A program made the translations under genes and the position numbers. DNA of 64,000 nucleotides. Source: Odoribacter sp. GTDB taxonomy: Bacteria > Bacteroidota > Bacteroidia > Bacteroidales > Prolixibacteraceae. The DNA is taken from positions 1 through 64,000 of the forward strand of contig PNOH01000017.1 in NCBI GenBank assembly GCA_013824715.1. Direction: 5' to 3'. The notes beneath the pieces are model-generated. The model made no database searches. It was not told the DNA's origin and worked only from the letters and a program-made list of their open reading frames with translations. Below, one piece after another: positions 1-64,000 of this stretch (the stretch's first letter is position 1; each line of letters opens with the position of its first letter).

Positions 1-463
1 ATAAAAGATATACTTTCCCAGTCCGATATACTTTCAAAGTAATCTTATGGCCTTGAATATATCCGTTTTGAGCGGTACCCAAACTGTCGTTTGCTGAAGT
101 TGGTATGCTGATGCTGTTATCAAGCATATGATTTTCTGTGATCACCATTGATCCGACGCAATATATACCGTCAAAAACACCAATTTCATCACCTGTGTTT
201 AATCCTGTCAACTTCAAACTTACCAGATTGATGTTCATGTGTTCAATTCCAAAGCCTGAATATATTTTCGGAAAATAGGGAAGTGATATTGAGGCTACAG
301 TAACTGGCAAAGAGGTGTTTGGCCCTATGTTTAAATCATCAGCATTTGATCTCGTCCACATATTTATTGAGTTCGTAAATGATGAGAATAGCATTAACAA
401 GATACATCCGGAAATCAAAATACCGGATTGGGAAGAATATTTTCCAGATTGATTAGCATTCAT
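1..463 (-). CDS. Secreted/surface protein, N-terminal part (runs off the left edge)
   Basis: A reading frame starts at ATG 461-463 on the minus strand and stays open for about 154 codons to the window edge, so the C-terminus is missing. After a short polar N-terminus there is one hydrophobic segment at about residues 14-28 (ILISGCILLMLFSSF), a signal peptide or anchor. Further on is a motif GDEIGVFDGIYCVGS, of a kind I associate with repeated modules of large secreted Bacteroidota proteins, often T9SS cargo. No enzyme motif is visible. A 21-bp palindrome lies about 75 bp upstream. Secretion is likely; function is unknown. Confidence 0.7.
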   Translation of the reverse strand, partial: MNANQSGKYSSQSGILISGCILLMLFSSFTNSINMWTRSNADDLNIGPNTSLPVTVASISLPYFPKIYSGFGIEHMNINLVSLKLTGLNTGDEIGVFDGIYCVGSMVITENHMLDNSISIPTSANDSLGTAQNGYIQGHKITLKVYRTGKVYLL

Positions 464-536
464 AACTACAGATGAAGGAAGAGAAGGGAAACATCAGGTC
501 AGTTTTACCCGACAAGAAAGAATATACCAATAGTAC

Positions 537-557
537 CGTATGTCACATTGACATACG
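537..557. promoter_or_regulatory. 21-bp palindrome, candidate operator
   Basis: CGTATGTCA and TGACATACG are perfect 9-bp arms around a 3-bp centre. The site lies 74-94 bp upstream of the start codon of the left-edge gene. No T-run follows on either strand, so a dimeric regulator site is more likely than a terminator. The regulator is unknown. Confidence 0.35.
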
Positions 558-690
558 AAAATAGAATTTATAAACTGAACAAAATACGCATTCATAACAG
601 TATTTTTGCAGAATGAAACGATTGTTGTCATTGGCTTTCTGTATGAATTTTCAGAACTGTAAATATATAATTATTACCTAAAGATTATCA

Positions 691-712
691 TTTTGAATTT
701 GTAAATTCAAAA
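691..712. repeat. 22-bp AT-rich palindrome
   Basis: TTTTGAATTT and AAATTCAAAA are perfect 10-bp arms separated by GT. It stands in intergenic DNA about 230 bp upstream of the left-edge gene. It may be an operator, but AT-rich palindromes also arise by chance. Confidence 0.25.
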
Positions 713-806
713 TTGCAGCATGATTTTTCCGGAAAACATATATTTTTTTGTTATGGCACGAATAGTGATCTAATCAAACGCCTTTGAAAACTCAGAAATT
801 CAGGCA

Positions 807-842
807 ATAAAAAACCCCTGTAAATCAATTGTTTACGGGGGT
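807..842 (-). terminator. Rho-independent terminator after tRNA-Arg
   Basis: On the minus strand an 11-bp stem (ACCCCCGTAAA with TTTACAGGGGT, one G-T pair) is followed by a run of six T. It begins about 6 bp past the 3' end of the tRNA. Confidence 0.8.
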
Positions 843-847
843 AAAAG

Positions 848-919
848 TGATCCTACCGGGACTCGAACCCAGATCATAAGAACCGGAATCTTACATTCTA
901 TCCATTGAACTATAGGACC
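848..919 (-). tRNA. tRNA-Arg (anticodon CCG)
   Basis: Full cloverleaf on the minus strand. The acceptor stem pairs GGTCCTA with TAGGATC (one G-T pair), discriminator A. The anticodon stem is TAAGA/TCTTA around loop TTCCGGT, giving anticodon CCG, which reads Arg codon CGG. The T-arm has GGGTTCGAGTCCC. No CCA is encoded. A terminator follows directly, so it is a single-gene unit. Confidence 0.93.
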
Positions 920-1046
920 GTCAATTTTCGGCGAGGACAAAAATAGTAAATCTTGGATTGCATAAGCTTATTTACGCAAAAAACATTCGGTCACCGCGAA
1001 ATACCTGTGAGTTGATAAATACAATCCATATTGGTGATCGTTTCTT

Positions 1047-2999
1047 CTATTTATTCACCTTCAAATCTTTAAAAGAATTCGGCAACCAAACCTGCATTTC
1101 GCTGGCGCCGCGGTTGTTCCAGACAAAGTACGGAATAGCTATTACCGGTTTGTCCATGATTTGTATGGACTGACCGTCAGCGGTGGGTAGCGCCAGTTTA
1201 GCATCCATCGTAATGGTATTAATTCCGCCCAGTAAATCGGGTTCAAAGTTTACTGCAAAACCCGAATTTGATGGTAAAATGAAATTCCATGCTTGCTGGT
1301 TATTATCTGCGCCTTCAACACAATAAACAAACGGGCCATATTGCAGGGCAGTGCGGCCATTGTCTTGTTTTAATTCGGGTCGGCTGGCAATCCGGCGAAC
1401 TTCCATGGGCGTGTTCAGCCCGATGATGTCTCCTTTTTTCCACTGACGGTTTACCACTGCGTAACCCAGTTCCTCACTGAACGCTATCGGCTTTCCGTTT
1501 ACCGAAATCTGAAGTGTCTGGTTTTGTCTGGAATCAGAATAAACGTATAAACCTCCCGGAACCGGTTCTTTTAACCAACCCGGAATCCGGAACTTCAATT
1601 GCATGGCTTTTTTTGGTGCTTCAGTAAGGATGATGCTGGTATTGCCCTTCCACGGAAAATCAGTTTGCATCGCCAAACAAAGGAACTGTTTTTCAACCGG
1701 TAATTTCACTTCACTGCCAATATAAAGGTTGATCCAGACTGCATTTGGTGACTGACTGTAAATATAATTCCCGACAGAACTTACCAACCGGGCTATATTC
1801 GAAGGGCAGCATGCGGTCTGGAACCATTCGCTGCGCTGATCGTTACCTGATGAAGCAAGAGGATTTCCATAAAAAAAGCGGTCGCCTGTGAGCGATAAAC
1901 CGTCTAATGCTCCGTTGTACAGGCTTCGTTCAAGAACATCAATAAATTTGGCATCCCCGGTCAGCATGTTCATCCGTTGGTTCCAGAAAACCATTCCTAC
2001 CGATGCACAGGTTTCGCAATAAGCCGTTTCATTGGGAAGGTCATAATCAATCCCGAACCCTTCGGTTGTTCCTTCAGCGCCAATGCCTCCGGTTAAATAC
2101 ATATTCCGGTAAACAACATCTTCCCAAATGGTTTGCATCGCTTTGATGTAACCGGCATCGTTCGTTACTGCAGCAACATCGGCAGCTCCGGTGTACAAGT
2201 ACATGGCCCTGACGGCATGTCCTGTAATTTGTGTCTGTTCCTTCACCGGAAGGCCACTCTGCCAATAATCCGGATCGTTAAAAAAGTTTCCTTTTCCGTA
2301 ACCTTTGCCACGTTGTTCCAGATACCACCGGGCCAATTCCAGGTATTTCCGGTCGTTGGTATGGTGGTACAACTTCATCAGCGCCAGCTCAATTTCCTGA
2401 TGACCGCTGAACCATTGACGGTTGCTTTTTCGCATTACCGAATCAATATGATTGGCAAAGCGGATGGCCACATCCAGCAAAATTCTCTTTCCGGTAACTT
2501 CCTGGTAAGCAATTCCTGCCTCAATTAAATGACCTGCACAATAATCTTCGTGCTTTCCAATTTCAGTCCAGCGATTTTTAATATCAGTCAGTTCATAATA
2601 GGTATTCAGGTATCCGTCAGGCATTTGGGCAGCGGCAATTTTAGCGATCCATTCATCGGCTTTCTTTTCAATCAACGGATTGGGATTTCCCTTCAGCGAA
2701 TATGCCATAGCTTCAATCGCTTTATAGACATCCGAATCGTCGTAATAAATACCTTCGTGTTTACCGTTATGAGCGGCTGCTTTTTCGAAATTCCGGATTC
2801 GTCCGGTTTTTACTTCTGAAAAAAGGATGCAGGCATCAAGCGTTTTGGTGGCAACTGCGTGCATCCGGCCACTCCAGAAAGGATCGGTGATGTTGACTTG
2901 CGAAAAATTAACCGGCGCCAGTTTTTGTAGCGATTCCTGTGACCGAACAAGCGTTGAACTTAGAACAACAATCAAGGTAAAGGAAAGTAATGGTTTCAT
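1047..2999 (-). CDS. Beta-L-arabinofuranosidase-like glycosidase, GH127 (DUF1680)
   Basis: A 650-residue protein with a cleavable signal peptide (residues 1-20, ending LVRSQ), so periplasmic or exported. The body matches the GH127/DUF1680 fold: an (alpha/alpha)6 barrel followed by beta-sandwich regions. Known GH127 enzymes use a Cys nucleophile in a Zn site made of one Glu and three Cys; the matching residues are seen in YCETCAS (about residue 328) and ACCPSN (about residue 395), so it should be active. Family members remove beta-L-arabinofuranosyl groups, though specificity within DUF1680 varies. It lies 197 bp downstream of the GH20 gene on the same strand; the gap holds a repeat. There is no T9SS sorting domain. 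Confidence 0.88.
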   Translation of the reverse strand: MKPLLSFTLIVVLSSTLVRSQESLQKLAPVNFSQVNITDPFWSGRMHAVATKTLDACILFSEVKTGRIRNFEKAAAHNGKHEGIYYDDSDVYKAIEAMAYSLKGNPNPLIEKKADEWIAKIAAAQMPDGYLNTYYELTDIKNRWTEIGKHEDYCAGHLIEAGIAYQEVTGKRILLDVAIRFANHIDSVMRKSNRQWFSGHQEIELALMKLYHHTNDRKYLELARWYLEQRGKGYGKGNFFNDPDYWQSGLPVKEQTQITGHAVRAMYLYTGAADVAAVTNDAGYIKAMQTIWEDVVYRNMYLTGGIGAEGTTEGFGIDYDLPNETAYCETCASVGMVFWNQRMNMLTGDAKFIDVLERSLYNGALDGLSLTGDRFFYGNPLASSGNDQRSEWFQTACCPSNIARLVSSVGNYIYSQSPNAVWINLYIGSEVKLPVEKQFLCLAMQTDFPWKGNTSIILTEAPKKAMQLKFRIPGWLKEPVPGGLYVYSDSRQNQTLQISVNGKPIAFSEELGYAVVNRQWKKGDIIGLNTPMEVRRIASRPELKQDNGRTALQYGPFVYCVEGADNNQQAWNFILPSNSGFAVNFEPDLLGGINTITMDAKLALPTADGQSIQIMDKPVIAIPYFVWNNRGASEMQVWLPNSFKDLKVNK

Positions 3000-3058
3000 T
3001 TTAAAGATTTAAAAATTTGAAATTTGAGTCCACTCCGATAATTCAAAAAATTAAAAAA

Positions 3059-3153
3059 TGCCACTAAGACACCAAAACACTAAGTTACACAAAGTATTGA
3101 ATATCTGATATATATTCTTAGTGAACCCATCGAGACTTTGGGTCTTCGTGGCA
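3059..3153. repeat. Intergenic inverted repeat, CCACTAAGAC class
   Basis: TGCCACTAAGAC (3059-3070) is inverted at 3142-3153 as GTCTTCGTGGCA with one mismatch. Inside, CACTAAG (3078-3084) is inverted exactly at 3117-3123. The arms consist of loosely repeated 8-9-bp words such as CACTAAGA. It sits between GH20 and GH127 and could form a long hairpin in the transcript. Confidence 0.6.
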
Positions 3154-3196
3154 GAAAAAGACTTTTCGGAATAGCCTCAAGTTTCGTTTTACTTTG

Positions 3197-5389
3197 TCAG
3201 GGTTGGCTTTGCATCCATTTTTCGATCATTCCAAAATACATTTCTTCAGCCTGAATCATCCATCTCAGATCTTCACGCTGGCTTGCAGTATGGAAATAGC
3301 GGTCGGGTACATAATTGACCGGATAGCTTATAAACCGGGTTTCGCCATACACCGATTTTACCTCTGCCCAGGTTTGCTGAAATTCGTTCATGGCCTTTTT
3401 TAAGTTCTCAATGCCAGCTTTTTGCTGAATTTTATCGGAACTGTCGCTTTGCTTCAGGGCCAGTAAAATACGTGGAGCGGTAATCTGAAGCTTATAAAGA
3501 GATGACGAAAGCGTCCAGAAATACCGGTTCCGTTTTGACGAATTATAAAGTTCGGTGAACCTGTCCGACAACGCTCTGTAATTACTCAACTCAGTAACCG
3601 ATCTGTCGAGGCGGTCTTTGTATTTCAGGCTCCAGGAGCCAGGCGATTTCAGGTCGGGCAATTCAATCAGTTTGGAAGTGTAATCAAGCGATATTTTTTC
3701 ACGGCCTTCAAGCGGTTTGAGCCAATGTTCCACTTGTGCCAAACCCTGCAACGCACTCTCATCATCCAAACGGTCGCCTTTTTTATAATAAGCTTCGTAC
3801 CATAAAACCGAACCTTTCCGAAGTTGATTGGTAAAGCTGGCATAGTCGGGCATGGAAATACCAAACTCCTTTTGAAACCAGGCGCTGTCATATTCTTCAA
3901 GTGTCCGCCCGTTTGGCGACCAACTGTATTCGGCAGCCGCGATAAATCCGTGCCAATAATTTTCCATGTGCGGAGATTTATCATCCCATGCTGTACAAAG
4001 CGCACCACCAATATTCTTTTCTGCCGCCAGTTGTATAAAGCTCCTGATCACAGCAATTCCCGAAGAGTTTTTTCCTTTGTCGCGTTCATCTTCCTGAAAT
4101 AACATTCCTCCTTTAGAATTTGTGGCAGTGGCTATCATGGCATTCAGGCCGTGACTTTTATACCAGTCGAGGGCGCTAATATTTCCGGGTTGCCTGGCCA
4201 TCCCGTAATTCCAGCGCATGTAAACACAATTTTTCGGGAAATCGGAAAGCAGGCTGTCGAGTTTTGGAATTCCCGCGGCCCAGGCTTTGGCCGATTCGGA
4301 TTCAGTTACTTTATCTTTATAAGTTGTTTCATAAACTCCGGAATGCTGCAAAGGCATGTCATCCCAAAAAATGGGGATCCGGTTGTTTTCTTTCGCGAAT
4401 TCGCAAACCCTTTTTAGCCAGTAGAGATTCAACGCCATCATTCCTTCCTTGTCGGCCGTAGGTTTGCAGCGTGGGCACAAGCCGATATTCCCGATTTCGT
4501 CGCCCCCGATATGCAGGTATTTTGAACCCGGCGTTGCATCAAGAGCATCGCGGTACAGATCGAAAAGCACTTGGTACGTTCCTTCGTTCAACGGACAAAA
4601 AGCCCAACGATTCCAGGGCAATTCGCGCAGGTTGGCATATTCCTGATGTTTCAGGATAAAAGTTGCATGCCCCAAACCCTGAACCAATGGTGTGATTTCG
4701 ATATGCCGCCCGCGGGCATATCGTGTCAGTGCAGCCATTTCGTCAATGCTTATGGCCTGAGGGGCGCCAACCAATGGCTGACGCCGATAGCGAAGTTTGT
4801 CTTCGAACTCGAAAACTACTGCATTGATTTTATACCTTGCCAGTCGGTTGATGCTTTCGTAATAATAGTTCATGTGGTCGAGGTGGTGCTTCACATCAAA
4901 ATGAACAGCCCGATAGCTGAGTACCGGATAATCGGTTATTTTGCAGGCCGGAACCGGTTTGTTATAATCGCGGGCATCCTCCAGAAGTTGTTCGAGCGAC
5001 TGACAACCGTAAAACAATCCTGTTTCGGTCTTGGCCGTTATATCTGCCTTGCCATCGGAAATAGTTAAAATATAACCTTCATCAGAAGGAAGCGATGGGT
5101 TTGTTTTATCCAGGATCAGCGAAAGAGTTCCATTTCCAGACGACTTTCCGATGGTTAGTTGAGAAAGGATTTCGCCCATGACAGGTCGTAAAAATTCACC
5201 ATTCAGAATAACCTGTCGGAGTTTGCCCGGCTCAAGTCCTGAACCTTTTAGCAGGATAACATTTTGCGGCTCAGGAATAACGACAAACGGCGCAGGCAAC
5301 TTATCAGCCGCGAAACACATTGCCGATTCAATTATAAACAAGGCACAGATTACTATTGTTCTATGCAAGGATAACTTTGATATTTGCAT
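3197..5389 (-). CDS. Beta-N-acetylhexosaminidase, GH20
   Basis: A 730-residue protein with an N-terminal signal sequence (hydrophobic residues about 11-27). An N-terminal GH20b-like domain (about 30-150) precedes the TIM-barrel catalytic domain, which holds the signature HIGGDE at about residues 291-296; the D-E pair is the substrate-assisted catalytic pair of GH20. Such enzymes release terminal beta-GlcNAc or beta-GalNAc from glycans, chitin oligomers or peptidoglycan fragments. A long helical C-terminal part (about 520-730) follows; no sorting domain is seen. It is upstream of GH127 on the same strand, and the two may be cotranscribed, suggesting a role in degrading complex glycans. Confidence 0.88.
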   Translation of the reverse strand: MQISKLSLHRTIVICALFIIESAMCFAADKLPAPFVVIPEPQNVILLKGSGLEPGKLRQVILNGEFLRPVMGEILSQLTIGKSSGNGTLSLILDKTNPSLPSDEGYILTISDGKADITAKTETGLFYGCQSLEQLLEDARDYNKPVPACKITDYPVLSYRAVHFDVKHHLDHMNYYYESINRLARYKINAVVFEFEDKLRYRRQPLVGAPQAISIDEMAALTRYARGRHIEITPLVQGLGHATFILKHQEYANLRELPWNRWAFCPLNEGTYQVLFDLYRDALDATPGSKYLHIGGDEIGNIGLCPRCKPTADKEGMMALNLYWLKRVCEFAKENNRIPIFWDDMPLQHSGVYETTYKDKVTESESAKAWAAGIPKLDSLLSDFPKNCVYMRWNYGMARQPGNISALDWYKSHGLNAMIATATNSKGGMLFQEDERDKGKNSSGIAVIRSFIQLAAEKNIGGALCTAWDDKSPHMENYWHGFIAAAEYSWSPNGRTLEEYDSAWFQKEFGISMPDYASFTNQLRKGSVLWYEAYYKKGDRLDDESALQGLAQVEHWLKPLEGREKISLDYTSKLIELPDLKSPGSWSLKYKDRLDRSVTELSNYRALSDRFTELYNSSKRNRYFWTLSSSLYKLQITAPRILLALKQSDSSDKIQQKAGIENLKKAMNEFQQTWAEVKSVYGETRFISYPVNYVPDRYFHTASQREDLRWMIQAEEMYFGMIEKWMQSQP

Positions 5390-5538
5390 CTTCGGGTCGT
5401 TTTTTGTATTTGTCTAATATTCCTGAAAGATATTCAAATGTTGTTGGAAAGGAAAACATGTAAATCTCTTAAAAATAAAGATTAATTTCAAATTCTAATG
5501 ATTGAAAATGATGCACATCGAATGGAACTTGTAGGATT

Positions 5539-6072
5539 ATGACAACAACGAAAACCTTATTAATGCTTCTTGCTTTTGGAATGATTTTCCTGCAAACTCA
5601 GGCTGCATTAATTGTGGTTAATTCCGGTGAAGATCTGAATGCAATAATAAATAGGGCAAAAGGAGGTGATACTGTTCTTGTAAAACCAGGTACATATTCA
5701 AAAATCAGTCTGTCAGATAAAAAATTTTCAGAACAAAAACCGCTTGTTGTCCGTGCAGATGGCTCAGAAAATGTATTGGTTAAAGGAGATGCAATTTCAA
5801 ACGTTAATGTTTCAGGTGGATATTCTGATTGGAATAATGGTATCATGTTTTTTGGAACCGGGGTTTATATCCTGAATAACACCATTAACAATTGCGCCAA
5901 CATAGGAATATACGGCAATAACTGGAAAAATTTAAACTTGCTAAACTACGTTTACGGGAATACGATATCTAGCTGCGGCACGAACATGTATTTACATCCT
6001 GAAGTAAAAGTAAGTAAATCTGATCCTGGGAAAAACCCGAATTCTCCGCAAAAATGGTATTCTAATTTTTGA
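5539..6072 (+). CDS. Short secreted beta-helix (PbH1-like) protein, possibly truncated
   Basis: A 177-residue protein with a signal peptide (residues 1-22, ending LQTQA). Residues 25-75 resemble the first coils of right-handed beta-helix proteins such as PL6-like lyases (IVVNSGEDLNAIINRAKGGD, then VLVKPGTYSKI). The helix then shows only a few coils (GVYILNNTINNCANIGIYGN) and ends after a short polar tail, whereas full enzymes of this type exceed 400 residues. No catalytic residues can be assigned and no sorting domain follows. It may be a gene remnant or a short binding protein. A 21-codon signal-peptide-like frame follows at 6079-6144, which supports local decay. Confidence 0.55.
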   Translation: MTTTKTLLMLLAFGMIFLQTQAALIVVNSGEDLNAIINRAKGGDTVLVKPGTYSKISLSDKKFSEQKPLVVRADGSENVLVKGDAISNVNVSGGYSDWNNGIMFFGTGVYILNNTINNCANIGIYGNNWKNLNLLNYVYGNTISSCGTNMYLHPEVKVSKSDPGKNPNSPQKWYSNF

Positions 6073-6263
6073 TTGAAAATGGGTAAAGTGAATAAGCTGT
6101 TTTTATGTCTGTTATTTTCAACATTGGTTCATATTGCCGGTTAAATTATAAACAATGCACAGTAGATTGATATTCTATGCAGTAATAACTTTAATAATTT
6201 TATTTTGCATTCATGTCTTAACATCAGAATTGTGCTACTTTTGAAGGAATTAAATCCACCATA

Positions 6264-7049
6264 ATGATTACTGAAGAACTTCTGAAAGAATGCCACCTGG
6301 AATTTGAAGAATATTTCAAATCGCTTATTATCGATTTATCTGAAAATCATCATAGAGTTCAGGATGTCCGGGCACACTCATTACGGGTGGCCAGCCATTC
6401 ACTTTTATTATCAAAAATTGTTTTGCAAAACGATGAAGATAAACGAATTGCTGAAGTAATTGCTTTATTTCATGATTTGGGTAGAGCTTCACTAATTGCT
6501 TCAGGAACTGCATCGCCATCCAATATTCAACGTGATCACGCTACGGTGTCGGTACAACTGATTCAAAACATGGATTTCTATTTGAAATTGCCAGGCGATA
6601 CTCAATTGATTATTCAGAAGTCGGTCGAAAACCACAATAAACTTAAATTACCGAAGCTTGATAATGAACAGCAAACACTTTTTGCCCGTTTGCTCCGTGA
6701 TGCCGATAAGTTGGACATTTTTGAATCGTCATATCGTTTTTTTAAGGAAAAAGCGGGAGTTCAACCCATTATGACCTTCGATTTGGTAAACTCTCCTGAA
6801 GTATCTGAGAAGATTATCAAAAGCATCATGGCTGGAAAAACTGCAGCGGTTGAGGACATGAAGACTATGAATGACTACAAATTGTTGCTGATTTCAATGG
6901 CATTCGACGTGAATTTTAAACACACATTCCGGTTGATCAGCGAAAAGCAATACATACAAAAGATTTACGAAACCTTGCCCAAGCGCGACCAGATTATTGA
7001 TGCATTCCGGGGCATCAAGTTGTTTGTTGAGAATAAGTTTGTTTCCTGA
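6264..7049 (+). CDS. HD-domain phosphohydrolase-like protein
   Basis: A 261-residue soluble protein with the HD-superfamily metal ligands in order: H in AHSLRVASHS (about 38), HD in ALFHDLGR (about 69-70), H in RDHATVSVQLI, and D in LLRDADKLDI (about 150). Residues to 160 form the HD domain; the C-terminal 100 residues are helical. Related proteins hydrolyse phosphomonoesters or nucleotides; the substrate here is not visible. The gene for a BFD-like protein begins 26 bp downstream on the same strand and may be cotranscribed. Confidence 0.75.
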   Translation: MITEELLKECHLEFEEYFKSLIIDLSENHHRVQDVRAHSLRVASHSLLLSKIVLQNDEDKRIAEVIALFHDLGRASLIASGTASPSNIQRDHATVSVQLIQNMDFYLKLPGDTQLIIQKSVENHNKLKLPKLDNEQQTLFARLLRDADKLDIFESSYRFFKEKAGVQPIMTFDLVNSPEVSEKIIKSIMAGKTAAVEDMKTMNDYKLLLISMAFDVNFKHTFRLISEKQYIQKIYETLPKRDQIIDAFRGIKLFVENKFVS

Positions 7050-7075
7050 AAGTTGCACTCTCTTAAGCTTTAAGC

Positions 7076-7291
7076 ATGGGTAGAAGTTTGATTTGCATCA
7101 GTAACCTGATGAGGGAAGACGAAATTCTGTCAGCGCTTAAAAGGGGAGCGCGATCGACGTCTGATATTCAGCGAATTACACGGGCAGGAAAAAGTTGTGG
7201 CCGATGTTTGGTTATTATTGACAGTTTGGTTGAAGATTATCTGGCCCAATTGCCCAATGACCCTCAGAAACGAATTGATTTTGAAATTTAA
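7076..7291 (+). CDS. Small BFD-like [2Fe-2S]-type domain protein
   Basis: A 71-residue protein with the pattern of BFD-like [2Fe-2S] domains: an N-terminal ligand pair, a helix with GARSTSDIQ, and the closing pair SCGRC. BFD domains use C-x-C plus C-x2-C. Here the first pair reads CIS, so its second Cys is Ser (codon AGT, one base from TGT), leaving three Cys. The cluster may use Ser as a ligand, be labile, or be absent. It is encoded 26 bp after the HD protein. Function is unknown; family members act in iron storage release or as electron-transfer modules. Confidence 0.6.
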   Translation: MGRSLICISNLMREDEILSALKRGARSTSDIQRITRAGKSCGRCLVIIDSLVEDYLAQLPNDPQKRIDFEI

Positions 7292-7388
7292 GCCAGCTTT
7301 TCCGCCAGCGAGCACCCTGTCATCATTTACGGGCAGTACATAAGAAAAATTAACCCTCTTACATTCTGATTTTTGACAAAAAAAATTG

Positions 7389-7396
7389 TAAATTTG
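7389..7396 (+). promoter_or_regulatory. Candidate -7 promoter box TAAATTTG
   Basis: An exact match to the Bacteroidota -7 consensus TAnnTTTG, 79 bp upstream of the S8 protease start. No well-spaced -33 box is seen (a TTTG lies only 13 bp upstream), so support is moderate. Confidence 0.35.
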
Positions 7397-7475
7397 AAAA
7401 ACTATGGTTTGTGCATATAAACTATTTATGATCCAATTACGTTAAAATTAAAAATACCTTTTAAAACGAATTACT

Positions 7476-8870
7476 ATGAAAAAGCTTAAATTACTTTCCG
7501 TGGTCTTTTTTGCAGGTTTGATTTTTGCAGGATGTTCGCAAAAAGATGATCAGCTTCAGGTTCAGGATGATTCCCTGACTCTGAAGAGTGCTTCAGTAAA
7601 AGCTGAATACGATATGGTTCCCAATGAGATCATTGTCAAGTTCAAAGAAGGAACAGATGATTCTAAAAAGGCTCAGGTATATGAAAAACTGGGTGGTAAA
7701 CTGAAGGAAAAAATCCTTACCAAAATGATGGAAAAACAAGGCGACAAGGATGGAATTGATTTGGTATCTATCTCTGGAACTGTAGCCAATGCAATACTTG
7801 TAGCTAAAAATTATCCTGAAATTGAGTATGCCGAGCCCAATTACATTTATCAACACTATTCCACTTCGAATGATACCTATTACACCAATGGTTCGTTGTG
7901 GGGAATGTATGGAGATGCTACATCGCCTGCCAATCAGTATGGCAGTCAGGCTGGTGAAGCATGGGCAGCAGGACACACCGGATCGAGTTCTGTTTATATT
8001 GGTATCATTGACGAAGGTTACATGTACACCCACGAAGATTTAGCTCCCAATGCCGGAACAAATCCAGGTGAGGTTGCAGGTAATGGCACCGATGATGATG
8101 GAAATGGTTTGATCGATGATATTTACGGTTGGGACTTTGCCGGAAATAACAGTACCGTTTTTGATGGAGTAGGTGATGATCATGGAACGCACGTAGCTGG
8201 CACTATTGGCGCTGTTGGTGGGAACAGCAAAGGTGTTGCCGGTGTTTGCTGGAATGTGAAATTGCTGAATGCTAAGTTTCTTGGCACTAATGGAGGAACA
8301 ACTATAAATGCTATTAAAGCGGTTGATTACTTTACAAATTTAAAAACCAGAACTACTAACTCTGTTAATATAGTTGCTACCAATAATTCATGGGGTGGCG
8401 GTGGTTTTTCTCAGGCCTTATTGGATGCTATTGAAAGGGCAAATACCGCTGGTATTCTTTTTGTTGCTGCCGCAGGAAATAGTGGTACCGACAATGATGC
8501 CACAGCAAGTTACCCATCAGGCTATACCAGTGCTAATATAATTGCAGTCGCATCAATTACCAATACAGGTGCATTGTCCAGTTTTTCACAATATGGTGCA
8601 ACAACTGTGGATTTGGGTGCTCCAGGCTCAGGGATATGGTCTTCAGTTCCAAAAAAGGCAGGTAAAAATATTGTTTCCAGTTATGCCAGTTATAGCGGCA
8701 CATCAATGGCTACCCCACATGTGACCGGAGCTGCTGCATTGTATGCTTCAACTCATGCAGGAGTAACTGCTGCTGACATTAAAGCTGCAATTCTTGGGGC
8801 TGCTGTTTCAACAGCTTCCCTTGATGGCAAATGTGTTACCGGAGGAAGATTAAATGTAAGTGGATTTTAA
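7476..8870 (+). CDS. S8 (subtilisin-like) serine protease, lipoprotein
   Basis: A 464-residue protein. The N-terminus is a lipoprotein signal with lipobox FAGC (Cys about 20), so it is membrane-anchored. Residues about 45-125 form an I9/fervidolysin-like propeptide (NEIIVKFKEG). The catalytic domain shows the S8 triad: Asp in IGIIDEGYMYTHEDL (about 179; most S8 enzymes have D-S/T-G, here D-E-G), His in DDHGTHVAGT (about 236), Ser in YSGTSMATPHVTG (about 409), and oxyanion Asn in AAAGNSG. The chain ends with the catalytic domain, with no sorting domain. Probably an envelope protease. A strong bidirectional terminator follows 14 bp after the stop. Confidence 0.9.
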   Translation: MKKLKLLSVVFFAGLIFAGCSQKDDQLQVQDDSLTLKSASVKAEYDMVPNEIIVKFKEGTDDSKKAQVYEKLGGKLKEKILTKMMEKQGDKDGIDLVSISGTVANAILVAKNYPEIEYAEPNYIYQHYSTSNDTYYTNGSLWGMYGDATSPANQYGSQAGEAWAAGHTGSSSVYIGIIDEGYMYTHEDLAPNAGTNPGEVAGNGTDDDGNGLIDDIYGWDFAGNNSTVFDGVGDDHGTHVAGTIGAVGGNSKGVAGVCWNVKLLNAKFLGTNGGTTINAIKAVDYFTNLKTRTTNSVNIVATNNSWGGGGFSQALLDAIERANTAGILFVAAAGNSGTDNDATASYPSGYTSANIIAVASITNTGALSSFSQYGATTVDLGAPGSGIWSSVPKKAGKNIVSSYASYSGTSMATPHVTGAAALYASTHAGVTAADIKAAILGAAVSTASLDGKCVTGGRLNVSGF

Positions 8871-8884
8871 TCTCAAATATGTAC

Positions 8885-8931
8885 AAACGCAAAAGAGGCT
8901 GTTCCAACCCGGAACAGCCTCTTTTGCGTTT
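8885..8931. terminator. Bidirectional terminator, 21-bp perfect stem
   Basis: Perfect 21-bp arms (8885-8905 and 8911-8931) around loop AACCC. The arms begin AAACGCAAAAGAGG, so both strands offer a T-rich 3' side. It separates the convergent S8 protease and ThuA-like genes. Confidence 0.9.
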
Positions 8932-8960
8932 ATCTGAAAACTGTGACTGGAAACTGATCG

Positions 8961-9710
8961 CTAATTCCGTTTAGCCACCCAATCAACCGCGCAGCCAATA
9001 TGCTCTTTCACTTTCGGGTCCTGAAATGCTTCAGGAGTGTGGCCGAAAACAGTATAGAAAGAGCGCGTCTGTCCCAATTCCTGGTACCAGATCAGCGGAT
9101 GGTCGCCCATTTTCCACTTGTCGTCTTTCAGGGTTTCCACATCCAGCGAAGTTTCGTCTAAACGTGCCAGGACTTTAACTTTTGCCCGAGGATTTTCTTT
9201 GAAGGTGTACCATTCGTCAAAAGTGCGGTAAGTTTGCATCCCTTTAAACGGAACCATGCTTGGATGGTCGGTATTCTCGAAAATTACGGTTCCGGTTTGA
9301 CCTCTGGGATGGGTTCTGAAAAAAGCCCCGTTTAGTTGTCCGTACCAGGCCCAGTCGTATTCGCAATCGGCAGCCGCATGGATTCCAACAAAACCTTTGC
9401 CTGTATTCATAAATGCTTCAAAATCCTTTTGCTGTTGTTCGTTCAATACCTCCAGGGTAGGGTTCAGGAACACGACCACATCAAAGGTTTTCAGAAAATC
9501 AGGAGTAAAAAGCTCAGCATTTTCGGTGGCTGTTAAAACCCATTTCCGTTCCTGAGCCAAATCGCTTAACGTTTTTAAGCCCGAAGAAATTGAATTGTGG
9601 CGAAAGCCTGATGTTTTTGAGAATACAAGCACATTGATTTTTTTGTTTTGAGCAACGCCCGAAATTACCAATATCAGGAGAAGGCAAATGAATGAGCTCA
9701 GTTTTTTCAT
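8961..9710 (-). CDS. ThuA-domain protein, exported
   Basis: About 249 residues starting at the ATG at 9708-9710, chosen because it directly yields a signal peptide (MKKLSSF..., ending ISGVAQ); the frame stays open upstream to 9764 with alternative starts. The rest is a single ThuA domain (glutamine-amidotransferase-like fold), with VLVFSKTSGFRHNS near the start and GFVGIHAAADCEYDW in the middle. ThuA-like proteins are frequent in sugar-catabolism loci of Bacteroidota, but their reaction is poorly defined. The transporter gene upstream ends 63 bp away on the same strand. Confidence 0.8.
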   Translation of the reverse strand: MKKLSSFICLLLILVISGVAQNKKINVLVFSKTSGFRHNSISSGLKTLSDLAQERKWVLTATENAELFTPDFLKTFDVVVFLNPTLEVLNEQQQKDFEAFMNTGKGFVGIHAAADCEYDWAWYGQLNGAFFRTHPRGQTGTVIFENTDHPSMVPFKGMQTYRTFDEWYTFKENPRAKVKVLARLDETSLDVETLKDDKWKMGDHPLIWYQELGQTRSFYTVFGHTPEAFQDPKVKEHIGCAVDWVAKRN

Positions 9711-9773
9711 GGTTATCATTTTTTGTAAATAGGTTTGCAAGCGTACAAATTTAAAATATACCATAGCTTCCGG

Positions 9774-11072
9774 CTAATTCTGATGTATAGCCGGAGCAGG
9801 TGCAAGTTGTTCGGTGGGTTTTCCTTCTTGGCCTGAATTATTCTTTTTTTCGATTACTTGAGGATCCCATCCCCATAATAATAATAATACAAAAAAACCA
9901 AGTACGTATGCCACTGCGATGTGCCATCCCGATTTGAGCCAGTTGAACACCGATCTGGCTTCATGAAATTTAGTGGTAATAGCAACACCGGCTGAAGATC
10001 CAAACCAAATCATCGATCCGCCGAAACCAACCGCGTAGGCCAGCATGCCCCAATCGTAGCCATTTTGTTCGAGGGCCAGTTTGGTCAAAGGAATATTGTC
10101 GAATACCGATGAAACGAAGCCGAGTGAAAATGCAGTTTGCCAGGATGCGACCGGCAACTCGTTTACAGGCATCAACGAGGCACAGGTGACCAACGCAACC
10201 AGGAAAATTGCCCCGCTAATGGAGTTTTTAGCTTCCTTCCAATCAGTTTTACGAATGAAAGCGCCTATTAATATGGCAATCCAAACGCCCAAGGCTGGGA
10301 AGTCGAAGTAAACGTTGGTAAGAATTGTGCAAAGAAGAATGAATAGCACGATGCCAAGCCTGACCCAGTCAATATGTACGTCTGATTGGGCATCTTTTTG
10401 AATGGGCTGATAGTTGTGTTGTTGAAAAGCGGCAAATACTGAGAAAAAAGCCAGGGCTGCAAATGCTGCAATGTAAGCATGCAAAACATTAAAGGGGTGA
10501 ACACCTTCAATCCACATCAGGGTAGTGGTGGTATCGCCAATTACACTGCCCGAACCACCGGCATTGCTGGCGGCAACAATGGCTGCGATATAACCCATGT
10601 GGACTTTCCGGTTAAATACGACTATGGCAATGGTGCCTCCAATCAGGGCTGCTGCAATATTGTCGAGGAACGACGAAATCACAAATACAACAATAAGCAA
10701 CACCAGCGGGCCTTTCCAGTCGTTTGGCAGCAAATCGGGCAGGTAGGCCGGAACTTCCGATTCTTCAAAATGCCTTGAAAGAATAGAAAAACCAATTAGA
10801 AGGCCTAGCAGGTTCAGGAGGACACTCCATTCGCCCACCCGCATTTCTTTGTCCACAATCTGATCGGCCATTGAAATATGCCCGAACATATGCTCAGAGA
10901 GGTTGAAGTCTGGAATAGCGATAAATTTAAAAATCAGAATTGAAGTCAGTCCAATTAGCGAGACGAAAAGCGTGTAACGGTGAAACAAGGCTACTCCAAG
11001 CAACGTTAGGGCGAATAGTACAAATTCGGGCCTAATTCCAAAAATTAATGGTATTATTTGTCCTAAGATCAT
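9774..11072 (-). CDS. NhaD-type Na+/H+ antiporter-like permease (ion transporter superfamily)
   Basis: A 432-residue integral membrane protein with about eleven hydrophobic segments. It has two paired motifs typical of NhaD/ArsB-like carriers: AASNAGGSGSVIGDTTTT (about 165-185) and SSVFDNIPLTKLA (about 320), followed by GSMIWFGSSAGVAI. These lie in the re-entrant regions around the ion site in the superfamily. Exchange of Na+ for H+ is the likely role, but a carboxylate substrate cannot be excluded. The C-terminal 30 residues are polar and low complexity. It precedes the ThuA-like gene on the same strand; a functional link is not evident. Confidence 0.75.
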   Translation of the reverse strand: MILGQIIPLIFGIRPEFVLFALTLLGVALFHRYTLFVSLIGLTSILIFKFIAIPDFNLSEHMFGHISMADQIVDKEMRVGEWSVLLNLLGLLIGFSILSRHFEESEVPAYLPDLLPNDWKGPLVLLIVVFVISSFLDNIAAALIGGTIAIVVFNRKVHMGYIAAIVAASNAGGSGSVIGDTTTTLMWIEGVHPFNVLHAYIAAFAALAFFSVFAAFQQHNYQPIQKDAQSDVHIDWVRLGIVLFILLCTILTNVYFDFPALGVWIAILIGAFIRKTDWKEAKNSISGAIFLVALVTCASLMPVNELPVASWQTAFSLGFVSSVFDNIPLTKLALEQNGYDWGMLAYAVGFGGSMIWFGSSAGVAITTKFHEARSVFNWLKSGWHIAVAYVLGFFVLLLLWGWDPQVIEKKNNSGQEGKPTEQLAPAPAIHQN

Positions 11073-11251
11073 AATGAAATTATTTTAGTATTGAGTATAG
11101 AAATTTTTTATACTGGCTTTTAATCGTTTCCAGAAAATTTTCGGAAGGTAAAAAAATTTTTTTAAAGTTTATTTTTTCCAAATACCTTCAGAAACATACA
11201 TTTTTGTTAAATTTTCCCGTTTTAATGTTTCAAAAATGAAGTCATGATAAA

Positions 11252-12886
11252 ATGAAGTCAAAGAAAATTCAAATTTCCCTGATGTTGTTCCTGATCTTGT
11301 GTTCCATTCTTTACAGTTCACAGGCATTTGCACAAAGATTTAATTTTACACAGGGAATTTATGATGGAAAAATAGGTAATGATCAACTTGTTATGGTAGC
11401 CGAAACTTCAGATTCGGTTTTCGTCAGAGGCTATTTTGTGATCAATCGTGGAAAAGCTGTTGAGGAAGCTCATCCTTTTTCAATGAATATTACCGGAGGT
11501 TTACCATTTTTTCAATCCGATTTATATGTGGGGCCTTTGAAATCTGCGAAAATAAACCCCTCTGCCTTTAATGGCAAACTGACACTTCTGAACCTGAAGA
11601 AGCGTTTTTTCTTTTGGAGGCAAAAAGCAGATATGAATTTTGTCCGTCGTGAGGATGTACTAATAAGCCCAACCGAACGTTATCAAAAGGAGGTTTTTAG
11701 CAGCATCGAAGTGAAAAGTGATCTTATATACGGAAAGGCCAGGGGTTTATGGACCCGTTCGCCTTATTCCGACGATCCCTATATTTCCACCTTAAGCAAG
11801 GGTCTGATTAAGTCGTTTAAAGATGTTGAATTGCTCGACCTTAAACTGGATGTTTATTATCCGAAGTCTGACATTTTTAAAAACAGGCCATTAGTAATGC
11901 TCATTCATGGTGGCGCATTTTACATTGGCAGCAAAGAATCGGCTTGTGAACAAATGCTGGCAACTTCGCTCGCCAAACATGGGTATCTGGTCGCGTCAAT
12001 TGATTACCGGCTAGGGTTTAAACTTACGCCTGCCGATATTGAATTGAGCGCCTACCGGGCCGTTCAGGATGCTCACGCCGCCCTGCGGTTTTTGTCGCAC
12101 AATGCCAAAGGACTAGGAATTGATCCCGGTCAGGTGTATGTGGGTGGAACAAGCGCTGGTGGTGTTGCTTCGCTAAATGTGGCATTTATGGACAATGATG
12201 AGCGGCCTGAACGTATTTTAGAGAACAGTAAAGAAGGCCTGATAACTAAAATAGAGGAATCGGGCAATAAATACACTGAAACATTTGAAATAAAAGCAAT
12301 TGCCAATTTGTGGGGTGCTGTTGCCGATTTAAATATTATGGATACTGACGAGAGAATTTCGGTTTTATCTATTCATGGTACTGCGGATGACATTGTACCT
12401 TTCGAGTACGATTATCCGTTTAAGAATGCCCTACTGGTAAATCGCCTGGTTATGGATAAAATGTACGGTTCCAAATCTGTTCACGACAAGTTGAAAATTC
12501 AGGGAAATCGCACCCGTTTAATTGCTCTTGAAGGTTTGGGTCATGAGCCGCAACTTGAAACTTATAATACTTTGAATCATTACATGGATACGGTAACCTA
12601 TCAGGTAGTTAAGTTTTTTTATGAAGAAACATCACCGAATGTAATGTTGCCAACCAGTCAGCTTACCATTTCCGAAAATGCCAATTTGAAATCGTTTTTT
12701 TTCGAGGTTACTAACGGCTCTCCGGTTCAGATTTGGGCTGAAGGTGGGGTAAAAACTAACTCAAATCCTAATGATGCTTCAATTATCTGGTTGAAAAACA
12801 GTGAAAACAGGAAACTTATTTTCCTGACAACCAATAAATTTGATGCGTGGAATGAAAAATCATTTCCTGTAAAAATTGTAAAGTAG
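11252..12886 (+). CDS. Secreted alpha/beta-hydrolase esterase
   Basis: A 544-residue protein with signal peptide (about 1-28, ending SSQAFA). An N-terminal beta-rich region (about 30-150) precedes an alpha/beta-hydrolase domain with oxyanion motif HGGAF (about 222), nucleophile elbow GGTSAGG (about 306), acid Asp in HGTADDIVPF (about 380) and His in GLGHEPQ (about 430). This is the carboxylesterase/BD-FAE type. A C-terminal segment of about 85 residues could be a sorting or beta-sandwich region but is not a clear T9SS domain. It stands alone between flanking intergenic regions; the natural ester substrate is unknown. Confidence 0.8.
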   Translation: MKSKKIQISLMLFLILCSILYSSQAFAQRFNFTQGIYDGKIGNDQLVMVAETSDSVFVRGYFVINRGKAVEEAHPFSMNITGGLPFFQSDLYVGPLKSAKINPSAFNGKLTLLNLKKRFFFWRQKADMNFVRREDVLISPTERYQKEVFSSIEVKSDLIYGKARGLWTRSPYSDDPYISTLSKGLIKSFKDVELLDLKLDVYYPKSDIFKNRPLVMLIHGGAFYIGSKESACEQMLATSLAKHGYLVASIDYRLGFKLTPADIELSAYRAVQDAHAALRFLSHNAKGLGIDPGQVYVGGTSAGGVASLNVAFMDNDERPERILENSKEGLITKIEESGNKYTETFEIKAIANLWGAVADLNIMDTDERISVLSIHGTADDIVPFEYDYPFKNALLVNRLVMDKMYGSKSVHDKLKIQGNRTRLIALEGLGHEPQLETYNTLNHYMDTVTYQVVKFFYEETSPNVMLPTSQLTISENANLKSFFFEVTNGSPVQIWAEGGVKTNSNPNDASIIWLKNSENRKLIFLTTNKFDAWNEKSFPVKIVK

Positions 12887-13059
12887 CCGTATTTCTATAT
12901 TCTACAATAGAACTACTTATTTTATTCAGGAATTGTTAATCATTCTTTCGTATTTTAATTCATTCTTTTTTTTTGAAATGATTTATAAAGTATTCATATT
13001 TGCCGAATAATGTGTTGCGTATGTGTTAAAAGTAAAATTCACTTAGAAAATTAATCTCA

Positions 13060-13869
13060 ATGAAATCGAAAAAAAATTTATCAAAGAGCCTGAAGGGAGG
13101 CTTTTCAACGGCTGTTATTCCGGTATCCTTAGTTGCAGCGATTCTGGTCTATGTATTTGTTTTTGGTGATGGATCCAATTTCGCAGGCGGAAGTAATGCA
13201 AATGTTCCACTCCCCGGAAATTATTTCGGTATGATTTATAAAGGTGGGATGATAGTACCAGTTCTCATCAGTTTAATGTTGACCGTATTGGCATTTACTG
13301 TTGAACGTTATCTTGCAATAACGAAGGCAGCCGGAAAGGGTAAAGTCATTGATTTTATGTCAGATATAAACGATCTTCTTGATCATGGAAAAATTGATGC
13401 AGCGAAAGAATCGTGTAATGTACAGAAAGGTTCGGTTGCCAATGTAATTTATAGCGGATTGATTAAATATCAGGAAATGGAAAAGGAAAAAACGCTTCCT
13501 AAAGATCAAAAGCTGGTCTCGATACAAAAAGAAATAGAAGAAGCTACCTCGCTTGAGTTACCTGCTTTGGAACAAAATCTGGTCGTCCTATCCACCATTG
13601 CTTCACTCGCTACACTGATTGGACTTTTAGGTACAGTAATTGGTATGATCAGGGCATTCTCGGCTTTGGCCAATGCGGGCGCTCCCGACTCAGTTGCCCT
13701 GGCCACCGGTATTTCTGAAGCTTTGATCAATACTGCATTAGGAATTGGTACTTCATCATTAGCAATCATTTTTTATAACTTTTTTACTACTAAAATTGAC
13801 AAGTTAACCTATTCAATTGATGAAGGCGGGTTTACCATTGTGAATACTTTCGCTGCAAAAAATCAATAA
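13060..13869 (+). CDS. exbB: ExbB/TolQ/MotA-type proton channel protein
   Basis: A 269-residue inner-membrane protein. An N-terminal TM (about 20-36), a second TM (about 65-85), a cytoplasmic loop, then two TM segments (about 170-200 and 215-240) form the MotA/TolQ/ExbB domain with GLLGTVIGMIRAF. It forms the channel stator that uses the proton gradient to drive TonB. First gene of a tight + strand operon: exbD starts 13 bp downstream, followed by a second exbD and tonB. Confidence 0.9.
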   Translation: MKSKKNLSKSLKGGFSTAVIPVSLVAAILVYVFVFGDGSNFAGGSNANVPLPGNYFGMIYKGGMIVPVLISLMLTVLAFTVERYLAITKAAGKGKVIDFMSDINDLLDHGKIDAAKESCNVQKGSVANVIYSGLIKYQEMEKEKTLPKDQKLVSIQKEIEEATSLELPALEQNLVVLSTIASLATLIGLLGTVIGMIRAFSALANAGAPDSVALATGISEALINTALGIGTSSLAIIFYNFFTTKIDKLTYSIDEGGFTIVNTFAAKNQ

Positions 13870-13882
13870 GATCAAATAAAAA

Positions 13883-14488
13883 ATGCCAAAGGTAAAAATA
13901 CCCAGAAAAAGCACAATAGTTGATATGACTGCAATGTGCGACGTGGCTTTTTTATTGCTTACGTTTTTCATGCTTACATCCAATTTCGTAGCAAAAGAAC
14001 CAATTGTTGTAGCAATTCCTTCTTCAGTTTCTGAGATTAAAATTCCTGAACGGGATATAGTTACAGTCTTAATTGATGCAGAAGGCAAGGTTTTCTTTGG
14101 ATTGGATACCCAGCAGGATCGGAAAGAAGTACTTGATAATGTCGGTAAAGCATATAGTATTAGCTTTAGTGATAAAGAGCTTACTGAATTCAGTAAGATT
14201 AGCTCGTCAGGAGTCCCGATCGAAAAAATGAAAGCATTTCTTGCCTTATCAATCGAAGCAAGGGATAGTAAGGACGCTGCCCTCGGAATACCAACTGATT
14301 CGTTAAACAATCAGTTCAAGGTATGGATGAAAACTGCCAGACAAGTAAACCCTAAACTCCGGCTCGCTATTAAAGCCGACCAAAAGACTCCTTATAAAGT
14401 TGTAAAAGGTGTCATGACTACTCTTCAGGATATCAACGAAAACAGATACAATCTGATCACCAGCCTCAAAGAGGTTTCAACTAAATAA
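13883..14488 (+). CDS. exbD: ExbD/TolR-type biopolymer transport protein (first copy)
   Basis: A 201-residue protein with one N-terminal TM that includes the ExbD signature DMTAMCDVAFLLLTFF; the Asp in CDVAF matches the essential proton-carrying Asp of ExbD. The periplasmic part (about 45-201) is the TolR-like domain, longer than the about 140 residues of enteric ExbD. Start ATG is 13 bp after exbB. It works with ExbB and TonB to energise outer-membrane receptors. Confidence 0.9.
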   Translation: MPKVKIPRKSTIVDMTAMCDVAFLLLTFFMLTSNFVAKEPIVVAIPSSVSEIKIPERDIVTVLIDAEGKVFFGLDTQQDRKEVLDNVGKAYSISFSDKELTEFSKISSSGVPIEKMKAFLALSIEARDSKDAALGIPTDSLNNQFKVWMKTARQVNPKLRLAIKADQKTPYKVVKGVMTTLQDINENRYNLITSLKEVSTK

Positions 14489-14501
14489 AAAGGAAAGAAC
14501 T

Positions 14502-15131
14502 ATGGCTGAAATGCAAGTTGAAAATAAAGGCAAAAAAGGTAAAAAACCAGGGCAAAAGAAACACAATACCCGTGTTGATTTAACGCCTATGGTTGATCTG
14601 GGATTTCTCCTGATTACTTTTTTTATGCTTACTACCTCCATGCTTAAACCCCAGACTATGGAAATAAGCGTACCTTCGAAAGATAAAGTTGAAGAAGAAG
14701 AGCAAAATAAAGTAAAAGCATCACAGGCAATTACCGTTTTACTCGGGAAAGAAAATAAGCTTTATTATTATTTCGGGACAGAGGAAAATGGCGTGGATCC
14801 TGAATTGGTCGAAACTGACTATTCTTCGGAAGGAATCCGAAAAATGTTGGTTGGCAAGAATTCTGATGTAATGAACAAGGTTAACCAGTTGAAACTTGAT
14901 AAGGCAGCCCGCAAGGTTAGTGATGAAGACTACCTGAAACAATTGTCTGAATTCAAAGCTTCAAAAGGCGCGCCTACCATTATGATTAAAGCAGCAGATG
15001 ATTCGAACTATAAAAACCTTGTTGACATCCTTGATGAGATGAATATTTGTAATATAGCCCGATATGCAATAGTAGATATAACCCCGTATGACCTCGGTTT
15101 GATCGATAAAAAGACCCCACCGGCGAAGTAG
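14502..15131 (+). CDS. exbD: ExbD/TolR-type biopolymer transport protein (second copy)
   Basis: A 209-residue protein. A basic, Lys/Gly-rich cytoplasmic head (about 1-25) leads to a TM with RVDLTPMVDLGFLLITFF; the Asp in VDLGF is the conserved proton-site residue. The periplasmic part ends KTPPAK. Two different ExbD proteins next to each other are usual in Bacteroidota; they may form a mixed dimer in the ExbB pore. It begins 13 bp after the first exbD and precedes tonB by 22 bp. Confidence 0.9.
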   Translation: MAEMQVENKGKKGKKPGQKKHNTRVDLTPMVDLGFLLITFFMLTTSMLKPQTMEISVPSKDKVEEEEQNKVKASQAITVLLGKENKLYYYFGTEENGVDPELVETDYSSEGIRKMLVGKNSDVMNKVNQLKLDKAARKVSDEDYLKQLSEFKASKGAPTIMIKAADDSNYKNLVDILDEMNICNIARYAIVDITPYDLGLIDKKTPPAK

Positions 15132-15153
15132 TCACAATTTATAGAAACAGTCT

Positions 15154-15963
15154 ATGTCTCAAAAAATAAACTTGTTTAACGAAGCCTGGGTCGATCTTCT
15201 TTTTAAGGATCGCAATCAGGAGTACGGTGCTTTCGAACTCCGAAAAGACAGCTCGTGGCGCCATAGAGTAGGGATAATAGCTACCCTCGTTTTTCTGGTT
15301 TTGATAATTTTTGTACCTATTTTGTACAAACAAATTATTGAAAAGGGAAGAGATCGAAACGTAGATGTTACAACCCTTTCGAACATTGAAATCGAAAAAA
15401 AGGTGGAAAAACCCAAGGATATCATTATTGAAAAACCTGCACCACCTCTCAAATCATCAATCAAATTTACACCTCCGGTCATCAAACCTGATGAGGAAGT
15501 TCAGGAAGATGAGGAGATCAAAACCCAGGAAGAACTTACCAGAACTGATCTGAACATTTCAGTGGCCGACATAAAGGGTACTGATGAAGAAAATGGTATG
15601 GATATTGGTGACCTTAATAACATGATTGTTGGTGAAGATACCACCTCGACCCCCTATGCCGTTGTCGAACAAATGCCTGAATTTCCGGGTGGCGAAGCAG
15701 CATTGCAGAGGTATCTGCGTTCATCGGTGAAATATCCAACCATTGCCATGGAAAATGGAATTCAGGGGAAAGTATATATAGGTTTCGTTGTTGAACGGAA
15801 CGGAACTATTTCAAATGTTAGGGTTGCACGTGGAGTTGATATTTCACTCGATAAGGAAGCCATGAGGGTTGTGAGATTAATGCCCAAATGGATTCCCGGT
15901 AAGCAAAACGGTGAGCCGGTACGTGTAAGTTTCACTGCTCCAATAAATTTTGTTCTTGAATAA
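15154..15963 (+). CDS. tonB: TonB energy transducer
   Basis: A 269-residue protein with one N-terminal TM (about 45-65) after an N-terminal stretch FKDRNQEYGAFELRKDSS, typical of Bacteroidota TonB. A charged Pro/Lys/Glu-rich spacer (about 80-150) spans the periplasm. The C-terminal TonB domain (about 180-269) contains YPTIAMENGIQGKVYIGFVV and ends NFVLE. It couples ExbBD to outer-membrane receptors such as SusC-like transporters. It is followed immediately by the small membrane protein gene. Confidence 0.92.
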   Translation: MSQKINLFNEAWVDLLFKDRNQEYGAFELRKDSSWRHRVGIIATLVFLVLIIFVPILYKQIIEKGRDRNVDVTTLSNIEIEKKVEKPKDIIIEKPAPPLKSSIKFTPPVIKPDEEVQEDEEIKTQEELTRTDLNISVADIKGTDEENGMDIGDLNNMIVGEDTTSTPYAVVEQMPEFPGGEAALQRYLRSSVKYPTIAMENGIQGKVYIGFVVERNGTISNVRVARGVDISLDKEAMRVVRLMPKWIPGKQNGEPVRVSFTAPINFVLE

Positions 15964-15967
15964 GAAA

Positions 15968-16189
15968 ATGAAGCTGAATATCACTAAAGTTGCTTATGGT
16001 TTTGTTGTTATGGCCTTATACCTTATGATTGGTATTTTCGCCCTGATGAAATACCTGTTTTGGACCGGAGAATCAAACATCGGAATGGCTGTTTTTGGAG
16101 TTGTAGTTATCCTTTATGGTTTGTATAGGGGATATCGTTCATACAAGGCTTCTCAAGTTCCAAATGATGAAAAGGATGATGTTGAATAA
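15968..16189 (+). CDS. Small two-TM membrane protein of the TonB operon
   Basis: A 73-residue protein starting at ATG 15968, four bases after the tonB stop. It has two hydrophobic segments (about 7-27 and 38-55, separated by KYLFWTGESNIG) and a charged C-terminal tail. I recognise no domain; small proteins like this often sit in ExbBD-TonB clusters of Bacteroidota and may help the complex. The next gene starts inside its 3' end. Confidence 0.7.
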   Translation: MKLNITKVAYGFVVMALYLMIGIFALMKYLFWTGESNIGMAVFGVVVILYGLYRGYRSYKASQVPNDEKDDVE

Positions 16190-17126
16190 GCAATCATTAA
16201 TTTTGATTGTCCTTGTGCTGACCTCATTGAATTTTGGTTGCCATAGGGTCAGGAAACCAATTCCTGACTCAATGGTTACCGGCCATACAACAATTGCCGC
16301 CGATGAAGCATTGCTTCCGCTGATAAATGCTGAGTTGGATGTATTTCACAGTCAGTATAATTTTGCAACCATTGACTGCAAATATGGCTCTGAATACGAT
16401 GCAATAAATCTTTTGCTTCAGGAAAAAGTAAGGTTGGCACTAGTTACGCGGCCGCTGAATCAAAAGGAAATGGATTTTTTTAAGGGCAAGGATATAAATC
16501 CTGAATCAATTATTCTTGCTTATGATGCAATTGCTGTGATAGTTCATTCTGATCATGCAATTAAAGCTCTGACTATAGCGGAGATTTCAGGGATTTTGTC
16601 GGGTCAGCTAAGTAATTGGGCCCAATTGGAACAATCAGGAAAAACGGGCAGCATAAAGCAAATTTTAGATACTGAATCATCAGGGATAATAAGGTCACTT
16701 GTCGATTCATTAAATCTAAACGAAAAAATTACCGGTGATTTTGAGTTTGCCGGAGACAATAAAAAAGTCATTGAATTAGTTGCAGCTAATCCTGATGCAA
16801 TTGGATTTATTGGCTATAACTGGCTGAGTGAAGGCGATAACCTAAAGGTGCAGGAAAATCTTAAAAAAGTAAATTTAGTTGCAGTTTCTGGCAGGCAAAT
16901 TGCTGATGACTCCAATAGTTTTAAGCCATCGTTGAGCAGTTTGTTTAATTTGGAGTACCCTTTGACCCGGAAAATATATGCCATTTATGCCGATCCTTCG
17001 CCAGGTCTTGCCCGGGGATTTCTGGCACATTTAACGTCAGAACGTGGTCAAAAGATTATTTATAGAATGGGTTTAAAGCCTGAAAACGATTTTCAACGAC
17101 TTGTTAAAATTAATGAAGATTATTAA
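16176..17126 (+). CDS. PstS-like substrate-binding lipoprotein
   Basis: About 316 residues from ATG 16176 (ATG 16179 is equally possible); the start overlaps the previous gene by 14 bp and gives a lipoprotein signal with lipobox NFGC. The remainder is a PstS-like periplasmic binding fold (HTTIAADEALLPLINAELD, later LVTRPLNQKEMDFF and IGFIGYNWL). No ABC transporter genes are nearby; instead it is fixed between tonB and a TPR gene, an arrangement found in other Bacteroidota. It might bind phosphate or an unknown anion and act in sensing or in TonB-linked transport. Confidence 0.8.
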   Translation: MMLNKQSLILIVLVLTSLNFGCHRVRKPIPDSMVTGHTTIAADEALLPLINAELDVFHSQYNFATIDCKYGSEYDAINLLLQEKVRLALVTRPLNQKEMDFFKGKDINPESIILAYDAIAVIVHSDHAIKALTIAEISGILSGQLSNWAQLEQSGKTGSIKQILDTESSGIIRSLVDSLNLNEKITGDFEFAGDNKKVIELVAANPDAIGFIGYNWLSEGDNLKVQENLKKVNLVAVSGRQIADDSNSFKPSLSSLFNLEYPLTRKIYAIYADPSPGLARGFLAHLTSERGQKIIYRMGLKPENDFQRLVKINEDY

Positions 17127-18740
17127 ATGAAACTGAAACTAACATTGATTTCAATTCTGCTCGCTTTGCAAATATATTCAATCAGCGCTCAGACTGAGTT
17201 GGATGGTTTTGCAAAATTAAATCAGAAAGAATACCGGGAAGCAAAACAAATTTTTGGCGAATTGTTGAAAATAAATCCGGCGAATACCGTTGCCCTGTAC
17301 GGCATGGGCGAATGCTATTATTATTCTGGTCGAATGGATTCTGCAAAAAACTGCTATCAGAAAGGGATAGACGCCAATTCTTCTTATGCCGCTAATTATG
17401 CCGGTCTGGGGAAAATCAGACTGCTTTCTTCCCCGGCAGAAGCTGAATTGTTATTTAAGGAAGCAGTTAAAAAATCGAAAAAAAATGCCACTGCCCTTGT
17501 TGCTATTGCAAAAACATATTACGATCAAACACCTAAGAACCTGAATGAGGCCAAACGTTATGCTGCCATGGCCATAGAGGTTGATCCCAATAACGCCTAT
17601 GCATATTTCCAGAATGGATTGATCGAACTAGATAAAGGTAACCACGGCGAAGCATCGCTTCAGCTTGAACGGGCGATTTATTTCGACAAGAACTTGTATC
17701 AAGCGTATTTTGTCCAGTCGGAAATTATGGTTACTGCCCAAAATATGCCCCAGGCTATTGAGTATATTAAAAAAGTAATCGCAATTAAACCCGACCATTG
17801 GATAGCCTATAAAAGGCTGGGCAAATTGTATTACGACAATCGGAAATATGCCGATGCTGTTACTAGTTTTGCCGCCTACTTTAAGAATGTGTCCAACGAC
17901 AAGGATATCAACCACTACGCGTATAGCCTGTTCTTCAGCAAGCAATATCAGGAAGCGCGTGAAATGATTGATAAGCTTGTTCAGCAAAATCCGAACGACT
18001 ATGTGTTGCTTAGGTTACTGGGCTATATCAGTTACGAAACCAAGGATTTGGTGAATGGTAAAAGTATTATGGATAAATTTTTCACCCTTGTCCCTGCTGA
18101 TAAAATTTTGACTGACGATTATTCCTATTATGGCAAAATGCTAAGCGCTTTCGGAAATGATTCGCTGGCCATTGAGAACTATAAACTTGCCTTGAGAAAT
18201 GATAGTACTCAATATCAGGTATATGATGAACTTTCCAAATCATCTATTAAACTGAAAAAATATGAGGAAGGGCTTAAATATAGCAGTATCTACTTTAGAA
18301 AGAAACCCAACCTGACGCCGGCTGATTATTTTCAGTTAGGCAAAGCGTATTATTCGACCGGTAATAACCTCGATGTGAAAACAGATTCCTTAAAACAGCT
18401 TGAATTTTATCAGGTCGCTGATTCATTGTTCAAGCAAGTTGAGGTATTGTCGCCAAATTCGTACCTGGGTACATTCTGGAGGGCGAGGGTTAATTCTTCG
18501 ATAGATAAAGAAACTACCCTTGGGTTGGCTAAGCCATTCTACGAAAAATCGTTGGAAATACTGATCAAAGATACGGTCAAGTATAAAAAGGAAATATCCG
18601 AAATATATGCGTACCTCGGATTCTATTTCTATGTGAAGGAAGATAAAGCAATATCGCTTGATTACTGGAAAAAACTTCTTGAAATCGATCCTGAAAACCT
18701 AAAGGCACAGGAAGCGATTAAATCGCTTGAAGTAAAATAA
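17127..18740 (+). CDS. TPR-repeat protein, exported
   Basis: A 537-residue protein with a signal peptide (1-21, ending YSISAQ). Nearly the entire mature chain consists of tetratricopeptide repeats, e.g. ALYGMGECYYYSGRMDSAKN (about 52-72) and AYKRLGKLYYDNRKYADAV. The start ATG directly follows the upstream stop codon (no spacing), so translation is probably coupled. As last gene of the ExbB-ExbD-ExbD-TonB operon, it may serve as periplasmic scaffold for the energy-transduction complex. A weak hairpin with T-run follows at about 18739-18756. Confidence 0.82.
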   Translation: MKLKLTLISILLALQIYSISAQTELDGFAKLNQKEYREAKQIFGELLKINPANTVALYGMGECYYYSGRMDSAKNCYQKGIDANSSYAANYAGLGKIRLLSSPAEAELLFKEAVKKSKKNATALVAIAKTYYDQTPKNLNEAKRYAAMAIEVDPNNAYAYFQNGLIELDKGNHGEASLQLERAIYFDKNLYQAYFVQSEIMVTAQNMPQAIEYIKKVIAIKPDHWIAYKRLGKLYYDNRKYADAVTSFAAYFKNVSNDKDINHYAYSLFFSKQYQEAREMIDKLVQQNPNDYVLLRLLGYISYETKDLVNGKSIMDKFFTLVPADKILTDDYSYYGKMLSAFGNDSLAIENYKLALRNDSTQYQVYDELSKSSIKLKKYEEGLKYSSIYFRKKPNLTPADYFQLGKAYYSTGNNLDVKTDSLKQLEFYQVADSLFKQVEVLSPNSYLGTFWRARVNSSIDKETTLGLAKPFYEKSLEILIKDTVKYKKEISEIYAYLGFYFYVKEDKAISLDYWKKLLEIDPENLKAQEAIKSLEVK

Positions 18741-18754
18741 GGAATTATCCTTTT

Positions 18755-19120
18755 TTATAAAGTGACTGGTTTCAGCTTCGAACGTTTTATATACACATTA
18801 GAATATTTCAGGTTCTTGAATTTCTTTTTACCATCCGGTGAATCAAAAACATTAACCCGGGCTACATAAAAACTGCGCTTTACGTTGTAGATCGAAATTG
18901 GATGATTAATCTCCCCAAGCTCAAGCTCCGATTTAAAAAAATGATTAAAAATATTATCTACAGAATCTTTAGATTCAACGATAAACTTGTGGTAAGTTCG
19001 GTCTGTATAGTCTTCAACGACAATATAAAAACCGGGCCTGGAGCTATTTTCTTCTTTTTCAGTCGTGGGGCCAAATGAAAAAAAGAACACTGAAATCAGC
19101 AGAATAAAAGAAAGTTTCAT
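18755..19120 (-). CDS. Small secreted protein of unknown function
   Basis: A 121-residue protein with a signal peptide (about 1-17, MKLSFILLISVFFFSFG). The mature part is compact, rich in aromatic and charged residues (FYIVVEDYTDRTYHKFIVES), and has no Cys. I do not recognise a family. It faces the TPR gene with only 14 bp between the stops. A possible distal -7 box (TAGATTTG on the minus strand, 19353-19360) is about 230 bp upstream. Confidence 0.55.
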   Translation of the reverse strand: MKLSFILLISVFFFSFGPTTEKEENSSRPGFYIVVEDYTDRTYHKFIVESKDSVDNIFNHFFKSELELGEINHPISIYNVKRSFYVARVNVFDSPDGKKKFKNLKYSNVYIKRSKLKPVTL

Positions 19121-19678
19121 AGTGTATAAATTAAAAACTATTTCTTTGTTTTTTGCTTTTGCTTCTAATCCTTCCCTTCATATTTCCAAATTATTTTTAC
19201 AAGAGCAATCGCATCTGAAGTCGGTTGTCTTTTGGTACATGCTTCAAACAGCTCAGTGCACAGGAATGGAAATGAAGTTTTGGCGCGACAAATGCACCTG
19301 TTTTAAGAGATAGAAATTCTTAGAATAAACAGAAATTTTATATTTTATGCTTCAAATCTAGCTAAACTTTTTAAACAACTGTCGGAAATTACCTATTTTT
19401 CTAACAATTGCCACAATTTTTTCAATAAAATTGAACAAAATTGCATGATTAGTGTTAGCGAATACTTTTTTATTACTTTTTTTAGTGATGTTACTGTATT
19501 TCACCCACTAATTCAATTGTCAGGCAATACTCGTTTTTGTACCACAAAAAGCCCATTAATAACACGAATTCTTCTCTTCTCCACTGACCTGGCAATTAAC
19601 TCATACATTTGTATATCAGATTGCCGGGAAGCCTGAATTTATTCCGAAGTGGTTCTATTTTTGGGCTTCTCTTTTTTC
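19121..19678. other. Long intergenic region, no gene seen
   Basis: About 560 bp of AT-rich sequence between the small secreted protein and the CotH gene. Open frames here lack recognisable features. A minus-strand TAnnTTTG match (19353-19360) is the only promoter-like word I noticed. No convincing hairpin terminator follows the CotH gene. Confidence 0.4.
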
Positions 19679-22600
19679 TTAGATCTTCACCATTCGTCTC
19701 ATTTGGCTGAATCCGTTGGTTTCGAGCCGACAGAAATAGACACCTGCCGCTACCGGTTTCCCTGAAAAATCTTTGCCATCCCAATAAAACGTATGAACAG
19801 AAGAATTCAGGTCGTTTTCGTTAAAAGCCCGCATAATCCGGCCATTTACATCGAGTATCGAAATCCGGTATTTCCCGGGTTTGTTCAGTTTAAAGCCGAT
19901 GTAGGTTCCTTCATTGAAAGTATTCGGATAAGAGGATAAAAGTTCCGGAGTATCGGGCACAACAGGTAAATCGTCGATAGCATTGGGGATATTTGAGGTA
20001 TTGCGCATACCCGGTGTACCTTCTTTCTCCGACAGTACCCAGTTTTGTCCGGAGTTATTGTTACTTGCAGGGTTAATGAGTTCCATTGACCAAAGTTCAG
20101 TAAAGCTAAAGGTTTGCCAGAGGTCGGAGTTTCCATAGTTGACCTCATCAATTAATTGTGAATCCCGCGAATAGAGCTTTATAGCATCTACTCTATTGGC
20201 CAACCCAAAATTGAAAGTAAAAGGATCTATCAGGTTTTTGACCGATCCGAAAACAGCTTTCATCTTTGTCAAATCGTTCGATACCACCACATATTCGTTG
20301 GCCTTAAGCCATGTATTGGCTGCAAAAATGAACTGATGATTGGGATCCGAGTCGGTCAGTTTCCATCCCGAAATATCAATGTCGTATTTTCCCTTGTTGT
20401 AAAGTTCTATCCAGTCGCCCGGATCAGTCGTTGCATCGTTGTTAAAGCTGAATTCGTTAATTATCACATCTTCGTAATGACTTCCATCATTTTCAAAAAA
20501 AGCAGTCAAATCCATATTGGCCTGCGGTACTACCGTAATGGTTGATAAGTTGCTTCCTGAGGTGATGCCTGTCCATTTAACGAACCGGAAACCGGCTTGT
20601 GGAACTGCAGTAAGTGTAATGGGTACATCAGGAAAATAGATTCCTATCCAGGGGAAATTTGTTAATTTCAGGGAGTTAATCTGGATGGAACCTGTGGTTG
20701 AGTCGGCACGCACTATAATGGATTGAGGATTTTGGAAACTGAATTTCAGGCGAATGTGATTAAATACATTGGATGGTCGTCCGGTTGCAAAATTTTTCGC
20801 AGCCTGAACATTCCATTGCCAGTCATTTACTGTGCCGCCATTCCATTTCTGTAAATGCTTACCTATTTCTTCGGCTATCAGGTTTCTTTTTTTGTCAATG
20901 GCGCTGTTTACCCTTTCAGCAAGGAACTTCGAATTAAGTAAATCGGCGAAACGGTTTACGAATTGGTTTCGGAATCCGGTGTTTTCGAGCAAACGTCGAA
21001 ACATAAGCGTTGACCATGGAGGGTTTGGCCATACAGGTCCGTTGGTGGCAGTAGCGAGTTCCAGTGTATTTTCAGTTGGCTGCGAGCCCCAGATGCCCAT
21101 ACCAAAATCGGTATCGAACAAAATCCAACGCCAACGCCCTTTCGAATCGTTGGTTTTCCAGTATTTGATATTATTTCCGGGCCAGTCGTGGTTCCTGAAA
21201 TAAATTTCTGATGCAAAATAGTCAATGAAACTGTTCACGTCTATCCACTCCAGCATTTTGTTGTAATTTGATTGTACCGAGAGGGTATTTTGTTCAAGAA
21301 AACTCATCATCGTCCAGTAGTCCGAATTGTTTCCAATTACTACCGATCCATTGCCCTCAAGGATGGATACCTCTTTCGGATCAACGTCATGGTGTGCGGC
21401 AATCATATGTTCGTTTATTTTTTCCCGAATGTTCAGGATTCCCCAGTATTCCCCGTTCAGGAAAAAAACTGATGGGCGAAAAGCCTGCTGTTCTATATTC
21501 AATCCAAATGTCAGTCCTGCCATCAAACCATCGCGGAACATAGTGTTATTCCAGTCGTTTCCCGAATTCCGAAGAACAAGGTTTTTAAATTCATCGAATG
21601 GCCTTTCGTTAAAAATTTTGTATTTCATGAATTCGGAACCATAACCCTTCCGGCAATAAATAGCCATTGACTTTTGTTCATTGGCGCGCGACCAATTGCC
21701 GAATATTTTTACCCCGGCATCTACATCAATCACTTTATTCCCGGTAGTTTCCATTAATTCGAAATGGCAGGCTTTTTCCCAGTCCATCCAGAAATTGGCG
21801 CCAAAAAACGGAGTTTTAGTTTCGGCTTTAGGACCCTTTACATAGATTCCTTTGTAGTAATCCCATAAATCGGCAGGGTTCATGGAAACCGAAACTACTG
21901 GTAATTTATTAATTCCTCTGAGGATGTACGAGTTGGTAGCTGTTTCGCCAGGCAACATACCCGATTTCAGTATCCTTGCCCTGACCACTTTCGAAGTATT
22001 GATATTTATTTCGCTGGAAAAGATGTACGATAGACGGGTAGGAACTGAACCATCCAGGGTATAATATATCGTGTCTTTGGTCGAGGGAGCTGTCAGTTTC
22101 ACCTTCAAAGTAGCCGAATAAATTCCGCCGGGAGTGCTAAATTCCGGAATCGCCGGTCTATCAGTTGGAAATGCTTCACCTGTGTTTTCTTTTCCAGGCG
22201 AAGAAGTAGGAAATACAGCCCATACAGATGTGTTTTTCAGCGTTCGTCCGTATGAAGTATCCAAAGTAAGTACTCCAATCTGAACACTATCGGCTAATTC
22301 TCCGGAAGGTTTGGTCAGGTAAACCGATTCCCCGTCAGCATCGAGCTTAAAGTTGGTATGCAGTTGCTCGACACTAAGTTTTAACGAAGCAATGATGCGT
22401 GGATTAGCAGGTGTATCGGTTGTGCCGACTGTGAGAAATGGGATCGCAGAAAAGTCGGTTGAAGTAGAAAAAATATTGTGGGCCTGAATAGCAAGCACGT
22501 TTTCACCAGCTTTGAGTAAGCTTGATGGATTATCAATCACAAATTTTTCGGGTGTTAGTCCCTGGTAAATCAGCGCTTCATGCTGATCGGTAGCCAAAGC

Positions 22601-23230
22601 GTTAAAAGCCGGAAATTCGCCACGTCCAACCATGTTGGCACGGGCAATTTCTTTTCCGTTCAGGTAAGCCACAAAACCATCGTCGTAATCCATGTGAAGG
22701 ATCAATTGAGCAATTTCAGATGGATTTGCCACATTAAATTTTTTCCGCAAAAACACACTGGTGGCGTCCGTAAATTTGGTTGCATCGTCGTCATCGCCGT
22801 AGCCAAAGCCACTTTTCCCGCTTAGCCATGAAGCATCGTTAAAATCGTTGAACCTCCAGTTTGTTGCAGGTTCTGCTTTGGGTACAAGGTATTTCCATTC
22901 ATCGCCTTTCGAAATAATAGTGTTCCAGTATGCAGGAGCCTGACGACGATCTTTCCCTGAGGCATAAACCACCAGATATTCGCCCGGACGAACCTGAAAA
23001 TCGGGAAAGATCCATTGGAAAGGCTGATCTTTTTTATCCGACAGGCCATAACCGTTAAGACTGAGAGGAACGGTTCCTGCATTATAAAACTCGATCCAGT
23101 CGGGAGTGTCGCCATCAACATCGGTAATGACACCACCATTCGACGACATCACCTCATTAATCCTGAAAGGTTGGGCAGATGAAAAAAAAGCAGCGAAGGC
23201 CAGGCAAATACCCGCGAGGAGAAACTTCAT
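19679..23230 (-). CDS. Large T9SS-exported CotH-kinase / lamin-tail protein
   Basis: A 1183-residue protein with signal peptide (about 1-20, ending FFSSAQ). In order: lamin-tail domain (about 22-110, INEVMSSNGGVITDVDGD), a beta-sandwich region, a chitobiase C-terminal-like segment (YYTLDGSVPT), a CotH domain (about 445-800, with GEYWGILNIREKINEHM and WILFDTDFGMG, the conserved D of CotH kinases), a second lamin-tail domain (about 920-1030, VIINEFSFNN), and a C-terminal T9SS-type domain with FlgD-like YWDGKDFSGKPVAAGVYFC. CotH proteins are atypical kinases that phosphorylate secreted proteins; the combination suggests a surface protein modifying or binding other exported proteins. The target is not known. 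Confidence 0.82.
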   Translation of the reverse strand: MKFLLAGICLAFAAFFSSAQPFRINEVMSSNGGVITDVDGDTPDWIEFYNAGTVPLSLNGYGLSDKKDQPFQWIFPDFQVRPGEYLVVYASGKDRRQAPAYWNTIISKGDEWKYLVPKAEPATNWRFNDFNDASWLSGKSGFGYGDDDDATKFTDATSVFLRKKFNVANPSEIAQLILHMDYDDGFVAYLNGKEIARANMVGRGEFPAFNALATDQHEALIYQGLTPEKFVIDNPSSLLKAGENVLAIQAHNIFSTSTDFSAIPFLTVGTTDTPANPRIIASLKLSVEQLHTNFKLDADGESVYLTKPSGELADSVQIGVLTLDTSYGRTLKNTSVWAVFPTSSPGKENTGEAFPTDRPAIPEFSTPGGIYSATLKVKLTAPSTKDTIYYTLDGSVPTRLSYIFSSEININTSKVVRARILKSGMLPGETATNSYILRGINKLPVVSVSMNPADLWDYYKGIYVKGPKAETKTPFFGANFWMDWEKACHFELMETTGNKVIDVDAGVKIFGNWSRANEQKSMAIYCRKGYGSEFMKYKIFNERPFDEFKNLVLRNSGNDWNNTMFRDGLMAGLTFGLNIEQQAFRPSVFFLNGEYWGILNIREKINEHMIAAHHDVDPKEVSILEGNGSVVIGNNSDYWTMMSFLEQNTLSVQSNYNKMLEWIDVNSFIDYFASEIYFRNHDWPGNNIKYWKTNDSKGRWRWILFDTDFGMGIWGSQPTENTLELATATNGPVWPNPPWSTLMFRRLLENTGFRNQFVNRFADLLNSKFLAERVNSAIDKKRNLIAEEIGKHLQKWNGGTVNDWQWNVQAAKNFATGRPSNVFNHIRLKFSFQNPQSIIVRADSTTGSIQINSLKLTNFPWIGIYFPDVPITLTAVPQAGFRFVKWTGITSGSNLSTITVVPQANMDLTAFFENDGSHYEDVIINEFSFNNDATTDPGDWIELYNKGKYDIDISGWKLTDSDPNHQFIFAANTWLKANEYVVVSNDLTKMKAVFGSVKNLIDPFTFNFGLANRVDAIKLYSRDSQLIDEVNYGNSDLWQTFSFTELWSMELINPASNNNSGQNWVLSEKEGTPGMRNTSNIPNAIDDLPVVPDTPELLSSYPNTFNEGTYIGFKLNKPGKYRISILDVNGRIMRAFNENDLNSSVHTFYWDGKDFSGKPVAAGVYFCRLETNGFSQMRRMVKI

Positions 23231-23485
23231 AGATAGTGAAGAGTTAGTTTTAGTTATGTGGTAACAAAATTAACAAACCTATTGAGAGTCTGTCAGGTTT
23301 GAAGTAAAATGGGCGATTAGCACTATCTTTTGCAAGATTTGTAGAGATAGAATACCAAATTGTCCGAAAAATTTCATTTAGTGGTTGATTTTTGAAACTT
23401 TCTTTCTGGAAATGGGTAATATTTATCAGAACTCGATTTCTTGTTTATCTCATGCAACAATAGTTTTAACTTAAAAAAAACACTT

Positions 23486-24007
23486 ATGCCAGTTAAAAAA
23501 CTTAAAGCCTTTTTGGATGAGGCTAATGTCAGATATGTGACAATTAGCCATTCCCGTGCCTTCACTTCTCAGGAGGTTGCTGCATCGGCACATGTTTTGG
23601 GACGGGAGTTTGCTAAAACGGTTATGATTAAAATTGATGGAGAGATGGCAATGGCTGTGTTGCCGGCTTCTTGTCACGTCGATTTTGATAGCCTTAGAGA
23701 AATTCTTGGAACAAAAAATGTGACCCTGGCAACTGAGCCTGAATTTATGGATCGTTTTCCGGATTGTGAATTGGGGGCTATGCCACCTTTTGGCAATCTA
23801 TACGGTATGTCTGTTTTCGTCGCTGATTCGCTGGCACAAAATAAGGAAATAGCCTTCAATGCCGGATCACATACCGAATTAATCAGGTTAAGCTACGCAG
23901 ATTACAATCGTCTGGTAAATCCACGAATTTTTAAATTCTCCTGGAAGGCCTTTTCTTTCCCAAGTGATCCGATGGACCGATGGGATGAAGACTTCAGGGG
24001 TAATTAA
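23486..24007 (+). CDS. YbaK/ProX-type aminoacyl-tRNA deacylase-like protein
   Basis: A 173-residue protein from ATG 23486; the frame extends upstream but the added residues do not resemble the family. The YbaK/EbsC fold is indicated by VTISHSRAFTSQEVAASAHV near the start, KTVMIKIDG and PPFGNLYGM in the middle, and AFNAGSHTELIRLSYADY near the end. Family members hydrolyse mischarged tRNA (Pro, Cys, Ala); this stand-alone form probably does too. It starts divergently from the CotH gene and is followed by a terminator shared with fabI. Confidence 0.8.
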   Translation: MPVKKLKAFLDEANVRYVTISHSRAFTSQEVAASAHVLGREFAKTVMIKIDGEMAMAVLPASCHVDFDSLREILGTKNVTLATEPEFMDRFPDCELGAMPPFGNLYGMSVFVADSLAQNKEIAFNAGSHTELIRLSYADYNRLVNPRIFKFSWKAFSFPSDPMDRWDEDFRGN

Positions 24008-24019
24008 TTTTGTAACAAA

Positions 24020-24050
24020 ACAAAAAACCGGCGACTGGCCGGTTTTTTGT
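24020..24050. terminator. Bidirectional terminator between YbaK-like gene and fabI
   Basis: A 13-bp perfect stem (24020-24032 with 24038-24050; right arm GCCGGTTTTTTGT), loop of 5. The A-rich left and T-rich right sides let it work on both strands; the two genes converge here. Confidence 0.88.
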
Positions 24051-24067
24051 TGTTATGTATGTACAAC

Positions 24068-24940
24068 TTAATCGTAAATGTGGTTGTCACAAGGTTCATC
24101 TTTGCCGCATTCGCAGTTACATCCCAGTCCTTTTTCATACTGTTGCAGAGCTCTTAAACTCATTCCCATGGAGGAGAACCCTCCGTCGTGGAACAGGTTC
24201 TGCATGGTCACTTTTTTTGTCAGATCGGAGAACAGGGTGATGCAATAATCGGCACATTCGTCCCCGGTGGCATTGCCCAATGGTGACATACGCTCTGAGA
24301 AATCAAGTAACTGACCGATTCCCTTGACTCCACTTCCGGCAGTGGTTAAGGTTGGAGATTGCGAAATCGTGTTGATGCGTACATTGCGTTCGCGGCCGTA
24401 AATGTATCCGAAACTACGGGCGATTGATTCCAATAATGCCTTGGCATCGGCCATGTCGTTATAGCCATAGAAGGTGCGTTGTGCAGCTACATACGATAAG
24501 GCTACTACCGAACCCCAGGGTTTGATTGCATCCAGTTTACGGGCAACCTGCAATACTTTGTGAAACGAAACTGCCGAAATGTCGAGGGTTTTTGTGAAGT
24601 AGCCATAGTCGAGGTCGCTGTAGTGGCGACCTTTTCGCACATTTGGCGACATCCCGATTGAATGCAGGATGAAGTCTATTTTGCCTCCCAGAACTTCCAT
24701 TGATTGTTTGAAAAGATTTTCCAAATCTTCCACACTGGTTGCATCCGCTGCAATAGCAATCGTATTGCACGCTTCTGCAAGCTGCGCGGTATCGCCCATC
24801 CGCATGGCCACTCCGGTGTTAGACAAGGTAAACGAAGCGCCTTCTTCGAAAGCTCTTTGAGCAACTTTCCAGGCAATTGAATCGGCATTCAATGCCCCAA
24901 AAATAATTCCTTTTTTGCCTTTCAGTAAATTATAAGCCAT
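24068..24940 (-). CDS. fabI: Enoyl-[acyl-carrier-protein] reductase (NADH) FabI
   Basis: A 290-residue SDR-family protein from ATG 24938-24940 (MAYNLLKGKKGIIFGALN); the open frame upstream is not FabI-like. It catalyses the last reduction step of each fatty-acid elongation cycle in the cytoplasm. The FabI catalytic pattern is intact: SYVAAQRT (first Tyr), then YNDMADAK (second Tyr and Lys, spacing Y-x6-K). An unusual C-terminal extension, CNCECGKDEPCDNH, holds four Cys and a His close together, which could bind a metal; typical FabI tails lack this. Three direct decamers lie upstream in the leader or promoter. Confidence 0.92.
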   Translation of the reverse strand: MAYNLLKGKKGIIFGALNADSIAWKVAQRAFEEGASFTLSNTGVAMRMGDTAQLAEACNTIAIAADATSVEDLENLFKQSMEVLGGKIDFILHSIGMSPNVRKGRHYSDLDYGYFTKTLDISAVSFHKVLQVARKLDAIKPWGSVVALSYVAAQRTFYGYNDMADAKALLESIARSFGYIYGRERNVRINTISQSPTLTTAGSGVKGIGQLLDFSERMSPLGNATGDECADYCITLFSDLTKKVTMQNLFHDGGFSSMGMSLRALQQYEKGLGCNCECGKDEPCDNHIYD

Positions 24941-24973
24941 AGTTTTGGTTTTTTTAATAGATAACAACCATAC

Positions 24974-25003
24974 TTGTAAATGGTTGTAAATGGTTGTAAA
25001 TGG
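24974..25003. repeat. Three tandem decamers upstream of fabI
   Basis: TTGTAAATGG occurs three times without a gap (24974, 24984, 24994), 34-63 bp upstream of the fabI start. Three sites on one DNA face per turn would suit a cooperative regulator of fatty-acid synthesis, but replication slippage is an equally simple explanation. Confidence 0.5.
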
Positions 25004-25076
25004 GTCGCAAATTAAAGCAAATTGCCACACCGATTCTTGAAACCTGAGTGGCTACTTTATCCATAATGATAATTTT

Positions 25077-25826
25077 TTAAATCCGTTCGATCGATTCCAT
25101 CAGTAACCAGCCTTTATTTCCATCGGCCAGTCTGATTTCCACCCAATCGCCCAGCTTATCGGTAATTCTGACTTTCAAACCTTCATGGATAACAAAAAGA
25201 TTTGTCCCTTTTTCAGATGGGGAACTTTTTACAGTCACCGTGGGTTGCATCACGATGGCATACGAATGGTTAACCAACCGGCTTTTTTGCCGTGCAGCAA
25301 ACGACCAACTGAAAATGGTGAACACAATTACAAAACAGCCTGCCCAGAATGAAACCCGTTTGACTTCTCCTGTCCGGGCAAAAAAGTAGAGTCCAGTCAT
25401 TGTTAGAAACAAGATAAACCCAACGATGCTCAGAACAGCCCAGGTGTCAGTCGTCTGGCTATTAATGAGTGAGTTCCACCAGCGTACAATAAATATTCCG
25501 GGTAATTCCTGAATAGAATCCACCACTTTTTGGTTGGCTACGAGTAGGTTGAATTCAATATCTTCGTCGTTGGGAGCCAGCAGTTTTGCCCTTTCGAAAT
25601 TGAGAATTGCAAGTGTAAACTGATTCGTTTTATAATAAGCATTTCCCAGATTATAATATAATTCAGGCGATTCTATTCCGGCCATCAGAATCTGATTGTA
25701 ACCATCAATGGCCTTTGTAAACTCCTCTTTGGTATAATGCTCATTTGCCTTCTGAATCAGATCGCCCTGAGCCAAAACTGTAGCAGTGAACATGATAGCC
25801 AGTATGGTAATAAAATATTGTTTCAT
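25077..25826 (-). CDS. batE: BatE: TPR and SH3-domain membrane protein
   Basis: A 249-residue protein with signal peptide (1-19). TPR repeats (about 20-100, ELYYNLGNAYYKTNQFTLAI) are followed by two TM segments (about 133-152 and 160-178) and a C-terminal SH3-like domain (about 190-249, VTVKSSPSEKGTNLFVI). This matches BatE of the Bacteroidota Bat operon, whose products are implicated in aerotolerance and envelope function. Last gene of the operon, 20 bp after batD. Confidence 0.85.
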   Translation of the reverse strand: MKQYFITILAIMFTATVLAQGDLIQKANEHYTKEEFTKAIDGYNQILMAGIESPELYYNLGNAYYKTNQFTLAILNFERAKLLAPNDEDIEFNLLVANQKVVDSIQELPGIFIVRWWNSLINSQTTDTWAVLSIVGFILFLTMTGLYFFARTGEVKRVSFWAGCFVIVFTIFSWSFAARQKSRLVNHSYAIVMQPTVTVKSSPSEKGTNLFVIHEGLKVRITDKLGDWVEIRLADGNKGWLLMESIERI

Positions 25827-25846
25827 TCCAGTTTTGTTACAGTAGT

Positions 25847-27673
25847 TTATTTTATTTGCTTTTCAAAAATACCCATTATCCTGGCAGCTCCATCATAAAT
25901 ATCTTTCATTGTTCCTGAAAATGCTGCCGGTGCGTATCGGGCAAACTCACAGTCATCGATAATTTTAAGTAATTCGGCTACTGTTTCCTGATCAATTCCT
26001 TTATTTAAAAGGCTTTCAGATGCTTTCTGCCGGTTAAGCTCGGCTACAGGAATAGACAGTTTATCGCTCAGATATCCCCACAGCGCTTTGATCACTGATT
26101 CGAAGAACTTTTCTGCATTATTGTTTTTCAGGAAAACAGAGGCTTCCCTGAGTCGTTTATTGGCTATCTTGTTGGCACGCTTGTTCCGCATCAAGGCAAT
26201 ATTCGCGTTTTCTTTTATCTTTTTTCGGTTCAGTACAAAAACCACTGCAAAAGCAAGCAAACTCAAAATGTAAAGGCCGTAAAACTCAAATGTTCCGTAA
26301 AATGAACTGTCCCTGGGTTTTAATTTCGATTTGTTTTGTTTGATGAACCGGATGTCTTTCCCGATCATTTTCACGTTTTCTTTTGAAAACGAACTGACAA
26401 CTGATAAATTCGTATCGTCACTCCCTTTAACTACATTGATGTTGTAAGCATCCGTAGTTTGGGTTTCGAACTGACGGGAAGCTGGATTGAAGAATACAAA
26501 CCTGACCGATGGAATGGTAAAGTTCCCGGCAAAACGGGGGATAAACAGGTACTCGAATGTTATAGAACCATTCAGGCCATTGTCGCTGGCAATTACCCGG
26601 TCGCTGGTCTTGGGCTCGTAAGCTTCGAAATCCTGAGGTAATTCAATTTTTGGCGGATTAATGAGAGTGAGGTTTCCGCTTCCGTTTACTGTTAACTTCA
26701 GGGTAACTGCTTCGTTCGATTTTGCATTGGTTTTATCAACCGAAGAACTAAGGTTGAAATTACCAACAGCTCCTGAAAAATCAGCCGGTTGATTGGGTAA
26801 ATCTTTCACGTTGATGGTAACCGGTTCGCTTACCACTTTAGCCTTGACCATCTGGTAATTGTCGAAGAAGTCGTCGAAAAAGCTTTGTTGCTGCCGTACT
26901 CTTTGGCGCACCACACAGGTTATTTCGAAAGGATTGATCCGTATAGCGCCAGTCTGCTGCGGAAACAGGATGGTTTTTTTGAGCACTCCAACCTGATAAA
27001 TTTTTCCGTTATAAACTTCCCTGGTAAAGTTAACCTGAGTGGGTACTTCTATATCTTTGGTCCAGAAACCTTCGTAAGTAGGCAGTTTTACCTCATCGAA
27101 ACCATTTAGCGGCACATTTTGACTGATATACAATTTTATGGTCGAAATAATTTGTTCGCCTTTCGAAACATTGGTTTTATCAACGGCAATTCGTACAAAC
27201 AGGTTTTCTTTACTGATATTTCCGGTAGGTGTTTGTTCCTGTTCCTGATTATCCTGTTGATTATTTTGCTGTCCGACAGCCTGTTGCGGCTGGCCTTTTA
27301 CTACCTGAATTGCGAGGGTATTTGATTCGTAAGTTTTACCGTCAACCTTGATTGAAGCAGGGCGGATCGTAAAATTTCCTTCTTTTTTGGCGCGAAGAAT
27401 AAATATGTAGGAAAAACTGGATGTTTGGGTAGTTTTTCCATTTATAATTTGAATGCTTGAGCTTTGTGAAGTGGATGGCCCCATTAAAACATCGAAATTT
27501 GAAAGATCGGGCAACTGCAAATCGGTGCCTCTTTTGTTCAGGGTAAATCCAAGCCTGAATTGTTCCCCGGCTTCAACGACTTCAGGGCCTTCCATCGTAA
27601 ACCGAACATTGTCGGCCACAGCCAGATAGCCAATAAGCATAAAAATCAAGAGTATTTTAAATTTTTTGATCAT
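25847..27673 (-). CDS. batD: BatD: envelope protein of the Bat operon
   Basis: A 608-residue protein with signal peptide (1-20). The long periplasmic region of beta-sandwich repeats (about 21-455; SSFSYIFILRAKKEGNFTI) precedes one TM (about 460-480) and a C-terminal cytoplasmic helical domain. This is the BatD/oxygen-tolerance family. It probably assembles with the VWA proteins BatA and BatB. The short segment NNQQDNQEQEQT is low complexity. A heptad-repeat element lies between batC and this gene. Confidence 0.87.
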   Translation of the reverse strand: MIKKFKILLIFMLIGYLAVADNVRFTMEGPEVVEAGEQFRLGFTLNKRGTDLQLPDLSNFDVLMGPSTSQSSSIQIINGKTTQTSSFSYIFILRAKKEGNFTIRPASIKVDGKTYESNTLAIQVVKGQPQQAVGQQNNQQDNQEQEQTPTGNISKENLFVRIAVDKTNVSKGEQIISTIKLYISQNVPLNGFDEVKLPTYEGFWTKDIEVPTQVNFTREVYNGKIYQVGVLKKTILFPQQTGAIRINPFEITCVVRQRVRQQQSFFDDFFDNYQMVKAKVVSEPVTINVKDLPNQPADFSGAVGNFNLSSSVDKTNAKSNEAVTLKLTVNGSGNLTLINPPKIELPQDFEAYEPKTSDRVIASDNGLNGSITFEYLFIPRFAGNFTIPSVRFVFFNPASRQFETQTTDAYNINVVKGSDDTNLSVVSSFSKENVKMIGKDIRFIKQNKSKLKPRDSSFYGTFEFYGLYILSLLAFAVVFVLNRKKIKENANIALMRNKRANKIANKRLREASVFLKNNNAEKFFESVIKALWGYLSDKLSIPVAELNRQKASESLLNKGIDQETVAELLKIIDDCEFARYAPAAFSGTMKDIYDGAARIMGIFEKQIK

Positions 27674-27731
27674 AGTTTTCTCCGATATTCCTGGTTCAAA
27701 ATTGTGCCAAATTTAAAGTTCTCAACTGGAA

Positions 27732-27808
27732 GTTGCAAGTATGCAGGGTTGCGTGTTTCGGGTTGCGAGTTTTGTCTCGAAACCCGTATCCCGAAACTCA
27801 CAACTTTC
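27732..27808. repeat. Heptad-periodic intergenic element (batC-batD)
   Basis: Eleven consecutive 7-bp words run in one register, e.g. GGGTTGC (twice), GTGTTTC, then the inverse type AACCCGT and ATCCCGA. The left half carries the GGGTT type, the right half its complement, so the RNA can fold back. It fills the gap between the batD start and the batC stop and overlaps nothing coding. Confidence 0.65.
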
Positions 27809-27814
27809 TTTTTT

Positions 27815-28534
27815 CTACCAATCCTTCTCCACTTTTCTTGACTGTGCTCTCAGCGCCTGTATCTTTTTTACTTTTTCCTGGGTCTTTTTCTCGCTGTTTT
27901 CAAGGGCCTGCAGCATTTGCTCGGCGTTCTGTTTCGAGATTTTGCTTTGCTGTGGCTGCTGTTTCTGGTCCTTATTCTGATCCTGTTTTTGCTGTTCTTT
28001 TTTCTTGTCCTGATCCTTCTCTTTATCTTTGTTCTGGTCTTTATTTTTATCCTGATTTTTCTGCTGCTCCTGCTGTTTTTTCTTCATGTTCATGGCATAC
28101 AACAGGTTATATTTGGTTTCCAGATCGTTTGGATTATTTCGTAAGGCATCTTTATAAGCGGCAATACTTTCGTCCAGTTTGTTGTTCATCAGCAGCGAAT
28201 TGCCGAGATTATGCAAGGCACGGCTTTTTTCAGTTTTATCAGTAGTGCGGTCGGCTATATCCTTAAATTTATCAGCCGATTCCTCAAACTTCATTTGTTT
28301 ATAAAGCGCATCTGCCAGATTGAAATTCCATTTCGGGTTTTCTGGTTTTTTATCCAAAGCTTTGCGGTATTCTATTTCTGCCTGGCTGAATTGAGCAGTG
28401 TCGAGACGTGTAGTATCCGCCATAGCCTTATCATAGTATTTATTTCCCTGTCTGACAAATTTTCGTTCGTTTTGTGCCTGGATTGCAGTAACCCAAACCA
28501 ACAAAAACAGGATCAGAATATACTTTCGTTTCAT
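27815..28534 (-). CDS. batC: BatC: TPR protein with Lys/Gln-rich linker
   Basis: A 239-residue protein from ATG 28532-28534, chosen because it begins the signal peptide (MKRKYILILFLLVWVTAIQA). TPR repeats (about 60-150) with NLADALYKQMKFEESADKF. Residues about 155-205 are almost only K, Q, D, N and E, with repeated KDQNKD-like words, a disordered tether. The C-terminal end is helical. It lies 7 bp after batB. The strange composition also makes the opposite strand read as a long hydrophobic frame, which is not a gene. Confidence 0.85.
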   Translation of the reverse strand: MKRKYILILFLLVWVTAIQAQNERKFVRQGNKYYDKAMADTTRLDTAQFSQAEIEYRKALDKKPENPKWNFNLADALYKQMKFEESADKFKDIADRTTDKTEKSRALHNLGNSLLMNNKLDESIAAYKDALRNNPNDLETKYNLLYAMNMKKKQQEQQKNQDKNKDQNKDKEKDQDKKKEQQKQDQNKDQKQQPQQSKISKQNAEQMLQALENSEKKTQEKVKKIQALRAQSRKVEKDW

Positions 28535-28541
28535 AGTTTTG

Positions 28542-29576
28542 TTATTTTCTATCAGCAAACAGTTTGTAATTTTTCAGGTACTTATTTTTACGTTCAAGTA
28601 TGAGAAAATCAAGTAAAATAAGGAACAATCCCAATCCGATAAAATATTGAAACTTATCGTCGTAATCGGCATAAATTTGCGTTTCCAATTCCGATTTTTC
28701 CATTTTATCCACCTCGTTGAATAAATTATTCAGGCCAACCTGTGCATTGTTTGCCCTTACATAAGCGCCTTTTCCTGCTTCGGCAATTTTCTGAAGCATG
28801 GGTTCATCAAGTTTGGTAACAATTGTGTTTCCATTTTTATCTTTACGATAATTCCGCATTCCGTTTGAAAAATCAGGAATCGGACCTCCCTGTGGTAATC
28901 CCATTCCGATGGTATAAACAAAAATTCCCTTTTCAGCAGCCGCTTTTGCAGCCCCAACAGCATCGTCTTCATGGTTTTCTCCATCGGTGATGATAATCAT
29001 AGCTTTGCTCCCGGGGAATTGCGGGTTAAACGATTTCATTCCAAGTTCAATGGCTGCTCCAATGGCAGTTCCCTGTGTAGGAACAATATTCGGGCTGATT
29101 GAATTCAGGAACAATTTAGCTGAAACGTAATCGGCAGTGATGGGTAGTTGGATATACGCGTCACCGGCAAAAACAATCAGCCCGATTTTATCGTTGCTCA
29201 ACTTGTCAACCAGTTGCGAAATAGCCCGCTTGGCCCTTTCCAGCCGGTTGGGCTGAATATCTTCGGCCATCATACTGTTCGACACATCAAGAGCAATAAT
29301 CAGCTCTATTCCCTTACGTTTTTCAGTTTTCAGTTTCGATCCGAATTGCGGGCGTGAAATACCGGCAATAATGCTGGCCAAAGCAAGCATAAGCACAATA
29401 AATTTCAATACTGGCCGGCTTGCACTCACATTGGGCATTAATACCGACAAAATTTCTTTTTGCCCGAACAGCGCCAGCGCTTTTCTTCGCTGAATTCTGG
29501 AATACCAGAAAAAAGCAATCAGGGCCGGTATGACCAGCAGTGCATATAAATATTCAGGATTTGCTATTCTAAACAT
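28542..29576 (-). CDS. batB: BatB: von Willebrand factor A membrane protein
   Basis: About 344 residues from ATG 29574-29576 (MFRIANPEYLYALLVI). Two N-terminal TM segments, a VWA domain (about 75-280) with intact MIDAS motif ALDVSNSMMAEDIQPNRLE (DxSxS), and a C-terminal TM (about 307-325). VWA domains bind partner proteins through a metal ion; BatA and BatB are thought to act together in the inner membrane, facing the periplasm. batC follows directly; a heptad element and a 160-bp gap separate it from batA upstream. Confidence 0.88.
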   Translation of the reverse strand: MFRIANPEYLYALLVIPALIAFFWYSRIQRRKALALFGQKEILSVLMPNVSASRPVLKFIVLMLALASIIAGISRPQFGSKLKTEKRKGIELIIALDVSNSMMAEDIQPNRLERAKRAISQLVDKLSNDKIGLIVFAGDAYIQLPITADYVSAKLFLNSISPNIVPTQGTAIGAAIELGMKSFNPQFPGSKAMIIITDGENHEDDAVGAAKAAAEKGIFVYTIGMGLPQGGPIPDFSNGMRNYRKDKNGNTIVTKLDEPMLQKIAEAGKGAYVRANNAQVGLNNLFNEVDKMEKSELETQIYADYDDKFQYFIGLGLFLILLDFLILERKNKYLKNYKLFADRK

Positions 29577-29586
29577 CTCAATAACA

Positions 29587-29684
29587 GTTTCAAGTTTCAG
29601 GTTCCAAATTCCAAGTTCCAAATTTTAAGTTCCGGGTTCCGGGTTGCGTGTTTCGCGTAACCCGAAACCCGTAACATGCAATTC
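29587..29684. repeat. Heptad-periodic intergenic element (batB-batA)
   Basis: Fourteen successive 7-bp words in one unbroken register (98 bp), starting GTTTCAA, GTTTCAG, GTTCCAA, ATTCCAA, passing through GTTCCGG twice, then switching to GTAACCC and GAAACCC. Word sequence drifts but the 7-bp period holds. The GGGTT-type and AACCC-type halves are complementary. Confidence 0.7.
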
Positions 29685-29739
29685 GGAACAATATTATCAG
29701 TTAACTTTTTTCCTTTTCTTTTTTCCTCTTTCCTGAGTT

Positions 29740-30735
29740 TTAAGGTATATTCCTGAAAATGGTTGTTTTCAGAAATAACGCCAGTAAAAGAAAAAGAGCT
29801 CCACTCATTGCGTATTTCAGGTATTCTTCTTCTTTTTTACTGAATTCTTTTACATCAATTTTTGATTTTTCAAGTTTGTCAATTTCCTTATAAATTTCGG
29901 CCAGCTTGTTATTGTTGGTTGCACGGAAATATTCTCCATCAGTCGTTGATGCAATTTTCTGCAAGGTTCCTTCATCAATTTTTACCTCTACATCGCGGAC
30001 TTGAACGCCAAAAGGAGTTTGCATGGGGTAGGGGGCCGTACCTATGGTTCCGACACCTACCGTATAAACCCGGATCCCGAAGGTTTTGGCCAGTTCGGCT
30101 GCGGTAACAGGAGCAATTTCCCCACGGTTATTTTCTCCGTCAGTAAGCAAAATAATTACTTTGCTTATGGCGTTACTTTCCTTTAGCCGCGAAACAGCAG
30201 TTGCCAGTCCGTTGCCAATGGCTGTACCGTCTTCAATCATTCCGCTTTCAATGTTCCTGAAAAGATTGATAACCGTAGCATGATCGGTAGTTAACGGACA
30301 TTGCGTAAAACTTTCGCCTGAGAATACGACCAGCCCGATTTTATCGTTTGTTCGGCCGGCAATAAACTGGGTAGCCACATCTTTCGCGGCTTCGAGCCGG
30401 TTGGGCTGGAAATCCATAGCGAGCATCGAACTCGAAATATCAAGGGCAATTACTATGTCGATGCCCTCTGTGGTTACATTCTGCCAGTTGTTCGACGATT
30501 GCGGACGCGCTAAAGCTGCAATCAGCATTGACAAACTCCCCAAAACAAGCACAAACACGCTGTGCCGGAGGTAATATTTCCAGCTCTTCGGAATTTTGGC
30601 AAAACCCATATCCGACGAAAACTGGATGCTGGCGCCTGCTTTTTTCTGCCGCCAGATGTACCATGTAATCATGGGCACAAGCAGCAGGAACAGGTAGAAA
30701 AATTCCGGGTTTTTAAAACTTATTCCATTCATCAT
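29740..30735 (-). CDS. batA: BatA: von Willebrand factor A membrane protein
   Basis: A 331-residue protein; two adjacent ATG codons at the start make the first residue uncertain by one. Two N-terminal TM segments (about 11-26 and 55-75), a VWA domain (about 85-290) with MIDAS motif ALDISSSMLAMDFQPNRLE, and a C-terminal TM (about 308-325). Close in layout to batB (both carry MD/ED-x-QPNRLE), so the two are old duplicates. Starts 10 bp after the BatD-like gene upstream. Confidence 0.88.
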   Translation of the reverse strand: MMNGISFKNPEFFYLFLLLVPMITWYIWRQKKAGASIQFSSDMGFAKIPKSWKYYLRHSVFVLVLGSLSMLIAALARPQSSNNWQNVTTEGIDIVIALDISSSMLAMDFQPNRLEAAKDVATQFIAGRTNDKIGLVVFSGESFTQCPLTTDHATVINLFRNIESGMIEDGTAIGNGLATAVSRLKESNAISKVIILLTDGENNRGEIAPVTAAELAKTFGIRVYTVGVGTIGTAPYPMQTPFGVQVRDVEVKIDEGTLQKIASTTDGEYFRATNNNKLAEIYKEIDKLEKSKIDVKEFSKKEEEYLKYAMSGALFLLLALFLKTTIFRNIP

Positions 30736-30745
30736 TTTTGTTCGG

Positions 30746-31744
30746 TTATTTTTCGGCTACTACTTCATTTTCAGTTTTTTCTTCAGCCGGTTTTCCCGGA
30801 ACTTTCAGTTCTTCTTTCTTAGTTTGATTCACGAAGAAATAGGCATTCATAAGGGTTAGATTATTGTCGTCGGGCAGAGGTGTGTATTTCGCAAATTTTA
30901 CCAAATCGGCCAGGCTAAGGATGTGTTGAAGCTGATCGAGCGAATTTTCGTCAATCCTGTTCTTGTTTTGTTTGAACGTGCCAATCGTTTCTGCCGAGGT
31001 AAGTTCCATGGCCGGAATGTCAAACCTGTTTTCGATATAGATACGGATGGTGTCGGCTACCTCAGAATAATATTGTTTGAGTTTTTCCTGCTGCCACAAC
31101 TTCTGATTTTTGATCCGATCGAGTTCACGCAAGGCAATGATGTGTGCTGGTTCAGCCGGTTTCTCTGGTTTTGTGAATAATGGCACATTCTTTTTCTTCC
31201 ATCTGATGTAATAGAAAATAAAAAAGATGATGGCCGCAATCAGGATGATTCCCAGGATGTATGGGGTTACTTCTTTTAGGGTAACCGGTGCACTGTAAGG
31301 GATTTTAATATCAACCGGCCCTTTGGCTGTATCTATTTTCATTCCGTGAACCTGAAAAGCCAGGGCTCTGGTTGCTGCTGAATCCAGGCGTGTTCCGTCT
31401 TTCAATTTGAAATAGAATGGTGGGATCACGTGCATGCCACTGTCGAACGAAGTAATGAAAAGACTTTGGGTTAGCTTTTCACGTTTTTTGTCATCGAGTT
31501 TTGATGTATCGATTTTTGATCGTTCAACCACTTCTAAGTTAGAACTGAAGGAATCGGGAACTTGAGGAAACTGAATGTCAAGATCTTTCGGTTTTTCAAT
31601 TTCGAGCAGTAATTTCAGTTGGTCGCCAATGAGAATATGCGTTGAGTCAATACTTGCCTTAACCGTAACCTGCTGTGCATGAATTTTGTGCAGGCTACCG
31701 GAAAGCAAAACGGCTAATACGACGTATAACATTCTTCGCTTCAT
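30746..31744 (-). CDS. BatD-like single-pass membrane protein of the Bat operon
   Basis: About 332 residues from ATG 31742-31744 (the frame is open to 31768). Signal peptide, then a periplasmic beta-sandwich (about 25-160; VTVKASIDSTHILIGDQLKL), one TM (about 170-190, ILGIILIAAIIFFIFYYIRW) and a cytoplasmic helical domain similar in order to the BatD C-terminus. It has no standard name that I recognise; it sits between the DUF58 and batA genes, as in related operons. Likely a BatD paralogue acting with the VWA proteins. Confidence 0.75.
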   Translation of the reverse strand: MKRRMLYVVLAVLLSGSLHKIHAQQVTVKASIDSTHILIGDQLKLLLEIEKPKDLDIQFPQVPDSFSSNLEVVERSKIDTSKLDDKKREKLTQSLFITSFDSGMHVIPPFYFKLKDGTRLDSAATRALAFQVHGMKIDTAKGPVDIKIPYSAPVTLKEVTPYILGIILIAAIIFFIFYYIRWKKKNVPLFTKPEKPAEPAHIIALRELDRIKNQKLWQQEKLKQYYSEVADTIRIYIENRFDIPAMELTSAETIGTFKQNKNRIDENSLDQLQHILSLADLVKFAKYTPLPDDNNLTLMNAYFFVNQTKKEELKVPGKPAEEKTENEVVAEK

Positions 31745-31762
31745 CTGTTTAAATTTTGTTTT

Positions 31763-31853
31763 AACCACATAGACACATAGGTCACATAGTTTCTTTCTTT
31801 ATTCTTTTTTCCTTATTTCTTATTCCTATTGTGTTCTATGTGCCTATGTGGTT
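31763..31853. repeat. Intergenic inverted repeat, CCACATAG class
   Basis: AACCACATAGACACATAG (31763-31780) is inverted at 31836-31853 with one mismatch in 18. The arms are built from 8-9-bp words around CACATAG; a third copy follows the left arm. The 55-bp centre is pyrimidine-rich. It fills the junction between the DUF58 gene and the BatD-like gene. Confidence 0.65.
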
Positions 31854-31867
31854 CTTTTCAATTAGTT

Positions 31868-32740
31868 TTATCCACGTTTTTTAAACAGGCTGATCAACGA
31901 TCTGACATAGTCGTGGTTAGTGCTGATGCTTACATAATCAACCCGGCTCTTTTTGAAACTATTGTCGAGTTGATTGGATAAATCAGTCCACCATTTCCGG
32001 TAAATTTCCCTGGCATTCCGGTCGGAGGTATCAACCCAGGTGTAGTTTCCGGTTTCAGCATCTTTCAGTTTGATCATGCCAATATTGGGCAATTCGGCTT
32101 CCCTTTCATCGTAGATGCGCAAAGCAACCACATCGTGCCGGTTATTGGCTATCGAAAGTGCACTTTCAAGCGATGGGTCATTCTGAATAAAATCGGAAAT
32201 CACAAAGGCAGTACACCGTTTCTTGATGGCATTGGTCAGGTACCGTATTGCGCCCGAAATATCTGTTCCGCGGGCTTCGGGTTCAAAATCAATTAATTCG
32301 CTGATGATCCGCAAAATGTGGCTCCGTCCTTTCTTAGGTGGAATAAACTTTTCAATTTTTTCGGAAAAGAAAATGACCCCGATTTTATCGTTGTTCTGAA
32401 TGGCCGAAAATGCCAGAACTGCAGCGATTTCGGTAACGATATTCTTTTTCAGTTTATCCATCGAACCAAATTCGCGCGAACCGCTCATATCAATCAGCAG
32501 CATTACCGTCAGTTCGCGCTCTTCTTCGTATATTTTAATAAAAGGTTTGTTGTAACGGGCAGTCACATTCCAGTCAATGTTACGGATGTCGTCGCCAAAC
32601 TGGTATTCACGAACTTCGCTGAAAGCCATCCCACGTCCTTTGAACGCACTGTGGTATTCGCCGGCAAAAATATTGCGGCTCAATCCACGTGTTTTAATTT
32701 CAATTCTCCGGACTCGTTTTATTAGTTCGCTTGTTTCCAT
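31868..32740 (-). CDS. DUF58 / VWA-like protein of the Bat operon
   Basis: A 290-residue soluble protein. The DUF58 signature is seen around residue 50 (VREYQFGDDIRNIDWNVTAR), followed by a VWA-like domain with DMSGS (about 89-93), fitting DxSxS. DUF58 proteins pair with MoxR ATPases in chaperone-like or regulatory systems. It lies between the moxR gene (118 bp upstream, gap filled by a heptad element) and the BatD-like gene. Confidence 0.86.
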   Translation of the reverse strand: METSELIKRVRRIEIKTRGLSRNIFAGEYHSAFKGRGMAFSEVREYQFGDDIRNIDWNVTARYNKPFIKIYEEERELTVMLLIDMSGSREFGSMDKLKKNIVTEIAAVLAFSAIQNNDKIGVIFFSEKIEKFIPPKKGRSHILRIISELIDFEPEARGTDISGAIRYLTNAIKKRCTAFVISDFIQNDPSLESALSIANNRHDVVALRIYDEREAELPNIGMIKLKDAETGNYTWVDTSDRNAREIYRKWWTDLSNQLDNSFKKSRVDYVSISTNHDYVRSLISLFKKRG

Positions 32741-32750
32741 TTCTTAAAAG

Positions 32751-32848
32751 TTCCAAGTTCCAAATTCCAAATTCCAAGTTCCAAATTTGTTACGGGTTCC
32801 GAGTTCCGGGTTTCGGGTTTAACACGCAACCCGTAACACGCAACTCGC
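32751..32848. repeat. Heptad-periodic intergenic element (DUF58-moxR)
   Basis: Fourteen consecutive 7-bp words (98 bp) in one register. The first five are TTCCAAG or TTCCAAA; then CGGGTTC, CGAGTTC and CGGGTTT twice; then AACACGC, AACCCGT, AACACGC, AACTCGC. GTTACGGGTT (32789-32798) is inverted exactly at 32828-32837, so a hairpin can form. Confidence 0.72.
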
Positions 32849-32857
32849 ATCGTTTTG

Positions 32858-33853
<996 letters not shown>

Positions 33854-33973
33854 ATTTTTTAAGATAAATTATTAATTGCTGTTTTTTTGAGAACACGAAA
33901 ATAAACTATACATGCCTGAAAAAGGATAAAATTTCGTTAAATTTTGTTAAGCTATTTTCTGCTTAGGAGGCTG

Positions 33974-33981
33974 CAAAATTA
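33974..33981 (-). promoter_or_regulatory. Candidate -7 box for the bat operon
   Basis: TAATTTTG on the minus strand fits TAnnTTTG, 120 bp upstream of the moxR start, in the divergent moxR-truA region. No clear -33 box is visible. Confidence 0.4.
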
Positions 33982-34022
33982 ATATTTTAAGCGATCTCTA
34001 ACAGAATATGATTTCACTTTTT

Positions 34023-34030
34023 TATTTTTG
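34023..34030 (+). promoter_or_regulatory. Candidate -7 box for truA
   Basis: TATTTTTG fits TAnnTTTG and ends 15 bp before the TTG at 34046. If used, the TTG at 34028 would be upstream of the transcript, which favours 34046 as the truA start. Confidence 0.35.
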
Positions 34031-34045
34031 CCAAAAATCAATACA

Positions 34046-34816
34046 TTGCTACAAAGGTATTTCATAGAACTCGCCTTCAAAGGCACGAATTTCCACGGAT
34101 GGCAGGTTCAGCCAAATGCTGTTTCGGTTCAGGAATGCCTGGAAACTGCATTGTCAACCATTACCCGTGAAACTATTGGTGTGACCGGCGCCGGACGAAC
34201 AGATACCGGAGTCCATGCCAGCTATTTTATCGCACATTTCGATTCTGAAAAACTGAATCTGGACCATCCGGATTTTGCCCACAAACTGAACAGCTTTCTG
34301 AATAAGGATGTGGTCATTTTCAGTATTTCGAAAGTTCAATCCGATGCGCATGCGCGGTTTGATGCTATTTCGAGGACCTATCAGTATCACATGAACTTGC
34401 AGAAAGATCCTTTTTCTCTGGAAACTTCCTGGCATTTTTTTAAGCAGCCAGATATTGAACTAATGAACGCAGCAAGCCGGATTTTATTTGAATACATTGA
34501 TTTTACCAGTTTCAGCAAGTTGCATACGGAGGTAAAAACCAATAATTGCAAAATTTATCTGGCCGAATGGACTCAATCCGGTACAAATATCATTTTTACA
34601 ATCAAGGCCGACCGTTTCCTCCGGAATATGGTTCGGGCATTGGTTGGTACAATGCTCGAAGTCGGAATTGGCAAAATCAGTCTGGATGAATTTCGAATGA
34701 TCATTGAACAGAAAGACCGCAGCGCTGCGGGTCTGTCGGTTCCGGCACATGGGTTGTTTCTGAAAGATATTGAATATCCGGAGCACATTTTTGTACGAAA
34801 AAAATCAGACTATTGA
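34046..34816 (+). CDS. truA: tRNA pseudouridine(38-40) synthase TruA
   Basis: About 256 residues. It makes pseudouridine in the anticodon arm of tRNA. The catalytic Asp motif GAGRTDTGVHASYF and the N-terminal RYFIELAFKGTNFHGWQ pattern are intact. No ATG precedes the conserved start; TTG at 34046 (MLQRYFIEL) best matches the short N-terminus of Bacteroidota TruA, while TTG at 34028 would add six residues. The stop TGA overlaps the TTG of the next gene. Confidence 0.88.
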   Translation: MLQRYFIELAFKGTNFHGWQVQPNAVSVQECLETALSTITRETIGVTGAGRTDTGVHASYFIAHFDSEKLNLDHPDFAHKLNSFLNKDVVIFSISKVQSDAHARFDAISRTYQYHMNLQKDPFSLETSWHFFKQPDIELMNAASRILFEYIDFTSFSKLHTEVKTNNCKIYLAEWTQSGTNIIFTIKADRFLRNMVRALVGTMLEVGIGKISLDEFRMIIEQKDRSAAGLSVPAHGLFLKDIEYPEHIFVRKKSDY

Positions 34817-36009
34817 TAAATCCTACTCCAATCATAAATGGACAATCCGAAATCGTTCCCGATAAGAAACGCATTCGCCTTGCTGTAGCGCTGGTTTATT
34901 TCAGCATGGGGCTTTGCTTTTCGTCGTGGGCCAGCCGTATTCCGGATATTAAAACTGCCCTTCACCTCAATGATGCATTGTTTGGGAGTATTCTGTTTGC
35001 ATTGCCAGTCGGACAATTCCTGATGATGACTTTTTCCGGAAAGTTGGTGACCCGTTTCGGTAGCCGGAAGATTTTACTTTTTGCGCTTCCTGTATATACT
35101 GTTTTCCTAAGTAACGTGGGTTTGGTTAAGGAAGGCTGGCAACTGGCTATTGCCTTGTTTTTGTTTGGTTTGGCCGGAAACCTGTGCAACATTTCCATCA
35201 ACACTCAGGGTGTTGCTGCCGAGCGATTGTATGGACGGCCTATTATGGCATCGTTTCATGGCGGATGGAGCCTTGCCGGGTTTACCGGCGCGATTATCGG
35301 GTTGGGCATGATCAACCTGAAAGTTCCTCCCTATTGGCATTTTGTTACTGTAATCCTTATTGTTTGGACGATAGTCTGGCTTAATCAGCCATTTCTCATC
35401 AGAGGAAAATCAGGAACAAATCCGGATGAACCCAAACGCAAATTCTTTTCCAAACCCGACAGTGTACTCCTTCAGCTCGGAATCATTGGTTTTTGCAGCA
35501 TGGCCAGCGAGGGGGCCATGTTCGACTGGAGCGGTATTTATTTCAAAGATGTGGTCAAAGCACCGGCTTCGCTGGTTATTCTAGGCTATACTTCATTCAT
35601 GATCATGATGGCTACCGGGCGGTTCGTGGCCGATTATTTTATTTCAAAAATAGGCCGGAAAAACCTGTTACAAATCTGTGGCGTCATGATTTCATCAGGA
35701 TTGTTTATGGCAGTCATTTTTCCATACCTGATTCCTTCAACCATAGCTTTCATGCTGGTCGGACTGGGCGTTTCGAGCATCGTACCAACGGTGTACAGCG
35801 CTGCCGGAAGGCACAGTAAAGTACCCCCGGGAATTGCTTTGGCAACTGTTTCAAGTGTCAGTTTTCTGGGTTTTTTAATGGGGCCGCCGCTAATTGGCTA
35901 CATTTCTGAAATAGCTGGCTTGCGCTATTCCTTCGCAGTGATCGGGGTTTTCGGAATTGGCATTACTTTGCTGGTTTCCAGGATTAAAGCGCTAAAAAAC
36001 GAAAACTGA
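34813..36009 (+). CDS. MFS permease (YbjJ/sugar-permease-like)
   Basis: A 398-residue membrane protein with about twelve hydrophobic segments. MFS features include the loop GKLVTRFGSRK between TM2 and TM3. SMGLCFSSWASRIPDIK and NTQGVAAERLYGRPIMASFH are characteristic of the YbjJ-like/fucose-permease branch. The only start upstream of the first TM is TTG at 34813, inside TTGA shared with the truA stop, so translation is probably coupled. Substrate not visible. Confidence 0.82.
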   Translation: MINPTPIINGQSEIVPDKKRIRLAVALVYFSMGLCFSSWASRIPDIKTALHLNDALFGSILFALPVGQFLMMTFSGKLVTRFGSRKILLFALPVYTVFLSNVGLVKEGWQLAIALFLFGLAGNLCNISINTQGVAAERLYGRPIMASFHGGWSLAGFTGAIIGLGMINLKVPPYWHFVTVILIVWTIVWLNQPFLIRGKSGTNPDEPKRKFFSKPDSVLLQLGIIGFCSMASEGAMFDWSGIYFKDVVKAPASLVILGYTSFMIMMATGRFVADYFISKIGRKNLLQICGVMISSGLFMAVIFPYLIPSTIAFMLVGLGVSSIVPTVYSAAGRHSKVPPGIALATVSSVSFLGFLMGPPLIGYISEIAGLRYSFAVIGVFGIGITLLVSRIKALKNEN

Positions 36010-36080
36010 GAACAAAGCTTCTTAAAAAATCGAAAAAAAGTTAAATTTTCTGATATTATCAATCCTTCCTTTGATCATTG

Positions 36081-36449
36081 TCATTTTCCTAATCGCTTGA
36101 TCCGCAAATGATAATGGATGGATGAATCGGGCTTCACAACCGGCATATCTGAATAATAGAAAGGTTTTAGAATTGGCATTTTGAAATTGGGATCGGCATA
36201 AACCCGGGATTTTTGATTCGGAATGACTGCCAGGTTCGGATTCAACTGAAATTGTTTGTTTCCAGGCAAAACAAAGCGGTGATTTTCACTGCCGAAAGGA
36301 TTTTTTAGTTTCAGTTGGTTCTGAAGTTTGGGAAGTACCGTATCATTACTGATGACCAGCGAATCAATTTTTAGATTTAGCCTGGTCTGTGCCGTTGCAG
36401 AAACGGAAATCAATAACACAACGATTAAAATGAATCTTAGCGTTTTCAT
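36081..36449 (-). CDS. Small secreted protein of unknown function
   Basis: About 122 residues from ATG 36447-36449 with signal peptide (MKTLRFILIVVLLISVSATA). The mature part is rich in Pro, Asn, Lys and Leu (LPKLQNQLKLKNPFG) and ends in YHLRIKRLGK. No Cys, no known domain. It converges with the MFS gene 71 bp away. Probably periplasmic; no further inference is possible. Confidence 0.5.
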   Translation of the reverse strand: MKTLRFILIVVLLISVSATAQTRLNLKIDSLVISNDTVLPKLQNQLKLKNPFGSENHRFVLPGNKQFQLNPNLAVIPNQKSRVYADPNFKMPILKPFYYSDMPVVKPDSSIHYHLRIKRLGK

Positions 36450-36545
36450 GGCCCGGTGTATTTTGGACACCTAAAACTAACTAAAAAACTAATCAGGAAA
36501 TGTTAATTTAAGCTTTTTAACATTGAGGTGGTAATTCGATTGAGA

Positions 36546-36923
36546 TTATTTTGCGGAGAATAAAGCAATGTATTTATCGCGGTAGTAATATCCCAGAAAA
36601 AGGTTCCCAATCATTAACAGGATGGCAACAACCATGCCTTCGGGTGCCAGAAATACATGGAACAGCAGAATATTCAGGGTAATAGGAAAGATGACCACCG
36701 TGGCAAGCGGAACAAACCTTCCGGAAAGCAAAGCAATGGCACAAAGGAGTTCAAAGGTTTTTACTGTTGGCATTAAATAGATGGAAGCCACAATCCCGTC
36801 AGTAAAGGTTTTAATACTCCCGGTTGTTTCCGGTTCAGGCATTAGTTTAAAGAAAAATGCGATGGATGCAAATGCAAACATCAATCCCAGCAAGATGCGA
36901 ACGATAATAACTGCGATTTTCAT
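36546..36923 (-). CDS. DoxX-like small membrane protein
   Basis: A 125-residue protein with four hydrophobic segments, the usual size and layout of DoxX-family proteins (VRILLGLMFAFASIAFFFKL at the N-terminus). Family members are linked to membrane redox processes, but the role here is unknown. It follows the SRPBCC gene by 11 bp on the same strand, so the two are likely one unit. Confidence 0.72.
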   Translation of the reverse strand: MKIAVIIVRILLGLMFAFASIAFFFKLMPEPETTGSIKTFTDGIVASIYLMPTVKTFELLCAIALLSGRFVPLATVVIFPITLNILLFHVFLAPEGMVVAILLMIGNLFLGYYYRDKYIALFSAK

Positions 36924-36934
36924 GGAAGTAAATT

Positions 36935-37378
36935 TTAAATTTCGTTTATTGATTTTTCAAGGAATTCTTTCAGTGCAGTGCCAATTATCCAGGTCCAACC
37001 TTCAGCAAAGTTTTCTTCTGCAAAATCGGGATTGCTCGCCGGAAAAGTTTTCAAACCTTCATGCCTAAGTTTCAACCTCGATTGTTTCCCTTCTTCAAAA
37101 AGTTCAAAAGTGACCCGCGTATTCCCTTCATAACCTTCATATTTCCAGGTATAAGCAAGTTTCTTATCTGGAATCACTTCAGTAATTTTACAAATATGCA
37201 GGTATTGCCTGTCTTCAGCCGGTCCTCCTGTAAAGCGGAATGTGAAACCCACTTCAGGCCTGAATTCCGGAAGGTCAAAATACCAAAGTTTCATTTCATC
37301 TTTGTCGGTGATGGCTTTCCAGATTCTGTCAGTAGCCACCTCGAAAGTGCGTTCTATCACAAATGCTTCGCCTGCCAT
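36935..37378 (-). CDS. SRPBCC (AHSA1-like) domain protein
   Basis: A 147-residue soluble protein of the START/Bet v1 superfamily. The AHSA1 type is indicated by the start VIERTFEVATDRIWKAITD, then GFTFRFTGGPA and the C-terminal EGWTWIIGTALKEFLEK. It should form a hydrophobic ligand-binding cup. Ligand unknown. It is followed by the DoxX-like gene. Confidence 0.82.
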   Translation of the reverse strand: MAGEAFVIERTFEVATDRIWKAITDKDEMKLWYFDLPEFRPEVGFTFRFTGGPAEDRQYLHICKITEVIPDKKLAYTWKYEGYEGNTRVTFELFEEGKQSRLKLRHEGLKTFPASNPDFAEENFAEGWTWIIGTALKEFLEKSINEI

Positions 37379-37525
37379 GATTTATTTTTCGAATAAAGTT
37401 GAATTTGGGTATAAAACCAATTCGTAACCCAATTGTTCTAAAAACCTGAATTTTTAAAACATTACTATGAATTTCATGATTGACAAATACAAAATTCTTC
37501 CTGATATTAGTGATAAATTTACCAG

Positions 37526-38089
37526 ATGAAACGACTCTTTATTGGTATTCCTATTGAATCGGAAAGTGCCGCAATTCAAGCTAAAAACTGGAAAAACAGT
37601 CCGGAGTTGAACGGCCATGTGTTGAAGTGGCTGAATTTCGAAAACTGGCACGTCACCCTTATTTTTCTGGGAGATACTCCTGAAACTACGATCCCCAAAC
37701 TTCAGGAACTAATAACGCAATTTTTTGCCGGAATTCAGTCTTTCAGTACCAATTTGAGAGGGACCGGTGTTTTCCCAAATTCAAACAATCCCAAAGTTCT
37801 TTGGTTGGGTATTGAAAACTTACAACCGCTGATGCCTGCACAAATCCGTTTAGTTGATGCGCTTAAGCAAAATGGGTTTTTACTGGAAAATAAACCACTC
37901 AAACCTCACCTGACTCTGGCCCGGATAAAAAACTCGGCAAACCGCATTGCGATTGATTCGTTGATTGGCCAATATCAATATTTCGATTTCGGTTCGGTTA
38001 CGATTGACCGGGTGATTCTGTACGAAAGCATCTCCACTCCCGGCGGGCCGGTTTACCAACCTTTGTTTGTTTCAAGACTGATCCGATGA
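37526..38089 (+). CDS. thpR: RNA 2',3'-cyclic phosphodiesterase ThpR (2H family)
   Basis: A 187-residue protein of the 2H phosphoesterase family. Both catalytic H-x-T motifs are present: WHVTLIFLG (about 40-48) and PHLTLARI (about 126-133). Enzymes of this family open 2',3'-cyclic phosphates on RNA ends. The start MKRLFIGIPIE is typical. Its stop codon lies inside the stem of a 13-bp hairpin (38077-38110). Confidence 0.87.
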   Translation: MKRLFIGIPIESESAAIQAKNWKNSPELNGHVLKWLNFENWHVTLIFLGDTPETTIPKLQELITQFFAGIQSFSTNLRGTGVFPNSNNPKVLWLGIENLQPLMPAQIRLVDALKQNGFLLENKPLKPHLTLARIKNSANRIAIDSLIGQYQYFDFGSVTIDRVILYESISTPGGPVYQPLFVSRLIR

Positions 38090-38110
38090 CTTCGAGTTCA
38101 TCGGATCAGT
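38077..38110. terminator. Hairpin overlapping the thpR stop codon
   Basis: ACTGATCCGATGA and TCATCGGATCAGT are perfect 13-bp arms around CTTCGAGT. The TGA in the left arm is the thpR stop. No T-run follows on the + strand, so it may stabilise the mRNA end rather than act alone as a terminator. Confidence 0.5.
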
Positions 38111-38124
38111 AATATCCAGTTATT

Positions 38125-38157
38125 AGTCAAGGCTTTACTTCAAGTGAAACCTTGACT
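38125..38157. terminator. Hairpin downstream of the GH26 gene
   Basis: AGTCAAGG (38125-38132) pairs with CCTTGACT (38150-38157), with partial pairing continuing inward. It lies 7 bp past the GH26 stop, between convergent genes. T-run support is weak. Confidence 0.45.
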
Positions 38158-38163
38158 TTCAGC

Positions 38164-39246
38164 TTATTTGATATCCTTCAAAAACATCGTTTTCGGGTCG
38201 TTATAGAATTTTACAAAATCCTGCTCGCTGGGGCAGCCTTTGTAGGGGCCGAATGCCACGCGTGGTGGTTGATTAAATGGATTCCTCCATACCAAAGCAT
38301 ACGAAATATGATAGGAGCGCAAAGTTTCGAGTACTGTTTTTGTCCACCATTCCGTATTTTTCGAAATTGGGCCACCAGCTTCGGTCACTGCTACTATTTT
38401 TCCTTTTTCAGCGCCAATTTTGGTAAGCATCATTGCGCAATTACCAAGTGTTGACGCATATTCCGGGCCTCGGTCATACAAGTCGAACCCGAGCAAATCA
38501 ATCAGGTCGTCACCGGGGTAGCGATCCAGATATTCTTCTTCAGTTGCAAAGCGGTCGGTTGAATAGGCATAAAGCAAATGATGGAGGTTCTTTTCGTTCC
38601 GTAGATAGTTTACAGTGAAGCGCCAAAGTGTTTTATATTCGTCAACTGTGCAAAGGTTTTTTCCCCACCAGAACCAACTTCCGGTATGCTCATGGAAAGG
38701 ACGGAAAAAAACCGGAATTAATGTGCCTTTTTCAGTTTTCAGGCTAAGCATAAATGTGGCCAGTTTATCGAGGTATTGTAAATATACCTGGTGTTTTTCG
38801 CCGCCCGGAAGCATAGATGCTACGGTCTTTTTTGAAGTTACATCCCAGGCTGTACCGCCAGTCAGCACATTGCGGAAATGCCAACTGATCGTATTGATTC
38901 CACCCATTTTGTTAGCATCCTGGATACCTTTTCTGATATTATCGAAATATACAGAGTCGAGGCTGTATTTATCTCCAAGTTCCAGATGTCCCAGTTCCCA
39001 ACCAAAAATGGCCGGATGGTCGCCACAAACGTCTTTCACATCGGAACGGCCTTCTTCGGCATACCAGCCCGTTCCGTAGGCGAAGGCATCCTGATGACCG
39101 AACATCAGTCCTTTTTGCTGAAGTTTCAGCATTTTTTGATACAATTTTGCGGCGTCAGGAGTCGCTTTCGGGTCGGAAGGATGGGGCCTGGCGGCGAACA
39201 TAGCGTAACTTGTGATGATGAGAAGAATGGTTAGTAGTTTTTTCAT
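38164..39246 (-). CDS. Beta-mannanase, GH26
   Basis: A 360-residue exported protein (signal peptide about 1-19, ending YAMFAA). Single GH26 TIM-barrel. The acid/base Glu lies in FRPFHEHTGSWFWWG (about 184) and the nucleophile Glu in AVTEAGG (about 287). Enzymes of this type cut beta-1,4-mannan or glucomannan. No T9SS domain or binding module, so it may act in the periplasm on oligomers, unlike the neighbouring GH26 (39461-41071), which is secreted. Last gene of the degradation locus. Confidence 0.9.
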   Translation of the reverse strand: MKKLLTILLIITSYAMFAARPHPSDPKATPDAAKLYQKMLKLQQKGLMFGHQDAFAYGTGWYAEEGRSDVKDVCGDHPAIFGWELGHLELGDKYSLDSVYFDNIRKGIQDANKMGGINTISWHFRNVLTGGTAWDVTSKKTVASMLPGGEKHQVYLQYLDKLATFMLSLKTEKGTLIPVFFRPFHEHTGSWFWWGKNLCTVDEYKTLWRFTVNYLRNEKNLHHLLYAYSTDRFATEEEYLDRYPGDDLIDLLGFDLYDRGPEYASTLGNCAMMLTKIGAEKGKIVAVTEAGGPISKNTEWWTKTVLETLRSYHISYALVWRNPFNQPPRVAFGPYKGCPSEQDFVKFYNDPKTMFLKDIK

Positions 39247-39305
39247 TTTATAGTTATTTGGTTGTCATTTGTTTCACGTCATTTGATAGTCATTAAGTTG
39301 TCATC
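39247..39305. repeat. Intergenic repeat, GTCATT class
   Basis: Words TTGTCATT, GTCATTTG and TAGTCATTAAGTTGTCATC follow one another directly upstream of the GH26 gene. A related array in the opposite orientation lies at 47222-47295 (TAGTCATTAGGTTGTCATT on its minus strand; 17 of 19 positions match). Confidence 0.55.
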
Positions 39306-39404
39306 CGAAGGTAACATCCCTTCAGGAATTATCTTCAACGCCCAGATCAGGATCAGTTCCCAAATAATTACATGGTTTTATTTCTGGATTCTTTTGTTTC
39401 TTAT

Positions 39405-39459
39405 TTGGATATTGGATATTGGGTATTTGAATATTGGGTATTTGAATATTCAATATTTC
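39405..39459. repeat. Tandem repeat, ATATTGGG class
   Basis: GGGTATTTGAATATT occurs twice in tandem (39421-39435 and 39436-39450), after two copies of TTGGATA-like words and before CAATATTTC. It lies directly 3' of the second GH26 gene and may form the 3' end of its transcript. Confidence 0.6.
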
Positions 39460-39460
39460 T

Positions 39461-41071
39461 TTACCTCTTAAAAACTTTTACTGCGTCCTCACTGTCAGCT
39501 TTTATCAAATACATTCCTGAAGCAAAACCTACCATTGAAATTTCTGTCGTGTTCGATTCGGGTTTAATCGTTTTTATGATATTTCCGAGTAAATTGTAAA
39601 CAATTATCGCTTTTGAAATTCCTTCAGTCTGAACATTGAACTGATTGTTGAAAAAAGTCGGGAACACCTTGTAGTTGTTCTTTTCAGAATTCCTCATCCC
39701 TGTTACCGGCGGGGTTACATACGTTTTCAGGTTAGGCATTTCATCGAGTGTCAGCACATAATCGCTGGCAAACATTTTCTTCCATAAATCGAGTGGATTG
39801 TGTTTGGAAAGGCGCGTAAACTCTCCGTTCCATGGCATAAACCATGACCAGCCGGCTCCATCTTTGATCAGATTATCGACATCAGGGAATGAACCACTTT
39901 CGCTGATAGTGACCATTTTCTTTCCTGAATACCGGCTGGTCAGGTCATTAAATTCGAGTATTTGTGAACTATGGTCCCCTTCTTTATAAATGTCGCGCCC
40001 AACAATGTCCACATAATCGTCGCCCGGATACCAGTCATCGTCGTTGGGTTCGCGTGTCCATACCCAGATCAGGTTGTGCAGGCCGTTCACATTTACCATT
40101 CGGTCGAACATGAGCTGCCACAATTTTTTGCAGGGCGCAGCGCCTTTGGCGCCCCACCAGAACCAGCCGCCGGCCGCTTCGTGCAGAGGCCGCCAGATAA
40201 TGGGTATTTTGTTGTCCTGAAACCGTTTTAACAATCCTGAAGTGTAATCAATGTCCTTGATCATTGCCTTGTACTCGGCTGAGGTTTCATCAAATATTTT
40301 GGAAATGTCGAAGCTGGTTTTAGCAGTATAAAACTCCTCTGTTACACGTGAAGGGTCGCGCCAGTGCCAGTGAAAATTCACAATCCCGTTCTTGTCGTAC
40401 CAGGCTTTGCCCTGATTAAAAGGATCGTTCTCGTTGTACCAGGTATAATTCCGGCCACAAAACAGAAAGTCAAGTCCTACCAATGCCGGACTCTTTCCGG
40501 CGTTGGTTTTTAACCAGGTGGCTTCTGATACTTCTGATACCCCTGAGATTATTTTTTTGCCGTAATTGTCGATCAGAAACTGGTATAACCGCTTAGTCTC
40601 GTCAGTCGGATTTGGGGTAACCAGTGTTTGATTCGTGGTGATGAGGGTTGCGTGATCAATTTTCTCCAGTTCGATGTAATCAATGTTGATCCAACCCCAT
40701 GATTTGATAATTTCAACTTTATGGTTTCCGGCAACCAGTTTCACCTCACTTGCCATCTTCACTTTGGTATAACTGGCATTCTGGTAAGTTGAAAACGTTA
40801 TTGAAGTTCCATCTACAAACAGGTAGTTGGCCTTAAATCCGCTTGGCGATGAAACCTGAATGTAAATGTTGTATATCCCTTCTGATGTAAAATTCAGGTT
40901 AAAGGTTAGGTTTCCTTCTCCCTGAGCTACATAATAACCTCCGGAAATTGCGCTACTGGCTTGTTTGGAAGCCCCGCCCGAAAGGGTTGCAGATTCGGCT
41001 TCATACTTTTGACCGAAACCAATGAAAGCCGGCATCAGAAAAATGAGGAGCAAATAGATTTTTTTATTCAT
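39461..41071 (-). CDS. T9SS-secreted beta-mannanase, CBM35-like + GH26
   Basis: A 536-residue protein. Signal peptide (about 1-20), a CBM35/CBM6-like carbohydrate-binding domain (about 22-135; YEAESATLSGGA), GH26 catalytic domain (about 155-450) with acid/base Glu in WRPLHEAAGGWFWWGAKG (about 296) and nucleophile Glu in ISESGSF (about 391), and a T9SS C-terminal domain ending YLIKADSEDAVKVFKR. It should be secreted to the surface or medium to attack mannan. The paralogue downstream lacks binding and sorting domains, so division between outside and periplasm is likely. Confidence 0.9.
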   Translation of the reverse strand: MNKKIYLLLIFLMPAFIGFGQKYEAESATLSGGASKQASSAISGGYYVAQGEGNLTFNLNFTSEGIYNIYIQVSSPSGFKANYLFVDGTSITFSTYQNASYTKVKMASEVKLVAGNHKVEIIKSWGWINIDYIELEKIDHATLITTNQTLVTPNPTDETKRLYQFLIDNYGKKIISGVSEVSEATWLKTNAGKSPALVGLDFLFCGRNYTWYNENDPFNQGKAWYDKNGIVNFHWHWRDPSRVTEEFYTAKTSFDISKIFDETSAEYKAMIKDIDYTSGLLKRFQDNKIPIIWRPLHEAAGGWFWWGAKGAAPCKKLWQLMFDRMVNVNGLHNLIWVWTREPNDDDWYPGDDYVDIVGRDIYKEGDHSSQILEFNDLTSRYSGKKMVTISESGSFPDVDNLIKDGAGWSWFMPWNGEFTRLSKHNPLDLWKKMFASDYVLTLDEMPNLKTYVTPPVTGMRNSEKNNYKVFPTFFNNQFNVQTEGISKAIIVYNLLGNIIKTIKPESNTTEISMVGFASGMYLIKADSEDAVKVFKR

Positions 41072-41136
41072 AAAATGGATTGAAGGACTGATTTACTGAA
41101 GGATTGAAAAGGCTGCTTACTGTGACTGACCACTGA

Positions 41137-41817
41137 TCACTTCATTGTTGAAATATTCCGGAAAATGGCAGTTGCAGTTTCTTTGACGTTGTGCGAAGTT
41201 ACTGCCAGACCCAGATATACTTTTTGAGCTAATTCCATCGTGAATGTGGTGAATGCCTTCCATGATTTTCCGTCGGCGCTGTAATAGCCTGTGAATTCGT
41301 TTCCTGCCCGTTTTAACCTGATCCAGGTGTTTGGATAGTTCACCGGGAATTCCGGAGTTCCATCAAATTTTTTCGGATAAATGGCTTTCATTTCGCCCCC
41401 TTTCTCTTTTCGGTACTGAAATTCGTAACCGCCATTGTTCTTGTTTCGTGGGTTGTTGTTCGGGAAAACCTGAAAAAAGATGTGTCGGCTGTTGTTCGAA
41501 AGTTCTTCACGGGCCATGATGCCAGCTTTGGTGTACAGGTGCGGAGCAGTCAGGCTTTCGATTCGTGCAACCAGATCAAAATCGCCGGTCTGTTCGAAAT
41601 AAGCAAATCCAAATTCGTCACGTGTTCCCCATACATCGGCTCCACCTGCGGTAATTCCGATGCCATCCTTTAAACTACCAAGCACCCCACGAAGTTCAGG
41701 ATTACCTATATCGGCATGTTTAAATTTTTTTAACTGAATCGCTTTGTCTCTGGCCGAAAGCGATAATCCTACTGCCAGTAGGAGGATCAAAAGAAAGGAA
41801 ATGTTCTTTTTTTGCAT
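41137..41817 (-). CDS. DUF1349-like lectin-fold protein, exported
   Basis: A 226-residue protein with signal peptide (about 1-21). A single concanavalin-like beta-sandwich of the DUF1349 type (GGADVWGTRDEFGFAYFEQ, later FTGYYSADGKSWKAFTTF). Such domains occur next to glycosidases and are thought to bind carbohydrates; no catalytic residues are evident. The upstream esterase gene ends 11 bp away on the same strand. Confidence 0.72.
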   Translation of the reverse strand: MQKKNISFLLILLLAVGLSLSARDKAIQLKKFKHADIGNPELRGVLGSLKDGIGITAGGADVWGTRDEFGFAYFEQTGDFDLVARIESLTAPHLYTKAGIMAREELSNNSRHIFFQVFPNNNPRNKNNGGYEFQYRKEKGGEMKAIYPKKFDGTPEFPVNYPNTWIRLKRAGNEFTGYYSADGKSWKAFTTFTMELAQKVYLGLAVTSHNVKETATAIFRNISTMK

Positions 41818-41828
41818 ATTGGTAAGGT

Positions 41829-44228
41829 TTAAAGTTTGATAATTTTTTCGGTTTGAACTCTTTTGTCGCCTTCAAAGCGGATCAGGTATTTTCCAGCGCT
41901 CAGAAATTTGACATCTAAAGTTTGGTTCTCAGCAATACGTCCTTGTTTCAGAACCTGTCCAATTACGCTGAGAATGGAATACCTGTAAAAGTATTCAATG
42001 CCTGAAAGATACAATTTATCGTGGGTAGGAGTGGGGAAGACTGTAAGTTTTTTCTGCTTTTCCAGTTCAGTTGTTTCTGAAGGGATTTCGCGTGTAACCG
42101 TTATCGTTCCGAGGTTATATTCGGCATAATCGAAATAAATCCGCATGACCTGAACGCCCTTTTTCAATGCGATTCCTGATACTGTTTTTGCCGAAAAATT
42201 CGAATAACTTCCGGTTGATGCAACTGAAACTTGTCCGGTTTTGTCCACGCCATCCAATTCGATGTGAAACTTACCGTATCGGCCAGCGGTGGCAAAAAGG
42301 ATTTCGAAGGTATAATTTCCATCCTGAAGCACATCTACTGTAAATTCCAGCCATTCGCCACTTGCAATTCCACCGATTGTCCCCTCCGGAAGCCTGAACT
42401 CGGTATCAACACCCTGTTCCTTTCGGATACCGTCGCCATCATTATTTGCGGTCAGGTCGTGGTAGCTAACACCTTCGCCGCCTTCATCGTAATAAGTTGG
42501 ATTAATTATTCCGGGTATCAATACAGGAACTCCATTGGGGTAGGCCGATTGGATTCCTGAATTTACAACAACCGTAAAGCTTTTTGTTACCGACATGCTT
42601 TCACCTTTCGCAATAAAGGTATAGATGGTCGTAATATCAGGTTTCAGCTCCAAAGATCCGTTTATCGGAATTAATTCGCCATTCAGGCTAACTTCCGAAG
42701 CGCCAAAGCTTGTCCAGTCAATCCGGCATGTTTCGCCACGTATAATCGCTTTTGAACCGATCTGTACACTTGCTTTTACAGGATGAATATAGGCAGGCAT
42801 GTTGGTTCGGAAAGGTGTTGCCGGTAATCCTTCGTTGTTGTACAAACTGGCTGACGCGGCATCGGCCCAGGCATACCTGACCTGTTTTGGAGAGCTTATC
42901 TGATCATTCCACACCAACAAAGTATGACCATCAATCAACGTTTTTGCCGGGGAAAATACCAGGTTGTCGCCTGCAATTTCGAACTGGTTGGGAGCATTGT
43001 TTTCAGCTTTTAATCCGGAGCCGGAGTAGTCGAAATTTAGCCTGATTTTATTTGCCTCAATCTGCATGGATTTGTACTGAGGTCCGGAGAAAACCAGGTT
43101 CGGCTGCCCGTAGTTTTTTGCCAATGCCAGTAACGCAAGCCGGTGTCCGATAGGTTCTTTTTTTGCGGGGTGAATGTTTGCTGCATCACCAAGATCCAAA
43201 GTTCCGGCCATCCCTGTATTTTTCAACTTCTGTGCATAAGCCTGAGCCTCCCAGGTTTCGGGCAATGCACCTCCATAACCACCAAATGGGGCCAGTTGTA
43301 CGAAATAAAATGGCAATTCCTGCTTAAAATCATTCCTCCAGCCTTCAATCATGGCCGGGAAAAGTTCGGTGAGCTGTTGGGCCCTGCCCACGTTTGTTTC
43401 GCCCTGATACCAAAGTACACCGGCAAAAGTGAACGGAACAACCGGGGCAATCATGCCGTTGTATAGCACTGTGGGTGTAAAATTGTCGTCAGTTTTTGTG
43501 GGTGTCCAGGGACCTTTATTTTTGAAATCGGTTACCAGTTGAAGCGATGTTGGATTGGCCCAGGTTTCACAACTTGATCCTCCCCATGCGCTCAGTACCA
43601 ACCCGATTGGTATTTTTAATTGTGCAAAAAGTTCTTTTCCGAAGAAATAGCCTACGGCACTGAACGATTTTGCTGAAGCAGGAGAACATGCAGTCCAGGC
43701 GCTGGTCGTCCAGTTTTTCTCCATGTTTGCCATTGGTAATGCTGATGATTTCTTTCCGGCAATCAGTAGCCGGATGTGGGGATAGTTGGCAGCAGCAATG
43801 GCCTGGGCGCTGCCTTCAACCGGTGCGCCAGTCCAGCCCTCGAGCTGCATTTCCATGTTCGACTGGCCCGACAGTAACCACACTTCACCAATCAAAACAT
43901 CTTTCAGCAGAATGGTATTGGCGCCTTTGATGGTTATCGTATATGAAGTGCCATCAGTTTTAGCTGCGGGAGTGCTGAGTTTCAGAATCCACTTTTTAGT
44001 TGCAGCGGTTGCTGTTTTTACCGTTTTGTTGTTCCAGCTTCCGGTAACGGCAATGGTATCGCCCGGATTGGCCCAACCCCATAGATTTACATCGCTGTTT
44101 TGCTGCAAAACCATGCCGTTGGTAAACATGTTTGACACGGTTACCTGCGCAGAAAGGTGCTGCGGAATAGCTAAAAGCAGTAGAATTCCAACGATAAACA
44201 GATGATATTTGAAATTGAAATAACTCAT
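41829..44228 (-). CDS. T9SS-secreted sialate O-acetylesterase-type carbohydrate esterase
   Basis: About 799 residues from ATG 44226-44228, the one preceding the signal peptide. The SGNH-type esterase domain (about 30-480) shows the serine block LSGQSNMEM (about 120), VLWYQGETN, and the His block NIHPAKKEPIGHRLA. It likely removes acetyl groups from hemicellulose (mannan or xylan) despite the family name. A C-terminal CBM6-like module (about 570-710) and T9SS domain follow, closely resembling those of the double GH5 protein. Located between DUF1349-like and restriction genes. Confidence 0.85.
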   Translation of the reverse strand: MSYFNFKYHLFIVGILLLLAIPQHLSAQVTVSNMFTNGMVLQQNSDVNLWGWANPGDTIAVTGSWNNKTVKTATAATKKWILKLSTPAAKTDGTSYTITIKGANTILLKDVLIGEVWLLSGQSNMEMQLEGWTGAPVEGSAQAIAAANYPHIRLLIAGKKSSALPMANMEKNWTTSAWTACSPASAKSFSAVGYFFGKELFAQLKIPIGLVLSAWGGSSCETWANPTSLQLVTDFKNKGPWTPTKTDDNFTPTVLYNGMIAPVVPFTFAGVLWYQGETNVGRAQQLTELFPAMIEGWRNDFKQELPFYFVQLAPFGGYGGALPETWEAQAYAQKLKNTGMAGTLDLGDAANIHPAKKEPIGHRLALLALAKNYGQPNLVFSGPQYKSMQIEANKIRLNFDYSGSGLKAENNAPNQFEIAGDNLVFSPAKTLIDGHTLLVWNDQISSPKQVRYAWADAASASLYNNEGLPATPFRTNMPAYIHPVKASVQIGSKAIIRGETCRIDWTSFGASEVSLNGELIPINGSLELKPDITTIYTFIAKGESMSVTKSFTVVVNSGIQSAYPNGVPVLIPGIINPTYYDEGGEGVSYHDLTANNDGDGIRKEQGVDTEFRLPEGTIGGIASGEWLEFTVDVLQDGNYTFEILFATAGRYGKFHIELDGVDKTGQVSVASTGSYSNFSAKTVSGIALKKGVQVMRIYFDYAEYNLGTITVTREIPSETTELEKQKKLTVFPTPTHDKLYLSGIEYFYRYSILSVIGQVLKQGRIAENQTLDVKFLSAGKYLIRFEGDKRVQTEKIIKL

Positions 44229-44305
44229 AATGTGCATGTTTATTCTTATAATAGGTGATTGTTTTGCAACTGACATTTGACCGTTGAATTTGGATTATGA
44301 GATTG

Positions 44306-47191
44306 CTATTTGATTTTATTTTTTGTTTTTGTAAAAAGGTCAGCCGTATATTTTTCGTAGAGTTCAAATAAAAACACCATTCGGTTCGCTTCGCTTGTAA
44401 ATGGTTGTGAACGGTAAGCCAGGTCAACTGCTTTGTCAAGTTCGTTGTGTGCTTTTACCATTGCAGGTGGCATGGTCAAAGAATTGTACAAATCCGCAAG
44501 GGAACAAGCTCCCTTATTTTGAAATGTTGCCCTGGTTTCCAATACTTTTTGTGCCTTTTCTTCGATGATTTTGATTTGTTTGTCAGTTGGATTTTCAGGA
44601 AATGGAAAGTTATTATAAACAATACTTGCTGAATATTGATAATCGCTTTTCATTCTTCCACAAGTAGTTTTCATCCAACACATGTGGATTATTGATGACA
44701 TTATGCCAAACATATACAAGTTTGCATTTGGAATAATTAAAGCACTGCCGCTAGTAATAGTTGAAGGTTCTAAAATGCCGACAGGAATATATCTCCTGTT
44801 TTCGGATGATACTTTTGGAATGATAATGTAATTTGTAACCGGCTGTCTTATCTCACCGAAAAGCATAGGCTTTTCAGCCAACTTTCTTGTTGCTTCCCTA
44901 TTGCTTCCTAATCGAAATATCCTTGTTTTTTCAATTCTGTCAAGTATGAAACTTGATTTATTTAGCAAATCCGGTTCAATATCTTGTAGCCATAAACACC
45001 AGCGTTTTTTATTATTTATAAATTCATCGCCACCAGTATAATGCTTAATTGCAACATCAATAAAAGGTTCTTTCTGCAAAGCAAGTTCCTTTTCGTCATC
45101 TGTTAAAATTAAATGTCCGTCGTCAATTGGCATACTGCCATAATTCATCTCAGGAACTTTACAAATTGGTGATTTTCTATTCTCCACCGTTATGTCTTTC
45201 CCTTCAACTAAAAATGGATTGATGTTTTTAACTTTAATTTCGTGCGGTTCACCTTTAATGTCTTCGTATTCATAAATTTTTTTGTTATTCGTGTCGTAAT
45301 TGGAAAAGCCGATAATAACACAATGAACAGCAGCCTTCCCCCGGGCTTCGTTGCTCCATCTAAAAGTTCTGTGGGCAAAGTGAATCTTTATTTTGTACAG
45401 ATTAAAAAGTATATTCCAAAGTATTCCAACTTGCTCACCTTGCGAAATGGAGTTAGTTGAAACAAATGCGCCCTTTGTTTGGGTGTTTTGAATAATTTGT
45501 GCTGTTTTTATGTACCAGCAGGTCACATAATCTAAAACGCCTGTTCCTTTTATTCCTTTAAAAACCAACTCTAAATCGGCTTTTTGAGCAATGTTTTGTT
45601 CTTTCTTACCGATAAAAGGCGGGTTTCCCATAATATAATCGAAAGTGTTTTTAACCTCATACAATATTGGTTGAACATTACGTTCGTCAATTATGGTTAG
45701 ATTTTCTGTTTTGATATTTACATTTCTGTAATTAGCCTGAGGTTCATTTAAAATTACAGTTGTGTTTTTTGCATGTAAATCAATTGATTCATCTGTAATC
45801 AAATTTTTCCAGTCAATTTGCAATGCGTTACCATGGACAATCTTTGGCGCCTTTTTTAGTGGTAAACGAACAAAGTATTGCCCAAACTCGTTGCTGATTT
45901 GCAAGTTCATTTGGTGATCAATTAACCACATTGCAACTTCTGCTATTCGAGCCGGAAATTCTTCGGATTCAATGCCATACATCATATCAACATCAAGCCA
46001 AATAATATCCTGAACATTTAAAACCATTTGTCCGGTTTTATTCAGAGCCCTTAAAATTTCAAGTTCCAACAAACGTAATTCACGGTAAGTAATAACAAGG
46101 AAATTTCCGCAGCCACAGGCTGGGTCAAGGAATTTGAGCTTACTTATTCTTTTATGAAATTCGGTGAGTTTATTTTTGTTGTCTTTGATGCTTTCAAATT
46201 CCTTCCAAAGTTCATCCAGAAAAAGTGGTTTGATGAGTTTCAAGATGTTGGTTTCGCTGGTGTAATGTGCGCCAAGGTTTCTGCGTTCTTTTGGGTTCAT
46301 TACACTTTGAAACATGGAACCAAAAATGGCGGGCGAAATCTTCGTCCAGTCCGTGTAACAACAGTCTAACAAAGCCTGCCGCATTTTGCTGTCGAAACTT
46401 GCAGTTGGCAATATTTCTTCAAAAAGCTTCCCGTTTACATACGGAAAGTCGGCAAGTTGTTCGTCGAGGTTTTTAAAGCGGTTTTCATTAGCCGTGTTCA
46501 ATACCTGAAAAAGTTCCTGTAACCTGGCCGCAAGGTCGCTACCGTCCTCACTGGTACGCTGTTCAATATAGTCCTGGAATTGTTGTTTCTCAAAAATGGT
46601 AGTGTCTTCGGCAAATAAACAGAAAAGTATGCGTACAAGGTAAACTTCCAATGGGTGCCCTTCATAACCAATTTCTTTCAACCGGTCGTGAAGTTTACCC
46701 ATTAACTCCGCTGCTTTAATGTTAGCAGGGTCTTGCTCTTTGTAAACCTTTTTTTGATACCCTAAAAGATAACTGAAAAGACGAACGTTTTTTACTAATT
46801 CATTCAGTTTAAACTCTTCAGTTTTATTGTCTTCAAGGTCATAAAGCCTGAAATTCTCAAAATCAGAAATAAGAATGTATTTCGGTAATTCGTGTTGTTT
46901 TAGTCCGTAGGTATAATCAATTGCTTGCTGGTAGGCTTTATCAAGATTTTTGCCCCGGCTTTTCATTTCAACTAAGATCGTGCCTTTCCAAAGCAGATCA
47001 ATGTAACCATCTTTTTCGTCAAGCTTTTTGATCCGATGTTCAAACGTCGAAACCCGTTTACGGCTGATTCCAAACACGTTAAAAAATTCAACCAAAAATG
47101 GTTTTGCATCTGCTTCTTCGTTTGATGTGCCTGCCCATTCTTTTGAAAAAGTTACTGCGCGTTCCTTTATTTCATTCCAGCTTAAGGCCAT
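44306..47191 (-). CDS. Type IIL (MmeI-like) restriction-modification enzyme
   Basis: A 961-residue single-chain restriction and methylation protein. N-terminal PD-(D/E)XK nuclease: GYIDLLWKGTILVEMKSRG (Asp, then E-x-K, about 78-96). Then a helical spacer; a gamma-type N6-adenine methyltransferase with motif I FLDPACGCGNFL (about 360) and motif IV NPPF (about 524); C-terminal target recognition and helical domains. One such gene alone both cuts and protects DNA; the target sequence cannot be read from it. It lies among carbohydrate genes with which it has no functional link, suggesting horizontal insertion. Codons look more AT-rich than neighbouring GH genes. Confidence 0.88.
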   Translation of the reverse strand: MALSWNEIKERAVTFSKEWAGTSNEEADAKPFLVEFFNVFGISRKRVSTFEHRIKKLDEKDGYIDLLWKGTILVEMKSRGKNLDKAYQQAIDYTYGLKQHELPKYILISDFENFRLYDLEDNKTEEFKLNELVKNVRLFSYLLGYQKKVYKEQDPANIKAAELMGKLHDRLKEIGYEGHPLEVYLVRILFCLFAEDTTIFEKQQFQDYIEQRTSEDGSDLAARLQELFQVLNTANENRFKNLDEQLADFPYVNGKLFEEILPTASFDSKMRQALLDCCYTDWTKISPAIFGSMFQSVMNPKERRNLGAHYTSETNILKLIKPLFLDELWKEFESIKDNKNKLTEFHKRISKLKFLDPACGCGNFLVITYRELRLLELEILRALNKTGQMVLNVQDIIWLDVDMMYGIESEEFPARIAEVAMWLIDHQMNLQISNEFGQYFVRLPLKKAPKIVHGNALQIDWKNLITDESIDLHAKNTTVILNEPQANYRNVNIKTENLTIIDERNVQPILYEVKNTFDYIMGNPPFIGKKEQNIAQKADLELVFKGIKGTGVLDYVTCWYIKTAQIIQNTQTKGAFVSTNSISQGEQVGILWNILFNLYKIKIHFAHRTFRWSNEARGKAAVHCVIIGFSNYDTNNKKIYEYEDIKGEPHEIKVKNINPFLVEGKDITVENRKSPICKVPEMNYGSMPIDDGHLILTDDEKELALQKEPFIDVAIKHYTGGDEFINNKKRWCLWLQDIEPDLLNKSSFILDRIEKTRIFRLGSNREATRKLAEKPMLFGEIRQPVTNYIIIPKVSSENRRYIPVGILEPSTITSGSALIIPNANLYMFGIMSSIIHMCWMKTTCGRMKSDYQYSASIVYNNFPFPENPTDKQIKIIEEKAQKVLETRATFQNKGACSLADLYNSLTMPPAMVKAHNELDKAVDLAYRSQPFTSEANRMVFLFELYEKYTADLFTKTKNKIK

Positions 47192-47221
47192 AAATTTAAT
47201 CTGTTAAAAGAATGCAAGTTA

Positions 47222-47295
47222 ACCCAAAATAATTGATAACAATGACAACTTCAAGACAACAATGACAACCTAATGACTATTGAATGACATCCAAA
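47222..47295. repeat. Intergenic repeat, AATGACAAC class
   Basis: CAATGACAAC occurs twice 20 bp apart, followed by CTAATGAC, GAATGAC and AAATGATC. Related to the GTCATT array at 39247-39305 in inverse orientation. It lies between the restriction-modification gene and the broken GH5 gene. Confidence 0.55.
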
Positions 47296-47304
47296 TGATC
47301 ATGC

Positions 47305-48270
47305 CTATTTCTCCTTCTCTGCCTGTTTCCGCAGCAATTCACGGGTTTTAATGCCCGATTCCTTCAGGTCTTCTTCTTTCCAGTTTCCTTCGGAGGAAGC
47401 GGTGGTTTTGAGCATTGAGCAGGTCTCATTTTTGTCTGAAACCGACCACGAAATCAGGCTGACATCGTTTGCCGAACACCAATCAATCCAATTTTGCCAT
47501 TCGGTGTAATTGATCGGGCCATTTCCTGAAGCTTCCATACCGGCAGATTCGGAAATGAAAACCGGAATACCTTTCCCTATGGCGTAATCACAGCGGTCGC
47601 GAAGGAATTTACCGTGTGTTCCGGCGTAAAAATGACAAGTGTACATGATGTTATTGAAACCCTGAATGGGATCGTCGGCCACCAGGTGAATATCCTGGTC
47701 CCAATGTGGGCTTCCAACCAGAATGACATTATCCGGATCAATGGCACGGATGGTTTTGATCAGTTCGATGGAATAGTCTTTTACCTGTTGCCAGGTATCC
47801 TTTACCGGTTCGTTATAGAGCTCATAAATGATATGTGGGTTTTTACCGTACTTCTGTGCCATTTCAGTAAAAAATACTTTGGCAGCATCCAATTTCAGAG
47901 TGTGGCTGTGCCAGTCAATCAGCACGTAAATGTTGCTTTCGATGGCGCCCTGAATCACAGCTTACATCTTTTCTTTCGACCAGTCGGGTTTATCAATGTA
48001 ACCGCTTTTCGGATCAATTCCCATTGCAGCCCTAACTGCCGTACATTTCCAGTCGGTTGCCAGCCATTTGACCGATTCTTTGTTGTAAAATCGTGGCCAC
48101 CAGTTGTGCCATCCGTAGCTTACACCATTCAAAACTGTAATGTTTCCATGCTGGTCGGTTAACCTGGTCCCTTTGACCGATAGGTTGCCGTGTTTCTTTA
48201 CTGGCTGCGCCATTGTGGTTACCACAAACAACAGGAAAATAAAAGCGCTTAATAAAAGAATTTGTTTCAT
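47305..48270 (-). pseudogene. GH5 endoglucanase gene interrupted by one in-frame TAA
   Basis: Two frame-matched pieces make one GH5 (cellulase-type) protein of about 320 residues. Piece one (47962-48270) has the signal peptide and FLVNGVS-like start region (VLNGVSYGWHNWW), ending DWSKEKM. TAA at 47962-47964 follows, then the same frame continues AVIQGAIESNIYVLIDWHSH, ELYNEP (acid/base Glu), WDQDIH, CHFYAGTH and VFISESAGM (nucleophile Glu). There is no frameshift or deletion. The only change needed is one base. It lacks a T9SS domain. A restart at GTG 47958 would give a fragment without a signal peptide or the N-terminal barrel strands, hence inactive. Confidence 0.85.
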
Positions 48271-48284
48271 GTTTAGGTTTTATT

Positions 48285-51200
48285 TTATAGTTTGATCAGT
48301 TTTTCGTTTTGAATGAAGTTGTCGCCCTCCAGACGGATAATGTATTGGCCATTAGCCAGAAATATTAAATCAATCGATTGATTGTCATTGATCTGATCGT
48401 GTTTTAGTATTTGTCCGGGCATGGAAATAATGGTGTATTTCCGAACCTGATTTATACCGGAAATAAAGAGTTTGTCGCGGGTTGGGGTAGGATAGATATT
48501 CACCCTGTTTACGGATTCCGACTGATATATTCCTGAAGGAATTTCGCGGGTAACAGAAATAGTTCCCAAATTATATTCGGCATAGTCGAAGTAAATGCGC
48601 ATCACCTGAACGCCTTTAGATAGTGCAATCCCGGTTGTTTTTTTAGCAACAAATTTAGAATAGCTTCCGGTGGAGGCAACCGATTGCTGACCGGTTTTAT
48701 CCATTCCGTCAAATTCGAGGTGAAATTTTCCTAACCGGCCTGCTGTGGCAAACAGGATTTCGAAGGTGTAGTTTCCATCCTGAAGCACTTCAACGGTATA
48801 TTCGAGCCATTCGTCGGTGGCAATTCCGCCAATAGTTCCCTCCGGAAGCCTGAATTCAGTATCAACTCCCTGTTCCGGCCTGATCCCGTTGCCATCGTTA
48901 GTCTTGGTCTGATCGTGGTAACCCACTCCTTCGCCGCCCAAATCATAGTAAGTCGGGTTGATCGTACCGGGTATTTTAGCCGGATTTCCATCAGGATAAG
49001 CCACTTTGGCTTCCGAAGCTGAAATCGTGACCTGGCAGGTAACCGTGAAACCTCCGTCGTTGGTTTTTGCTGTAATTTCGACCGTTCCGCTTCTTGACGA
49101 AACAGCGGTAACCAGCCCGTTGGCATCTACAGTGGCTATTTTGGCATCTTCTGATGTCCAGATTATCTTCTGATCTTCGGCCAATGCCGGAAGCGGAAAA
49201 GCAATCAGTTTTTTTGTTTTTCCTGAAATCAGGTTCAGTTTTTTATCAGAAATAACTATGCCTGTTGCTTTTAGCCCGATAACAGGTTTTCCCCACCAGT
49301 AGTTTTTGGCGCGTGCATCGGTAATCAGGGTATCAATCGTCTCATTCAGTGTAATGTCGTCCCAGTCGCGCCAGTCAACCCAACCCGAACCAATATTTTC
49401 AAGGGTCTGGGCATTTTCCTTGAACCCATCCACCTCCTTGATGAACTCATTGCCCGGCAATTTGGATTTATGGTTGTAGAACCATTCCGTACACAATACG
49501 GGGTATTTGGCCATTAATGTTTTAACCGCCGAACTGCTGGTCGAATTGTACATGTGGTAAGCCACAGTGGTATGTTTCCAGTCAATTTGGTCTTTGTAGT
49601 TTTCCACTACATTCACAATTTCAGAAGTTATTCCGTTAAAACTGAACAACAGTACCTGCCGGTTTGGCGCGGCTGTCCTGATAATGTTATAAAGTTCGAG
49701 GTAGGAAGTTTTAAAAGCCGGTTTGAGGTAATCGGTCATGGTAAAGGTGGGTTCGTTGGCCGGTTCGTAGTAAACCAAATCGTTGTCTTTGTAACGAGGG
49801 GCCACTGCAGTCCAGAATTCTTTTTCAAGGGCAAACTGGTAGGTTTTATCGTATTCCTGCTGGGCGCCGACATTGTGAAAATTGATGATCAGGTTCATTC
49901 CAGTTGTGTTGGCATTGGCCACCACTTTGTCGAGGTGAGGCAATACTTCGCTCACCGTCCAGTTGTTGATACCCCTGTTTTTGTAATACGGATCAACCCA
50001 GCAAACGCGAATAGTATTGAATCCGTTGTTCTGAATGGTCTTCCAGTTTTCGATGTTTTCGGCATAAGCCACCGATTGGCTGAGCGATTTGCCCAAAACC
50101 ATCGGAGTTCCACGCATGATATTACCGTTTTTGTCTTTCAGGGTTCCGGCAATTGTATTTTCACCTGAATTGATTTTGACGGTCACTTCATTCAGGATCA
50201 CTTCGTCCAGAAAAAAATCTTCGGTTGATTTGCCGAGGTCGAATACAATCCGTGAGGATAAATCAGTTGGTTCTTTCATTTGAAATGTGAATGAAAAGGA
50301 CTTTCCTTCGGTTCCCAGGGTGAACGAATTGCCTCCGCTGTAACCGGTATAAGGCGAAATGCTCTTTCCGATATACGCGTTTATAGTTCGTTCAGCAGTT
50401 GACCTTGCCTTAAAACTGAGCAGGTACATTTTATCTTTTTCAATCTTAACATTGTTTTTTACCAGTTGAACGTGCCAGGTTTCGGCGCTGCCATTGTTAA
50501 TGATGATTTGCACTTCGTCGCTGGCCATCGTTTTGGTTGCATTTCCGGTTTGTTGGGTGTAAAGCTGCCAATCGGTGGTGCTTAGTTTAAATTCATCCTT
50601 GTAAACCGGACTTAAGATGGTTTCGCTGACCGGATACATCGGGTCGGTTACAAGCGCATCCAGCAAATCCTGACGGGCAGTTTTAGTTACAGGGTCATAA
50701 ATCCCGAAGCCTGCGCTAAACTCCCAATAGGCATAACTGAAGCCCAACTCCCCAAAATAGCGTGCCAGATAATTGGTCCACCGGATGCGTGAAGGCATAT
50801 CCGCTTTTTCGTAAGCCCCGAATTCGCCAATATGAACCGGCACATTGTATTTTTTACTGAAGGCAACCAGGGGGGCAAAATCATTTTGCATGGTCTGACG
50901 TTCGCCTTCCGTATTCAACCATTGGGTTCCCAGCCAGTTGTTGGCCTCAGTGCCGACCCAGCTTGCACCCTGATGGGTAAACGTGAAGGGATTATAGTAA
51001 TGAATGGTAGGAAAAATATATGGGTCAGCGGGCAATACCAGTTTCGATAAACCGCCAAGCCCTCCCCATTCGGCAGCGCCAATCATCACGTAACGTTTGG
51101 GATTGGTCAGCCTTATTTTTTGCAGGGCTTCCGGAAATAAAGTATTCCATACTTCAGCAGTAATTGAACTGTTGGGCTCGTTCAGGACTTCAAAGATCAG

Positions 51201-51641
51201 GCTGTCGGAATAATTTTTAAAGTATTCGGCTATTTGTGTCCACTGGCTGAGGAAACGTGCTTTTTGTCCGGAAACATCTGCAATCAGGGCATCGTGATGG
51301 TGCATGTTGATGATGGCGATCAGATGATTTTTCAACGCATCGTCAACCACTTGTTTAATTCGGGTGAAAAAGGTTTGAGTGATGAGGTAGGGTGGGGTGG
51401 CCGAACTTCGGGCGGCAGGTTCCCAGCGGATTGGAATTCGCACATGTTTGAAGCCCATTTGACTAATAATGCCAAAATATTCAGGTTTCCACGGATTGCC
51501 CCACTCTGTTTCGGTTGGGGCTTCAAACATGTTGCCCATGTTGACACCAATACCCAACTTTTTATTGAATTCGAAAGCCGGGGTTTGGGCAAAACTTTGT
51601 ATTGAAAAAAAGAGAATTAAAAGGGAAAAGGTTAGTTTCAT
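48285..51641 (-). CDS. T9SS-secreted bifunctional GH5-GH5 enzyme
   Basis: A 1118-residue protein: signal peptide (1-18); first GH5 domain, GH5_4-like (about 20-335; VNMGNMFEAP, acid/base VLNEPN about 153, nucleophile IGEFGAY about 272); a CBM4/9-like module (about 345-490); a second, divergent GH5-like barrel (about 495-790; YEPANEPTF about 630, CTEWFYN about 717); a Big2 domain (about 800-880); a CBM6-like module (about 890-1030); T9SS C-terminal domain. Two active sites on one chain suit cooperative cleavage of beta-glucan, xyloglucan or mannan. The C-terminal modules nearly duplicate those of the esterase at 41829-44228. Confidence 0.87.
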   Translation of the reverse strand: MKLTFSLLILFFSIQSFAQTPAFEFNKKLGIGVNMGNMFEAPTETEWGNPWKPEYFGIISQMGFKHVRIPIRWEPAARSSATPPYLITQTFFTRIKQVVDDALKNHLIAIINMHHHDALIADVSGQKARFLSQWTQIAEYFKNYSDSLIFEVLNEPNSSITAEVWNTLFPEALQKIRLTNPKRYVMIGAAEWGGLGGLSKLVLPADPYIFPTIHYYNPFTFTHQGASWVGTEANNWLGTQWLNTEGERQTMQNDFAPLVAFSKKYNVPVHIGEFGAYEKADMPSRIRWTNYLARYFGELGFSYAYWEFSAGFGIYDPVTKTARQDLLDALVTDPMYPVSETILSPVYKDEFKLSTTDWQLYTQQTGNATKTMASDEVQIIINNGSAETWHVQLVKNNVKIEKDKMYLLSFKARSTAERTINAYIGKSISPYTGYSGGNSFTLGTEGKSFSFTFQMKEPTDLSSRIVFDLGKSTEDFFLDEVILNEVTVKINSGENTIAGTLKDKNGNIMRGTPMVLGKSLSQSVAYAENIENWKTIQNNGFNTIRVCWVDPYYKNRGINNWTVSEVLPHLDKVVANANTTGMNLIINFHNVGAQQEYDKTYQFALEKEFWTAVAPRYKDNDLVYYEPANEPTFTMTDYLKPAFKTSYLELYNIIRTAAPNRQVLLFSFNGITSEIVNVVENYKDQIDWKHTTVAYHMYNSTSSSAVKTLMAKYPVLCTEWFYNHKSKLPGNEFIKEVDGFKENAQTLENIGSGWVDWRDWDDITLNETIDTLITDARAKNYWWGKPVIGLKATGIVISDKKLNLISGKTKKLIAFPLPALAEDQKIIWTSEDAKIATVDANGLVTAVSSRSGTVEITAKTNDGGFTVTCQVTISASEAKVAYPDGNPAKIPGTINPTYYDLGGEGVGYHDQTKTNDGNGIRPEQGVDTEFRLPEGTIGGIATDEWLEYTVEVLQDGNYTFEILFATAGRLGKFHLEFDGMDKTGQQSVASTGSYSKFVAKKTTGIALSKGVQVMRIYFDYAEYNLGTISVTREIPSGIYQSESVNRVNIYPTPTRDKLFISGINQVRKYTIISMPGQILKHDQINDNQSIDLIFLANGQYIIRLEGDNFIQNEKLIKL

Positions 51642-51677
51642 AGGTTCGGATTTAATCTGGTGCTGAATACTTTATAG

Positions 51678-51835
51678 CGGCAGAGCCGTAATATATTTGT
51701 AGATAAAAATCGAACTGAGGCTATTAAGGTGCAGCGCACCGTTACAGAACGATCAATTGTGCCAATATTTCGGTGCTCTGCACCTCCTTCCGTAATTCTT
51801 CTCATTCGCTACAAATATTAACAGTGCTCTGCACC
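51678..51835. repeat. REP-like cluster of four small palindromes
   Basis: Four hairpins with 3-nt loops: CGGC-AGA-GCCG (51678-51688), GGTGC-AGC-GCACC (51728-51740), GGTGC-TCT-GCACC (51772-51784), GTGC-TCT-GCAC (51824-51834). The second and third also form inverse arms of a larger palindrome (GGTGCAGCGCACCG against CGGTGCTCTGCACC). ATATTTGTAG and CTACAAATAT frame the inner part. It fills the gap between GH44 and the double GH5 gene. Confidence 0.7.
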
Positions 51836-51865
51836 TTGTGTGATATGTTTGTTTTTAAATTCCAG

Positions 51866-53770
51866 TTAGTATTTAATCAATTTAATGGTTTGTGTATGGC
51901 TGTTTGTTATGAGTTTGATGATGTAAAAGCTAACCGGATATCTGTCCAAATCTATTTCGATGCTATGATTTCCGGCATCAAATATGGTGTTGCTGATTGT
52001 CTTCATCAATTGTCCATTTGACTTGTTAATAGTAATGTCAACCGGGCTTTTTTCAGGAAGGGTAAAATCTAGGTTAACCTGATCGGTTGCCGGATTGGGA
52101 TATATTTTTGCTTTAAATCTGCCATTCTGTAATTTGGTTTCTGCTGATGTTGGTGCGGCTTTAAGAATGATGCTGTTGACTGAAAGTGGCGCCAGCTCGA
52201 CATTAATTTGGTTCAATGCTGCGGTTACTTCGGTTTTAATCAGGGCATTTTTAGTATGCGAAGTAAAAGTTTCGGTTGTTGTCAGATTTGAAAGTGAGTA
52301 CATACTGTAAGTGCGGTTTTGCAGAAGATATCCGGCGAAATTCAGGTTTACGGTACTCTTTGCTGTCTGAGACCGGTTTACAAGCACAACGGTCATCGAA
52401 TCGGCGGTTTCGTTAACTGTTGGGTAGGCCGAAATCAACACTTCATTTTGTGAAGCGGCCTGCACAAAGTTTTCCTGATTGTAGCGGCTGAACAAGTGAA
52501 GCGCTTCCCACATTCCAACTTTCCAACTCCAGGGGGTGAATATTGCCACACCTTGTTTCATAAATTCACCCATCGTTGAAGCATACCAAATGGCCTGTAC
52601 GTTTGGATTTGTCGAACCGATGTCTGTTTCGGTAACTCCGAAAGTAACTCCGTGATTAGCTCCTTTGTACTTAACCAGCCAATCGGAGCAGCGGCCCAAA
52701 ATATATTCCTTGTTGATGCTGGTATCCCATCCTCCATTAACGGTACGCACTCCATTGGCTCCCGGATAAACGTAGTTCCGGTCGAAATAAACCCGGTGCA
52801 ATTGAACGCAATTGGTGGCATCGGTTTCACCCGGATAAAAATGGATGTCGAGAACATCAAGCAATTTTATTCCTGAAGCTTTTTCTTCTTCGGCGATCCG
52901 CTTGATGAAAAACTCAAGCCATGGTTTACCTCCTGTAGTGCTTCCATCTCCCCAACGGTACCATTGCCATTCGTTGGCAGGCACTGGTCCAACGAGTTTG
53001 ATGTCGGGAAATTTAGCGCGGGCAGCCTTGGCAACCTTAAAATACAATTGCATAAATTCTTCGGCGGTACATTGGGTTTTCATTACATCATCGTGCGTTC
53101 CCGACCAGATTTCAGGCTCATTGTCCATGTTCCAATAGCGGATATTAGTTTTGTCGTAACCCAGTCCTTTCGGGCCAAACCACTTATCCAGAATGCTAAC
53201 GGTTGAATCAGCCGGCCAGTCCAACAGGTATAAGTTTGGATTGCCTTCAACCAATGCTTTGCTTCCCCCGGCAGTATTGACTTGTCCGCCGCCGGCCAGG
53301 TTTTGATTTACACCTGTCCACCATTTTGAACTGTTGTAAGCCCAATCGTTGAAATTATTTTTAGTATTTGCAGCAGTCTTTCCCAGCAACTGAAACGACC
53401 ACATACCCTGTACTCCCGGCATTTTATCCATCAAGTTTTTGGCCGCTGTATCCCAGTCGTTCAGGTAAACATTGTTATACCAGTCGGGGTGGCTTGAAAG
53501 TCTGTTTCTCCAATTATATTTGGTGCTGTTATTACCTCCGCCTTGCCTGACGAAACGCACTCCGGCTTCCTTTGCCCTGGTGATTTCGGCTGTTGTGCCT
53601 GAACTTAAATAGGTACTTTGCAGAACATTATTTTTACCATATATGAAAGGCGAAACCGGTTTTTGGCCTTTGGTCAGGTCAATATCAATGCGCACCGGAG
53701 TTTGTGCGATTCCTGTGTTTCCTGCAGTCAGGAGCAGAACTAATATTCTAATTACCGAAGTGAGCTTCAT
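51866..53770 (-). CDS. T9SS-secreted GH44 endoglucanase/xyloglucanase
   Basis: A 634-residue protein. Signal peptide (about 1-22). GH44 domain (about 25-540): TIM barrel with acid/base Glu in YWNMDNEPEIW (about 218) and nucleophile Glu in VTETDIGS (about 381), followed by the beta-sandwich typical of the family. T9SS sorting domain (about 555-634, KIYPNPATDQVNLDF). GH44 enzymes hydrolyse beta-1,4-glucan, xyloglucan and some mannan. It starts 3 bp after the stop of the upstream GH5 gene, so it is transcribed with it. Confidence 0.88.
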   Translation of the reverse strand: MKLTSVIRILVLLLTAGNTGIAQTPVRIDIDLTKGQKPVSPFIYGKNNVLQSTYLSSGTTAEITRAKEAGVRFVRQGGGNNSTKYNWRNRLSSHPDWYNNVYLNDWDTAAKNLMDKMPGVQGMWSFQLLGKTAANTKNNFNDWAYNSSKWWTGVNQNLAGGGQVNTAGGSKALVEGNPNLYLLDWPADSTVSILDKWFGPKGLGYDKTNIRYWNMDNEPEIWSGTHDDVMKTQCTAEEFMQLYFKVAKAARAKFPDIKLVGPVPANEWQWYRWGDGSTTGGKPWLEFFIKRIAEEEKASGIKLLDVLDIHFYPGETDATNCVQLHRVYFDRNYVYPGANGVRTVNGGWDTSINKEYILGRCSDWLVKYKGANHGVTFGVTETDIGSTNPNVQAIWYASTMGEFMKQGVAIFTPWSWKVGMWEALHLFSRYNQENFVQAASQNEVLISAYPTVNETADSMTVVLVNRSQTAKSTVNLNFAGYLLQNRTYSMYSLSNLTTTETFTSHTKNALIKTEVTAALNQINVELAPLSVNSIILKAAPTSAETKLQNGRFKAKIYPNPATDQVNLDFTLPEKSPVDITINKSNGQLMKTISNTIFDAGNHSIEIDLDRYPVSFYIIKLITNSHTQTIKLIKY

Positions 53771-53773
53771 ACT

Positions 53774-55774
53774 TTATTGAATGACGATTTTTTGACTGAA
53801 TTTTTGATCTCCTGAAATTACCTGAACGATATATATGCCGGAGCGAATATCCTGGGTTGAAATTTTGAAATTGAGTTCAGGATTCCTGACTATTTTAACT
53901 ACTGAACCAAGAATATTATAAATGGTACAAGTTTCAACAGGTTTATCCACGTTGGAATTTATGATCCACTCCTGTCCGGTTTGCATGATGGTGATTGGAT
54001 TTTCTGAAAGGATAGCCTGATTTCCAACCGGAATGATTCTTTGAAATTCCAGATAATCAATGTAAAACAATGGTTTGTCGATAAATGTCAGCCGCATAAT
54101 TTGAGTGCCGGTCTCCAGGTCCATTGAAAAACTGACCGTTTTGGTATTCACCCAACTGTAGGTGGTTGGAGCTTTAATAATTTCTGATTCAACGGCACCA
54201 ATTTTAACTCTAAAAGTTCCTTCACCAGCAAATGCCGCAATGCTGGCACTTATATCGTACGTTCCTTTTCTGGCTACATTGACGGTGTATTCGAGCCATT
54301 CACCGGGATAATTGTCTATCACAAAATACTTTTCGTTTCCCAGGTTATAAATGTCAACGGGCTCGTTTGGCCTAAGGGCGCCGGAAATGTTTTTCAGGTC
54401 GGAGTCATGGTAGGTCAGGCCTTCTTCGCCGATATCAAAATATTCGGCTTCAATCCTTCCGGGTATTTCGAGTGCCTTTCCAGTGAATAGTTCCCTTAAT
54501 ACCGGTGGTTTTGGGACATAAGTTGGCAGAAGAATCTTTTGAGGATATGAAAACAAGTCAAGACCGTTGTTGTAATGTGCAATTACCCGGTAAAAATATT
54601 CCTTGTTTTGGGGAAGGTTGAAATCACTGTATGAAATAGCATCACCTTTATAAGATGCAATTCTTTTAAAAGTTGTGGATGAAAGCCGCCGTTCAACATA
54701 TATGCTGTCGTAATCAGTTGCCTGATTAGTCCAGAAAAGCTTTACGATGGTATCCTGAAAGATGGACAACCTGGGCATTTTAGGCGAAAGTTCTGAGGAA
54801 TGGGTCAATATGTCTTTGATGTCATCGTCCCAGGTTCTTGCTGAACGGTTCATGATACGGAAATCGCCGCCATCGTCCCAGGCACACGAGGAGAATCCGA
54901 AACTGTGCGACAATTCCACGTAAGTTTTATAGTGCTTCATCCGCGAATTGTAATCGCATTTTTTTATCGAGCCAAATTCTCCGAGGAAAACCGGAATGTC
55001 ATTCTTAATTGACCAATCTTTAACGGTCTGAAATTTCGATTTTAGTGCGTTGATGTCGGAAAAGCTGCCCCAGATTCCCTGTCCTAGCAGGCCAAACGTA
55101 TAAGGGTCGTAGGAGTGAAAGGAACCGATGATGTATTTGTCGTTTGGTATGGCTGCTCCAAGCAGGCCATCGGAGCCGCCCCAATTGATACCCTGAAAAA
55201 TAACCAGCCGGGTAGGATTGGATTTACGGATAATGGACAGGATGCGCTGGTGAACATCGTCGGATTGGGCTTTGGTCATTTCAACCGGTTCGTTCATAAC
55301 CTCGAAGATTAACCTGTCGGGTTTATTTTTAAACTTTGTTGCCACCTGGCTCCAGATACTATCAAACCTGGCCCGGTTGACGGCGCTGGTATAACCGGTT
55401 TTGATCCAGTCGTCGTGATGTGAGTTGACTACGATGTAAAGTCCTTTCGATAGTCCCCAGTCGAGGATTTGTTCAACCCGTGTGAACCAGGTTTCATCAA
55501 TTTTATATGGAGAAGTAGTTCCGGTGTGTTTATCCCATCTTACCGGAATCCGGATGCAGTCGAATCCTTCTTTTTTGTACATATCGAACATGTACTCCTG
55601 AGTTGATGGGTTGCCCCATTCTCCTTCGCGGGGTGGTTCAAGGGTATTTCCCAGGTTAATGCCTTTCTTCATCTGGCTGATTGCATCTTTAGGGCTTAAC
55701 TGTGCCGAAACAAATGCTGGAATTGAAAATAGTAAAGTGAACAGGAAAAGGATTGGTTTTTTGTATTTGTACAT
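53774..55774 (-). CDS. T9SS-secreted GH5 endoglucanase (GH5_4-like) with CBM6-like module
   Basis: A 666-residue protein. Signal peptide (1-24). GH5 domain (about 28-340) with INLGNTLEPP, acid/base Glu in EVMNEPVEM (about 161), SFHSYDPYTF, and nucleophile Glu in LGEFGSI (about 266). A short fibronectin-like linker, a CBM6-like domain (about 445-575; IEAEYFDIGEEG) and a T9SS domain follow. Likely cuts beta-1,4-glucan, xyloglucan or mannan outside the cell. First gene of the GH5-GH44 unit; its promoter holds the 33-bp element shared with the 1321-residue protein gene. Confidence 0.9.
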   Translation of the reverse strand: MYKYKKPILFLFTLLFSIPAFVSAQLSPKDAISQMKKGINLGNTLEPPREGEWGNPSTQEYMFDMYKKEGFDCIRIPVRWDKHTGTTSPYKIDETWFTRVEQILDWGLSKGLYIVVNSHHDDWIKTGYTSAVNRARFDSIWSQVATKFKNKPDRLIFEVMNEPVEMTKAQSDDVHQRILSIIRKSNPTRLVIFQGINWGGSDGLLGAAIPNDKYIIGSFHSYDPYTFGLLGQGIWGSFSDINALKSKFQTVKDWSIKNDIPVFLGEFGSIKKCDYNSRMKHYKTYVELSHSFGFSSCAWDDGGDFRIMNRSARTWDDDIKDILTHSSELSPKMPRLSIFQDTIVKLFWTNQATDYDSIYVERRLSSTTFKRIASYKGDAISYSDFNLPQNKEYFYRVIAHYNNGLDLFSYPQKILLPTYVPKPPVLRELFTGKALEIPGRIEAEYFDIGEEGLTYHDSDLKNISGALRPNEPVDIYNLGNEKYFVIDNYPGEWLEYTVNVARKGTYDISASIAAFAGEGTFRVKIGAVESEIIKAPTTYSWVNTKTVSFSMDLETGTQIMRLTFIDKPLFYIDYLEFQRIIPVGNQAILSENPITIMQTGQEWIINSNVDKPVETCTIYNILGSVVKIVRNPELNFKISTQDIRSGIYIVQVISGDQKFSQKIVIQ

Positions 55775-55791
55775 ATTCAGGTTTTATCCTT

Positions 55792-55799
55792 CAAATTTA
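55792..55799 (-). promoter_or_regulatory. -7 promoter box TAAATTTG of the GH5 gene
   Basis: Minus-strand TAAATTTG matches TAnnTTTG and lies 17 bp upstream of the ATG. No -33 box at the expected place, as expected for an activator-dependent promoter. The shared element begins 37 bp further upstream. Confidence 0.6.
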
Positions 55800-55836
55800 C
55801 TTTCAAATTCGTGCAATGGCTATTTATAGCGGAAAG

Positions 55837-55869
55837 AAGAATGTAACGATTCCTTCAAGAGTGAAAGAA
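55837..55869 (-). promoter_or_regulatory. Shared 33-bp upstream element (copy 1)
   Basis: On the minus strand it reads TTCTTTCA, three or so free bases, TTGAA, then CGTTACATTCTT. It matches copy 2 (60316-60348) at 26 of 33 positions and stands at exactly the same distance (37 bp) from a TAnnTTTG box. The TTTCA/TGAAA part is an inverted repeat. Candidate activator site for the GH5-GH44 genes. Confidence 0.65.
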
Positions 55870-56225
55870 TTCGACCAATGAGCCGGATAATTAATGAGAT
55901 TCAGGTTCTATAACGGATGGGTTGGGCATTAAAATTTATCATTGCACAACTTCTAAAATCTGGGTTATGGCAAGATGAATTTTTTTGAACCCTTATTTGG
56001 AAGGGAAACCTGAGTAGTACTATGAGGTGAAAGAATATTTAACCTTATTCCCTAATTGAATTACAGATCGATTAATAAGGTTTGAAAAAAGGAGGATTAT
56101 GCTTTCTACAGAGGTTAATTAGATTAAAATAAGGTTTTTCTTAGCACGACATTTATTTCCTTTGCGTCAATAAAAATTCTTACCCACGCCAAACGTCATA
56201 GACCAAATTTCAGGATAAGACAAAA

Positions 56226-56255
56226 AAATAAGGGCCCGGTTAAAGGCCCTTATTT
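56226..56255 (-). terminator. Terminator of the 1321-residue protein gene
   Basis: An 11-bp perfect stem (AAATAAGGGCC with GGCCCTTATTT) around an 8-nt loop, followed on the minus strand by a T-rich stretch. It is 19 bp past the stop codon of the large lamin-tail gene. Confidence 0.85.
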
Positions 56256-56273
56256 ATCGAATCATTTAGTTGG

Positions 56274-59200
56274 TTATTGTTTTACAATCTTCTGGATATT
56301 GATGAATTTTTCTCCGGAAGAAATAACAAATACATAAATACCAGCGGGCTGAGCTGCAAGCGAAACGTATTCAGTTGCATTGTCAACGATCACATCGCGA
56401 AGAGTAAGGCCAACTGCATTAAATACCTGAACACGGTTACCAGCAGTAAGTCCGTTGATAACTACTCTGCCGGTAGTTGGATTTGGGTACATTTTGATAG
56501 ATTCCATGCCAGTGTCAATAAGTCCGGTAAAGAACTTAATTGAATAAAGTGCAGTAGTTACGCCATCGGCAGCAGTTACCAAAAGCTGATCGCCACTTGC
56601 AAGGGTAGTAAGTTTACTTGGCTTACCGGTTTTGTCGAGAACTTGTAAAGTAGCGCCAAATGAAGGATACAATTTATTTATAAATGTACCCATATCTGTA
56701 CCAGCGACCGGAGCAGTAATCAAACGTTTTACCTGGTCAATGGGGTAATCGTCAGAAATTACATAAGCCAGATATTTGTTTACATAGAAGTTAAGCATCG
56801 AGAAATAATATGCTTTGGTAACTTTACCATCAGCAGAAGTCACAATTAGCTTATCATCTTTGTAAATATCGCCTAAAGTTCGCTCAAAACCAGCTTTGTC
56901 GTAAACAACAACGGAAGCGCCTGCTGAAGGAGTAACATTGCTGATTAAACTCTTAACCGAAGTTCCACCAGGTACAAACTGGATCAAAGAAGCAAACTGA
57001 TCAATACTATAAACGTCAGATGTAATATATGCGTCGCTGGCATTAACATTAGGCTTCAACTGATACAGCACCTTGGTAGTGCCGTTTTCGGCAACCACTT
57101 CGAAGAAAACTTTGTCGGTTGCAATTACGTTCACATAAGCTGAGTCATAGTTCAGTTTGGTTAAGGTCATATATGCATCATTGGCATCAACCATGGTCAT
57201 GGTCGCGCCTGCTGGAACAATAACAGCGGCATAAACATTCTTAAGTAATTCTCTTTGTCTGATTCCGCTGATTGTACCGGTTGCACCAGTAACAGCAACC
57301 GTATATTTGGCTGAAGTCAGCAATGCATTTGAGCTTAATCCGTTAGCAGTAACATCAAGGATGTATTTGGATGTATTTACACTGTCGGCTGAAAGCACGA
57401 TCAAACTATCGCCTTTGGAAATGGCATCGGCAGCAGCCAATTTTTTGGTCCCGGATTTTACGGTCAAAGATTGCAGCGGATTAGCTTTCAGGATGTTTTG
57501 ATAGAAACCTGTTACAGTTGTTCCGGTAGTTAAACCTTTAATTGTTTCTTTCTTCGAATATCCGGGGCTAACCTTGTAAGCTTTGGAAGATACCGTTGAT
57601 TTGTAAATGGTTACTTCGTCCATCACATGCGAGCCAATTCCATCAATGATGGCAGTAATCTGCTGTGGCCAGCCATAGTTTAATTTCTGGAAATAAGCCC
57701 AGTCTCTCCAATACCATTCCGAATTCTCTTTGGTTGTTCCATAAATACCATTTTTGATTTCAGGATTTGGTTTATAGATATTGGGTTTTCTGTAATAACT
57801 TGTAATAGCAGCATGGTTACGGCCACCAAAGGAGAAGGCTCCACCAGTGTTGTTATTTCCCAACATTTCGAGCAGTTCAAAATCATTTCTGTTGGTCGCA
57901 GGTTTCAAACCGTTTACAACAGAATCGTTTAATATTTTATACATAAAAATATTTCCGCCCCAGCTTCCCTGCCATTGGTTAAGGATATTATTACCACCAA
58001 CCTTTACACCCCAGGGGTTGTTCCTGAAATCAATGTCAACTTCTTTGCGGTAAGCATCATAAACTTTGCCATAGCGGTTGAATGACAAATTATACATAAC
58101 GAACACATCACCCGGATATACAATGGCGTTGGTAGCCAAATCGGGAACCAGTACTCGCGGTGTAACCTGCCAGTTTGCTGCATCAACCCATTTTTTGCCG
58201 GGAACATATTTCAGGTAAGCATTACCATATTCTGTAGGGCCGTTGTTCCAGTTCCAGCTTCCGTCTTCAGGTCCCCAAGCAAAAACAAACATGTAATGGC
58301 TAAGGTCCAAAGGTTCGGTTCCGGGGTTAACAATTTCCATCCAGTCATTGGCCCAATCGTCCTTATAAACCCACTGCGAAATAAATGGTTCGCCTTTCCA
58401 TGGTTGCACGTAATCCGGGTTTTTTTCTTTTTCGAACCTAACGGTATAAACTGATTTTGTTATACCATCTTCAGCAACAACAGTGAAAGTAACCGTACGT
58501 TCTTCCGGTGTTCCGCTGTAGGTGGTAGCACGTTTAACCGTAACTTTGGAGTCGAGTTGCTGTTTGGTGTATGCCAATGCAGGTATTCCATCGTAATCGG
58601 CCGGAACTTTTACCACATAGTTTAAATTCGACGGATTGAATCCAGGTATGGTATCGCCTGCCCATCCGTAAGATTCTGCAACATCGCCTTTGAACCAGTT
58701 TGGGATATCAGGCCAGGTAATTGAACCTAAATATGAATTTGATTCAGGATAGAATTTGAAAAGTTTAATGGAATAGTCTTTTACTTTTCCGCTTTCAGAA
58801 GTCACCCGAAGGATATCTCCTGTCTGAAGATCAGGACGATCGACACCACCTTTTGGTACAATTTTCCAACTGGCTTTCGGCGCTTTTTCCAAATATCTTA
58901 ACATGGTGTCAACACGTGTGGCAAAATCCAAACCACGAATGGTGTCCATACCGGGCACTTTATCAGTTACTTCCAGACCAAGCCGTCCCCATCCTGAATT
59001 ATAGGCATTCATCCAAACAGGATCATATCTCATATTGGTCCAGTCAAACCCGTTTTTGGGCATAACAATGTTGTCGTCAGCAGTTGGAGGAAGCACATCT
59101 AGGGCAAATTTCTTAATTTCAGGCTTGGCGCCGCAAATGTAAAGGGTAAGTGTGTCGCCTTTGGTAACCGAAATGGTAGCAGAGTCTTCCTGTGAAGCTG

Positions 59201-60239
59201 CAGATAAGGAGTACTTCCAGGCCAAAGCAGGTTTCTTTTTGAATTGGTACATTAACGAGTCGTATCCACGTACTCCCCAGGGAACTGTAATGGTCATTTT
59301 TGCAAGGTCAACTTTTACTTTACCGGTTTTTGATTCCAACAGGTTGGCATCCAGTTTCTGATCAGAATGGTTTCCGGCAGTCCAGTAAACGCCCTTCCAG
59401 GGTTCATCTCCACCCTGATTAGGAACAGGGATCCATTCGGAGTCGTTCAGGTCAATACCTTTGGCCTGGTTGAACTGAAGATTGGCAGCAGCTATGTTGG
59501 CATCGTGACTGGAAAAATCACTTATACCTTGTTTTACTGAGAATTTACGGATTAAGGTGGCGAACTTGGTTGCCTGAGTAACCCCGGCCACATCATAACC
59601 TCTGTCGTTTTCCTGTGAGTTAGTACCATCAGCTTCATCAAAATTCCCGTTGAACTGGTCAATGATCATGGAGTCTTTGGCTCCCTGAGCATTGCGGAAG
59701 TGATGACGAAGAAACATGCAATTGTATCCATGCCACGCATCTAAAAGATTCCAGTTAGGAGTTATGCTGTCGCTAGCATTAGAGTTTCTTTCGGCACGGT
59801 GCAAAACCAAATCGGCAAGCTTCCAGAACTCTTTCTTGGTTGATCTTTGCTGCCAGTGAAGCGGGTCTATAGCCCACATTTCTTCTTCAAACTCCGAACC
59901 AATTGCAATCAGAAATGATTTACCCGGGGCCAAATACCGTTTCTGTAATAATGGCGAATTTTTAGGGTACATCTTTGGATCATGCAATCTGAAATGGTCA
60001 GCAGGAAAAGTTAACCAGGTACCAGGAGCCGAAGGCCAGGGGGTAATTCTGCCAATTTCAAAATCAGCGAGGTCTATGGTTTCCGTTCCCATGTTAGTGA
60101 CCTCAATGTAATTATCAGGGGTTCCGCTAATACGGGCCTCCGTAATAATTAATTTGTTGTAAGGTTTTTGAGTTTGTGCGTTTAGCACTACACCACAACC
60201 AACAACTACCAGAAATAAAAGTAAAAGTTTTAATTTCAT
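56274..60239 (-). CDS. Large T9SS-exported lamin-tail multi-domain protein
   Basis: A 1321-residue protein with signal peptide (about 1-21). N-terminal lamin-tail domain (about 27-140; LIITEARISGTPDNYIEV) and a second lamin-tail-like region (about 620-770; DWMEIVNPGTEPLDLSHYM). Between and after them are repeated beta-sandwich modules with related endings: GDILRVTSESGKVKDYSIKL, GDSLIVLSADSVNTSKYIL, DDKLIVTSADGKVTKAYYF, GDQLLVTAADGVTTALYSI. A T9SS domain closes the chain (KMYPNPTTGRVVI). No catalytic motif. Probably a surface adhesin or polysaccharide-binding scaffold. It shares a promoter element with the GH5-GH44 unit, which supports a role in the same process. Confidence 0.8.
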   Translation of the reverse strand: MKLKLLLLFLVVVGCGVVLNAQTQKPYNKLIITEARISGTPDNYIEVTNMGTETIDLADFEIGRITPWPSAPGTWLTFPADHFRLHDPKMYPKNSPLLQKRYLAPGKSFLIAIGSEFEEEMWAIDPLHWQQRSTKKEFWKLADLVLHRAERNSNASDSITPNWNLLDAWHGYNCMFLRHHFRNAQGAKDSMIIDQFNGNFDEADGTNSQENDRGYDVAGVTQATKFATLIRKFSVKQGISDFSSHDANIAAANLQFNQAKGIDLNDSEWIPVPNQGGDEPWKGVYWTAGNHSDQKLDANLLESKTGKVKVDLAKMTITVPWGVRGYDSLMYQFKKKPALAWKYSLSAASQEDSATISVTKGDTLTLYICGAKPEIKKFALDVLPPTADDNIVMPKNGFDWTNMRYDPVWMNAYNSGWGRLGLEVTDKVPGMDTIRGLDFATRVDTMLRYLEKAPKASWKIVPKGGVDRPDLQTGDILRVTSESGKVKDYSIKLFKFYPESNSYLGSITWPDIPNWFKGDVAESYGWAGDTIPGFNPSNLNYVVKVPADYDGIPALAYTKQQLDSKVTVKRATTYSGTPEERTVTFTVVAEDGITKSVYTVRFEKEKNPDYVQPWKGEPFISQWVYKDDWANDWMEIVNPGTEPLDLSHYMFVFAWGPEDGSWNWNNGPTEYGNAYLKYVPGKKWVDAANWQVTPRVLVPDLATNAIVYPGDVFVMYNLSFNRYGKVYDAYRKEVDIDFRNNPWGVKVGGNNILNQWQGSWGGNIFMYKILNDSVVNGLKPATNRNDFELLEMLGNNNTGGAFSFGGRNHAAITSYYRKPNIYKPNPEIKNGIYGTTKENSEWYWRDWAYFQKLNYGWPQQITAIIDGIGSHVMDEVTIYKSTVSSKAYKVSPGYSKKETIKGLTTGTTVTGFYQNILKANPLQSLTVKSGTKKLAAADAISKGDSLIVLSADSVNTSKYILDVTANGLSSNALLTSAKYTVAVTGATGTISGIRQRELLKNVYAAVIVPAGATMTMVDANDAYMTLTKLNYDSAYVNVIATDKVFFEVVAENGTTKVLYQLKPNVNASDAYITSDVYSIDQFASLIQFVPGGTSVKSLISNVTPSAGASVVVYDKAGFERTLGDIYKDDKLIVTSADGKVTKAYYFSMLNFYVNKYLAYVISDDYPIDQVKRLITAPVAGTDMGTFINKLYPSFGATLQVLDKTGKPSKLTTLASGDQLLVTAADGVTTALYSIKFFTGLIDTGMESIKMYPNPTTGRVVINGLTAGNRVQVFNAVGLTLRDVIVDNATEYVSLAAQPAGIYVFVISSGEKFINIQKIVKQ

Positions 60240-60270
60240 AATGTCTGAATTTTAATTAAGTGGTTCTTTT

Positions 60271-60278
60271 CAAAATTA
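60271..60278 (-). promoter_or_regulatory. -7 promoter box TAATTTTG of the lamin-tail gene
   Basis: Minus-strand TAATTTTG matches TAnnTTTG and lies 31 bp upstream of the ATG; the shared element begins 37 bp further upstream, as at the GH5 gene. Confidence 0.6.
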
Positions 60279-60315
60279 CGTATTAAAAGCATGTTTCATT
60301 ATTTATTCGATGTGT

Positions 60316-60348
60316 AAGAATATAACGTATCTTTCAAATATGAAAGAA
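60316..60348 (-). promoter_or_regulatory. Shared 33-bp upstream element (copy 2)
   Basis: On the minus strand: TTCTTTCATATTTGAAAGA, an inverted repeat with 7-bp arms TCTTTCA/TGAAAGA, then ACGTTATATTCTT. 26 of 33 positions match copy 1. The regulator gene next to it is the obvious candidate to encode the binding protein. Confidence 0.65.
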
Positions 60349-60569
60349 ATCATACATGAGCAGGTAATTTTTATTGACAATTCTACATTTCGGAGAAAGA
60401 CACTCCTCTTTGGTTCTTAAAAAATGATGGTTTTTGTCATGTACTTCAGGATATTTTCTGGAGCGTATATTTCAAATTTTACCGAATTTATGAATTTTTG
60501 CAATACTTTTTATACCTTGAACCCCTGAAAAGATGGATGGCCTGACCTGGATTTAACCAACGAGCAACG

Positions 60570-63500
60570 ATGAAATTAACCTTAACTTGTATTTTATTTA
60601 TACTTATATCCGTCAAGTTTTGCTTTAGTGCCGATTTCAGGTATTTGAGAACAAATGAAGGCCTTTATAATGGAGAAATCAATTCCATTGCCCAGGATAA
60701 ATCAGGAAAGATGTGGTTCGCCACCTGGACGGGATTGGCCAGCTATAATGGTTACGATTTTCAGTTTTTTAAACCTGAACTTGGAAATCCTTTGAGCCTG
60801 ACTGATAAAAAGACAAACAAAATATTTATTGATTCGAAAGATAACCTTTGGGTAGCTTCCTTGTCAGGTATTTCTGTTTTTCGTAAAGAAAGCCAGACTT
60901 TTAATCCTGTAAGCCTTTCCGGACTTTCCTCCTACAACTTTTATGTTTTTGGTATTTATGAGACCAAAGGAAATGTATTGATTCATACCAATGCAGGAGT
61001 TTATCTGGTTTATTATAAGAATAATTCCAGTATTGATATACACACCAAGAGGCTGGACCTAATGTTTGGGAACGCTGTGACCGGTGAATATGTACATTAT
61101 ATGAATACCTATAACGACCGGTTGGTGCTGATATCAAATGCTGACATGTACAACCCGCATCGGATACTTCTCTGCGAATTGAACCTGGATGGGAAAGACA
61201 CCCTTTTGAGAATTCAAAACAGAGTTACATACCACCACCAAATTAATGCGACCGCTCATTTGAAGGATGACAATATTCTGTATTTGGGAACGACCGATGG
61301 AATTTCAATTTTATCATTAAGTCAGTTTTCAGTTTCCGAACCTGTCTATTTTAAAGGCCAGAATATTCAAAACCTTTATCTGGCAAGCGATCAAAAAATC
61401 TATTGCTATTCCACCAACCCATCATTGTTATTTGTTGACCTCAATACATCCCAAACTGGTCAGTACCTGCCCGATCCGCTTAAGATCGGTTCACTCCTTG
61501 ATAATAACATCATGTGTTTGTTCGAAGATTTTTCAGGAAATTTATGGGTTGGCCATCAGGGATTGGGATTAAGTATATTGAATTTGAACCGCAAGGCTTT
61601 TAATACCTTTAAACGCGACCCTTCCAATTCAAAATCGCTGAATGGGAATATTGTCATGTGTTTTAACGGAACTGATGATGAAATTTTTATAGGACTCCGA
61701 CAAGGAGGTATTAACCTTACCTCTAAAAAGATAGCTAAGGACGGATCTTCAGAATTCAAGATACTGGCTTATCGGCAAAACCCTGAACCAGTTTCGCTCT
61801 TCGATAATATATGGGACATTGCCCGCGAATCTGATTCCGTGTTTTGGGTGGCTTCTGATGGTGGTCTGGCCAAATTGAAAAAAACAGATCAGGGCTGGAG
61901 CTATGGTAGTCGTATTGAACAACCACTTTTTCAGGGCATAGTCAGAAAAATATTGGTTGATAAAGACCGTAATATCTGGTTTGGGACATCCAATGAAGGA
62001 CTCCGTTTTTATCCGGCATTACGAAAAAATCCTGACAAGAAGTTTTTTGTCTATCCCTTTGATCCGACGAATCCGGAAAGCCTATCAGACAAAACTATTT
62101 TATCTATGTATATCGACAGTAAAGATCGGTTTTGGGTTGGTACAAACAAAGGATTAAATCTTTTGAAATCCCCGTACGTCAATTTGGATTTGACGGGAAA
62201 AACAAAGCCGGATGTCAGATTCACCCGGTTTGTTGCCACCAGGCCCAGCAAAGATTTTCTGAGCGCCAACGAAATCAATTGCATCTATGAAAATTTGGAT
62301 GGAAAGCTATGGATTGCAACTCAGGGGGGTGGAATCAATATTATGGAGTCCGATTCGTTAAAGTTTTCGCATATTGATACTGAAAATGGATTATCAGGAA
62401 ATGATGTGCTTGGCATTCTTGCCGACCAGTCGGGAATAAAATGGATCAGTACCAACAAGGGAATTATGTCATTTGACCCTGACAATAAAACCAAACCATT
62501 TACCTATTACAGTCACACCGACGGCTTACAGGGAGAGACTTTCAAAGTGAATTCCTATTTTCAGTCGGCTGATGGAGAACTTTTTTTCGGGGGCGATAAC
62601 GGATTTACCCGGTTTTATCCCAATCAGATTAAATATAATCCGATTCCTCCACGAATTGGACTTACTTATCTCCGTATCCTGAATAAGGTAGTCAACATAG
62701 GAGAAAAGATAAGCAATGGGAATATGATGACCCGCACACTCAACGAGATGGATAAAATTGACTTGCCTTATTCGAAAAATACATTCAGTATCGGGGTAGG
62801 AATACATCATTATCAGCATCCTGAGGGAAACCAGATCCGGTATAAGCTCGATGGATTTAGTGATCGGTGGGTAACCATACCGGCTTTAATCCCGAATATT
62901 TATTTCTCGAAATTGCCATTCGGTAAATATACGCTTCGGATATCAGCGGTAAGTGCCGATAATATTGAATCAGAATCGGAAAGAACACTTGAAATCAGGA
63001 TTCTGCCTCCCTGGTACCAAACCTGGTACGTACGGTCTTTTATATTGCTGCTTCTGATTTCTTTGGTCGGATATTTTATATTCTGGCTGACGAAGCGGCA
63101 GCGGGTTTCTTTTCAGAAAAAGATTGATGCCATTTCGTTTGAAAACAACGAAAAGAAGATGAGGTTTTTGACAAACATTGCCCATGAACTCCGCACCCCG
63201 CTGAGCTTGGTAATTGCACCCATCGAAGACATGCAGCAGAATTATACCACCATTGATCCAAAGTGGAAAAATCACCTGAGACTGATCTATAGGAATTCAA
63301 ATTATCTGCTTACCCTTATAAATCAGATCATAGATTTCCGAAAGTTGAACGCGGGAAAATTGCAGTTAAACCGACAAACTGTTGATATTGTCGGATTGAT
63401 AAGGGAGGTCGTGGCTAATTTTAAAGGGCTTGAAAGCCGTAGAAAAACCAATCTTCACCTTATGACTCCTGATCAGGCAATCCTCGTTGATATTGACAGC

Positions 63501-64000
63501 CAGAAAATAGAAGAGGTTATGTATAACTTATTATCTAATGCCTTCAAACATACAAACGAAAACCATTCCATTGAAGTTTCACTCGAACTTTTAAACAGCC
63601 CTGATGGAAAAAAGCAGGTCAGGATAACTGTATTTAACGAAGGGAAAGATATTTCGGATGAAGATAAAGTCAAAATATTTGAACGTTTTTATAAGGTGAA
63701 CGAAAAGGTTGAGGGCGCCGGAATAGGCCTTTCATTCTCCAAATCGCTTATCGAAATGCATAACGGAACCATTTCGGTCGAGTCGGTTGATGGCGCCGGA
63801 GTGGCTTTCCATGTGGATTTACCTTTCGATCAGATTGAAGTAACTGATTCGCCAGCTAATATGGGTAATTCTGGTATGTGGTGGCACGAGGATGTTTATA
63901 ACAGGGAGCAGATGAACGAACTGGAGAATATAGGGAAAGAACTTACTATTGTAATAGTTGAAGACAATATTGATTTACGCACTTTCCTTAGAAGCACCTT
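60570..64000 (+). CDS. Hybrid two-component system sensor/regulator (HTCS), 3' end outside
   Basis: At least 1143 residues from ATG 60570; the frame runs off the right edge. Signal peptide (about 1-21), then two-bladed sensor domain of Reg_prop repeats (e.g. NSIAQDKSGKMWFATWTGLA), Y_Y_Y domain (about 740-815), TM (about 820-842), HisKA with phospho-acceptor in IAHELRTPLSLV (about 871), HATPase with GAGIGLSFSKSLIEMHNG, and the start of a receiver domain (LTIVIVEDNIDLRTFL). In known HTCS proteins an AraC-type DNA-binding domain follows the receiver. These sense oligosaccharides in the periplasm and switch on the neighbouring degradation locus, fitting the mannan/glucan genes here. Confidence 0.92.
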   Translation, partial: MKLTLTCILFILISVKFCFSADFRYLRTNEGLYNGEINSIAQDKSGKMWFATWTGLASYNGYDFQFFKPELGNPLSLTDKKTNKIFIDSKDNLWVASLSGISVFRKESQTFNPVSLSGLSSYNFYVFGIYETKGNVLIHTNAGVYLVYYKNNSSIDIHTKRLDLMFGNAVTGEYVHYMNTYNDRLVLISNADMYNPHRILLCELNLDGKDTLLRIQNRVTYHHQINATAHLKDDNILYLGTTDGISILSLSQFSVSEPVYFKGQNIQNLYLASDQKIYCYSTNPSLLFVDLNTSQTGQYLPDPLKIGSLLDNNIMCLFEDFSGNLWVGHQGLGLSILNLNRKAFNTFKRDPSNSKSLNGNIVMCFNGTDDEIFIGLRQGGINLTSKKIAKDGSSEFKILAYRQNPEPVSLFDNIWDIARESDSVFWVASDGGLAKLKKTDQGWSYGSRIEQPLFQGIVRKILVDKDRNIWFGTSNEGLRFYPALRKNPDKKFFVYPFDPTNPESLSDKTILSMYIDSKDRFWVGTNKGLNLLKSPYVNLDLTGKTKPDVRFTRFVATRPSKDFLSANEINCIYENLDGKLWIATQGGGINIMESDSLKFSHIDTENGLSGNDVLGILADQSGIKWISTNKGIMSFDPDNKTKPFTYYSHTDGLQGETFKVNSYFQSADGELFFGGDNGFTRFYPNQIKYNPIPPRIGLTYLRILNKVVNIGEKISNGNMMTRTLNEMDKIDLPYSKNTFSIGVGIHHYQHPEGNQIRYKLDGFSDRWVTIPALIPNIYFSKLPFGKYTLRISAVSADNIESESERTLEIRILPPWYQTWYVRSFILLLLISLVGYFIFWLTKRQRVSFQKKIDAISFENNEKKMRFLTNIAHELRTPLSLVIAPIEDMQQNYTTIDPKWKNHLRLIYRNSNYLLTLINQIIDFRKLNAGKLQLNRQTVDIVGLIREVVANFKGLESRRKTNLHLMTPDQAILVDIDSQKIEEVMYNLLSNAFKHTNENHSIEVSLELLNSPDGKKQVRITVFNEGKDISDEDKVKIFERFYKVNEKVEGAGIGLSFSKSLIEMHNGTISVESVDGAGVAFHVDLPFDQIEVTDSPANMGNSGMWWHEDVYNREQMNELENIGKELTIVIVEDNIDLRTFLRST

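Follow-up and report, generated by a model that had tools for sequence, protein, structure and literature searches.

Introduction

Dimers of AraC-type regulators recognize direct repeats of about 17-bp half-sites with a period of about 21 bp, as at E. coli araI. In Bacteroidota, direct-repeat motifs lying on average 21 bp apart have been described for 16 HTCSs of Bacteroides thetaiotaomicron (Ravcheev et al. 2013, PMC3878776). These operators consist of two conserved sites with a variable spacer, found by phylogenetic footprinting, and the SusC/SusD genes of the locus are, as we read it, usually among the HTCS targets. Receiver/DNA-binding fragments of the HTCSs BT4124 and BT4663 bind promoters in vitro, their targets being the promoters of susCD homologues (PMC11253607). 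Here we describe two related promoter elements in the window, that is, the whole 64-kb stretch of DNA analysed, and their relation to a neighbouring HTCS gene.

The locus and its two promoters

The genes that carry the element belong to a plant-fibre degradation cluster of a Prolixibacteraceae bacterium. In the genus loci compared, the layout is largely conserved (GH26-SASA-GH5-GH44-GH5-LTD / HTCS-FAS1-SusC-SusD), with the HTCS gene divergent from the LTD gene. The genes of interest in the window are:

51866..53770, minus strand: GH44 enzyme with a T9SS tail, starting 3 bp after the GH5 gene
53774..55774, minus strand: GH5 cellulase-family enzyme with CBM6 and a T9SS sorting tail (target gene)
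56274..60239, minus strand: 1321-aa secreted protein, LTD, with sub-threshold domain matches (target gene)
60570..64000, continuing to 64736 of the contig, plus strand: HTCS gene, 1388 aa (proposed regulator)

The GH5 and GH44 genes, 3 bp apart, probably form one operon. Both domain matches of the LTD protein lie below threshold, namely the lamin-tail domain (33.8 bits against a cut-off of 34.3) and the T9SS tail (25.6 against 27). The HTCS adjoining the LTD gene is a full one-protein system encoded inside the locus, with sensor, kinase, receiver and AraC-type HTH. Its Pfam domains are Reg_prop, Y_Y_Y, HisKA, HATPase_c, Response_reg and HTH_18 (the AraC-type HTH), the sensor region including a propeller, and its receiver contains CHIP.

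The initial annotation had placed a 33-bp element before the GH5 and LTD genes, exactly 37 bp from a TAnnTTTG box in each case. Direct comparison on the minus strand bears this out, 55837-55869 and 60316-60348 being identical at 26 of 33 positions and both distances being 37 bp. The place of the element stands, while its length has to be revised to about 43 bp because the conserved block begins 10 bp upstream of the 33-bp version. The resulting features, all on the minus strand, are:

55837..55879, minus strand: element b, 43 bp, upstream of the GH5 gene (the earlier 33 bp plus 10 conserved bp upstream)
55861..55877, minus strand: half-site 1 of element b, 17 bp, TGGTTGATTTCTTTCAT type, in a period-20 direct repeat (limits as we read them)
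55841..55857, minus strand: half-site 2 of element b, 17 bp, TGAAAGATTCGTTACAT type, in a period-20 direct repeat (limits as we read them)
55792..55799, minus strand: -7 box TAAATTTG of the GH5-GH44 promoter, 37 bp from element b
60316..60358, minus strand: element a, 43 bp, upstream of the LTD gene (the earlier 33 bp plus 10 conserved bp upstream)
60340..60356, minus strand: half-site 1 of element a, in a period-20 direct repeat (limits as we read them)
60320..60336, minus strand: half-site 2 of element a, in a period-20 direct repeat (limits as we read them)
60271..60278, minus strand: -7 box TAATTTTG of the LTD promoter, 37 bp from element a

The -7 box of Bacteroidota sigma-A promoters is TAnnTTTG (PMC9723704; PMC12632263), and in Flavobacterium it lies at -12 to -5 (PMC9723704). 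Given that position, the element would span about -92 to -50. Transcription would start near 55787 at the GH5-GH44 promoter and near 60266 at the LTD promoter, and simple arithmetic from these predicted starts would leave leaders of about 13 and 27 bases, respectively.

Structure of the element

When the 43-bp element was compared with itself, an offset of 20 stood out. A peak of this height arose in 4 of 2000 column permutations of the LTD set and in 0 of 2000 for both the GH5 set and the other-genus set; both sites of one genome (G010) and one of another (G007b) had been removed as near-duplicates from this and the identity tests. The element can be read as a pair of 17-bp half-sites, TGGTTGATTTCTTTCAT and TGAAAGATTCGTTACAT, separated by 3 bases and repeated on the same strand at a spacing of 20 bp or about two helical turns. 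The spacer is weakly conserved, the commonest base at columns 19-21 reaching 0.63, 0.58 and 0.42 in the genus and that at columns 19-22 reaching 0.67, 0.33, 0.33 and 0.5 in other genera. Columns 1, 10, 30, 31 and 40 are variable in the genus too, and column 22 is conserved there.

The inverted TTTCA/TGAAA core seen initially is present in the window and in the genus, where each pair of the arms is 75-100% complementary. It is not kept in other genera, in which three of the seven pairs are complementary at only 0, 0.17 and 0.33. We therefore reject the inverted repeat as the working core, because other genera keep the 20-bp direct repeat and not the dyad; the deeply conserved form is the direct repeat of period 20. 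This resembles E. coli araI in its 17-bp half-sites, placed on one strand about two turns apart and upstream of the promoter, and differs from it in the period (20 instead of about 21), in lying further upstream and in having a membrane-bound candidate regulator.

Conservation and occurrence in the genus

Matches to the LTD protein occur in 12 of the 23 genus genomes. The element is present before all 11 main LTD orthologues with available upstream sequence (in G007 a contig end truncates the gene), and it also precedes 8 of 9 GH5 genes. The exception is G013, whose GH5 gene and two extra LTD genes are without the element. Partial LTD copies also occur in G016:C56, G017:C315 and G022:C13, and they were left out of the element counts.

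All 19 genus sites have TAnnTTTG at 37 bp (15 sites) or 38 bp (4 sites) from the element, the chance being 0.0005 per position. The initial annotation had found no -33 box, and this holds beyond the window, TTG occupying the expected place in 1 of 19 sites. These promoters are like Bacteroidota sigma-A promoters (PMC9723704; PMC12632263) in having the TAnnTTTG box in 19/19 sites, and differ from them in that TTG is missing at the -33 place in 18/19. ATAAATA, the other feature proposed for the spacer, does occupy the same place in both window promoters. Among the related sites, ATAAAT is found at that place in just 7 of 19, and we rejected it as part of the promoter design.

Both elements are alike and lie in one cluster, as would be expected if they were remnants of a single duplicated promoter with no shared function. 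This reading is already contradicted by the conservation profile. When LTD and GH5 promoters were compared across species in 10-bp steps, identity was 0.73-0.81 in the element and 0.74 in the box, against 0.27-0.34 upstream and 0.37-0.53 in the spacer, and the element is moreover retained in six promoters of other genera. We give a duplication remnant almost no weight. Conserved intergenic blocks can also be RNA, so that a leader, riboswitch or small RNA might be considered. However, the block lies at a fixed 37/38 bp upstream of the -7 box, and would therefore be outside the mRNA made from that promoter, which makes an RNA-level element extremely improbable.

The element is also specific to these promoters. 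A pattern of its 24 shared inner fixed positions, allowing at most 3 mismatches, gave 2 matches in the window against 0.01 expected from shuffles, and the same 2 matches in the 4.6-Mb host genome, with 0 control matches. The genome-wide search proposed with the initial annotation thus finds two strong sites and not random placement. Within the genus, the pattern gave 20 matches in 13 of 23 genomes, the reversed control giving 1. Two of these matches, G009:C73 and G015:C424 (profile E 0.36 and 0.02), were set aside as chance because each differs at 3 positions, is followed by a gene of another kind and shows no TAnnTTTG at 37/38 bp. The 19th true site, before the GH5 gene of G002, came from a separate search, outside the 20 pattern matches.

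A profile of 91 positions, covering element, spacer and box, was then scored on the best 150 candidates per genome. Among these candidates in the 23 genus genomes it recovered 19 sites at E <= 2.5e-16, the same 19 from which it had been built, and the next match had E 0.02. Just two of the 19 belong to the host genome. These strong sites occur in 12 of 23 genomes and every one precedes an LTD gene (11) or a GH5 gene (8), so the predicted conservation upstream of orthologues is found. The exact pattern with a 37/38-bp gap had 15 matches in 12 stretches, in this genus only, among contigs of at least 3,000 bases from 84,980 species genomes, a set from which the host genome itself was possibly left out.

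LTD promoters of other genera

The geometry extends beyond the genus. In four other genera with a relative of the HTCS, a diverged form of the repeat is preserved in six LTD promoters, its distance to TTTG being 41/42 bp, which is 37/38 plus 4. The box reads ATATTTG in all six, so the first T of TAnnTTTG has been lost there.

With the genus matrix, applied to about 260 bp upstream of the LTD genes, the best scores in these HTCS-bearing genomes were 16.7 (G032), 8.6 (G082), -0.7 (G104), -1.4 (G074), -2.2 (G085a) and -7.3 (G031). Another genome with an HTCS relative, G107, reached -16.5; its LTD promoter match is weak (7/500 resamplings) and has no TTTG at the right place. Seven other loci (G023, G025, G043, two G085 paralogues and two G013 paralogues) scored -26.8 or lower. 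The leave-one-out scores of the six sites beat all 500 resamplings, the best position in G032 being shifted by one 20-bp period. The six were picked using the genus matrix, and the other-genus set is for this reason not independent of it. A matrix made from these six sites alone ranked the two elements of the window first and second in the 64 kb (26.1 and 17.8; next 12.5), and 0 of 767,520 shuffled positions scored above 14.

No comparable site was found in the ten evaluable LTD promoters of family genomes that have no HTCS relative, or distant paralogues at best (G129, G145, G113, G023, G081, G115, G069, G067, G025 and G070). The nearest were G115, G069 and G113, whose scores were reached by 17, 22 and 26 of 500 resamplings; for G070, 482 of 500 reached its score. 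Two of the ten, G129 and G145, share their genus with G032, which has both the HTCS relative and the site. The comparison does not include G093, G100, G139 and G141, whose contigs end 63-109 bp upstream, nor G062. Scores were also obtained for G043, a genome from another family, and for paralogues in G013 and G085, which are not among the ten.

The neighbouring HTCS as regulator

Of the 12 genus genomes with the element, 11 have an orthologue of the HTCS, with at least 64% identity. None of the 11 genomes lacking the element has one, their HTCS paralogues being of at most 38% identity. The exception is G007, which has the element and a GH5 gene and in which no HTCS orthologue was found (a fragmented assembly of 1070 contigs). 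Among 120 family genomes, 18 have both HTCS and LTD, 1 the HTCS alone, 14 the LTD alone and 87 neither, with thresholds of E <= 1e-200 for the HTCS relative and E <= 1e-150 for LTD. The Fisher p of 7e-12 for this association is inflated by relatedness, and the counts are not independent events because the genomes are related. When the 14 LTD-only genomes were searched for the HTCS less strictly, the paralogues found had at most 39% identity (best E 8.7e-163); G139 and G141 yielded none. The recognition helices of the HTCS are nearly unchanged between genera (16 sequences), the first helix reading STTH or STTQ.

The HTCS gene itself has a motif match upstream in 5 of the 8 other-genus genomes tested; no match was seen there in G032, G107 and G090. 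In G031, G104 and G074 the match has one common place (0, 5 and 2 of 1000 resamplings, respectively); a TATGTTTG box lies within it, and it stops about 4 bp short of the likely start codon. The matches of G085 (3/1000) and G082 (4/1000) lie at other places, that of G085 running into the likely gene start.

Another regulator could bind the element, such as some other HTCS paralogue of the AraC type or a factor unlinked to the locus, leaving the HTCS to control the SusC/SusD side only. The SusC/SusD operon is without a strong element in the genus stretches scanned, and there are several HTCS paralogues per genome, as this reading would expect. However, the element tracks one HTCS orthologue (11/12 genomes with the element against 0/11 without), the link persists where HTCS and LTD are on different contigs, as they are in six other-genus genomes (of 726 and 820 kb in G104), and the HTCS gene carries motif matches upstream of itself in 5/8 other-genus genomes. 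We consider a different regulator unlikely. That the neighbouring HTCS would act through the element, as initially suggested from its adjacency, is well supported by the co-occurrence, by the presence or absence of the site in other genera and by the matches upstream of the HTCS gene, although it is not proven.

The HTCS may also bind the element as a repressor or a dual regulator, since the direction of regulation cannot be read from sequence. One HTCS, BT2391, is reported as a repressor (PMC11253607), and the matches upstream of the HTCS gene in G031, G104 and G074, which include a box and end close to the likely start codon, are placed as autorepression would have them. Against this, the arrangement at LTD and GH5 looks activator-like because a constant distance separates the promoter from the element upstream of it and because 18 of 19 sites have no TTG where a -33 box would lie. 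Furthermore, the CHIP of the HTCS receiver is part of a consensus, which also has a D-K part, linked to phosphorylation-dependent DNA binding (PMC11253607). Repression or dual regulation is, in our judgement, very improbable, and we favour activation by the HTCS.

Proposed mechanism

We think it likely that the adjacent HTCS binds each element as an operator, through a dimer of its AraC-type DNA-binding domain, and that LTD and GH5-GH44 would in this way be activated together. The HTCS would sense a periplasmic glycan fragment and phosphorylate its own receiver domain. Its DNA-binding domain would then dock at about -92 to -50, as a dimer on the two same-strand half-sites, and from this fixed distance it would help sigma-A RNA polymerase to initiate at a promoter that has TAnnTTTG but lacks a recognisable -33 box. 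As a result, the LTD surface protein and the GH5-GH44 enzymes would be switched on together. What is observed is the element with its repeat and constant distance to the box, how it is conserved and confined to these promoters, and its co-occurrence with the HTCS; binding, control by phosphorylation, activation rather than repression and the transcription starts are inferred.

The proposed operator resembles those of B. thetaiotaomicron (PMC3878776) in being a direct repeat (20 bp here, 21 on average there), in the presence of an HTCS in a polysaccharide locus and in having been traced by phylogenetic footprinting, the likeness being one of motif form. It differs from them in belonging to Prolixibacteraceae and another locus, in having its strong sites at LTD and GH5-GH44 and not at SusC/SusD, and in a fixed distance to the -7 box measured over five genera. 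Like BT4124 and BT4663 (PMC11253607), the present HTCS has a receiver with CHIP and an AraC-type DNA-binding domain; the targets that those proteins bind in vitro are promoters of susCD homologues, whereas the predicted targets here are LTD and GH5-GH44. No description of the element was found in the part of the literature on HTCS motifs or start sites, Prolixibacteraceae, or TAnnTTTG and activators that was covered, by titles and the openings of abstracts. The element fits the published direct-repeat form and is most likely an HTCS operator, with unusually well-fixed geometry and no strong SusC/SusD site.

This would provide a sequence-defined predicted operator for an HTCS outside gut Bacteroides, with an operator-promoter distance kept to within one bp across genera. 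Moreover, an uncharacterised LTD protein of 1321 residues would be tied to the GH5-GH44 unit and to one sensor, making both the inducing glycan and the role of LTD testable.

The SusC/SusD operon

The initial annotation had proposed a regulon linking LTD to GH5-GH44. This part agrees with the strong sites being solely before LTD and GH5 genes, and the regulon, as far as strong sites define it, does not include the SusC/SusD operon. No strong site was found before the FAS1-SusC-SusD operon in the genus stretches scanned, nor did a 20-bp repeat emerge clearly in the SusC promoters of five other-genus genomes, where offset 20 scored 0.36, no better than other offsets. It is tempting to propose, as a tentative and rather doubtful extension, a split regulon. 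The HTCS would directly control only the secreted surface proteins (LTD and GH5-GH44) by way of an upstream operator, phase-locked at 41/42 bp from the TTTG of the -7 box, and SusC/SusD would be governed otherwise or by a weaker, reversed site, the geometry being kept over at least five genera although regulator gene and target are not always adjacent.

A candidate for such a site on the reverse strand before SusC/SusD was seen, and it is suggestive only. In nine genomes, a conserved block across the HTCS stop codon resembles a reverse-strand element in the same register in each, its score being reached by 2 to 127 of 1000 resamplings in the eight genomes tested. In other genera, a match also lies behind the HTCS gene in G104 (1/1000) and, more weakly, in G074 (20/1000).

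Possible sites flanking the HTCS gene

A block of approximately 45 bp that spans the stop codon of the hybrid two-component system (HTCS) gene and reaches the promoter region of the FAS1 gene is nearly invariant in its DNA sequence across nine genomes:

about 64717-64766 of contig PNOH01000017.1 (4717-4766 of stretch L003), just past the window end: block over the HTCS stop codon

We regard this block as a candidate for a third HTCS site, in reversed orientation. A TACATTTG box lies between it and FAS1 in eight of the nine genomes, the exception being G009, from the same genus, where TACCTTTG is found instead. In three genomes of other genera (G031, G104 and G074; loci L121, L122 and L124), a TATGTTTG box lies inside the motif match upstream of the HTCS gene, and the match stops about 4 bp short of the likely HTCS start. 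This arrangement would fit autorepression of HTCS and a nearly leaderless mRNA.

HTCS copies with internal stops and neighboring genes

G013, of the same genus, carries a second lamin-tail protein (LTD) gene, with 57% identity:

8916-13831 region of G013:C55 (L090): second LTD gene, with an HTCS remnant beside it

The adjoining remnant is C-terminal and contains a stop codon, and the element is absent at this second LTD gene. The HTCS orthologue of G016 (L056, G016:C52, 26480-30664) is interrupted by one internal TAA, which may be an assembly error or a recent loss; the element is nonetheless retained. The label Chitinophaga pinensis looks wrong for the metagenome-assembled contig CAMDGL010000011.1 (L104), because it bears the locus of the window's genus.

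The two SusC/SusD pairs of the locus alternate with fasciclin-domain proteins (L003:4892-15099), the second pair being assigned solely by eye and from tblastn labels; the domain was found in two of the three interleaved proteins scanned. Within the glycoside hydrolase cluster, a 961-residue protein with an NPPF motif (window 44306-47191, reverse strand) was read by eye as a putative DNA-methylase-like enzyme.
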